Assembly (NCBI GenBank): GCA_947629545.1
Contig: CANREE010000025.1
Span: 1-33,273, forward strand
Length of the DNA: 33,273 nucleotides
Direction: 5' to 3'
DNA from: an uncultured Lachnospiraceae bacterium
GTDB taxonomy: Bacteria > Bacillota > Clostridia > Lachnospirales > Lachnospiraceae
Below are positions 1 to 33,273 of the stretch, piece by piece (the first letter of the stretch is position 1; the number at the start of each line of letters is the position of its first letter). The notes beneath the pieces are model-generated. The model ran no database searches. It was not told where the DNA came from and saw nothing but the letters and a program-made list of their open reading frames with translations. Position numbers and translations under genes: made by a program.

Positions 1-966
1 CCTATGATCCAACCCGACGGGATCTTAAACGGGCTGATCACATGCGTCCACTGCTGCGTGTCATAATTCTCCGGGTCATTCCTCCACTCCCTGAACACCT
101 GCCCGCTGAAGCTGTCCCAGTCACCGTACAGCAGCGCCCGCTTCTCCGCCTCCGGCATCATCGCCAGATTGGATACATAATCCGGGTTATTCCTCAGCAG
201 CGCCTGGTTGTCATATACCGACGACCGGATGAACACCCTGTCCCTGGATACTTTAAGCTTTGTCCCGTCCGGCAGATCCACCGACGTCTCCTGTACGACC
301 CTTGTCCCGGGCTTTGCCACACTCACAAACCGGGCTTTTACCCAGGCATGGCCCCCCTCCCGGATTCCCGGTGGACCGGATATAGGTACGCAGCCCCGGC
401 CCGCTGGACCGGCACCGGGAAAACAGGTACAGGTATTCCTCCTCCGTGAAATGCGTCAGCTCATCAAAGCCGATATAATCAAAATGACGCCCCTGGTACT
501 TCAGCTTGTCCTTCTCATGCTGCATATACCCAAAATAGATCTTCGCTCCGCTCGGGAACGTCCACACCATCTTCGTGATGTTATACTTCGCCCGCGGATA
601 CGCCGCCTTATACAGGATCTGCGACCGCGAGATCAGGTCCGAAAGTTCCGGCACTGTCTTCCGGAAGATGATCCCCTGGTAATATGGCACATCCACCTGC
701 CGGAGCGCCTCCACCAGAAGAAAATCCGATTTCCCGCCGCCGGCCGCGCCGCCATAGAACGCCTCGAACTCCGGCCGCGCCATCATCTTGATCTGCGTCG
801 GCTGCGGCATCCATAGGATGTTCTCCGGGTCAATGGGCGGTTTCCACGCCCTGTCCTGCGCCCGTTTCCGCTGCCGCGGTGCCGTCGGCTTCGGCTGCGT
901 CCCCTGCTTTCCATTCGCTTTCCCCGGCGCCTTTGACCGCGCCGCCGTCTTTGCTCTCGCTGGCAT
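1..966 (-). pseudogene. Terminase large subunit, frameshifted and cut by window edge
   Basis: This is the ATPase/nuclease that packages phage DNA into the prohead. The first frame gives an N-terminal ATPase domain with a Walker A-like GGAAGGGKS (residues 72-80) and a Walker B-like FDYIGFDE (D168, E169), then the typical STGNPGG motif. At the run of six Gs (plus-strand Cs 352-357) that frame turns into nonsense and stops at 253. Shifting by +1 (one G too many, or two lost) gives GHAWVK, then VYDNQALL and EKRALLYGDWD, open to position 1. Those are the standard next blocks of this family. ATG at 966 is chosen because AAAGG lies about 10 bases upstream. It overlaps the end of the small subunit gene by 137 bases. 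A sequencing error at the homopolymer could mimic the frameshift. Confidence 0.9.
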
Positions 967-1456
967 ATTCCCGCATCCTTTCCACATCTTCCGGGGTCAG
1001 GACCACCATCTTCCTGGCATCCTCATCCTGGACCTGCTCCTCCACCTTCCGCCAGTCCTCGGGCCTCCGGTTCTGCAGCCAGAAGATCATCGCGCGCACA
1101 TCCGGCTTCACATACTCATCCTCGATCCCCGTCTCCAGCTGCTCCTCCTCGCGGATCCGCTTCCCCTTGTCATCAAATTCGACCTTCTTGACCTTGAAAA
1201 CCTTCCGGACCGGCACCCTGTACCCCTGCGTCAGGCGGAACAGGCTGTTCTCCACCAGCCGGTCAGCAAACTCCCGGCCGGAGGAAAGCGCCTCACGGAT
1301 CCCCTCATGCTTCCGTTTCCATTCCGACAGCGTCGACCGGCTCACGCCGATCCGCTTCGCGATCTCCTCATCGCTCAGCCCGGCCATCTTCCAGGCCCGC
1401 AGCACGGCGCGGTTCTCTTCCCGCTCCTCCCACGGCTGCCATTTCTGCACTCCCAT
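830..1456 (-). CDS. Terminase small subunit-like DNA-binding protein
   Basis: A 208-residue protein whose N-terminus has a clear helix-turn-helix: GLSDEEIAKRIGVSRSTLSEW at about residues 27-47, the pattern of phage terminase small subunits that recognise the packaging site. The middle part (FWLQNRRPEDWR, about residues 125-136) is also typical of small-terminase or phBC6A51-like helix-turn-helix proteins. The C-terminus is acidic and Ala/Gly rich, and overlaps the start of the large subunit gene in another frame. Its position directly before the large subunit supports the call. The start follows a GGGGG stretch about 8 bases upstream, a modest ribosome binding site. Function is inferred from motif and position. 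Confidence 0.75.
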   Translation of the reverse strand: MGVQKWQPWEEREENRAVLRAWKMAGLSDEEIAKRIGVSRSTLSEWKRKHEGIREALSSGREFADRLVENSLFRLTQGYRVPVRKVFKVKKVEFDDKGKRIREEEQLETGIEDEYVKPDVRAMIFWLQNRRPEDWRKVEEQVQDEDARKMVVLTPEDVERMREYASESKDGGAVKGAGESEWKAGDAAEADGTAAAETGAGQGVETAH

Positions 1457-1660
1457 CCTGCACCCCCGAACCCCGGCGGCCTCCGCTTATGCGGCATGCC
1501 GGCCACCTGTCTGCATATAAGCATACAGCCCCGGCGGCAAAGATTCCCCCACCCCCCGCCGTTGCCCCGGTACAACCGCGCTGCCGCCATCAGGATCCGT
1601 CCCTTCCATCCAGTCCGGCCCAGTCCGCGCCTGTCCGGTTCCGTCCGGCTCCGGGCACGG

Positions 1661-1684
1661 AAAAAGGACATCCGCAGATGCCCT
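1661..1684 (-). terminator. Rho-independent terminator of the early operon
   Basis: On the minus strand AGGGCATC, loop TGCG, GATGTCCT forms an 8-bp stem (one G-U pair) followed by a run of five Ts. It lies just after the gene ending at 1727 and before the terminase genes, so it probably separates early from late transcription. The rest of 1457-1726 contains no convincing gene. It is very GC-rich with repeated TCCGG-type words at about 1608-1656, and has only a weak extended -10 (TGCTTATAT, 1515-1523 on the minus strand) that might serve the terminase genes. Confidence 0.7.
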
Positions 1685-1726
1685 TTCCCTCATTTCCCGC
1701 GCGCACGCACATATGCACGCGCACGT

Positions 1727-2146
1727 TCAGCTGTCCGACATGTCCTCCTCGACCGTGACAGTCCCCTGCGGCCCGCAGGTATCCCCCGGGCCGCCGTCCC
1801 CATGACCACCGCCGGAATCCCCGGCTTCTTCCGGACCGCCGTCATCCATATCCAGCACGCCCTTAAGCTCCAGGATGTCCTTCCGGCAGAAGTCATAGGT
1901 GCCGTCGCTGTTCATCCGGACGGCATACTCATTCCGCTTCCCGGCCTCCACCGCATCAGCCGGCACATGGAACTCCGGCCCGATCATCCCCGCAAGGATG
2001 CTGCACAGGATCTGCGAGCCGTCCGAGATCGCGTTGCACCGCCTCATCTCACGGTGCATGTTCCGCATCCTCCGCTCACAGTCCGCTGCCCTACGCTCCG
2101 CCAGGTCCACCCTGCCCTTCAGCGACCTGTTCCCTTTCTTTCGCAT
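1727..2146 (-). CDS. Hypothetical phage protein
   Basis: A 139-residue protein of unknown function. Its start is set by GGAAGGAG seven bases upstream of ATG 2146; a longer reading frame upstream lacks such a site. The N-terminal third is rich in Arg/Lys/Glu and predicted helical (RVDLAERRAADCERRMR). The central part has a hydrophobic stretch ILCSILAGMIG and a DFCRKDILELKG block. The C-terminus is Gly/Asp/Glu rich and looks disordered. It overlaps the end of the HUH endonuclease gene by 56 bases, which suggests translational coupling, and is followed by the terminator at 1661-1684. I do not recognise the family. Confidence 0.65.
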   Translation of the reverse strand: MRKKGNRSLKGRVDLAERRAADCERRMRNMHREMRRCNAISDGSQILCSILAGMIGPEFHVPADAVEAGKRNEYAVRMNSDGTYDFCRKDILELKGVLDMDDGGPEEAGDSGGGHGDGGPGDTCGPQGTVTVEEDMSDS

Positions 2147-2978
2147 ATTTGCTCCTTCCCGCACGCCTAACAGGCCGCCTTTTACCGGCGCCCCGCTGCC
2201 TGCATACTGGTCTGTTACCCTGTCCCGGGCCGTCACCGGCCCCATACGCCACAAGCGTGTAACGGAAATACCCGTACCCGTCCGCGTTCACGCCCTTCTC
2301 CACCGTCTCCAGATCCACGTAGTACCGTCCGGCCAGCGCCGCCGGCACCTTCGCCTCTGAGCGGAAGAAACTACGGTCTGAGACCACCGTCCGTTCCGTC
2401 TCCGGCTTCACCAGGTTCCGGCTGCTGCTCCAGCGTTTCCCCATCAGCTCCGCATCCGTCCCTACCGTCCGGTTCGCATACTTCAGCAGGTACTCCGCCA
2501 GCTTCCGGTACTGGCCTGACCCGTCCAGCGGCGAGATCAGCACCCGCCCCAGCTCACCCCAGCATTTCTGGATGGTCCGTGAATCGATGTGGTTGATGAT
2601 CAGGTGGTGGTGCCGCGCCCCCTTCTCCCCGACCTCCATCACATGGATATACTTCAGCACCATGCCCGCCTTCTTAAATGCCTTCCTCAGGTTCCGCAGG
2701 AAACCGTCCGCATCCTTCCGCATCTCCTCCCGCGTCCGGTACGGCTCGCCCTTCCTCCTGGCATAGCTCAGCACGATATGCAGGTCCCCCGGCCCAAAGT
2801 TCGCGTTCACCAGCCGTCTCAGTTTCCTTTCCGCCTGCCGGTTGTTCGCCCGCCGCTGCACCTCCGTCATCGGCCCCCGCCGCTTCCCCCGCTTCCCGCC
2901 CTTCGGCCCGAAACGGTATGTATAATATTTCTCGTACTCGATGGTCCTTCCCGCCCTGGTAACACCCAACAGGTACAT
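2091..2978 (-). CDS. HUH endonuclease-like replication protein (ORF2/G2P-type)
   Basis: A 295-residue protein with the layout of the REP ORF2/G2P group of HUH nickases. An N-terminal basic helical region is followed by a strand DLHIVLSY, an alpha-helical stretch with KDADGFLRNLRKAFKK, a strand KYIHVMEVGEKG, and then the metal-binding RHHHLIIN motif (H123-H125). Candidate nucleophile tyrosines follow at Y157, Y163 and Y167 in the YRKLAEYLLKY helix. Proteins of this group nick DNA to start rolling-circle replication or transfer. The ribosome binding site is GGAGGG eight bases before ATG 2978. It sits between PcfJ-region genes and the terminase, so a role in replicating the element is likely but not proven. 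The C-terminal 60 residues are basic and may be disordered. Confidence 0.75.
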   Translation of the reverse strand: MYLLGVTRAGRTIEYEKYYTYRFGPKGGKRGKRRGPMTEVQRRANNRQAERKLRRLVNANFGPGDLHIVLSYARRKGEPYRTREEMRKDADGFLRNLRKAFKKAGMVLKYIHVMEVGEKGARHHHLIINHIDSRTIQKCWGELGRVLISPLDGSGQYRKLAEYLLKYANRTVGTDAELMGKRWSSSRNLVKPETERTVVSDRSFFRSEAKVPAALAGRYYVDLETVEKGVNADGYGYFRYTLVAYGAGDGPGQGNRPVCRQRGAGKRRPVRRAGRSKYAKEREQVAEGQGGPGGA

Positions 2979-3076
2979 CCGCCCAGCCCTCCGGTCATAA
3001 AGATAAATGGTTTATCAAGAGAATTAATCGGGCAGCCGCCCGATCCGCAGACGCCGGCATATGCCGTATGTTTATA

Positions 3077-3358
3077 TCATTCCTTCGGCCCGCTGCCCCC
3101 TGCGGCGTCTTTCCCCGTCCTGGCTTCTTTATTATATACAGCCTGGTAATACGGGCACGAGGCATAGTTTCCGCCGTCACAGCAGAACAGGCCCATGTAG
3201 TCATGCATCTCCTGCCGGCTCTCAAACCGCAGCTGCGTCCTCATCGCGAAACCCATGTTCTCCCTGATGTTCTCGCAGGTAACCGTGTAATCCCAGCCAC
3301 CCCGCCCCTGTTTATGGGTTATGTAATACGGGCAAGCCGTTATCCGGCCGTTCGGCAT
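3077..3358 (-). CDS. Small Cys-rich phage protein, probable zinc binder
   Basis: A 93-residue protein with a repeated pattern of CPYY segments: CPYYITHK near the N-terminus, a single Cys in VTCENI, then CC and CPYYQAVY near the end. Proteins of this type are common in clostridial prophages, and the Cys pairs suggest a metal site. ATG 3358 is preferred because AAGGGGG lies about 9 bases upstream. A longer GTG-initiated frame from 3424 lacks a good ribosome binding site. It lies in the early operon between the HUH endonuclease gene and the 446-residue protein gene. The function is unknown. Confidence 0.7.
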   Translation of the reverse strand: MPNGRITACPYYITHKQGRGGWDYTVTCENIRENMGFAMRTQLRFESRQEMHDYMGLFCCDGGNYASCPYYQAVYNKEARTGKDAAGGSGPKE

Positions 3359-3450
3359 ATACCCCTGCCCCCTTCCGCCATGATGCCGGGGCCCGTACCC
3401 GGGCTCCGGCTCTATCCGTGACACATCATCATATATCCCAGCCCGTATTC

Positions 3451-4791
3451 CTACCGCCCGGGCGGTGGCCTGGCCATGGCCGCCACATATACCGATTCCT
3501 CCTGCATCCCTACCAGATCCCCGATGCTCATCTGGCCGTCAATATCCGCGTCCGCCATGCTCTCACAGATCTCCGCGATCTTCTCGATCAGCGACCTGGC
3601 CGCCTTCCTGGCAGTGATGTATTTCTCCCTGTCAAGCGCTTCAAGGACGACGTGCGCCAGCCTCTTCGCCTCCAGCACCCGCAGGTCCTCCTCCGGTTCC
3701 CCCTGCTGCCCGGCATCGGCGGGATCCTGATCCGGTTCCTGGGCATTTTCCGCCGGTTCCTGGGCATTTTCCACTGGTTTTTGTACACTTTTCCCCTGCT
3801 TTGTACCATTTCCCGATACCGCCGGTTTCGTCGACGCCGCCTTCTTACTTCCCTTTCCCGCCGCATTCACGCTCCTGTCCGGGGCCTTCGGCGCGGATCC
3901 GGCGCTGCCGGATGTCCGGATTACCCTGTCCTTCGGCTCCGTCTTCTCTTCCCGGACGGCCGCGGCGACCGGGTACGGTTCCCCGTACAGCAGCTCCCAT
4001 GCGTCCTCCACGCTCTCCCTGCTCCCGGAAGCCAGTGTCCCAAGCGTCTCCCATACGTTCATCCAGGTTTCCGCCTGCTGCTCCCCGGACCTTACCGAGC
4101 GCAGCTCCGGCAGGCCGCTGTCGCGGACGACAAGCATCACCCTCCCGACGCCCGCCACACGCGACATCATGACGATGTTCCCGCTTGGCGCCAGGATGTC
4201 CTGCGCGGCCGACTGCATGTATTTGGCATCACCGTCGGCCTGTAACTGCCACAGCCATACGGCCTCATGCATCCGCTCATACTCCGCCGGCTTCCCGTGG
4301 TAATATGCCTTCAGCATCCGGTAGAGCAGCGGCATACCGGTATCATCCGCCCGCTGCTGCTCCATCATCACCTCCATGGGCGTCACCTGCTCCTCCTCTC
4401 GGAGCTCCCGCTTCAGGTCCTGGATCTCCGCCCGCGTCGCCTCAGGCGGCACCACGTCCGCGATCTCCGGCGGCAGCGTCAGCATCTCCGCCAGCTTCGT
4501 GTAACCATATACCCGGTACTGCTCCTGCAGCACGTCCGAATACCCGCCCTCCGAATACCGGTCGTTGATCGCCATGTACCTTGACACCACGTCCTTCGTC
4601 AGCTTGTACTCCGCCGCGGCAAAATCCGCCACGAACTTATAGCCGGACGCGGCCAGCACGTCCGAATCCCTCGCCACCTTCAGCAGGTACCCGATCCGCA
4701 CAAACGACTCCGCTTCCCTCTGCAGCTCGTTCCCGAGCCTGTCCCGGAACTCCTCATAGGTTCCCTCATACTTTTTGACCACGTTATCCAT
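3451..4791 (-). CDS. Hypothetical phage/plasmid protein with disordered linker
   Basis: A 446-residue protein. The N-terminal half is helical, beginning with a segment of the type seen in clostridial mobile-element proteins: LLKVARDSDVLAASGYKFV, then AEYKLTKDVVSRYMAIN, which looks like a DNA-binding helix pair. A middle region (about residues 270-360) is low in complexity, rich in Ala, Lys, Pro and Gln, with a short internal repeat (ENAQEPAENAQEP). A C-terminal helical domain follows (VLEALDREKYITARKAARSL, IADADIDGQ-like end). ATG 4791 has GGAAGG close upstream; a GTG three bases earlier is possible. It is co-transcribed with PcfJ upstream. A role in replication or DNA binding is only a guess. 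Confidence 0.7.
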   Translation of the reverse strand: MDNVVKKYEGTYEEFRDRLGNELQREAESFVRIGYLLKVARDSDVLAASGYKFVADFAAAEYKLTKDVVSRYMAINDRYSEGGYSDVLQEQYRVYGYTKLAEMLTLPPEIADVVPPEATRAEIQDLKRELREEEQVTPMEVMMEQQRADDTGMPLLYRMLKAYYHGKPAEYERMHEAVWLWQLQADGDAKYMQSAAQDILAPSGNIVMMSRVAGVGRVMLVVRDSGLPELRSVRSGEQQAETWMNVWETLGTLASGSRESVEDAWELLYGEPYPVAAAVREEKTEPKDRVIRTSGSAGSAPKAPDRSVNAAGKGSKKAASTKPAVSGNGTKQGKSVQKPVENAQEPAENAQEPDQDPADAGQQGEPEEDLRVLEAKRLAHVVLEALDREKYITARKAARSLIEKIAEICESMADADIDGQMSIGDLVGMQEESVYVAAMARPPPGR

Positions 4792-4823
4792 CACTGCCTT
4801 CCGCTCCTTTCGCGTTATCCTCC

Positions 4824-7013
4824 TTATGCAGGCACCGCCAGCACCCGCTCCTCTTCAGCCTCTGTCTCTATCTCTGTCTTTTCCCCTGCGTCTTCCGCTT
4901 CCTCCGTCCCGGTCAGCCCGCATTTGAGCTTCGTGACATACACATCCAGCCACCGGCCCATGTTCTCCTTGTCCGGCTTCTTATCGTGCGCCCCGTACCA
5001 TTGCATGAGCTTCAGGTCATCCGTCCTGATCTCCACGGTTATGTACGGGACATCCGGCGTCTTAACGCAACGGAGGAACAGGATTACCGATTCACCGTCA
5101 TTGTGCTTTTCCAGGTAATTGTTCCCACCGACGCAGTGATGAAGGAGCCTGCCTTCCTTGACAATCTCCCCAGCGTCCCTGGCCGGCCGGATGATAAAGC
5201 CGCCATCCTCATAATAGAATTTCCTCCGGAGCCTCCGGTAATGTTTCCTGATCATAGGGAATTTCATCTGCACCTCCCGGATCCGCGCGTCCGCTTCCTT
5301 TTTGTTGAATTCCATCACCATGGCCTGATGCGCCGCGTCCAGGTCCTTCGGCATGAGATAGACCGTGTTGCCCAGGTCATATCCCAGTTCCTGCCTCATG
5401 CCCAGATAGTCGAAATACGTCTGCTTCACGCTCCGCAGCCTTGATACTGCATGGCTGCACCCGGTCCCATACCCGGCGCCGGCATACTTCCCGATGAGGT
5501 TCAAAAACGTCTGGACCCCCATATGCCCCAGTACCAGATCCAGCCTTGCCATCGTATCTATCCCGAGCTCCTCCAGGCACTCGATCTGTTCATCGCTCCA
5601 CCTCTGCCCCATCTGCTTCTCTATCTTCATGACTTTCAGGATGCCCAAATCCCCCTGGTACCGGATTAACTGCCGTATGTGCTCCTTCCGGATTCCCAGA
5701 AAACTGTCCACACGGTCCGCGTGATCATTGGCCACAATGCCATACCTGCATTTCACCAGATTATCCACCACCTTGATCAGCCCCAATTTCACCAACATCT
5801 CGATCTGTGGCGTCTGCAGGTACCGCTCGGCATAATCCACCGGGTTAATGCAGCTGCCCTCCGCTGCCTCGTACTCCTTCATGGCGCTGTACTGTAGGAT
5901 CGTTCCCTTCATGGCCTCCCATGTCTCCCGGAGGATCGGCGCCTCGTCGATGGAAATGTTCGCCATGCCGTAGAGGTTGCAGTCATCCCAGAAGTCCTTC
6001 CCGTTCCACGTGCTTTGCTTGTGGTAGTCCTTCTGGGGCTTCTTTCCCTCCTCGAAGTAGACCCTGGCGATCTCGGCCCCGCTGAGTTCCTCGCAGGCGT
6101 TCTCCATCACCGGCCCGTTGTCCCCTCCGACCAGCTCCATCCTGTATTCCTTCCAGACCGCAAAATACCGGAAGACCATGCCCGTCCCCTTGTACTTCTG
6201 GCCGATGAAGATGTGGGACGTCCGGCCGAAGGAGTCCTGCACCGTCCCCTGCGGCTTCCATTCCCCGCGCGCCCTGCACATCGGGCAGATCCCGAAGCCT
6301 CCCTGGCGCGGCTCGTCGATCATGCGCTGGAATTGGCTCTCGTAGCTGATCCCCGGCTTCCACCGGTACTCATCCACGCCCCCGCACTTCGAGCAGGCCA
6401 CCCTGGCCCAGGATCCGCGCTTCTTGTAAAACAGATAATGTTTCTCCCGGAAGATCACCCGGTCCGCATAGTCCAGGATCTCCTGCTCGTCGATCTCCGG
6501 CGTGTTCTCCGCCCGCTCCTTCAGGGCCTGCTGCCGGCGTTCCCACCTCCGGTTCTCACTGGCGCGGCGCCTTGCGGTGGAGATGGTGTCGATCCGGTCA
6601 TTGATCAGCTCATACCATGTCTCATCCCGCCACGGTTTCTCCTCGATCCCGGGGAAACTCCTGATCCGCTGGAGATCCTCGTCCGACCGGATCACGTTCT
6701 CCTTCTTAGCGTCATATTCCCGGCCGGCCTTGTCCCATACCGGATACTTTCTATCCCAGCTGCTCCCTGCAATCAGGCACATCGACCATTTCCCCGACTG
6801 CACAAAAAAGATCCCAAAGTCCTTCTTTGTGAGCACGATCCGCACCAGCGGCACGGCCAGTTCTTCCTTCCTGTTCCGGTACACCTCCGCAATGAGGTGC
6901 TTCTCGTGGCCGATGATCTTTACCTCCGTGGCCGCGATGTACTTTGCACCCCGTTTCCGGCTTGTCTTCCCGATACCAATATACGGGATTTTCTCAATCG
7001 TTTTCCTTTTCAT
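4824..7013 (-). CDS. PcfJ-family protein
   Basis: A 729-residue protein of the PcfJ family, named after a gene of the Enterococcus conjugative plasmid pCF10 and widespread in Firmicutes prophages. The hallmark region is near the C-terminus (about residues 621-690): LLHHCVGG, then VPYITVEIR and MQWYGAHDKKP. A zinc-ribbon-like pair of CxxC motifs (CSKCGG and CPMCRARGEW) lies around residues 208-250. The acidic C-terminal tail looks disordered. Its ATG overlaps the stop of the PcfK-like gene (ATGA), so the two are translationally coupled. The molecular activity of PcfJ is not established; a role in DNA transfer or replication is usually assumed. Confidence 0.88.
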   Translation of the reverse strand: MKRKTIEKIPYIGIGKTSRKRGAKYIAATEVKIIGHEKHLIAEVYRNRKEELAVPLVRIVLTKKDFGIFFVQSGKWSMCLIAGSSWDRKYPVWDKAGREYDAKKENVIRSDEDLQRIRSFPGIEEKPWRDETWYELINDRIDTISTARRRASENRRWERRQQALKERAENTPEIDEQEILDYADRVIFREKHYLFYKKRGSWARVACSKCGGVDEYRWKPGISYESQFQRMIDEPRQGGFGICPMCRARGEWKPQGTVQDSFGRTSHIFIGQKYKGTGMVFRYFAVWKEYRMELVGGDNGPVMENACEELSGAEIARVYFEEGKKPQKDYHKQSTWNGKDFWDDCNLYGMANISIDEAPILRETWEAMKGTILQYSAMKEYEAAEGSCINPVDYAERYLQTPQIEMLVKLGLIKVVDNLVKCRYGIVANDHADRVDSFLGIRKEHIRQLIRYQGDLGILKVMKIEKQMGQRWSDEQIECLEELGIDTMARLDLVLGHMGVQTFLNLIGKYAGAGYGTGCSHAVSRLRSVKQTYFDYLGMRQELGYDLGNTVYLMPKDLDAAHQAMVMEFNKKEADARIREVQMKFPMIRKHYRRLRRKFYYEDGGFIIRPARDAGEIVKEGRLLHHCVGGNNYLEKHNDGESVILFLRCVKTPDVPYITVEIRTDDLKLMQWYGAHDKKPDKENMGRWLDVYVTKLKCGLTGTEEAEDAGEKTEIETEAEEERVLAVPA

Positions 7014-7501
7014 CTTTTTCCACCCAGATAGTAGTTATTGATAATCTTCTTGGCCGTCCCCATCCCCGGGATGCCTACCGTGCACTTGCCGGCGGAAACA
7101 CCCGCCGCCTTCAGTATCGCGGGATCCACCTTGTGCTGGTGCTGGAAGCCCCACTTCAGCAGCTCCGCGATGCAGCCTGCAAGGCTCTTCCCCTTCCGCC
7201 GGACCGCCACCGCCACCTCAGGGCTGTCAATACACTGGACCTTGATGTACTCCACCCAGTCCTCCATGATCTCCGCACAGTCAACGCCCTTCGCTTCGAT
7301 CTCAATCTTCCCAATGGCCGCGGCCATGTCGTCGCACAGGTACAGCAACGCGCCTGCAGCAAACGCTTCCTCGTCATCCGCATCGATGCCGTTTTCCGCC
7401 GCCGGCACCCTAAGACCCTGCAGGTCACCTTCCCGCCTAAGGTTCACAGCCGTCTCATTGATTTCCTCCGCCGAATCAAACTCCCCAAACCGATCAAACA
7501 T
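7010..7501 (-). CDS. PcfK-like protein
   Basis: A 163-residue protein of the PcfK-like family, the usual partner of PcfJ in mobile elements. Evidence is the conserved block KSLAGCIAELLKWGFQHQHKV-like near residues 105-125 followed by a glycine-rich end with YYLGG, and the direct ATGA overlap with PcfJ. The start at 7501 is chosen because AAAGGAGA lies about 7 bases upstream; the open frame extends much further but with sequence unlike a protein. It overlaps the previous gene by 8 bases. Its biochemical role is unknown; the pairing suggests a two-protein complex. Confidence 0.8.
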   Translation of the reverse strand: MFDRFGEFDSAEEINETAVNLRREGDLQGLRVPAAENGIDADDEEAFAAGALLYLCDDMAAAIGKIEIEAKGVDCAEIMEDWVEYIKVQCIDSPEVAVAVRRKGKSLAGCIAELLKWGFQHQHKVDPAILKAAGVSAGKCTVGIPGMGTAKKIINNYYLGGKR

Positions 7502-7781
7502 CCTTATCTCCTTTCCGCCCCAGAGCCCCCGGGACCGACAGCATCTCCGCATATGATATCGTCCGGACCGGCAGGGACCTCCATGCCCCTCCGGCCACCT
7601 CCACCAGGTTCGGATATTTCCGCACGATCCGGCACGGGATCGTACGCCGCCTTGACGGCCGCACATCCGCATCCGCCGAAGCAACCGGGTAATACACCCG
7701 GTCCCCCACGCGGAGCCTGTCCCTCAGCTGGATAATCTCGTCCATTTCTTCCCTGTCCACAAGTACCTCAATCTCAGTCAT
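7494..7781 (-). CDS. Hypothetical small phage protein (beta-rich)
   Basis: A 95-residue protein starting MTEIEVLVDREEMDEI, with AGGAGG four bases before ATG 7781. A short helix is followed by strands in which GDRVYYPV, CRIVRKYPNLVEV and RSLPVRTISYAEML alternate in the manner of a small SH3-like barrel. The sequence gives no catalytic motif. It is the gene just before pcfK in the early operon and overlaps it by 8 bases. The family is not recognised; a structural or nucleic-acid binding role is possible. Confidence 0.65.
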   Translation of the reverse strand: MTEIEVLVDREEMDEIIQLRDRLRVGDRVYYPVASADADVRPSRRRTIPCRIVRKYPNLVEVAGGAWRSLPVRTISYAEMLSVPGALGRKGDKDV

Positions 7782-7794
7782 AGTTCCTCCTCGG

Positions 7795-7824
7795 TTGACA
7801 AAAGCCAGCCGCAAATGTTATAAT
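7795..7824 (+). promoter_or_regulatory. Plus-strand SigA promoter, antisense to the early operon
   Basis: TTGACA (7795-7800), 18 bases, TATAAT (7819-7824). Both hexamers are perfect but point opposite to all neighbouring genes. No ribosome binding site or plausible gene follows on the plus strand, so a short non-coding or antisense RNA is the simplest product. The match may be chance, but it lies in one of the few gene-free gaps of the operon. Confidence 0.5.
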
Positions 7825-7856
7825 GTCCTTACAATTCTTTCACTGTTCCATTTCCA

Positions 7857-7888
7857 GCCCATGCACCGGTGGCCGCCGGCGCATGGGC
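7857..7888 (+). other. Strong hairpin downstream of the antisense promoter
   Basis: GCCCATGC (7857-7864) pairs with GCATGGGC (7881-7888), and CCGG with CCGG inside, with one mismatch and a loop at 7870-7875. It starts about 33 bases after the plus-strand -10 element. There is no T-run on either strand, so it is not a standard terminator; it could be the body of a small RNA or a processing site. Confidence 0.5.
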
Positions 7889-7894
7889 CAGACT

Positions 7895-8128
7895 TTACCC
7901 TGCCGGGATCCCCTCAGGGTCGTACAGCCTCTCGGCCTTCATCCAGTCAAGCATCTCCTTCGAGATCCCCCAGTCCGCGCGGAATTTCGCCTCCCGCTCC
8001 AGCGCCGCACCGCAGTCATCACACACCAGGCCCTCGCCCGGCCAAACCTCACCCTCCGATACGTCCAGGCTGCACCCGCACCTGGCGCACCTCCGGTAAT
8101 CCGTCCGGATCCTCCTTGCGTAACCCAC
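7895..8128 (-). CDS. Small zinc-ribbon phage protein
   Basis: A 77-residue protein with two CxxC knuckles (CARCGC and CDDCG) about 20 residues apart, a classic treble-clef or zinc-ribbon spacing. The C-terminal part (KFRADWGISKEMLDWMK) is helical. It starts at GTG 8128 behind GGAGG about 9 bases upstream. It belongs to a run of small genes in the phage early operon. The zinc site suggests binding to nucleic acid or to a host protein; the exact function is unknown. Confidence 0.65.
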   Translation of the reverse strand: MGYARRIRTDYRRCARCGCSLDVSEGEVWPGEGLVCDDCGAALEREAKFRADWGISKEMLDWMKAERLYDPEGIPAG

Positions 8129-8134
8129 GTCCTT

Positions 8135-8320
8135 TCACCTCCTTCCTCCATCTTTCCCGCGCCGGCGCCGCCCGCCTTCGCGCAACGCCTTCTCGCGGCA
8201 CCACGGGCATACGTACCCTCCGGCCGGGACCTGCGCGAGCCGCGACACGCCCCATGCCAGCCCGCACTGTACACAGACCTCCCGGCGCCCGCCAGCCATA
8301 CCATCATTCTTTACACGCAT
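8135..8320 (-). CDS. Tiny zinc-finger phage protein
   Basis: A 61-residue protein with CVQCGLAWG and CPWCREKAL, two CxxC pairs 20 residues apart, and a very basic C-terminus (RRRRGKDGGRR) fit for nucleic acid contact. The start is uncertain: ATG 8320 overlaps the previous gene by 17 bases, while ATG 8299 lies just after that gene's stop and would be coupled to it. Both lack a strong ribosome binding site. It is followed within a few bases by the next zinc-ribbon gene, giving two small Cys4 proteins side by side. Confidence 0.55.
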   Translation of the reverse strand: MRVKNDGMAGGRREVCVQCGLAWGVSRLAQVPAGGYVCPWCREKALREGGRRRRGKDGGRR

Positions 8321-8525
8321 TTCCCTTGAGCCCCGCGATCATTTCCTCGAAAGATACCACAGCTTTTTCCAGTTCGACATTTACTTCGAGCTTCAGCAAA
8401 TCTCTGTCAGATCTCCCTGCGCTTATGTCGCTGACGTTAAACCTTGCTGATGCCAACCGGTGAAATTCCCGACTGGCCCGGATAAGCCTCGCGGCCAGCT
8501 CCTCATCCACTTCGATCCTTAACAT
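8304..8525 (-). CDS. Hypothetical small helical phage protein
   Basis: A 73-residue, mostly helical acidic protein (MLRIEVDEELAARLI, then KLEVNVELEKAVVSFEEMI). AAGGAGGGG lies six bases before ATG 8525, a strong ribosome binding site that supports a real gene. No known domain is recognised. It sits between the 3D-domain gene and the small zinc-finger gene in the early operon. Confidence 0.6.
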   Translation of the reverse strand: MLRIEVDEELAARLIRASREFHRLASARFNVSDISAGRSDRDLLKLEVNVELEKAVVSFEEMIAGLKGNACKE

Positions 8526-8538
8526 CCTGATCCCCTCC

Positions 8539-9216
8539 TTACTGTATGATCCACACTTCCCTGACGCAGCTCCCCGCGCCGTCCGCGAAATGCCTGGCCT
8601 CCTCGTGGGAATCCATGTACACGTCGACCCTCGCGCCCTCGATCGCCGAGTCCGTATCCTCCGCGACGTATTCCCCGTAACCGTCTATGTACACCCTGCT
8701 GCCCAGCGGGATGACTTCCGGGTCCACCGCGATGGTCCGCCCTGCCTCCGGCATCACCCCGGACGCCGTCGGCCCGCCGGCCCACCGGCCACAGCATTTC
8801 CTGCAGTTACAGTACGCGGTCAGCGTCACCTCTCCCACGCACTCCCACGCCCCGTCCTGCTGCCTCGCAGCCGTTTCTTCCACTGGCGCCGTCCCATCCG
8901 GTTGTACCGGCGCAGCTCCGGCTTCCGGGAGCACTGCCCCGTCATCCGGCTGCACGTTATCCCGGATCACGACCGGTCCCTCAGGTACCTGCACCGCCTC
9001 GGCCGTCTCAGCCACCGTCTCCGCCATCGCCTCCCGCGGCCCGGCCAGCGCCATGACCACCGCGGTCAGCGCACCTATGACCGCCAGCGTCAGCAACACC
9101 CAGCCCAGCACCCCGGCCACTGCCAGGACCAGCCTCTCCCGCCGCCTGGCCTTCCTTCGCTCCTCAATAAGCCTGTCCACACCCACGTACTCATAGTTCC
9201 GGTCAAATAACCGCAT
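8539..9216 (-). CDS. Membrane-anchored 3D-domain protein (RlpA-like barrel)
   Basis: A 225-residue protein with a basic N-terminus, one transmembrane segment (about residues 29-57), a Pro/Ala/Glu-rich spacer, and a C-terminal 3D domain (about residues 125-225). The 3D fold is shown by the TLTAYC opening, by the three aspartates that name the family (AVDP, D165; AEDTD, D187; ARVDVYM, D198) and by the IPLGSRVYIDG block. Such domains are lytic transglycosylase-like and act on peptidoglycan outside the membrane. ATG 9216 has AGGAGG eight bases upstream. A wall-active protein inside a phage early operon is unusual; it could aid lysis, entry exclusion or a conjugation-like process. Four Cys lie near the start of the domain (YCNCRKCC). 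Confidence 0.85.
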   Translation of the reverse strand: MRLFDRNYEYVGVDRLIEERRKARRRERLVLAVAGVLGWVLLTLAVIGALTAVVMALAGPREAMAETVAETAEAVQVPEGPVVIRDNVQPDDGAVLPEAGAAPVQPDGTAPVEETAARQQDGAWECVGEVTLTAYCNCRKCCGRWAGGPTASGVMPEAGRTIAVDPEVIPLGSRVYIDGYGEYVAEDTDSAIEGARVDVYMDSHEEARHFADGAGSCVREVWIIQ

Positions 9217-9256
9217 CTTACTATCCTCCTGCATATAATTACCATGCTCTTGAAAT

Positions 9257-9829
9257 TCACCTGTCCTTGGTCAGCACAACCTCAGTACCATGTCCCTGCT
9301 CGTCACCTGACCCCGCATCCGCCGTTCCATCCGTAATTACCGCATTCCCGCCACTTTCCAAAACAGGCCCATAATACCTTTCCGTGAACGCCTTCAATTC
9401 CTGCCTGTACCCATCATAGCTGATGGAATAATTCCCCAGGCTCCTCCTGGCGCTGGTCAGCGCCATAAGGATTATCGCCCGCATCATCGTCCCCTTATAA
9501 ATGCCTGAGAATTTCACACCGCCCCGCAGAATCATCTGACTGAGCGTACCAAGTAACTCCTCTGCATCATCCGGACTCATTTCGCCATATTCCTCGATAT
9601 AGGAATTGATGAGTTTTGCGTCTCTACGAAGGATAGCAACAGCAGTCTTTCTTGTTTCGGAATCCTCCCGGAGCGTTCTTTCATCATCCGTATCCTGTAC
9701 AAGTTTTACAAACGCCCGCTCACCCAAGTTCGAAAGCAGGACTTCCTTGAATTCCTCGATACTGTCAGTTGCTTCCAGTTTCCCTTCCTGATCAGCATTG
9801 GTAATCAGTAATGCATACCTTTTTCCCAT
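9257..9829 (-). CDS. Hypothetical phage protein
   Basis: A 190-residue acidic protein starting MGKRYALLITNADQEGKLEA. The middle part is helical (TVKKTAVAILRRDAK-like, then MSPDDAEELLGTLSQMIL), and the C-terminus is Gly/Thr rich and probably disordered. ATG 9829 is preferred over the GTG at 9859 because AAGGAGA lies about 10 bases upstream of it. The GTG would overlap the stop of the preceding small gene. No known domain is recognised. It is expressed within the early operon, so a regulatory or anti-host role is possible. Confidence 0.6.
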   Translation of the reverse strand: MGKRYALLITNADQEGKLEATDSIEEFKEVLLSNLGERAFVKLVQDTDDERTLREDSETRKTAVAILRRDAKLINSYIEEYGEMSPDDAEELLGTLSQMILRGGVKFSGIYKGTMMRAIILMALTSARRSLGNYSISYDGYRQELKAFTERYYGPVLESGGNAVITDGTADAGSGDEQGHGTEVVLTKDR

Positions 9830-9855
9830 CTTTATCCCATCTCCTTCCCGACGCC

Positions 9856-10005
9856 TCACGCCTGCTGCCGCTTATACCCCGCCGCCTTCATAAGCCGCTC
9901 CTGGATCACCTCGGAGACCTTTTTCCTCTCCTCAGGTGACAACTGCTCCAGCAGGACCTCCCGGCCGCCGATCTCCACATAATTAATGATCCTGTATCCT
10001 TCCAT
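9856..10005 (-). CDS. Small conserved prophage protein
   Basis: A 49-residue protein beginning MEGYRIINYVEIGG and continuing LLEQLSPEERKKVSEVIQ. Small proteins of this pattern (a short beta hairpin, a 'leucine-serine-pro-glu' turn, then one helix ending in RLMKAAGY) are common near the repressor in clostridial prophages. The start at 10005 has GGGAGG six bases upstream. It is the second gene of the leftward operon. The function is unknown. Confidence 0.7.
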   Translation of the reverse strand: MEGYRIINYVEIGGREVLLEQLSPEERKKVSEVIQERLMKAAGYKRQQA

Positions 10006-10070
10006 AGCGCCCTCCCGCTTCCATTCGTTTCAGACTATGCCGGAACGCTTGGACACCTTGCCCGGTTTCT

Positions 10071-10253
10071 TCATCCCTGCTTCATCTCCAACCCGGCCAG
10101 CCGCTGCCCAGTCTCCACTCCGGCGATAAACGTCTGCGCGAGCGCTATCAGAGTCCCCGTATCTTCCTTATTCACTGACGCAGTCGTCAGTATCCTCACA
10201 ACCTCTTCGCGCGTCATGCGCGGATCTGACGCTCCCTCCTTTGATTCCTTCAT
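10071..10253 (-). CDS. Hypothetical small phage early protein
   Basis: A 60-residue helical protein, the first gene behind the leftward promoter. It contains TREEVVRILTTASV and TLIALAQTFIAGVETGQRL, two amphipathic helices. GGGGGTGA lies about six bases before ATG 10253. Its place as the first early gene is where Cro-like or anti-repressor functions are often found, but no helix-turn-helix is visible. The function is unknown. Confidence 0.6.
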   Translation of the reverse strand: MKESKEGASDPRMTREEVVRILTTASVNKEDTGTLIALAQTFIAGVETGQRLAGLEMKQG

Positions 10254-10303
10254 CGATCATCACCCCCTTTTTGTTTCTGTAAATGCGTTTCTTTAGTTAT
10301 CAT

Positions 10304-10321
10304 GCCACCATTATAAGTGGC
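10304..10321. promoter_or_regulatory. Candidate repressor operator
   Basis: GCCAC (10304-10308) and GTGGC (10317-10321) form an inverted repeat that overlaps the -10 box of the leftward promoter. A further half-site GCCACT lies at 10376-10381, upstream of the repressor's own -35. This is the expected layout for a CI-like repressor that shuts off early genes and regulates itself. Confidence 0.55.
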
Positions 10322-10338
10322 TAAGTGTCTATTGTCAA
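10310..10338 (-). promoter_or_regulatory. Leftward early promoter
   Basis: On the minus strand TTGACA (10338-10333), exactly 17 bases, TATAAT (10315-10310). It is a perfect SigA promoter about 50 bases ahead of the first early gene. It is overlapped by the candidate operator, so it is likely silent in the lysogen. Confidence 0.85.
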
Positions 10339-10388
10339 TAGTTTTTTTGTTGCAAAATAACTTTTTGTGTACTATGCCACTTTTTCTA

Positions 10389-10417
10389 TTGACGTATTGA
10401 AACTATTCTTGTATAAT
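10389..10417 (+). promoter_or_regulatory. Repressor promoter
   Basis: TTGACG (10389-10394), 17 bases, TATAAT (10412-10417), followed by GAGGTG and the TTG start of the CI-like repressor. It is divergent from the early promoter, about 50 bases away, in the classic lysogeny switch arrangement. Confidence 0.85.
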
Positions 10418-10445
10418 CAATGCTAAGAAAGCGAGGTGATTGTTT

Positions 10446-10952
10446 TTGAAAGACCGAATAAAAAAGATCCGGCGAGAGTCTGATCTGACACAACAAGAAT
10501 TTGCTGACCGCCTGAAAATAGGTAGAAATAATATTGCTGGCTATGAAACAGGAAAACGCTCCCCCAGCGATGCAGTCATATCTTTGATTTGCAGGGAGTT
10601 TAATGTAAACGAATCCTGGCTGCGAACCGGCGAGGGTGAGGTGTTCGCCCCGGCCCCTAACACGGAGATGGAGATGCTGGCTAAGAAATACCATCTGAAC
10701 GACGACATGTGCCTACTGGTTGAGCGGATCGTTTCCTTAAAGCCTGAGCTTCAGACCGCTGTCCTTGATTTCATCATGGATACGGCCACGATCCTGATGA
10801 ACCGGCGGACGGCCGCCTCGGTTGCACCGGCCCAACAGGAGATCGACATCGACGCCGCCGTAGCAGAATATCGCCACCAGCTGGAATTAGAAGCAAGACA
10901 GGCGGCCGGATCCGCAGTTTCCGGGGATACTGTTACAAAAAAAGGGGCTTGA
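10446..10952 (+). CDS. CI-like XRE-family phage repressor
   Basis: A 168-residue transcriptional repressor. The N-terminal HTH_3 domain (about residues 4-60) includes LTQQEFADRL, the recognition helix region GRNNIAGYETGKRSPSD and the motif LICREFNV. A C-terminal part with no peptidase signature follows and ends in an Ala/Gly tail. The start is TTG 10446: the paralog at 12740 begins MKDRI, matching this codon, and GAGGTG lies about eight bases upstream. It faces the leftward operon across the promoter switch, so it most likely maintains lysogeny. It lacks the LexA/S24 domain, so induction may depend on the XRE-ImmA/IrrE protein encoded downstream. The final 17 codons are echoed in the following gene. 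Confidence 0.88.
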   Translation: MKDRIKKIRRESDLTQQEFADRLKIGRNNIAGYETGKRSPSDAVISLICREFNVNESWLRTGEGEVFAPAPNTEMEMLAKKYHLNDDMCLLVERIVSLKPELQTAVLDFIMDTATILMNRRTAASVAPAQQEIDIDAAVAEYRHQLELEARQAAGSAVSGDTVTKKGA

Positions 10953-10959
10953 TCCATTA
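10899..10959 (+). repeat. Direct repeat copy 1 (3' end of repressor gene)
   Basis: This 61-base segment aligns without gaps to 11833-11893. The first 19 bases match at 17 positions, and the last 10 bases, which include the stop codon, match fully. Both encode a tail starting QAAGSA and ending in a basic pair, one residue, then Ala-stop. Confidence 0.7.
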
Positions 10960-10980
10960 ACTCATTTTATGGAGATACGG

Positions 10981-11886
10981 ATGAAAAGAATTGCTATAAT
11001 CCTCCTGTTTGTTTTTGCTTTTTTTCTCCCTATAATTGCATATGCCCATCCGGGTGACACAGATGAAAATGGCGGGCATTACGACCATTCTACCGGAGAA
11101 TATCATTATCATCACGGATATCCCGCCCATCAACATCCAAATGGCATATGCCCATACGATTATGACGACAGAACTGGCGAAAACTCGGGAAGCCATTCAT
11201 CTTCCAGCTCTACAATGCAAAAAGCAGGCTTTGCTTTTCCTACACCTTCCATTATGATATGTGGAGGCTTAGGGATTCTGGTGATAGTAGCAACATTAAT
11301 CATCTTTCATTTAAAAGCAAATATATATGACAGCGAGTATCATCAAAAAGAATTGGATAAAGAGATATCTTCTTTGCGAAAAGAACTAAAGAACACACAG
11401 GCACTATATAACCAGGCCAAAAGTGAATCCGATACCCTTCACGGTTATATTTCTGATCTGGAGGAACATATTAAACAAATGCCCTTTGGACAGCTTGGTG
11501 CTATAAGCGAAGACGTCTCGTCCCTTACTACGGGTGACATATTTAAACTGGCTGGTGTTCCGAACGGAGTTACCTTCGATAATGACTATTTGCCACACTA
11601 TTACTCGATTCCATCCGTAGAAAGAAATATGCATGTGTACATTTGCAAAGCTGGGGCATGTTATCATCGCCAACTCGGCTGTTGTGGAGCAAATAGAGAG
11701 ATTCATTTATTTATTGCAGCTGAAAACTACCGACCATGTAAACACTGTATACCTGACGTAGCATTAGACTATAAAATACCTGATTGGTATTATAGGTACC
11801 TGCAATTAATTGCAGTTGCTCAACGCCAGAATCAGGCCGCCGGATCTGCAGCTTTACCCACTTCCGCAGACAGAAGAGAAGCATGA
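10981..11886 (+). CDS. Signal-peptide YHYH protein with membrane segment and Cys domain
   Basis: A 301-residue protein. A signal peptide ends at IAYA (residue 22). The outside part is rich in His, with GGHYDHSTGEYHYHHG and PAHQHPNGICPY, the 'YHYH' motif of secreted Firmicutes proteins that may bind metal. A transmembrane segment (about 91-112) is followed by a coiled coil (about 120-166). A C-terminal Cys/His domain has ACYHRQLGCCG then YRPCKHCIP, resembling the Ada-type zinc-binding domain. ATG 10981 is supported by GGAGA about six bases upstream. The predicted topology is outside-TM-cytoplasm. It lies just behind the repressor, so it is likely expressed in the lysogen. Base use is more AT-rich than its surroundings, suggesting separate acquisition. 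Its role is unknown; metal sensing or exclusion of other phages are options. Confidence 0.7.
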   Translation: MKRIAIILLFVFAFFLPIIAYAHPGDTDENGGHYDHSTGEYHYHHGYPAHQHPNGICPYDYDDRTGENSGSHSSSSSTMQKAGFAFPTPSIMICGGLGILVIVATLIIFHLKANIYDSEYHQKELDKEISSLRKELKNTQALYNQAKSESDTLHGYISDLEEHIKQMPFGQLGAISEDVSSLTTGDIFKLAGVPNGVTFDNDYLPHYYSIPSVERNMHVYICKAGACYHRQLGCCGANREIHLFIAAENYRPCKHCIPDVALDYKIPDWYYRYLQLIAVAQRQNQAAGSAALPTSADRREA

Positions 11887-11893
11887 TCCATTA
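11833..11893 (+). repeat. Direct repeat copy 2 (3' end of YHYH gene)
   Basis: This is the second copy of the 61-base segment at 10899-10959, in the same frame and with the same stop position. The shared ends and diverged middle suggest that the YHYH gene was inserted with, or captured, a copy of the repressor gene's 3' end. Confidence 0.7.
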
Positions 11894-11994
11894 GTGGAGA
11901 ATGGATGTCCTTATTCAAGAACCCTTTAATAGTACCCATTCGCTTATTATTGTATTAAGAGAATTCGCAATTTTTTTTAATAAGGGAGGTCCTT

Positions 11995-12258
11995 ATGCCG
12001 GAGATCAGCAGATTTTACGGAATCGTAATTAAGATGATTTTCAACGATAATGACAAGCATCATAAGCCCCATGTCCATGTCTATTATGGGGATTGCGAAG
12101 CGAGTATCGCATTGGATGGGGAAGTACTGGAAGGCCGTATACCCCTTAAGCAGTACCGGATGGTTTCCGGCTGGATGGCCGTCCATGAAGACGAACTTTA
12201 CGCTGCCTGGAACAAGGCTGTGAAAAACGAACATTTTGACAAAATCCCTCCGCTGTAA
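11995..12258 (+). CDS. DUF4160 protein
   Basis: An 87-residue DUF4160 protein, recognised by FYGIVIKMIFNDNDKHHKPHVHVYYG and a following EASIALDGEVLEGRIP block, then a C-terminal helix with WMAVHEDELYAAWNKA. In many bacteria DUF4160 genes are paired with DUF2442 genes, as here, and the pair has been proposed to behave like a toxin-antitoxin unit; the activity has not been established to my knowledge. ATG 11995 follows GGGAGG by five bases. The gap before it (11887-11994) is AT-rich and holds no clear gene. Confidence 0.8.
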   Translation: MPEISRFYGIVIKMIFNDNDKHHKPHVHVYYGDCEASIALDGEVLEGRIPLKQYRMVSGWMAVHEDELYAAWNKAVKNEHFDKIPPL

Positions 12259-12286
12259 GCGGATGCTTCCAGAAAGGAGATTTCCC

Positions 12287-12736
12287 ATGTTTATATCTAA
12301 CGGAATGGTATACGGCGGAAAGCCTGATGTCCCTGTGCGGATCGCATCCGTGCAGATCCTGGACGACATGATGATGATCCTCACATTTACTACCGGGGAG
12401 CGCAGGATATTCGACGCCACAACCCTCTGCGGGCCGGCGTATGAACCGCTGCAGGATCCTGCCGTGTTCCGGGCGGCCTGTCTCGATCACGGCATGGTCA
12501 CATGGCAGGACGGGGAGATTGATTGTGCGCCGGAATATATGTATGACCACAGTTTTGAGTATTCTGCTGGTGAGATGGCTATCTCTCTCTCAGAAGAACA
12601 AATTGCCGAAATCGAAGCTGCAAAAAAAATGCCCATCGTGTATGACGAGGATTCTCCGGAGCTGACGCCTGCAATGGAAAAGGCTTTCCTATTAGCGGCA
12701 AGGAACCGGAATAGATACAAAAAGGAAGTATCTTAA
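12287..12736 (+). CDS. DUF2442 protein with C-terminal extension
   Basis: A 149-residue protein. Residues about 15-90 form the DUF2442 fold (ILDDMMMILTFTTGERRIFD, then VTWQDGEIDCAPEYMYDH). A C-terminal extension of about 50 residues ends MPIVYDEDSPELTPAMEKAF, a segment also seen in small antitoxin-like proteins. Typical DUF2442 proteins are about 80-90 residues, so this one looks like a fusion. ATG 12287 has AAAGGAGA eight bases upstream. It follows the DUF4160 gene by 28 bases and precedes the second XRE gene by three bases, so all three are likely one transcript. Confidence 0.75.
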   Translation: MFISNGMVYGGKPDVPVRIASVQILDDMMMILTFTTGERRIFDATTLCGPAYEPLQDPAVFRAACLDHGMVTWQDGEIDCAPEYMYDHSFEYSAGEMAISLSEEQIAEIEAAKKMPIVYDEDSPELTPAMEKAFLLAARNRNRYKKEVS

Positions 12737-12739
12737 ATT

Positions 12740-13195
12740 ATGAAAGATAGAATTAGAGAGATAAGGAAAACCCTTAACTTGACACAGCAAGAATTTGCAG
12801 ATCGGCTTGGCATTAAACGTGGTGGGATTGCAAATTATGAAATTGGAAGAAATGACCCTTCAGATTCCGTTATCTCGTTGATATGTAGAGAATTTAATGT
12901 AAATGAATCCTGGCTGAGAACCGGGGAGGGCGAGATGCTGAATGCCCCCTCGAATGCACCAATGGATATCCGGATGAGCGCAGTAAAAGAAAGAATCATC
13001 GGCGCGGTCACGATCATGAGTGAGGACGATGCAGAAAATATCTGGCAGCTGATCCAGTCCGCTTTTGCTCTTAAGAATGTCCCTGTTACCGAGCCGGACG
13101 AATGGGATCAGCAGATGCTCCGTGAAATCGAATCCGATCCGGACTGCCATGAGTTCGTCCCCGCCAGCCAGGCCATGAAGGAACTGGGACTGTAA
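12740..13195 (+). CDS. XRE-family regulator, paralog of the repressor, antitoxin-like tail
   Basis: A 151-residue protein with an N-terminal HTH domain nearly identical to the main repressor at several stretches (LTQQEFADRL, LICREFNV, LRTGEGE), so the two genes are paralogs within one element. Residues about 115-151 (EWDQQMLREIESDPDCHEF then MKELGL) resemble the C-terminal tails of small Firmicutes antitoxins. It starts three bases after the DUF2442 stop with only a weak ribosome binding site, which suggests translational coupling. It may autoregulate the DUF4160/DUF2442 unit, or tune the lysogeny switch by binding the same operators. Confidence 0.78.
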   Translation: MKDRIREIRKTLNLTQQEFADRLGIKRGGIANYEIGRNDPSDSVISLICREFNVNESWLRTGEGEMLNAPSNAPMDIRMSAVKERIIGAVTIMSEDDAENIWQLIQSAFALKNVPVTEPDEWDQQMLREIESDPDCHEFVPASQAMKELGL

Positions 13196-13279
13196 GAGTA
13201 AGATGAACGGTTCTACAGAGCAACATAATCGCCGAAAAAAGAGAATACTTGACGATTTTGTATTTTTTACAAAAGAATC

Positions 13280-13309
13280 TTGCCTTTATTGGTGTTAATG
13301 TGATATAAT
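13280..13309 (+). promoter_or_regulatory. Promoter for the unknown-protein/ImmA pair
   Basis: TTGCCT (13280-13285), 18 bases, TATAAT (13304-13309) with an extended -10 TG at 13301-13302. It lies about 34 bases before the TTG start at 13343, in an AT-rich gap after the second XRE gene. It gives the next two genes their own transcript. Confidence 0.7.
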
Positions 13310-13342
13310 ACTTCACATAAAATACGTAAAGGAGTGATTCTC

Positions 13343-13978
13343 TTGTTCGACAAGGAGCTTTTTGACCGCAATTTTTCATTTGAATTCAAATTCAATGTAG
13401 CCAGGAATATCCGTACTGCCGTACAGGCCTACGACGAATTCATGGCGAAGAACCGGTCATTTTTGAAGGATGCGCAGGATCTCCACGGAAGAATCCTGGC
13501 GTATGCGGTTGGCAGACAGTTCCTCCTGGCTTCCGCTGAATCAGCTCCTTCTTACCTGGTCTCCCAGGAAGAAGTAAATGCCTTTAGGGCAAAGGCTGTT
13601 TTCCTGCACACCGACGACTATGTGACAAATGTCTGCCGTACCGCCAAGGCCGGACTGCTTCCGTGCAGGGCCGGCTATAAACTCCGGCTGGCAGAAGGAA
13701 ACCGGGAATATGATGCACAGATGGAATTCTTTCAAGATCCCATTTCCCGGCAGCTGCTTCCTGCCATGCCTAAGAAATATGCCATCATCGGCTACCGTTA
13801 TGAAGATGGTATTATCCGGCATTTGACCCTGCTGGTGCCCGACTGGCGCTTTGAGAATGTGATTTACAGTGAATCTCTAATCGGAACGATCCAGGACACT
13901 TACCGCTACATCCCGACAGAAATAGTAGAAGAAGATGTCGCGAAGCTGAGAGAAGATATTCGTAAGATCATTGATTAA
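13343..13978 (+). CDS. Unknown protein paired with XRE-ImmA/IrrE gene
   Basis: A 211-residue protein starting at TTG 13343 (GGAG eight bases upstream; an in-frame GTG nine bases earlier overlaps that site). The N-terminal half is helical (FKFNVARNIRTAVQAYDEF, GRILAYAVGRQFLL). The C-terminal half has alternating strands with KYAIIGYRYEDGIIRHLTLLVPDWRFENVIY. There is no signal peptide, membrane segment or recognisable catalytic motif. It ends 22 bases before the XRE-ImmA/IrrE gene and shares its promoter, so the two likely act together, for example as a regulated effector and its regulator/protease. I do not recognise the family. Confidence 0.7.
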   Translation: MFDKELFDRNFSFEFKFNVARNIRTAVQAYDEFMAKNRSFLKDAQDLHGRILAYAVGRQFLLASAESAPSYLVSQEEVNAFRAKAVFLHTDDYVTNVCRTAKAGLLPCRAGYKLRLAEGNREYDAQMEFFQDPISRQLLPAMPKKYAIIGYRYEDGIIRHLTLLVPDWRFENVIYSESLIGTIQDTYRYIPTEIVEEDVAKLREDIRKIID

Positions 13979-14000
13979 TTTATACTTAGGTGGTGGAGAT

Positions 14001-15146
14001 ATGTTAACTCAGAAAGATATCATCCCTTACAGGATCAGTCAGGCCCGTCTGTCACGCGGCCTGTCCATGAATGAACTGGCCGAACTGGTTGATGTATCAA
14101 AACAGGCCATTTCACAATTTGAAACCGGGAAGACCTATCCGCTCGACGGTACCCTGAACAGGATCGCGGCCGCCCTGCACTATTCTCCTGACTTTTTCAG
14201 GAAACCAGTCCATCCCAGTGCTTCCATGACCCGAAGCGTATTCTACCGCAGCAACAAGACGGCCCGGCAGAAGGACCTGAAGGCCGCGGAGGCAAAGATC
14301 GAGCTCCTTCGGGATATTAATGAATTCCTGTCCGAGTACATTGACTTCCCTCCCGTTAATCTTCCGGATGTCGATTACCGCTATAACCCTTCGGATGTGA
14401 TCAGCAGCGAGGAAATCGAATTCTTCGCCTGCACCCTGCGGGACTACTGGAAACTCGGACGCGGCCCGATCAATAATCTGATGAATGTCGTGCAGCGTAA
14501 CGGTATCGTCGTTTCCACGACACATTTCAGTCTTGTCAAGCTGGATGGACTGTCAGAATGGTATAACGATACTCCCTACATTTTCATGAGCCGTGACAAG
14601 GATACCAACTGCCGGGTACGCTTCGGCATTGCCCACGAGCTGGGGCATCTGCTGATGCACGCAGGATCCGTCCCTCCGGACGACATTACAGATGGTACTG
14701 TCCATAAAAAACTGGAAGATGAGGCGAACCGTTTCGCATCCGCCTTCCTTCTCCCCAGAGAGTCCTTCAGCAGGGATGTTCTTAATTCCAGTATCGACCA
14801 TTTTATACAGCTGAAGGCCAAATGGAAGGTATCCATATCAGCCATGATCTTCCGATGTGAAGAACTGGGGATCCTGAGTGAGAACCAGATAAAATACCTT
14901 AAGAACCAGATGACTCAACGCAACGCCTGGCGTCATGAGCCTCTCGATAGCGAAATGCCTGTGGAACGCCCGTTTGCCCATAAGCAGGCCGTCACCCTCC
15001 TGCTCGACAACAACATTATACAGGCGTCTGACTTTGTGAATGCAATCGGCTGTATGCCTGACGAGTTGGAAGAATACTGCTGCCTGCCCAAAGGAATGCT
15101 TTCACCGCATGGCAGTGCCCAGATCGTCCAGCTGCGGCCAAGGTAG
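14001..15146 (+). CDS. XRE-ImmA/IrrE family metallopeptidase regulator
   Basis: A 381-residue protein with an N-terminal HTH domain (about 8-65: LSMNELAELVDVSKQAISQFETG) and a C-terminal ImmA/IrrE (M78) zinc peptidase domain. The zinc site is HELGH (212-216) with the third ligand in DEANRFASAFLLP (about E241). ImmA-type enzymes cleave phage repressors upon DNA damage, as in ICEBs1 of Bacillus subtilis; here the peptidase is fused to its own DNA-binding domain. ATG 14001 follows GGTGG. Its likely targets are one of the CI-like repressors in this element or the unknown partner gene product; that link is inferred. Confidence 0.88.
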   Translation: MLTQKDIIPYRISQARLSRGLSMNELAELVDVSKQAISQFETGKTYPLDGTLNRIAAALHYSPDFFRKPVHPSASMTRSVFYRSNKTARQKDLKAAEAKIELLRDINEFLSEYIDFPPVNLPDVDYRYNPSDVISSEEIEFFACTLRDYWKLGRGPINNLMNVVQRNGIVVSTTHFSLVKLDGLSEWYNDTPYIFMSRDKDTNCRVRFGIAHELGHLLMHAGSVPPDDITDGTVHKKLEDEANRFASAFLLPRESFSRDVLNSSIDHFIQLKAKWKVSISAMIFRCEELGILSENQIKYLKNQMTQRNAWRHEPLDSEMPVERPFAHKQAVTLLLDNNIIQASDFVNAIGCMPDELEEYCCLPKGMLSPHGSAQIVQLRPR

Positions 15147-15174
15147 ACACTTTCTATATTAATTTCAAAGAGCA

Positions 15175-15209
15175 AATCCGCCCGACGTTACCGGCGCCAG
15201 GCGGATTGC
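15175..15209. repeat. Inverted repeat after the XRE-ImmA gene
   Basis: AATCCGCC (15175-15182) pairs with GGCGGATT (15200-15207), with GC flanks also able to pair in part. No T-run follows on the plus strand, so it is only a weak terminator candidate; it may instead be a protein-binding site near the recombinase gene. Confidence 0.5.
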
Positions 15210-15231
15210 ACAGATACTATTGCGGACCAGA

Positions 15232-15273
15232 TGTCCGTATAATACCGCTCCATCTGTATTATACCATCGGACA
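15232..15273. repeat. Large interrupted palindrome upstream of the recombinase
   Basis: Outer arms TGTCC (15232-15236) and GGACA (15269-15273) flank inner arms GTATAATAC (15237-15245) and GTATTATAC (15256-15264). The symmetry is nearly perfect across 42 bases. It could be an operator for control of the recombinase, or a hairpin in its leader. Its location 70-110 bases before the recombinase start supports a regulatory role. Confidence 0.65.
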
Positions 15274-15291
15274 CCTGATCCTGCAAGAGGT

Positions 15292-15320
15292 GTATTTTTT
15301 ATACCCTGAAATCATACTTT
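15292..15320 (+). promoter_or_regulatory. Candidate SigE-type promoter of the recombinase
   Basis: GTATTTT (15292-15298), 14 bases, CATACTTT (15313-15320). This fits the mother-cell SigE pattern (roughly KMATATT, 14 bases, CATACANT) at 5 of 7 and most of the -10 positions. A transcript would start near 15326, at the edge of the AAAAGGGAG ribosome binding site, leaving a very short leader. The match is moderate and might be chance. Confidence 0.35.
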
Positions 15321-15341
15321 TCAGAAAAGGGAGATGGTATT

Positions 15342-16796
15342 ATGGCAGAAACAAACACGTTGGAGATCGGCGCGGCCTACGTCCGCGTCAGCACCGACGA
15401 CCAGACGGAGCTGTCGCCGGACGCGCAGATCCGGCTGATTCTGGAAGCTGCGAAGTCGGACGGCTTCGTGATCCCGAAGGACTACATATTCATCGAGAGC
15501 CGCGGTATCTCCGGCCGGAAGGCGGACAACCGTCCGGCGTTCCAGCGGATGATCGCCACAGCGAAGTCCCAGACTCCGGCGCCGTTCAAGCGGCTCTATC
15601 TGTGGAAGTTCTCCCGTTTCGCCCGCAACCAGGACGAAAGCACCTTCTACAAGAGCATCCTCCGGAAGAAATGCGGCGTGGAGATCAAAAGCGTCTCCGA
15701 ACCCATCGCGGAAGGCATGTTCGGCCGCCTGATCGAGTCCATCATCGAGTGGTTCGACGAATACTATTCCTATAACCTGTCCGGCGAGGTGAAGCGCGGC
15801 ATGCAAGAGAAGGCGCTGCGCAACGGCTACCAGCTTGTCCCGCCCCTGGGATACAACGCCGTCGGGGAAGGAAAGCCGTTCGTGATCGATGACGACAAGT
15901 ACCGGATCGTCGAATACATCTTCCACGCCTATCATGACGGCCTGGACATGACCGCCATCAGCCGGGAATGCAACCGCCGCGGCTGGCTGACCCGGCGCGG
16001 CAATCCGTTTGAGCGCAGGACCGTCCTGCGGATCCTGCAGAACCGTTTCTACGCAGGTACCGTGGAATGGAATGGATACACATTCGACGGCTCCCATGAA
16101 TGCCGGCCATCCGTCACGGAGGTCTTCGACGCCTGTCAGGAGCGTATGTCGCGGGAATACCGGCCGGCACAGCGCCGGGAAGTATCCTCCTGCAGACACT
16201 GGCTCTCCGGCCTGCTGCGCTGCTCCATCTGCGGCGCGTCCCTGTCCATCCACAGGGACAAAAACATCCAGCGCACCCGCGTGTTCCAGTGCTGGAAGTA
16301 CATGAAAGGGTTCCACAGAGGATCCTCCAGCATAACCGAGAAATACGCCGTGTCTGCGGTCATGAATTCCCTGGAGGAGATCATCGGCACTGGTGTGATC
16401 GAATTTGACCACACGGAGAAACGCAGCGACGAAATGCACACGGAAGAACAGATCCTCAAAGACGCCCTGTCGCGTCTGGAGATCAAGGAATCCCGGATCC
16501 GGGACGCCTATGAGAATGGGATCGATACCCTGGAAGAATACAGGGCCAACAAGGAGCGCCTCGCCAATGAACGCGAGAACCTCTTACGGGAATATGACAG
16601 CCTGAAGGAGCGTTACCAGGCCGAGGACGACACCCCTCCGGTGGAGGAGGTCCTCGCCCGGATCAAGAATGTTTACGACCTTATTTGCAACCCGGATGTA
16701 GGGGACGATGTGAAGGGTGTGGCGATCCGCAGTGTCCTGAAGGAAATCATCTGGGACCGGTCCAGGAAGGAATTTACCTTCCATTATTACGCATAG
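15342..16796 (+). CDS. Large serine recombinase (integrase/excisionase)
   Basis: A 484-residue large serine recombinase. The N-terminal catalytic domain has the nucleophile in YVRVSTDDQ (S17, with R15 nearby) and a second active-site stretch LWKFSRFARNQDE. A recombinase domain follows (QLVPPLGYN, then FERRTVLRILQNRFYAGT), then a zinc-ribbon (C294, C297, C317, perhaps H325) and a coiled coil (about 340-420) used in integration/excision control. AAAAGGGAG lies about eight bases before ATG 15342. Its stop is 53 bases from the attachment junction, the normal placement. No separate recombination directionality factor is recognised in the window; one could be among the small early genes. Confidence 0.95.
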   Translation: MAETNTLEIGAAYVRVSTDDQTELSPDAQIRLILEAAKSDGFVIPKDYIFIESRGISGRKADNRPAFQRMIATAKSQTPAPFKRLYLWKFSRFARNQDESTFYKSILRKKCGVEIKSVSEPIAEGMFGRLIESIIEWFDEYYSYNLSGEVKRGMQEKALRNGYQLVPPLGYNAVGEGKPFVIDDDKYRIVEYIFHAYHDGLDMTAISRECNRRGWLTRRGNPFERRTVLRILQNRFYAGTVEWNGYTFDGSHECRPSVTEVFDACQERMSREYRPAQRREVSSCRHWLSGLLRCSICGASLSIHRDKNIQRTRVFQCWKYMKGFHRGSSSITEKYAVSAVMNSLEEIIGTGVIEFDHTEKRSDEMHTEEQILKDALSRLEIKESRIRDAYENGIDTLEEYRANKERLANERENLLREYDSLKERYQAEDDTPPVEEVLARIKNVYDLICNPDVGDDVKGVAIRSVLKEIIWDRSRKEFTFHYYA

Positions 16797-16798
16797 GA

Positions 16799-16846
16799 AG
16801 GCGAGAAAGCGCAGAAATACGTACTTTTCTAATGTCGCCTGTTTTT
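16799..16846 (+). terminator. Terminator of the recombinase gene
   Basis: AGGCGA (16799-16804) pairs with TCGCCT (16835-16840), extended inside by GAAA/TTTC, and is followed by TTTTT (16842-16846). It ends only a few bases before the cotJC junction. Confidence 0.7.
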
Positions 16847-16868
16847 GCACTACGGCCCGCCATACTGG
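16847..16868. other. Right attachment junction of the element in cotJC
   Basis: The cotJC reading frame follows the family pattern through SQYGGP and then meets a stop at 16850-16852, where the usual GEL-type continuation should be. The crossover is therefore within about 16850-16860, in or next to GGCGGGCCG on the minus strand. A small imperfect palindrome, CCATACTGG (16860-16868), lies beside it. The exact core cannot be set without the left end or an empty site. Confidence 0.75.
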
Positions 16869-16948
16869 CTGGCAATAAACTGCGCCAGCTGCGGATTCGG
16901 CGTCGTGATCTTCACCGGGTACTGTAAGCGTTTCTCATATCTCCACAT
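16850..16948 (-). pseudogene. cotJC: cotJC, 5' fragment interrupted by the element
   Basis: CotJC is a spore coat protein of the manganese-catalase family, made in the mother cell. Here only 32 codons remain: MWRYEKRLQYPVKI, then TPNPQLAQFIASQYGGP, which is the CotJC N-terminus. The frame is cut by the prophage end and stops. Full-length CotJC is roughly 190 residues, so the rest should lie at the far end of the element, outside the window. It starts four bases after cotJB, with AAGGAGG upstream, so it was the third gene of the normal cotJABC operon. If the element excises precisely in the mother cell, the gene would be restored. Confidence 0.9.
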
Positions 16949-16951
16949 ATG

Positions 16952-17209
16952 CTAGCGTCCTCCTTCCCAAGGCCACGGTCCCTGAATCCAGTTCCAGCAG
17001 CCGCTGGCCGAATTTACTTTGTCCACCATCAGCGGGCCGCAGGCAGACTGATAGGCGTCCATCGCCTCGCGACGCGCACGCGCCATTGCCTGATAGTAGG
17101 CGAAAGCCTGCCGGTCGCAGGGATGGGTGTCCAGATACAGAAGCACGTCATCCATCGCGAAGCTGGCCTGATCGATTATATTCAAAAGCTGTGGGCAATT
17201 CTCTTTCAT
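16952..17209 (-). CDS. cotJB: Spore coat protein CotJB
   Basis: An 85-residue CotJB protein. Helical N-terminus (LLNIIDQASFAMDDVLLYLDTHP), then FAYYQAMARARREAMDAYQ and the typical ending WNWIQGPWPWEGG. CotJB is a small coat component encoded between cotJA and cotJC and is thought to assemble with them. The start at 17209 overlaps the cotJA stop (ATGA), with GGAGGTG seven bases upstream. The gene is intact although its downstream partner is interrupted. Confidence 0.93.
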   Translation of the reverse strand: MKENCPQLLNIIDQASFAMDDVLLYLDTHPCDRQAFAYYQAMARARREAMDAYQSACGPLMVDKVNSASGCWNWIQGPWPWEGGR

Positions 17210-17409
17210 GCGGCGCACCTCCCCATGACAAACGGAAGGTCCAGCTCCGGGAAAATGGTTCCGCGGTCCAGGGCCTGTTCCATGATGTAAGTCTGGCCCC
17301 ATTGCTGTGGGGGCACGTATCCCATGCCGATCGAGATCTGCATGCTGCCGGGAATGATGTTCGGACAGCTGATCGCGGACGGCGACGGGATTGTTAAGGA
17401 ACTATCCAT
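17206..17409 (-). CDS. cotJA: Spore coat-associated protein CotJA
   Basis: A 67-residue CotJA protein, recognised by MGYVPPQQWGQTYIMEQALD followed by GTIFPELDLPF, the family's hallmark. ATG 17409 is chosen because GAGGAG lies about 10 bases upstream. It is the first gene of the cotJ operon. In Bacillus subtilis the operon is transcribed by SigE in the mother cell, and a SigE-like -10 is visible about 40 bases upstream here. Confidence 0.9.
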   Translation of the reverse strand: MDSSLTIPSPSAISCPNIIPGSMQISIGMGYVPPQQWGQTYIMEQALDRGTIFPELDLPFVMGRCAA

Positions 17410-17447
17410 AAAACGGTTTCTCCTCTCATTCATTGTCTGATAATAGT

Positions 17448-17455
17448 AGTCTATG
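17448..17455 (-). promoter_or_regulatory. SigE-like -10 element of the cotJ operon
   Basis: CATAGACT on the minus strand, about 39 bases ahead of cotJA. The same octamer lies ahead of spoIID (20151-20158). The -35 region (TTCACG area) fits SigE poorly, so the promoter call rests mainly on the -10 and on the known SigE control of cotJ. Confidence 0.45.
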
Positions 17456-17483
17456 TAGGGGCACGCATTTCGTGAATTCCCCC

Positions 17484-17511
17484 AAAAAAGAGGAGACATC
17501 GCTGTCTCCTC
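17484..17511 (-). terminator. Terminator of the CBS-domain gene
   Basis: GAGGAGACA, loop, TGTCTCCTC makes a perfect 9-bp stem (17490-17498 with 17503-17511) followed on the minus strand by TTTTTT. It lies 17 bases after the stop of the CBS gene and upstream of cotJA. Confidence 0.9.
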
Positions 17512-17527
17512 TTCCGCTGTTGTCCTG

Positions 17528-17971
17528 TCAGTTTTCCTCTCCGTTCCCGAAGCCGGCATCCGGCCGCAGCCGCATCAGCTTATCATAGCAGTAGCGGATA
17601 ATATCCCGCCGGCGGATGATGCCGATAAAGCTCTTCTGGTCGTCGACCACCGGCACAAAGTTCTGATTCAGCGCCTTCTCGATCAGATCCTCCATACTCG
17701 CGTCCACATGAACAGGCTGATAATCCATCCGGCGCGGGATCGTACCGACACGGATGTGCTCCGCATTCTTCAGATTCAGATTATACTGATTCTTGATGCC
17801 CCAGAGCATGTCCCCCTCGGTGATCGACCCCACATAACCGCCCTGTCTGTTTAAAACCGGAACTGCGGTAAACTTGCGGTTCTCCATTTTCTCCAGAGCC
17901 TGCCGTACAGTCTCATCATCAAAAATAAAGGCCACTTCGCTCTTCGGTGTCAGAAAAAAAAGAATATTCAT
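17528..17971 (-). CDS. CBS-domain protein (CbpB/YkuL-like)
   Basis: A 147-residue protein made of two CBS domains: MNILFFLTPKSEVAFIFDDE opens the first, with TAVPVLNRQGGYVGSITEGD; the second has FVPVVDDQKSFIGIIRRRDII. Length and start match the YkuL/CbpB group, small stand-alone CBS proteins that bind adenine nucleotides; in some Firmicutes the member CbpB binds c-di-AMP and acts on the stringent response. Which ligand this one binds cannot be read from the sequence. ATG 17971 follows GGGGGT. It has its own terminator, so it is a single-gene unit. Confidence 0.85.
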   Translation of the reverse strand: MNILFFLTPKSEVAFIFDDETVRQALEKMENRKFTAVPVLNRQGGYVGSITEGDMLWGIKNQYNLNLKNAEHIRVGTIPRRMDYQPVHVDASMEDLIEKALNQNFVPVVDDQKSFIGIIRRRDIIRYCYDKLMRLRPDAGFGNGEEN

Positions 17972-18067
17972 TATGTACCCCCAATGCCAGCTTTTCTTAT
18001 GTAATAACCATAGCATATGTCTCTGAATGGGGTGTGAACGATTTCTTATTTTTTTATTAAGGACTGG

Positions 18068-18109
18068 AAAAGGCAGGTTCCCACGGCGCTTCTGCCGCAA
18101 AAACCTGCC
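18068..18109 (-). terminator. Terminator after the spoIIQ-like gene
   Basis: On the minus strand GGCAGGTT (18109-18102) pairs with AACCTGCC (18079-18072), with further GC pairing inside, followed by TTTT. It closes the spoIID-spoIIQ unit. The remaining gap up to the CBS gene holds an AT-rich stretch (18044-18061) but no gene. Confidence 0.75.
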
Positions 18110-18184
18110 TGCTGTCTGTCCCAGGCAAACTGCTTCCGTATCACTGTCAGTGAAAAAGTGCTTGCGACGGCCGGTATCCGATAA

Positions 18185-18988
18185 TCATTCAAAGTAATCC
18201 AACGGATCCAGCGTTTCTTCTCCATGACGCAGTTCAAAATATACATTGCTGCCCTCGATGGAATAATACTTCGTAGGCTCTGCCACATACCCCAGGATCT
18301 GCCCCGCCTCCAGATATTCATTTTCCACAACCGGAATTTCCTTCAGCTGTCCACAGACAGCCACATAGTCATTACCCAGATCGAGTTTTACGAAGTTCCC
18401 GATTTCTTCATTGACGCCAACTTCCAGAACACGGGCATTGGCAGGCGCCGTGACCGGGTCGCTGACTTCGCCCTGAATGATCACGGCCGGGTTACACTGG
18501 TATTGCGCAAGTGTCGGAAAATAAATCGTGGAATCCATGCTGTAATTCAACAGAATGTTCCCGCGGATGGGCCATGACATACGGCTGACGTCGGAAAAAT
18601 CAAGTACCAACGGCGTGGCGGCCTCAATGCCGGTTCCCGCCGGGGCAGCCTTATTCTCTGCAACAGCCTTTGTTTCTTCCACGGACACATAGGCGCGGGT
18701 CTCCCGGCCGGCGTACTCTGTCTGCTGTTCCGACGGAGCGATGAATTCAGACGGAAGTTTCTCCTGCGCGTCAGCAGTTCCGGCCACCTGCGTACCGGAT
18801 ATGCCCTGCGTCTCTTCCGCAATCAGGGAGCCGGAATTTTCCATCCGAATGTACGGATTCTCCTCCCCCGGCAGACGACCTCTCTGGATGGTGACGACGC
18901 CTGCCGCGGCAACGATAGTCAGCAGACCCAGCACCAGCATGACAAGAAACAGCTTGTCTTTGAATAACTGATTGAATTTCGCTTTCAT
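18185..18988 (-). CDS. Degenerate M23 peptidase family protein, SpoIIQ-like
   Basis: A 267-residue protein with one transmembrane segment (about 13-33), a Glu/Ala/Thr-rich spacer, and a C-terminal LytM/M23 fold (about 145-267: WPIRGNILLNYSMD, APANARVLEVGVNEEIGNFVKLDLG, GQILGYVAEPT, VYFELRHGEETLDPLDYF). The zinc ligands of active M23 enzymes (HxxxD and HxH) are not present at the expected places, so it is probably not a peptidase. It lies directly after spoIID, the usual place of SpoIIQ in Lachnospiraceae. SpoIIQ anchors the engulfing membrane through SpoIIIAH. ATG 18988 has GAGGTGAT upstream. Confidence 0.8.
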   Translation of the reverse strand: MKAKFNQLFKDKLFLVMLVLGLLTIVAAAGVVTIQRGRLPGEENPYIRMENSGSLIAEETQGISGTQVAGTADAQEKLPSEFIAPSEQQTEYAGRETRAYVSVEETKAVAENKAAPAGTGIEAATPLVLDFSDVSRMSWPIRGNILLNYSMDSTIYFPTLAQYQCNPAVIIQGEVSDPVTAPANARVLEVGVNEEIGNFVKLDLGNDYVAVCGQLKEIPVVENEYLEAGQILGYVAEPTKYYSIEGSNVYFELRHGEETLDPLDYFE

Positions 18989-19052
18989 TGTTATCACCTC
19001 GATAGTAGTTTTTCCAGAGGTGATCATGTTATTCATACGTTGTAAAATATTT

Positions 19053-20120
19053 TCACTCCGCTTCTTCGACTGTAATACCGTGATAATAATAATGCAAAAT
19101 TTCCTCAGCGCTTTGTCCGTCCAGCGCCAGACGATTAGCGCCGTACTGGCTTAGCCCCAGTCCGTGTCCCTGCCCCTGGCAAACTGCCCGGATACGGCCC
19201 GAATATTCATTCAGTGTAAATGCTGACGATGGAAGCGACAACATTTCCCGCACCTCATCGCCGGTATAACTGTGGCTGCCGATCTGGTATTCGGTCACAT
19301 AACCGGACACGTCGCGTGAAATTAACTGCAGCGTGTCTGCAAGCTGATCGGAATCAGTGCTGAAACCTATACTGTAACCCTTGCTATTCGAATAAGAGGT
19401 TACAAGTGTGGCAAATTCTTCCTCCGTCCATTCATTTACAGTCAGAAAGCTCTCCGCCTCCAGATCTGCGCTGCTGTCAACCGCCTGCAGATATGGGCAG
19501 GCGGAATCGCCTTGCCGCGTTCTCCCCGCGCTGACCGCATGATAAAGCGGTTCGATCAGCTTTCCGTCACAACAGATCACCAGCCGGGCCGTTTTTTCTA
19601 CAGCCTGTCTCGCTTTTTCATAATATTCCGCCAGATGCCTCTCATCCCACAGGGTCTCATTCATTCCATCCTCTGTAAGTCTGTTCCGGTTCCCTTCCGC
19701 CCATTCTTCCGTCCTCCCATAGGAGCCCTCATCCAGTTCCGACGCAGTGATCTCCTTTCTTCCGTCCATCTGCCGGTAAAGCCAGGTACGCGCCACGATC
19801 GCCTGGGCCTTCAGCGCCTCTGGTTCATATTCCATTGGAATCTGCCGCGCCACAACGCCTATCAGATATTCTTCTGCATCCACATATCCGCCTATGGCTG
19901 ACACCCCCGCCAACTGATTGGAAAATGCAGGGTCCTCCGCCTCACTCATGCCGTCAAGATAAATACGCCGCCCGCCAGACGCTGTCTCCTGCGATACGAA
20001 ACCACGCGCCGTTCCGCTCCACGCCAGTGTAACCGTATAAGGCAGCAGAAACGCCGTACACAGAATAGCAATCCAGCGCCAAACAAGACTTCGAAATCTT
20101 CGTTTCAATCCTCCGGACAT
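19053..20120 (-). CDS. spoIID: Stage II sporulation protein D
   Basis: A 355-residue SpoIID/LytB-family protein with an N-terminal transmembrane segment (about 13-33) and the SpoIID domain: YLIGVVARQIPMEYEPEALKAQAIVARTW (positions 85-113, read here in parts), then DSSADLEAE and the closing GQGHGLGLSQYGANRLA. SpoIID cleaves peptidoglycan during engulfment. The usual catalytic glutamate of the GVVAxEMP motif is Gln (Q93) here. ATG 20120 has GGAGG nine bases upstream. A SigE-like promoter lies just in front, in line with mother-cell expression. It forms a unit with the spoIIQ-like gene. Confidence 0.9.
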   Translation of the reverse strand: MSGGLKRRFRSLVWRWIAILCTAFLLPYTVTLAWSGTARGFVSQETASGGRRIYLDGMSEAEDPAFSNQLAGVSAIGGYVDAEEYLIGVVARQIPMEYEPEALKAQAIVARTWLYRQMDGRKEITASELDEGSYGRTEEWAEGNRNRLTEDGMNETLWDERHLAEYYEKARQAVEKTARLVICCDGKLIEPLYHAVSAGRTRQGDSACPYLQAVDSSADLEAESFLTVNEWTEEEFATLVTSYSNSKGYSIGFSTDSDQLADTLQLISRDVSGYVTEYQIGSHSYTGDEVREMLSLPSSAFTLNEYSGRIRAVCQGQGHGLGLSQYGANRLALDGQSAEEILHYYYHGITVEEAE

Positions 20121-20150
20121 CAAAACCCCCCTCCGCAGCCCGTTTGACAC

Positions 20151-20179
20151 AGTCTATGAAGGGGGGTATGTTCTTATGA
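20151..20179 (-). promoter_or_regulatory. SigE-type promoter of spoIID
   Basis: On the minus strand TCATAAG (20179-20173), 14 bases, CATAGACT (20158-20151). The -35 fits 5 of 7 SigE positions, spacing is right, and a transcript would start about 25 bases before the ATG. SigE control of spoIID is established in Bacillus. Confidence 0.6.
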
Positions 20180-20266
20180 ACGCATTTCAATTCATACGTA
20201 TTCTCTTAACTGCCCTGTGCAGGAAGCCGTCGCCACCTACAGATCAGACAGAAATCCCATTCGGTC

Positions 20267-22723
20267 TTACAATTCGACCGTAATCTTATCCAGATGCCAG
20301 ATATCCTTTACGTACTCCTCGATGGTGCGGTCGGAGGAGAACTTGCCGGAGTGGGCCACGTTCAGGATCGCCGCCTTCGTCCACCACTCGCGGTTGCGGT
20401 ACGCCTGGTCAATCCGGTGCTGGGCGTCCGCGTAGGACCAGAAGTCCTTCAGGATAAAATACGTATCCGCACGGTCGCTGGATTTGGTGTTTAAGAGCGA
20501 ATCGTAAATATCCCGGAACAGCTCCGGATTCTGCGGCGAGAAATAACCGTTGATCAGCTGCATCAGGATATGACGTATCGTACTGTCATTGTTGAAGATA
20601 TCCATCGGATTGTATCCGCCGTATTTCTCGTAATTGATCACCTCGTCAGCCGACATACCGAAAATAAACGCGTTCTCGATGCCGACTTCCTCGACGATCT
20701 CCACGTTCGCGCCGTCCATGGTTCCCAGGGTCAGGGCGCCGTTTAACATGAACTTCATGTTGCCGGTACCGGAAGCTTCCTTGCTGGCTGTGGAGATCTG
20801 CTCGCTGACGTCCGCCGCCGCGAAAATGATCTCCGCGTTGCTGACACGGTACTCCTCGATGAAGACGACCTTGATCTTGCCGTGGATCGACCAGTCGTTA
20901 TTAATCACATCGGCCACCGCGTTGATCAGCTTGATCGTGAGTTTCGCCCGCTTATAGCCGGATGCCGCCTTGGCGCCGAAGATAAACGTCCTCGGAACCA
21001 TATCCAGATTCGGATCTTCCTTCAGCCTGCTGTACAGGTACATCACATGAAGGATGTTAAGGAGCTGCCTCTTATACTCATGGAGACGCTTCACCTGCAC
21101 GTCGAAGATAGAGTTGGGATCCACGTCGATACCGTTATTCTCCTTAATATACTTCGCCAGACGGAGTTTGTTCTGATACTTGATCTCGTTGAATTCCTTC
21201 TGGGCCTGCGGATCCTCGGCGAATTTCGCCAGCCCCTCGATCTTCGGCAGATCCGTGATCCAGGCGTCGGTCCCGATCTTAGCGGTGACCCACTTGGCCA
21301 GCAGCGGATTGCCGTGAAGCAGGAAACGCCTCTGGGTGATGCCGTTGGTCTTATTGTTGAACTTCCACGGGGTCATCTCGTAGAAATCCTTCAGTTCCTG
21401 ATTCTTCAGGATCTCGGTATGAAGCTTCGCCACGCCGTTAACCGAGAAGCTGCCGGCGATAGCCATATAGGCCATGCGCACCTGGCCGTTATACAGGATC
21501 GCCATATTCGCGACCTTGCTCTCATTGCCCGGATACATCCGGCGGATCTGCTCTACGAAACGGCGGTTGATCTCATCCACGATCTGATAGACACGCGGAA
21601 GCAGTCGCTTGAACAGATCGATGGGCCACTTCTCCAGGGCCTCGCTCATGATCGTGTGGTTGGTGTAGGCGCAGGTCTTGGTCGTGACCTCCCAGGCCTC
21701 GTCCCAGGTCAGACCTTCCTCGTCGATCAGGATACGCATCAGCTCCGGCACCGCCACCGTCGGATGGGTGTCGTTCAGCTGGAAGGAATTCTTCTCATGG
21801 AAGCGGCGCATATCGCCGTGGTGCATCTTGTACTTTTTCACCGCCCTCTGGACGCTGGCAGAAATGAAGAAATACTGCTGTTTTAAGCGCAGCTCCTTGC
21901 CCGCAATGTGATTGTCGTTGGGATAGAGGACCTCGCAGATGTTCTTGGCCAGGTTCTCCTGCTCCACCGCCTTCTGGTAGTCGCCCTTGTCGAAGGAATC
22001 CAGATTGAACAGGTTGATCGGCTGGGCGTCCCAGATCCGCAGGGTGTTCACCACATTGTTGCCGTAGCCTACGATGGGCAGATCGTAGGGAACCGCCATG
22101 ACCGACTGGTAACCTCTCTGAATGAAATGCTGGCGTCCGCCCTCCCAGACCTCTTCTACATAGCCGCCGAACTTGACCTCGGTGGAATACTCGGAGCGGC
22201 GCACCTCGAAGGGGTTGCCGTCCGCCAGCCACTCGTCAGGCACCTCCACCTGGTAGCCGTTCTCGATCTTCTGACGGAACATGCCGTAGCGGTAGCGAAT
22301 GCCGCAGCCGTAGGCCGGATAGCCAAGCGTCGCCAGGGAATCCAGAAAACACGCCGCCAGACGGCCGAGACCGCCGTTTCCGAGCGCCGCGTCCGGCTCC
22401 TGATCCTCGATCACATTCAGATCAAGACCCATTTCCTCAAGCGCCTCTTTGATCTCATCGTAAGCCATCAGGTTGATCATATTGTTGCCCAGGGCGCGGC
22501 CCATCAGAAATTCCATGGACATATAGTAAACCAGCTTCGCGTCCTGCTTGTCGTACTGCTTGTGGGTGGCGATCCACTCGTCCACGATGATATCCTTCAC
22601 CGCGTAGGCCACCGCCTGGAAAATCTCCTGCGGCGTAGCGTCCTCCAGTTTCTTGCGGTACTTGCTCTTCAGAGCATAGATCATCGCCTGCTTAAACTCT
22701 TCCTTATCAAATTTTGTGTTCAT
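20267..22723 (-). CDS. glgP: Glycogen/starch phosphorylase
   Basis: An 818-residue glycosyltransferase family 35 enzyme that releases glucose-1-phosphate from glycogen or maltodextrin, using pyridoxal phosphate. The length is normal. Clear blocks are EDQEPDAALGNGGLGRLAACF near residue 105, QLNDTHPTVAVPELMR, the NGITQRRFLLHGNPLLA region, and the cofactor region SKEASGTGNMKFMLNGA. ATG 22723 is set by MNTKFDKEEF and AGGAGAGG upstream. It lies between spoIID and ileS without an obvious shared function; a glycogen store used during sporulation is one possible link. Confidence 0.95.
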   Translation of the reverse strand: MNTKFDKEEFKQAMIYALKSKYRKKLEDATPQEIFQAVAYAVKDIIVDEWIATHKQYDKQDAKLVYYMSMEFLMGRALGNNMINLMAYDEIKEALEEMGLDLNVIEDQEPDAALGNGGLGRLAACFLDSLATLGYPAYGCGIRYRYGMFRQKIENGYQVEVPDEWLADGNPFEVRRSEYSTEVKFGGYVEEVWEGGRQHFIQRGYQSVMAVPYDLPIVGYGNNVVNTLRIWDAQPINLFNLDSFDKGDYQKAVEQENLAKNICEVLYPNDNHIAGKELRLKQQYFFISASVQRAVKKYKMHHGDMRRFHEKNSFQLNDTHPTVAVPELMRILIDEEGLTWDEAWEVTTKTCAYTNHTIMSEALEKWPIDLFKRLLPRVYQIVDEINRRFVEQIRRMYPGNESKVANMAILYNGQVRMAYMAIAGSFSVNGVAKLHTEILKNQELKDFYEMTPWKFNNKTNGITQRRFLLHGNPLLAKWVTAKIGTDAWITDLPKIEGLAKFAEDPQAQKEFNEIKYQNKLRLAKYIKENNGIDVDPNSIFDVQVKRLHEYKRQLLNILHVMYLYSRLKEDPNLDMVPRTFIFGAKAASGYKRAKLTIKLINAVADVINNDWSIHGKIKVVFIEEYRVSNAEIIFAAADVSEQISTASKEASGTGNMKFMLNGALTLGTMDGANVEIVEEVGIENAFIFGMSADEVINYEKYGGYNPMDIFNNDSTIRHILMQLINGYFSPQNPELFRDIYDSLLNTKSSDRADTYFILKDFWSYADAQHRIDQAYRNREWWTKAAILNVAHSGKFSSDRTIEEYVKDIWHLDKITVEL

Positions 22724-22796
22724 ACCTGTTGAACCTCTCCTCTGCCAATAATGATGCAATGTCAGTAGTTTTCTCGGTCACTTCTCCATCTCATAT

Positions 22797-22820
22797 CCGG
22801 GCGGCGTCTCCGCCGCCGGA
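22797..22820. other. GC hairpin between ileS and glgP
   Basis: GGCGGCG (22800-22806), loop TCTC, CGCCGCC (22811-22817) is a perfect stem, with more pairing on its flanks. No T-run follows on the minus strand, so at best it is an inefficient terminator or an RNA-stabilising stem after ileS. Confidence 0.5.
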
Positions 22821-22839
22821 GCCCCGGGATTTCCATTGC

Positions 22840-25800
22840 TCAGTTCTTCTTCACTCCAAGCGTAACCTGCTCGCCGTTGATATTCCATTCCTTCGTATAT
22901 CCGTCCGTCTGACCGGACACGATCTCTTCCGCCAGCACTTCCGACTTGATCTCGTCCGCGTGGCCTGTGAATATCTTTGAAATGTTCTCATTGCCCTGCT
23001 CATAGACCGTGATGTGGTCCATGACCTCGAAGCCGGCTTCCTTGCGCATGGTCTGGATCTTGCTGACCAGCTCGCGCACGAAGCCCTCTTCCACCAGCTC
23101 CGGCGTCAGGTTGGCGTCCAGAACCACGGTGACCGCGCTGTCCGCCTCGGTCACATAACCGGGCTTCTGGGACATGTCGATCAGCAGATCTTCTTCCGCC
23201 AGAACCACCGGGCCATTGCCGAAATCGAAAGTCAGCGCGCCGGTGCCCTTAAGCGTATCCATGGCTTCGTTGCCGTCCACCTCGGAAAGCGCCTTGCGGA
23301 TATTTCCAAGCTGTTTGCCGTACTTCGGACCCACCGTCTTAAGCTGCGGTTTGAACGTGTAGGTTGTAAACTCACGCACATCGTCGGTGAACACCGCCTT
23401 CTTCACGTTCAGCTCATCCTCGATGATCTCCACATAAAAATCAGAAAGGGCGTGGTCCGCCTTCACGAACATCTGTGCAAGCGGCTGGCGGTTCTTTAGG
23501 TTGGCCGTGTTGCGGGCCGCGCGGCCCATGACGACCACATGAAGCACCTCCGCCATGTCGGCCTCCAGCTGCTGATCGATATGGCTCTCCTCCACCGCCG
23601 GGAAGTCGCACAGGTGAATGCTCTCCGGCGCGTTCGGATCGATGCTTCTCACCAGGTTCTGGTAAATGGCCTCGGTCATGAACGGGATCATCGGCGCCGC
23701 TGCCTTGCTGACGGTCACCAGAGCCGTGTACAGGGTCATATAGGCGTTGATCTTATCCTGCTCCATGCCCTTGGCCCAGAAGCGCTCGCGGCTGCGGCGG
23801 ACATACCAGTTGCTCAGATCGTCCACAAAGTCCTCCAGGGCTCTCGCCGCCTCCGGCACCCGGTACTGGTCCAGATTCTCATCCACATCCTTTACCATTG
23901 TATTCATGCGGGAAAGGATCCATCTGTCCATGACAGGCAGTTTCTCATAATCCAGCGTATATTTCGTCGCGTCAAATTCGTCAATGTTCGCGTACAGCAC
24001 GAAGAAGGCATAGGTATTCCAAAGGGTTCCCATGAACTTGCGCTGGCCCTCAGTCACGGCCTTGCCGGAGAAACGCTTGGGCAGCCACGGAGCGCCGCTG
24101 GTATAGAAATACCACCGGATCGCGTCGGCGCCGTAAGTATCCAGAGCGTCGAACGGGTCCACGGCGTTGCCCTTGGACTTGCTCATCTTCTGGCCGTTCT
24201 CGTCCTGCACATGCCCCAGGACGATGACATTTTCATAGGGGGACTTATTAAACAGCAGGGTAGACTCGGCCATCAGGGAGTGGAACCACCCTCTCGTCTG
24301 GTCCACGGCCTCGGAAATGAACTGGGCCGGGAACTGCTGCTCGAAAAGTTCCTTGTTCTCAAAGGGATAATGGTGTTGGGCGAAGGGCATGGCGCCGGAA
24401 TCGAACCAGCAGTCGATGACCTCCGGCACCCGGTGCATGGTCCCGCCGCACTTGGGGCAGGGGAAGGTCACTTCGTCGATATAGGGACGGTGAAGTTCTA
24501 CCTTCGCCGCGTTTGGATCGCCACTCAGTTCCGCCAGCTCCTGCCGGCTTCCCACGCTGTGCTGATAGCCGCACTCGCACTCCCAGATATTAAGCGGCGT
24601 GCCCCAGTAGCGGTTGCGGGAAATGGCCCAGTCCTGGATGTTCTCCAGCCAGTTGCCGAAACGGCCCTTGCCGATGGAATCCGGTATCCAGTTGACCGTG
24701 TTGTTGTTGCGGATCAGGTCGTCGCGGACCGCGGTCTCCCTGATGTACCAGGACTCGCGGGCGTAGTAGATCAGCGGCGTGTCGCATCTCCAGCAGTGGG
24801 GATAGCTGTGCTCGAATTTGGGCGCGTCGAAGAGAAGACCCTTGGCGTCCAGATCCCGCAGGACCATGGGGTCGGCTTTCTTCACGAATACGCCCGCGTA
24901 GGGGGTCTCCGCCGTCATCTCGCCCTTGCCGTCCACCAACTGGACGAAGGGCAGGTCGTAGACGCGGCCCACCTTGGCGTCGTCCTCACCGAAGGCCGGG
25001 GCGATATGGACCACGCCGGTACCGTCGGTCAGCGTGACATAGGAGTCGCAGACCACGTAGAACGCCTTCTTGTTCTGCTTTCTGCATGTCTCCACCGCGC
25101 AGTCGAAGAGAGGCTCGTATTCTTTGAATTCCAGATCCTTTCCGGTATAAGTCTCAAGGACCTCGTAGGCGGGACCGGCAGCGTAGGATTCGGCAGCGGA
25201 ACCATCGCCTGCCTTGCCGGCCGCGGCCTTCCCGGAAACAGCCCCGGTCTCCTTTCCGGAGGCAGCTTCCTCTTCACCGCCTGTTGCCTTCCCGGCCAGC
25301 TTCCCGAGAACCGTGTCCAGAAGGGCCTGGGCCATATAATAAGTATAGCCGTCGGCGGCCTTCACTTTGGCGTAGGTCTCCACCGGGTTCACGCACAGTG
25401 CCACATTGCTGGGCAGGGTCCATGGCGTGGTCGTCCACGCCAGGATATACGCGTCCTCGCCCTTCACCTTGAAGCGGGCGATGGCGGAACGCTCCTTGAT
25501 ATCCTTATAACCCTGGGCTACCTCCGCCGTGGAAAGCGGGGTGCCGCAGCGCGGGCAGTAAGGCACGATCTTAAAGCCCTTGTACAGAAGGCCCTTGTCC
25601 CAGATGGTCCTGAGGGCCCACCACTCAGACTCGATGTAGTCGTCATGATAGGTGACGTAAGGATTGTCCATGTCCGCCCAGAAGCCGACGGTGCCGGAGA
25701 AATCCTCCCACATGCCCTTGTATTTCCAGACGCTCTCCTTACATTTGTCAATGAACGGCTCAAGGCCGTATTCCTCGATCTGATCCTTTCCGTTAAGCCC

Positions 25801-26106
25801 TAAGAGCTTCTCCACCTCGATCTCCACCGGGAGTCCGTGGGTGTCCCAGCCGGCCTTGCGGGGAACCATGTAGCCCTTCATAGTCCGGTAGCGGGGGATC
25901 ATATCCTTGATCACACGGGTCTCCACATGGCCGATGTGGGGCTTGCCGTTGGCCGTAGGCGGCCCGTCATAGAAGGTGTAAGTCGGACAGCCCTCCCGCA
26001 CCTTCATGCTCTTCTCGAAGATGTCCTGATCCTTCCAGAACTTCTCCACTTCCTTCTCTCTCTCCACAAATTTCAGATCCGTGGAGACTTTCGCATACTT
26101 TGGCAT
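22840..26106 (-). CDS. ileS: Isoleucyl-tRNA synthetase
   Basis: A 1088-residue class I aminoacyl-tRNA synthetase that charges tRNA-Ile. It shows the HIGH motif in GKPHIGHV (about 57-61), the WDTHGLPVE block, zinc-type CPRCG and CPKCGG pairs, the editing-domain motif TTTPWTLPSN (225-234) and KMSKSKGNAVDP. It belongs to the long, archaeal/eukaryotic-like IleS group found in many clostridia. An unusual insert of about 40 residues rich in Ala, Gly, Lys and Glu (about 271-312) lies in the editing domain. GGAGG lies seven bases before ATG 26106. It is controlled by the T-box leader just upstream. Confidence 0.96.
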   Translation of the reverse strand: MPKYAKVSTDLKFVEREKEVEKFWKDQDIFEKSMKVREGCPTYTFYDGPPTANGKPHIGHVETRVIKDMIPRYRTMKGYMVPRKAGWDTHGLPVEIEVEKLLGLNGKDQIEEYGLEPFIDKCKESVWKYKGMWEDFSGTVGFWADMDNPYVTYHDDYIESEWWALRTIWDKGLLYKGFKIVPYCPRCGTPLSTAEVAQGYKDIKERSAIARFKVKGEDAYILAWTTTPWTLPSNVALCVNPVETYAKVKAADGYTYYMAQALLDTVLGKLAGKATGGEEEAASGKETGAVSGKAAAGKAGDGSAAESYAAGPAYEVLETYTGKDLEFKEYEPLFDCAVETCRKQNKKAFYVVCDSYVTLTDGTGVVHIAPAFGEDDAKVGRVYDLPFVQLVDGKGEMTAETPYAGVFVKKADPMVLRDLDAKGLLFDAPKFEHSYPHCWRCDTPLIYYARESWYIRETAVRDDLIRNNNTVNWIPDSIGKGRFGNWLENIQDWAISRNRYWGTPLNIWECECGYQHSVGSRQELAELSGDPNAAKVELHRPYIDEVTFPCPKCGGTMHRVPEVIDCWFDSGAMPFAQHHYPFENKELFEQQFPAQFISEAVDQTRGWFHSLMAESTLLFNKSPYENVIVLGHVQDENGQKMSKSKGNAVDPFDALDTYGADAIRWYFYTSGAPWLPKRFSGKAVTEGQRKFMGTLWNTYAFFVLYANIDEFDATKYTLDYEKLPVMDRWILSRMNTMVKDVDENLDQYRVPEAARALEDFVDDLSNWYVRRSRERFWAKGMEQDKINAYMTLYTALVTVSKAAAPMIPFMTEAIYQNLVRSIDPNAPESIHLCDFPAVEESHIDQQLEADMAEVLHVVVMGRAARNTANLKNRQPLAQMFVKADHALSDFYVEIIEDELNVKKAVFTDDVREFTTYTFKPQLKTVGPKYGKQLGNIRKALSEVDGNEAMDTLKGTGALTFDFGNGPVVLAEEDLLIDMSQKPGYVTEADSAVTVVLDANLTPELVEEGFVRELVSKIQTMRKEAGFEVMDHITVYEQGNENISKIFTGHADEIKSEVLAEEIVSGQTDGYTKEWNINGEQVTLGVKKN
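25171..25296 (-). repeat. Low-complexity insert within ileS
   Basis: It encodes about 42 residues (271-312) made largely of Ala, Gly, Glu, Lys and Ser, with repeats of the type SGK and AGKA. Flanking text (LLDTVLG before, YEVLETYTGKDLEF after) would join directly in ordinary members of the family. It is in frame and does not break the enzyme. Confidence 0.75.
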
Positions 26107-26227
26107 CTCTCAACCTCCAAACTGGTAACTGTGCGGCTCATGTCTGCTTTCCCCGACACCGAAGCTAAACATCCCGTGGATGATCTTCCGGTTCTCCGGA
26201 GCCGAAGCCGTTTCAGACAATGAATAA

Positions 26228-26509
26228 ATGAAGCCTTCATCCCCGGAAATGAGGACGAAGGCCGAAATGTACTTCGTTGTACCACCTATTACCATACTGA
26301 CATATGCTTCCATATAACGGTGGAAACCGGCGGGACCTACTGGGAATCCGCCGCGCCTTTCCGGCTGCGGCTACCTCTTCAGCCTGCGACTCGGGAGTGA
26401 TTTTCGCCTTCTGTGCTACTGATACCGGCCTCGCACCGCCGCCGGCTCGCTGGAATGTTCCCACAGGGCTACTGTCTCCGTCTTCGTCTTTCGGGCATTT
26501 AACATTGTC
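26228..26509 (-). promoter_or_regulatory. Isoleucine T-box leader
   Basis: A T-box leader controlling ileS. On the minus strand the specifier region reads ATC (isoleucine; 26401-26399) just before ACTCCCGAGTCGC, a usual T-box context. The T-box sequence AGGTGGTACAACG is at 26287-26275. It is followed by a 12-bp terminator stem (26262-26251 with 26244-26233) and a weak T-rich stretch. Uncharged tRNA-Ile would bind, form the antiterminator and allow ileS to be read; charged tRNA would leave the terminator in place. Confidence 0.88.
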
Positions 26510-26515
26510 TTACCC

Positions 26516-26544
26516 ATTATAGACAGAAGAGGGTCTCTTGTCAA
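26516..26544 (-). promoter_or_regulatory. Promoter of the ileS T-box transcript
   Basis: On the minus strand TTGACA (26544-26539), 17 bases, TATAAT (26521-26516), a perfect SigA promoter that would start transcription at about 26509. Confidence 0.92.
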
Positions 26545-26586
26545 GAAAAAATTCTTGGAAATGGGGCCGCCGGACAGGCCCGGCGC

Positions 26587-27225
26587 TCACGCCAGCAGCT
26601 TCTCAATCTTCGCCCGCACCGCTCCGATCACCGGCCCCAGAAAAAACGCCATGATAACCGTTACCAGTCCGAGATGCGCTCCCATCAGCACGCCCCCGAC
26701 CGTAAATCCGATGTCCCAGCACATGCGCAGTGTACGGAAAGAGACCTTCTTCTGCCGCTCCGACAGAATAAACGGCAGGGAATCGTAAGGCGCGGATCCC
26801 AGCCCCGCGCTCATATACACGGACGCCGCCAGGATAAACAGCGCCAGCACCGGCAGAATCAGAATCCACTCCACCGTCTTCTGCGACAGGAAGCCGGCCG
26901 GCAGCGCGATCTTCCAGATCCAGCTGAAGAAATCCGACGTATAGCCCACGACGATCATATTCCCAAGGGTGCCGAACCCCACATAACTGGCGTCCAGCCC
27001 CAGCACAAACACCATCATGACCAGATTCTCCAGCAGCTGGCAGGTGCCAAAGCTGAACGGCAGATAGTTTGCCATTCCTGCCGCAAACAGCGCGCAGGGA
27101 TCCGTGCCGAAGTCGAACTGCCGCAGAAGCGACAGGCCGAACCCCTGAAAGAATACGCCCACAAGCATCATCACAAGCCGTTTTTTAAAATGAGGCGGTC
27201 GCTCAAACCATTTCTTTTTCATCAT
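26587..27225 (-). CDS. YczE/YitT-like membrane protein
   Basis: A 212-residue integral membrane protein with about five or six hydrophobic segments (LVMMLVGVFFQGFGLSLL, then LLENLVMMVFVLGL, ILILPVLALFILAASVYM, and LGLVTVIMAFFLGPVIGAV). The motif FGTDPCALFAAGMAN near residue 40 and AGLGSAPYDSLPFIL near residue 140 are typical of the YczE/YyaS/YitT group, whose substrate is unknown. In Bacillus, YczE affects the surfactin system. The start at 27225 is preceded by AAAGGG about 11 bases upstream; ATG 27222 is equally possible. It is transcribed towards the ileS promoter region. Confidence 0.8.
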   Translation of the reverse strand: MMKKKWFERPPHFKKRLVMMLVGVFFQGFGLSLLRQFDFGTDPCALFAAGMANYLPFSFGTCQLLENLVMMVFVLGLDASYVGFGTLGNMIVVGYTSDFFSWIWKIALPAGFLSQKTVEWILILPVLALFILAASVYMSAGLGSAPYDSLPFILSERQKKVSFRTLRMCWDIGFTVGGVLMGAHLGLVTVIMAFFLGPVIGAVRAKIEKLLA

Positions 27226-27298
27226 CTGCAGTGTTCCCTTTCTTGAGTTTCTATTATGCTTCCCAGAGGGGGTGTTCCCGGCATGGGATCCGGCGGTT

Positions 27299-27389
27299 CC
27301 GTCCGAACCATATGATCCGGCGGTTCCGTCTCCGCCATCGATTCCACGATCCTGTCCGAACCGTACGATTCCGCAGTTCTGTCTCCGCA
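27299..27389. repeat. Imperfect direct repeat upstream of the YczE-like gene
   Basis: A segment at 27301-27335 (starting GTCCGAACC, ending GTCTCCGC) recurs at about 27354-27388 with several substitutions, period about 53. A shorter exact 17-base word overlaps the first copy at 27287-27303 and 27314-27330. The intergenic stretch (27226-27441) contains no clear gene. Confidence 0.5.
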
Positions 27390-27441
27390 AGACCGGGCGC
27401 CGTATTCCGTTCATTCCCCGGGCATACGCCGCGCATCCCTG

Positions 27442-28665
27442 TCATCTCAGCAGCCGGTCCAGCCGCCACTTCAGTTCGCTCAGATCCCGCTCCACAACCT
27501 CATACACGAACACGTCCCCGCTCAGGCCGTCCAGCGTTTTGTCCAGCAGATAATTGCAGTGGACAAATGTGCTTTTCCGGAAATATTTCAGAAGCCACGG
27601 CATCATATTCTCCCCGAAGGAATCCCGCACCATCAGAAGCGTCCGGCCGTCCGGCGCCCCAGGCGCCGAACCGTAATTCAGCAGCCCGTCTGCAGTCTCC
27701 TCACATGCTATGTCGTCCAGATAACCATTCACGGAAAGCCACCGGTCCTTTACCTCAGAGTCCGGCAGATGCGCCATGTCCGCCAGATCGCCGCGCCAGA
27801 CGCCGGTTTCCCACACTAGTTCCATATCCGCAAGGCTGAGCGGCTTCATTTCTGCTCCCCGCGCCAGACGCGCCTCCGGCTCTCCCGGTGACGCCTCACC
27901 GCCAGTCTCCGCCTCTCCCGTTGAAGCCTCACCGCCAGTCTCCGACTCTCCCGACAGCGTAGAATCCGAGCCGCGCCTCCCCGTCTCCAGCTCCCCCAGC
28001 AGCGCCTGCGTCCCGACGAAGCCCCCGGCCCGGTTCCAGTGGGTATCCATCCTGTAATACAGCTGGCTTACCTCTTTCTCACGATTCAGCTCCTCCAGCG
28101 GATATACGACTTTCAGGTCAGAATGCGCACGGATATACTGCACCAGCTCCTCCGCCGCGCACGTCCCCGTCGCAGGTGCGTAGGCGTCCGGCAGATACTC
28201 CCGGTAGACCTGCTCTTTATTCGGCGCAATGAACAGCACGAAGTTCTCCGGATCAGAGACGAACTGGCTACGGGCCTCAAGGAGCCTGCGAAGGATCTCC
28301 TCCTTCTCATCCTCCGTGAATACGGGAAGTCCCAGCACATCCCGGACGCTGTCCTCGCCAGCGTAGAAGAGCCAGCCGTCCTTTCCGGCAATCACGTCCT
28401 CGTGATCCACGCTGTGAAACAGCTTCCAGTTCGCCTTCGCGTACAGATTCAGCGTCTCATACCGGAACGGCGCGTGGTCATCAATGTAGCTCTCGATCGT
28501 TGCCGGCGCCTCCTCGTAATTCTCCGGCGTGATGTCCGGCCAGGGCGCCAGTTCCCGCTTCTCCAGATTCACTGTATCGCCGCCGTACAGAAGCCCGGCC
28601 AGGTTCGGCAGCAGCAGGAGCAGGAAAAAGCTTATCACAAGCAGATGTTCCTTCTTGATCTTCAT
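27442..28665 (-). CDS. DHHW/AlgX-like SGNH hydrolase-type protein
   Basis: A 407-residue exported protein with an N-terminal transmembrane/signal anchor (about 7-28). It has the DHHW-family opening (NLEKRELAPWP, then YIDDHAPFR), the DGWLFYAGEDS block, the DTHWNRAGGF motif (about residue 210) and a closing RDSFGENMMPWL, which form the SGNH-type active site of AlgX/AlgJ relatives. These proteins help move acetyl groups onto exopolysaccharide together with an MBOAT partner, encoded directly upstream here. GGGAGG lies six bases before ATG 28665. A low-complexity insert with 11-residue repeats interrupts the domain after DTHW. Confidence 0.85.
   Translation of the reverse strand: MKIKKEHLLVISFFLLLLLPNLAGLLYGGDTVNLEKRELAPWPDITPENYEEAPATIESYIDDHAPFRYETLNLYAKANWKLFHSVDHEDVIAGKDGWLFYAGEDSVRDVLGLPVFTEDEKEEILRRLLEARSQFVSDPENFVLFIAPNKEQVYREYLPDAYAPATGTCAAEELVQYIRAHSDLKVVYPLEELNREKEVSQLYYRMDTHWNRAGGFVGTQALLGELETGRRGSDSTLSGESETGGEASTGEAETGGEASPGEPEARLARGAEMKPLSLADMELVWETGVWRGDLADMAHLPDSEVKDRWLSVNGYLDDIACEETADGLLNYGSAPGAPDGRTLLMVRDSFGENMMPWLLKYFRKSTFVHCNYLLDKTLDGLSGDVFVYEVVERDLSELKWRLDRLLR
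27880..27958 (-). repeat. 33-base tandem repeat inside the DHHW gene
   Basis: Two 33-base units (27880-27912 and 27913-27945) differ at only a few positions, and a partial third unit follows. They encode 11-residue repeats of the ETGGEAS(T/P)GE type. Such units can expand or shrink by slippage without changing the frame. Confidence 0.8.
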
Positions 28666-28676
28666 GCGCGCCTCCC

Positions 28677-30080
28677 TCAGAACCGAAAATAGATAAACGG
28701 GTTATACGTGCTGCTGACGAGAAGCACCGTGCAGACCGTCAGAACCGCCGCCACCGCCGCGATCTCGGGAAAAGTTACGGCGTCTTCCCGGTAAAGGGCT
28801 TCCTTAAACTTCGGGCAGAGCCTCTGAACCGGCCCGCAAAGCGCGATCCCCAGGATCAGAAGCGTCCACACCCGCCGGTCCGCGAACATGGCAATCGTCA
28901 AAGCCCCTCCCTTTCCCAGAAACATTACCTGCCACAGCCTGAGAAGCTCTCCCATCTCTTCGACGCGGAACAGGCTCCATCCGATAAGCACCACCGCCAG
29001 CGTGTAGACGTGGTTCAGCACCGGCCACGGGTTCTTCTCAAGCCATTTGCCGAGGAAAGCACGCTCCAGCACCAGAAATACGCCATAGTAGACGCCCCAC
29101 AGGACGAAATTCATACCCGCGCCGTGCCAGAGCCCGGTCACCAGAAACACGAGGAACAGGTTAACATAAGTTCTCATTTTCCCTTTTCGGTTTCCGCCTA
29201 ACGGAATATAGACGTACCGCTTAAACCAGTTCGACAGGGAAATATGCCACCGCCACCAGAACTCCCGGACGGAAGCGGACAGATACGGGTAGCGGAAATT
29301 CTCCATGAAATCGAAACCGAACATCTTCCCCAGGCCGATGGCCATATCCGAATACCCGGAAAAATCGTAGTAGATCTGCAGCGCGTACAGAAGCATCACG
29401 AACCACGCCAGGCCGGTTCCGATCAGGGGACGGTTGGCGTCGCCGAGAACCCGGTCCACAACCGCGGCGAACGCGTTCGCGAAGATCACCTTCTTGCCCA
29501 GGCCGTAAGTGAAACGCCGGATCCCGTAAGCGGTCTTCGTCAGGGAAAGCTGCCTGTGCGCAAGCTGTTCCGACACATCGTGATACTGCACGATAGGCCC
29601 CGCGATCAGCTGCGGAAAGAAGCTGATATAGAGGGCCAGCTTCAGCGGATCCTTCTGGACGTCGATCTCCCCCCGGTAGACGTCGATCACGTAGGATAGG
29701 GCCTGGAACGTATAAAATGAAATGCCGATGGGCAGCGAGATCTCCCGAAGCGCCACAGGCTGCCCCGGAAGGAGATGGTTCGCCAGCTCCGCCAGAAAGT
29801 TAAAGTATTTAAAATATCCCAGAATCGCCAGATTCGCCAGGACGCAGACGGCCAGGACCGCCCTCCTGCGATACCGCGATACCGCCAGTCCCGCCGCGTA
29901 ATTCAGCGCGATGGACGCCGCCATCAGGAAAATGTATTTCGGTTCGCCCCACGCGTAGAAAATCAGGCTGGCCGCCAGCAGAAGAAGGTTCGCCGCAGTC
30001 CGCCGGCGCCGCAGCAGATAATATAGCGCCGCGCAGACCGGCAGGAAATACCACAGAAAAATCAGGGAGCTAAACAGCAT
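28677..30080 (-). CDS. MBOAT-family O-acyltransferase (AlgI-like)
   Basis: A 467-residue polytopic membrane protein of the MBOAT family (AlgI/DltB/PatA type) that passes acyl groups, usually acetyl, across the membrane. It shows the YFKYFNF region, LPIGISFYTFQALSY, FFPQLIAGPI, YYDFSGYSDMAIGLG, FWWRWHISLSNW and the catalytic histidine in GLWHGAGMNF. ATG 30080 has AAGGAG about 10 bases upstream. Its end is 11 bases before the DHHW gene start, so the two form an acylation operon. The polymer modified is not known; an exopolysaccharide or peptidoglycan is likely. It overlaps the Nudix gene by 11 bases. Confidence 0.92.
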   Translation of the reverse strand: MLFSSLIFLWYFLPVCAALYYLLRRRRTAANLLLLAASLIFYAWGEPKYIFLMAASIALNYAAGLAVSRYRRRAVLAVCVLANLAILGYFKYFNFLAELANHLLPGQPVALREISLPIGISFYTFQALSYVIDVYRGEIDVQKDPLKLALYISFFPQLIAGPIVQYHDVSEQLAHRQLSLTKTAYGIRRFTYGLGKKVIFANAFAAVVDRVLGDANRPLIGTGLAWFVMLLYALQIYYDFSGYSDMAIGLGKMFGFDFMENFRYPYLSASVREFWWRWHISLSNWFKRYVYIPLGGNRKGKMRTYVNLFLVFLVTGLWHGAGMNFVLWGVYYGVFLVLERAFLGKWLEKNPWPVLNHVYTLAVVLIGWSLFRVEEMGELLRLWQVMFLGKGGALTIAMFADRRVWTLLILGIALCGPVQRLCPKFKEALYREDAVTFPEIAAVAAVLTVCTVLLVSSTYNPFIYFRF

Positions 30081-31170
30081 TGTTACCGTCTCCTTCTGTC
30101 CATGATCCAACAGACGCCGCTGCCGCCTGCCGCAGCCCGTCCGTCCCCTCCGCTTCCATTCCCAGATATTTCCCAAGCATCAGAAATTCGTCCTCACAGA
30201 TGCAGTTCTTCAGGCTTCCGGAGCGGATTGCGTTCAGACACTCCCTGTAATCCATCCAGACGACGCTCTCCACCTCTGTCTCCTGAAGCATCAGGTCAGC
30301 GGTGTTCACCGGTTTCCGGTACACATACAGCTGTGACAGTTCCGCATCCTTAAACATCCGGCCGTAGAACTCATTTTCCGTATAGACTTTATGCCGGCCC
30401 GCAGGCTCCAGCTCATCCGCCGCGGCCGCGATCCCGAGCTCCTCCTTAAGCTCCCGAAGCGCGGTCGGCAGGTAATCATCTCCTGCCGCCACATGACCCG
30501 CGGAAGAGATATCATAGCATCCCGGATAGGAATCTTTACCCGCGCTGCGCTTCTGCAGCAGCACGTCACAGCCGCTCTTCTCATTGGGACGCACGATCCA
30601 GATATGCGCCGTCGGATGAAGGCTCCCCTCCCGATGGGCCACGCCCCGCTCCCGGACGATTCCGCTTTTCGTGCCGTCTTCATTTAAAATATCAAACAGC
30701 TCCATGGACCGGCCGTTTAACGCCGCGCTCACCAGCTTCCCGCCGCCGTCATAGACCAGCTTCAGGGAAAAGAACGGCTCGTCCTCGTCAAGCAGCCGGA
30801 AGAAAATCTTGTCCCCTTCCCAGAGATTCAGCCCCCAGACCTTATCGACGGGCACCCACTCCAGTTCCCCCTCATCGCAGGCAGCCGCCTCTCCCTCAAA
30901 ACCGTCCGCCGTGAAAAGGGACATGTACTCCGTCTCCCCGCCGCCGGACACAAAAGTGACCAGTCCCCGGAACCGATAGGAGGTCAGCGTATAGCCGGTC
31001 TCCTCCTTTACCTCCCGCAGAAGACACTCCTCCGGGCTTTCGTCCGCCTCGAAATGTCCGCCCACGCCGATCCATTTGTCCTTATTCACATCGTTCTTCT
31101 TCACGGTGCGGTGCAGCATCAGCCAGCTGCCGTTTTTCTCTATATAGCACAGAGTGCTTAAACCTGTCAT
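30070..31170 (-). CDS. Double Nudix hydrolase protein
   Basis: A 366-residue protein with two Nudix domains. The first has a complete Nudix box (38-60: GHFEADES, then REVKEETGY) and resembles MutT/8-oxo-dGTP-type enzymes. The second (225-247: GHVAAGDD, then RELKEELGI) resembles the YfcD/isopentenyl isomerase-like group, with Asp in place of the first Glu. Both domains probably bind Mg. GGAGG lies seven bases before ATG 31170. It is the first gene of a unit with the MBOAT and DHHW genes by overlap, although no functional link is clear. Confidence 0.88.
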   Translation of the reverse strand: MTGLSTLCYIEKNGSWLMLHRTVKKNDVNKDKWIGVGGHFEADESPEECLLREVKEETGYTLTSYRFRGLVTFVSGGGETEYMSLFTADGFEGEAAACDEGELEWVPVDKVWGLNLWEGDKIFFRLLDEDEPFFSLKLVYDGGGKLVSAALNGRSMELFDILNEDGTKSGIVRERGVAHREGSLHPTAHIWIVRPNEKSGCDVLLQKRSAGKDSYPGCYDISSAGHVAAGDDYLPTALRELKEELGIAAAADELEPAGRHKVYTENEFYGRMFKDAELSQLYVYRKPVNTADLMLQETEVESVVWMDYRECLNAIRSGSLKNCICEDEFLMLGKYLGMEAEGTDGLRQAAAASVGSWTEGDGNNAV

Positions 31171-31339
31171 GAGCTTCCTCCGATCCTGCTTTGTCCGCGC
31201 GGTTCTTGCCGGCCTGCCGGCGCATCCCCTTTATCATATCACAAAATTGCGCGATGAAAAGCACAACTTTTGCGGCCACGGGATATTTCCGGAGCATTTT
31301 ACACAAATTAAAGGAAAATCCATCTGGAGGTGACACGAT

Positions 31340-31774
31340 ATGAAGAACAGCGACACTGTAGAACTGCTGAAGGAATGCGACGCCGGCGTAAAGATGGCGG
31401 TCGCCTCTTTCGACGACGTGCTGGAGCGGATCCACAATTCCGATATGAAGGATCTGCTTAAGAAGAGCAAGGCCAGCCATGAGGAACTGGGCAGCGAGAT
31501 CCATTCTCTCCTGGATGAAAAGGGCGGCGGCGAGAAAGATCCCAATCCCGTAGCCAAGACCATGTCCTGGATGAAGACCACCATGAAAATGGGCATGGAC
31601 GAAAGCGACGCCACCGTAGCCGACCTGATCACAGACGGCTGCAACATGGGCGTCAAATCCCTGCAGCGCTATATGAACCAGTATCAGGGCGCGGATGAGA
31701 CCTCCCGCAATATCTGCGGGCGTCTGGTAAGCATGGAGGAGAGTCTGTGCAGGGACCTGCGGGAGTATCTGTAA
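31340..31774 (+). CDS. Ferritin-like helical protein (DUF2383-like)
   Basis: A 144-residue all-helical protein with the pattern of DUF2383/ferritin-like small bundles: [23 protein letters not shown], then [21 protein letters not shown], and a last helix [19 protein letters not shown]. Acidic and His residues are spaced as in a four-helix bundle, but a full metal site is not certain. GGAGGTGA lies about nine bases before ATG 31340. It is divergent from the Nudix gene; the gap between them shows no clear promoter by eye. A stress or spore-associated role is possible. Confidence 0.7.
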
Positions 31775-31854
31775 AACGCCCGGATGGGGCTCCCGGCATG
31801 CATTTCACTCTGCACGAATGGGAGCCCGTATGTGAGGTTCCTAAAACGCCCGGA
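31772..31854. repeat. 13-base direct repeat flanking a hairpin
   Basis: TAAAACGCCCGGA occurs at 31772-31784 and again at 31842-31854. Between them GGGCTCCC (31787-31794) pairs with GGGAGCCC (31820-31827). The hairpin may end the preceding transcript, but it has no T-run. The repeats look like footprints of a small insertion or duplication. Confidence 0.55.
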
Positions 31855-31858
31855 ATTC

Positions 31859-31887
31859 TTGACAAATACTTCCGAATAGGCTACAAT
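31859..31887 (+). promoter_or_regulatory. Promoter of mntP
   Basis: TTGACA (31859-31864), 17 bases, TACAAT (31882-31887). Transcription would start at about 31894, at the beginning of the riboswitch. Confidence 0.85.
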
Positions 31888-31893
31888 TATGTT

Positions 31894-32040
31894 CCAGATG
31901 AGGGAGTAGTCGGCGCGGCCTTCCGCCGCGCGATAGAGCCAACATGCTGGCAGACGCGGTTTCCCGCACATGCCTGGTTCTATATGAAAATGATGAGACT
32001 TATCTGCAGTTTTCCGGCTGCAGATAAGTCTCTGTTTATC
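31894..32040 (+). promoter_or_regulatory. yybP-ykoY manganese riboswitch
   Basis: A leader with yybP-ykoY features: GAGGGAGTAG, a GC-rich stem (GGCGCGG with CCGCCGCGC), the conserved GCCAACATGCTGG, and GATGAGACTT. The last element is also the 5' arm of a 15-bp terminator stem (31995-32009 with 32018-32032). Manganese binding would hold that arm in the aptamer and allow read-through into mntP. This class is known to switch on Mn exporters. Confidence 0.85.
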
Positions 32041-32055
32041 AGGGAGGAGTTACCG

Positions 32056-32613
32056 ATGTCGCTGATTGAACTGTTTCTGATCGCCGTCGGCCTGTCCATG
32101 GATGCCTTCGCGGTCTCCATCTGCAAGGGCCTGTCCATGCAAAAGCTGAACGTACGCCACGCCGTGATTATCGGCCTCTATTTCGGCGGTTTTCAGGCGC
32201 TCATGCCGCTTTTCGGATATATGCTGGGCGTCAGCTTCCAGGAAGCCATCACCACCTACGATCACTGGGCGGCGTTTATCCTGCTGGCCATCATCGGCGG
32301 CAACATGATCCGGGAGGCATTGAACCCAGAAGAGGAAAACTGCGGCGATTCGGTAGCTTTCCGCGAGATGCTGCCTCTGGCCATCGCTACCAGCATCGAC
32401 GCTCTGGCCGTAGGCGTCACCTTCGCCTTCCTGCGCGTACATATCCTTCCGGCGGTGTCATTTATCGGCGTCGTCACTTTCTGCCTGTCCATCGTCGGCG
32501 TGAAAGTCGGCAATCTATTCGGCGTGCGCTACAAGTCGAAGGCAGAGATCGTCGGCGGCGCGATCCTGATCATGATCGGCGCGAAAATCCTTCTGGAGCA
32601 TCTGTTTGCCTGA
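32056..32613 (+). CDS. mntP: Manganese efflux pump MntP
   Basis: A 185-residue membrane protein of the MntP family that exports Mn(II). Six hydrophobic segments are seen. The two conserved acidic motifs are [14 protein letters not shown] (about 13-26) and [16 protein letters not shown] (about 115-130), which are internal repeats of one another. GGAGG lies eight bases before ATG 32056. Control by the upstream manganese riboswitch agrees with this function. Confidence 0.95.
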
Positions 32614-32633
32614 GCGGGCGGTTGGTGCCTGCC

Positions 32634-32725
32634 GCTTCAGCTCCTTCGCGGATGCGGAACACGCGCAGGTCGTCGCTTCTGTTTCGCAAGCCGTGGTCTG
32701 CTTCAGCTCCCGCGCGGACGCAGAA
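32634..32725. repeat. Direct repeat downstream of mntP
   Basis: GCTTCAGCTCC followed by a GCGGA-GC-GAA pattern occurs at 32634-32660 and again at 32700-32725, with a few substitutions and a 66-base period. The stretch 32614-32739 has no convincing gene. Confidence 0.5.
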
Positions 32726-32739
32726 TACAGCGTTTCAGC

Positions 32740-33273
32740 CTACCACCCCAATCCGGCTCTGTCCTCCACACGCGACCTCGTCGCCGGATTGACCAGAATC
32801 CTTACGCCGGTGATATCCGCGACCTCATAGCTTGACAGCCTGCCCTTCTTCAGATCACTTAACATCTCGTCCTTGTTTTCCATAAAGAGCCGGAACTCAT
32901 CTCCATGATAGGAACGCATCAGATGCAGTACGCCGTCAACGACCGGCTCATCCTCTTCCTGCGGTTCTTTCCCGTTTCCTTCACCGACCTCTTCCAGCGG
33001 TTCCTCACCGGTCTCTGACGCCCTGTCATACGGTACATATTGCAAAAACGGTTCCACCAGAGCCTGATTGTACGTCACCTGATAGCGTACGATTCCCTCC
33101 GGCACGGACGGATCTTCCTCGATGCCGTCCAGATAACGGTTTGTATAGTAGCTCCCTCCCAGGATGAGCGTACTGCCGTCGTCCTTGAGCGTAAAATCAA
33201 AATCCTCCGTCACAAGATATTCGCTGTCGAGCAGCTTCGTGCCTCCGTATTCAAGCGAGGACCACTCTACCAT
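32740..33273 (-). CDS. Unknown protein, C-terminal part (cut by window edge)
   Basis: At least 178 codons on the minus strand, open to the window edge, where an ATG happens to be the first codon. It may be a true start or an internal Met; the lack of a signal sequence or ribosome binding site in view leaves this open. The protein is acidic (EEPLEEVGEGNGKEPQEED stretch), with a beta-rich N-terminal part (FTLKDDGSTLILGGSYYT) and a C-terminal helical part (LFMENKDEMLSDLKKGRL). No known domain is recognised. Confidence 0.65.
   Translation of the reverse strand: MVEWSSLEYGGTKLLDSEYLVTEDFDFTLKDDGSTLILGGSYYTNRYLDGIEEDPSVPEGIVRYQVTYNQALVEPFLQYVPYDRASETGEEPLEEVGEGNGKEPQEEDEPVVDGVLHLMRSYHGDEFRLFMENKDEMLSDLKKGRLSSYEVADITGVRILVNPATRSRVEDRAGLGW

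Follow-up and report, generated by a model that had tools for sequence, protein, structure and literature searches.

The window, a 33,273-nucleotide stretch of DNA from an uncultured Lachnospiraceae bacterium, is contig C25 of a genome assembly of 162 contigs that is 83% complete. Its cotJA and cotJB genes are unbroken, as the original prediction had stated, and cotJC halts after 32 codons (16948 down to 16853, minus strand) at the edge of foreign DNA, in which its frame meets a TAG codon (Table 1). The first gene in the foreign DNA, convergent with cotJC, codes for a large serine recombinase and was rightly placed at the element edge, its stop at 16796 lying 56 bp from the attachment core shared by the two element ends. 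A search of the genome with the Mn-catalase model returned two places, C25:16853-16948 (model positions 1 to 32) and C66:3283-3747 (positions 29 to 197). The second is the missing 3′ part of cotJC, which had been expected at the other end of the element; on contig C66, it adjoins phage endolysin and holin genes. It starts at Gly31 (GGPDGEI) and not, as had been proposed, at a "GEL" block. A second cotJC, raised beforehand as a sign that the split copy might be a dead remnant, was not found in this 83% complete genome.

Table 1. Features of the window (positions in nucleotides; a dot marks features given without strand)
Feature	Position	Strand	Basis
Prophage DNA, recombinase side of element	1..16857	.	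Collinearity with the G043 prophage
49-aa conserved small protein, candidate recombination directionality factor	9856..10005	-	HMM match 1.6e-22; AlphaFold2
CATAGTCTGA, weak mother-cell-type -10-like block, without the AC of a -35	10030..10039	-	Upstream listing; pattern test
Phage-type HTH repressor	12740..13195	+	PHROGs phrog_8, 3.9e-19
HTH regulator with metalloprotease part	13971..15146	+	PHROGs phrog_2439, phrog_87; 2.3e-98 and 4.6e-16
Large serine recombinase, 484 aa	15342..16796	+	Pfam Resolvase, Recombinase, Zn-ribbon domains
Element-side attachment arm	16834..16852	.	CCTGTTTTTGCA on + strand at 16838-16849; sequence and listing of element ends
Attachment core AGTATGGCGGGCCG, 14 bp, common to C25 and C66 ends	16853..16866	-	End comparison
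cotJC codons 1-31, 5′ part of split gene	16856..16948	-	Pfam Mn_catalase positions 1-31, E 1e-7; codon 32 and TAG next
cotJB, unbroken	16955..17209	-	Pfam CotJB 2.5e-29
cotJA, unbroken	17209..17409	-	Pfam CotJA 2.8e-16
Probable cotJ promoter, AC-N16-CATAGACTA	17447..17474	-	Upstream listing

Joining the C25 and C66 pieces at the core yields one in-frame CotJC of 217 aa. The uninterrupted cotJC region of a relative (G034, locus L085) matches window positions 16853-18065 at 94% and C66 positions 797-3749 at 96%, and the overlap of the two matches is the core. Over codons 33 to 195, the C66 piece differs from the intact gene of this relative by 16 synonymous changes and no amino-acid change. The window's cotJC is a sporulation gene that an element with matching ends interrupts in frame. 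By consensus, the probable promoter of the cotJ operon is of a mother-cell sigma type.

The element is a prophage. A relative, G043, carries a contiguous prophage of about 40 kb on a single contig, collinear with both C25 and C66; by comparison with it, the rest of the window's prophage lies on C66, plus about 7.8 kb that are unplaced. Beyond the cotJC piece, C66 encodes the endolysin, the holin, a 2616-aa phage-family protein, and an internal virion protein, and the element as a whole holds a temperate-phage gene set between its attachment (att) sites, including virion, lysis, and repressor genes. We assume that the regulator with a metalloprotease part is of the ImmA/IrrE type. The recombinase was 35.6% identical to its best match in a phage collection and matched two distant solved resolvase domains in the PDB. 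Upstream of its gene, at 15290-15320, the sequence GTGTATTTT-N13-CATACTTTT resembles the consensus of a sigma-E promoter.

The repressor, lysis, and virion genes fit an ordinary prophage that inactivates a dispensable coat gene, so that the spores of lysogens would lack this CotJC and excision would occur upon lytic induction only. We nevertheless judge this explanation unlikely in light of the comparative data presented below, some of which also speak for it.

Large serine recombinases split cotJC in three regions, at Gly31 (site A), near codons 62 to 67 (site B), and near codons 134 to 136 (site C). We searched for complementary cotJC pieces at one site in a genome, which defines a split gene here. 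In a sample of 120 Lachnospiraceae genomes, 25 of the 76 that bear cotJC were split (11 at site A, 12 at site B, and 5 at site C, with three genomes split at two sites), and six more held a single piece. The window's genus gave 15 split, 2 single-piece, and 8 genomes intact at the cotJ1 operon among the 25 with cotJC (26 searched). By the same rule, 17 of 25 genomes were split in the Lacrimispora-type genus (16 without G049, whose pieces abut). A sample of 118 genomes from across the class gave 20 of 84, spread over 14 families (19 without G234, which has a weak piece and a contig end; G235, whose pieces abut, was left out of this count).

Contig breaks can mimic a split gene; many of these genomes are metagenome bins, and the pieces lie on separate contigs in the window's genome and in 15 of the 25 split Lachnospiraceae genomes. 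However, an assembly or binning artefact is hardly credible as the general explanation, as the other 10 have the two pieces and an intervening insert on a single contig, as do the complete chromosomes behind loci L027 and L036, and the break points fall at three fixed places. Furthermore, 1 of 81 genomes in that sample had the control gene SpoIIIAE in two pieces, and one further copy carried an in-frame stop.

Recombinases other than those at Gly31 split cotJC near codons 62-63, 64-67, and 134-136, and five site-B enzymes are 24 to 25% identical to that of the window. By Pfam, the domains of the window's recombinase recur in one enzyme from site B and one from site C, and also in that of L074 (codons 64-67), whose Zn-ribbon match is below the cut-off. 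Two of the three regions coincide with the sequences TEELAH and AAEQKAR, presumably metal-ligand motifs. Some gene copies in the sampled Clostridia are cut at two sites. On two long contigs, G294:C1 and G208:C1, the cotJC pieces lie about 227 kb and about 157 kb apart, beyond the usual size of a prophage. A site-C recombinase (L072:3187-4734) carries a DUF4368 domain, which has been linked to multi-targeting recombinases (PMC10083194).

Large serine recombinases related to that of the window occupy the same codon, Gly31, in many Clostridia. A recombinase scan found 47 loci in genomes and 14 in viral contigs; the 59 loci analyzed are the set without known duplicates (one contig had been fetched twice) and include the G-genome stretches. 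The 3′ end of the recombinase gene adjoins the 5′ piece of cotJC in 30 of these loci; 2 are unclear, and the 15 that adjoin neither piece include contig ends, a tandem copy, and contigs bearing a joined attP. In the remaining 12, among them L118, L101, L013, and L018, it adjoins the 3′ piece, and the gene lies on the 3′ side of the split cotJC, even though the recombinase of L118 is 94% identical.

The arms at the element ends are inverted copies around the core (TTATCTGTTTTT / AAAAACAGATAA in the clearest case). In L031, L033, and L038, the two ends differ beside the GG of codon 31, and the GG of codon 30 is also common to the ends. The attP arms of the viral contig L058 are symmetric about the GG of codon 31, arguing that this dinucleotide, at window positions 16857-16858, is the likely crossover point.

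A strict pattern search of the viral contigs for a joined attP gave no match, and a looser pattern applied to 118 fetched loci gave one, L058; a second case, L061, was recognized by eye and by alignment. In L058, the recombinase end of the Hungatella hathewayi DSM 13479 element runs as far as the core and is followed from there by the other element end; the two ends sit 86.7 kb apart in the chromosome of that strain. In L061, the recombinase end of a 5-kb L. celerecrescens element is joined to 46 bp of its other end. The attP arms of these elements of relatives are perfect over 12 bp in L058 and imperfect in L061. The search of viral contigs and fetched loci found no joined attP of the window's own element. 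The L058 and L061 junctions indicate that exact joining of the ends at the core occurs in nature for two related elements. They do not show its timing, as an attP junction also arises in a lytic phage, and to that extent they are in keeping with an ordinary prophage as well.

We next turn to the coding state of the pieces. The 3′ pieces had no stop over codons 33 to 195 in 24 of 24 sequences, a set chosen for matches reaching codon 195 at ≥67% identity, which badly decayed pieces could not enter. For dN/dS, we left out L073 (G022; at a contig end, apparently intact upstream) and the duplicates L075 and L044. The 24 usable pairs of the remaining 21 sequences had a median of 0.023 (range, 0 to 0.172), and the 3′ pieces of nine genomes with minimal elements (see below) had a median of 0.022 over 10 pairs, compared with 0.035 for intact cotJ1 and 0.064 for intact cotJ2. 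The 5′ pieces, with 31 codons, gave a higher median, 0.11. Purifying selection on a gene that is split in the germ line is most simply explained if a long-split cotJC is expressed whole at some stage, and a median near 0.02 speaks against inactivation by an ordinary prophage.

The paralogue cotJ2 bears on this argument. In the window's genus, the fetched split pieces are of the cotJ1 kind, as far as identity tells, and all 12 fetched cotJ2 copies (62 to 69% identical, picked as full-length matches) are unbroken. The split copy need not be essential, because many relatives hold an intact cotJ2, which also fits a dispensable coat gene; yet strong purifying selection acts on the split copy even in relatives that have such a paralogue. 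Genome G011 (L031) showed the split copy only, and no full-length cotJC was found in 21 of the 25 split Lachnospiraceae genomes, which are drafts, a further point against a prophage that merely inactivates a spare gene. Since 8 of 25 genomes of the window's genus keep an intact cotJ1, gain and loss of the element must be frequent, and part of the selection may predate the split. Recent insertion or exchange can similarly explain part of it, least in the clade with minimal elements.

Selection might also act on pieces that are never joined, the 3′ piece serving on its own as an N-truncated CotJC or both pieces working together as a split protein. A possible in-frame start upstream, present in 20 of 33 3′ pieces, would permit this. 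The other 13 lack any start codon from the upstream stop to codon 31, and all 32 site-A 5′ pieces read through codons 1 to 31 without a stop (duplicates left out of both counts). Together with the intact state of the core and the recombinase, these counts make expression without DNA joining very improbable, and we favor reconstruction of the gene.

Ten loci (L025, L029, L031 to L036, L038, and L045) have their site-A pieces on one contig, only 2470 to 3413 bp apart; in L034 and L035, cotJC is cut again further on. All ten encode a recombinase and a small protein, and these minimal elements of 2.5 to 3.5 kb carry little else and no phage structural genes. In L031, the stop codon of the recombinase abuts the core. 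Ten Lacrimispora-type elements (12 entries minus 2 duplicates) also encode a PdaC/DUF3298-like protein, assigned by Pfam on the L036 copy only (L036:9035-9715), and nine of the ten a protein of 53 to 86 residues, without a Pfam match in the L036 copy. In genome G009, L075 and L028 show tandem minimal-element copies with cotJAB and the cotJC 5′ block repeated, which may be a real amplification or an assembly error.

In a recombinase tree without duplicate loci, the Lacrimispora-type elements form one clade of 11 rows (100/99), nine of which are labelled minimal; the nearest rows outside it are the 86.7-kb H. hathewayi DSM 13479 element and the viral contig L058. The minimal label requires four changes on this tree. 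The persistence of minimal elements across a recombinase clade speaks against an ordinary prophage. Divergence of the recombinase tracks that of the cotJC 3′ piece, with Spearman coefficients of 0.89 for dN (28 pairs) and 0.82 for dS (pairs with usable dS), statistics that ignore shared ancestry. Some pairs are discordant: L029/L038 has a dS of 1.14 for the recombinase, 0.17 for cotJB, and 0.51 for cotJC, and L029/L034 has a dS of 0.27 for the recombinase versus 0.62 for cotJB. These disagreements indicate that elements or flanks have been exchanged, which would suit an ordinary prophage. The element thus looks old in the Lacrimispora-type group, with some exchange.

In 42 of the 59 loci, the small protein is encoded on the opposite strand to the recombinase (the L040 match is weak, E 0.008), and the family members have 45 to 71 residues as cut in alignment A1. 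Among the 17 loci without it, the recombinase is less than 40% identical in 8, and the stretch upstream of the recombinase is shorter than 4.2 kb in 8 of the other 9. An AlphaFold2 model of the window's protein shows a hairpin and a helix (pLDDT 88.9, pTM 0.57). It had no match in the PDB, in Pfam, or in phage records, and 15 of 30 family members matched a PHROG of unknown function. Its position, size, and conservation make it a candidate recombination directionality factor.

We then analyzed the regions upstream of the small gene, leaving out duplicate loci. The pattern AC-N15-18-CATANNNT is present in 26 of 41 (200 shuffles: mean 0.9, maximum 4), and CATACA[ACT]T in 19 of 41 (shuffle mean 0.3); these sequences share ancestry and we picked the patterns with the sequences in view, so the 41 regions do not amount to independent tests. 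The strict sigma-K pattern AC-N16-18-CATANNNTA occurs in 2 of 41 (shuffle mean 0.2, maximum 3). For sigma-E and sigma-K, we assumed general consensus forms, and the window's own copy has the -10-like block only (Table 1). The cotJA upstream regions of the window's genus have a similar block, CATAnnnTA, and a GGMAACAAG block upstream of the small genes resembles, by eye, the KRTAACARK box of Clostridioides difficile. A sigma-70 promoter scan of window positions 9800-10200 found nothing. The window's genome has a SpoIIID gene above the curated cut-off and a sigma-K-like gene below it (279.7 versus 298.65 bits). A mother-cell-type pattern in 26 of 41 regions argues against excision confined to lytic induction.

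That many related spore-formers have cotJC interrupted in one of three regions, and yet maintain both halves in a usable state, suggests removal of the insert in the mother cell. We consider it probable that, as the original prediction proposed, the mother cell excises the prophage at sporulation to rebuild cotJC, in the manner of skin and SPbeta. A temperate phage would have entered the cotJ operon at an attB site in the Gly31 codon of cotJC, with its large serine recombinase carrying out the integration, and the growing bacterium would keep the gene split. During sporulation, sigma-E or sigma-K of the mother cell, possibly together with SpoIIID, would turn on the small element-encoded protein, which would switch the recombinase from integration to excision. 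Recombination of attL with attR at the GG dinucleotide would then release the element as a circle and rebuild an in-frame cotJC where the coat is made. Because the mother cell dies, the spore lineage would keep the element. In Lacrimispora-type genomes and elsewhere, the recombinase and small-protein unit would have shrunk to 2.5 to 3.5 kb with loss of the phage structural genes. The DNA itself shows the split gene, its in-frame core, the recombinase, a conserved small gene, minimal elements, selection on the split pieces, and, in two viral contigs, joined attP ends; from these we infer the role of the small protein, its mother-cell expression, and excision during sporulation.

The window element looks, and probably works, like skin and SPbeta. 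Skin, which interrupts sigK in Bacillus subtilis and C. difficile, likewise has a large serine recombinase inside and splits a mother-cell gene in frame; its target is a sigma factor, whereas here it is a coat protein of the Mn-catalase family, with three insertion regions in one gene and minimal forms of 2.5 kb. In C. difficile, the directionality factor of skin is the 72-aa CD1234, under the control of sigma-E and of SpoIIID, with the box KRTAACARK (PMC5025042). SPbeta, in spsM of B. subtilis, is also a prophage in a spore-surface gene. Its small factor is the 58-aa SprB, to which the candidate factor here may correspond; sprB pairs a perfect -10 of the sigma-E/K type with an imperfect -35 (PMC4191935). 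An engineered SPmini with sprA and sprB alone still excises (PMC4191935). In contrast, small units comparable to SPmini are natural at cotJC, the gene and the recombinase group are different, and excision is a prediction.

Other gene-intervening elements in sporulation genes are gin in gerE, vfbin in spoVFB, and yin in yabG (PMC5595907, PMC10747680); the main text of these two articles does not name cotJC. Compared with them, insertions in cotJC are common among the sampled Clostridia, where some copies of the gene are cut twice. The phi027 prophage of C. difficile has its attachment site near cotG, the gene for a CotJC-like coat protein (PMC12122855). Unlike the split cotJC, cotG lies downstream of attR, and the portion of that article covered here describes no interruption of it. 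The term "cotJ" is absent from the main text of PMC10083194, and PMC3533761 names cotJC three times, never about interruption. A search of titles and abstract beginnings in the open literature, most subscription papers and all bioRxiv preprints lying outside its range, turned up no article about an interrupted cotJC. As far as the open literature shows, what appears to be new is cotJC as a target, how often it is split, the presence of three regions of insertion, and minimal units that occur naturally.

We lean, if only slightly, toward a broader reading in which cotJC would be a class-wide hub of programmed DNA splicing in Clostridia. Distant large serine recombinases would have colonized its three regions repeatedly, phages of several lineages would have been whittled down to "DNA introns" of a recombinase and a directionality factor that largely stay with their hosts, and the twice-cut copies would need two removals in the mother cell. 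If the proposed excision is true, developmental gene rearrangement would be common in gut spore-formers, beyond a handful of Bacillus and Clostridioides cases, and the choice by phages of a gene needed only in a dying cell would be explained. The elements would provide natural minimal recombinase/factor pairs with known att sites, and one could test whether they set the timing of coat assembly or are simply tolerated. Gene surveys might then wrongly record cotJC as truncated or missing in about one-third (25/76) of the cotJC-bearing Lachnospiraceae sampled.

Several small elements carry additional genes. A 3.9-kb site-A element (L074, genome G004) encodes, about 3.3 to 3.8 kb in, a 170-aa protein with the C-terminal DNA-binding domain of Spo0A (Pfam 1e-26). 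The 5-kb site-A element of L076 (genome G006) encodes a LysM-domain protein (Pfam, first 250 residues) and a 90-aa protein that looks coat-like by eye. A site-B element holds an AbiEii toxin gene (L070:4379-5889; Pfam 1.8e-44), preceded by a gene in the antitoxin position that has no Pfam match; this pair could act as an addiction module.
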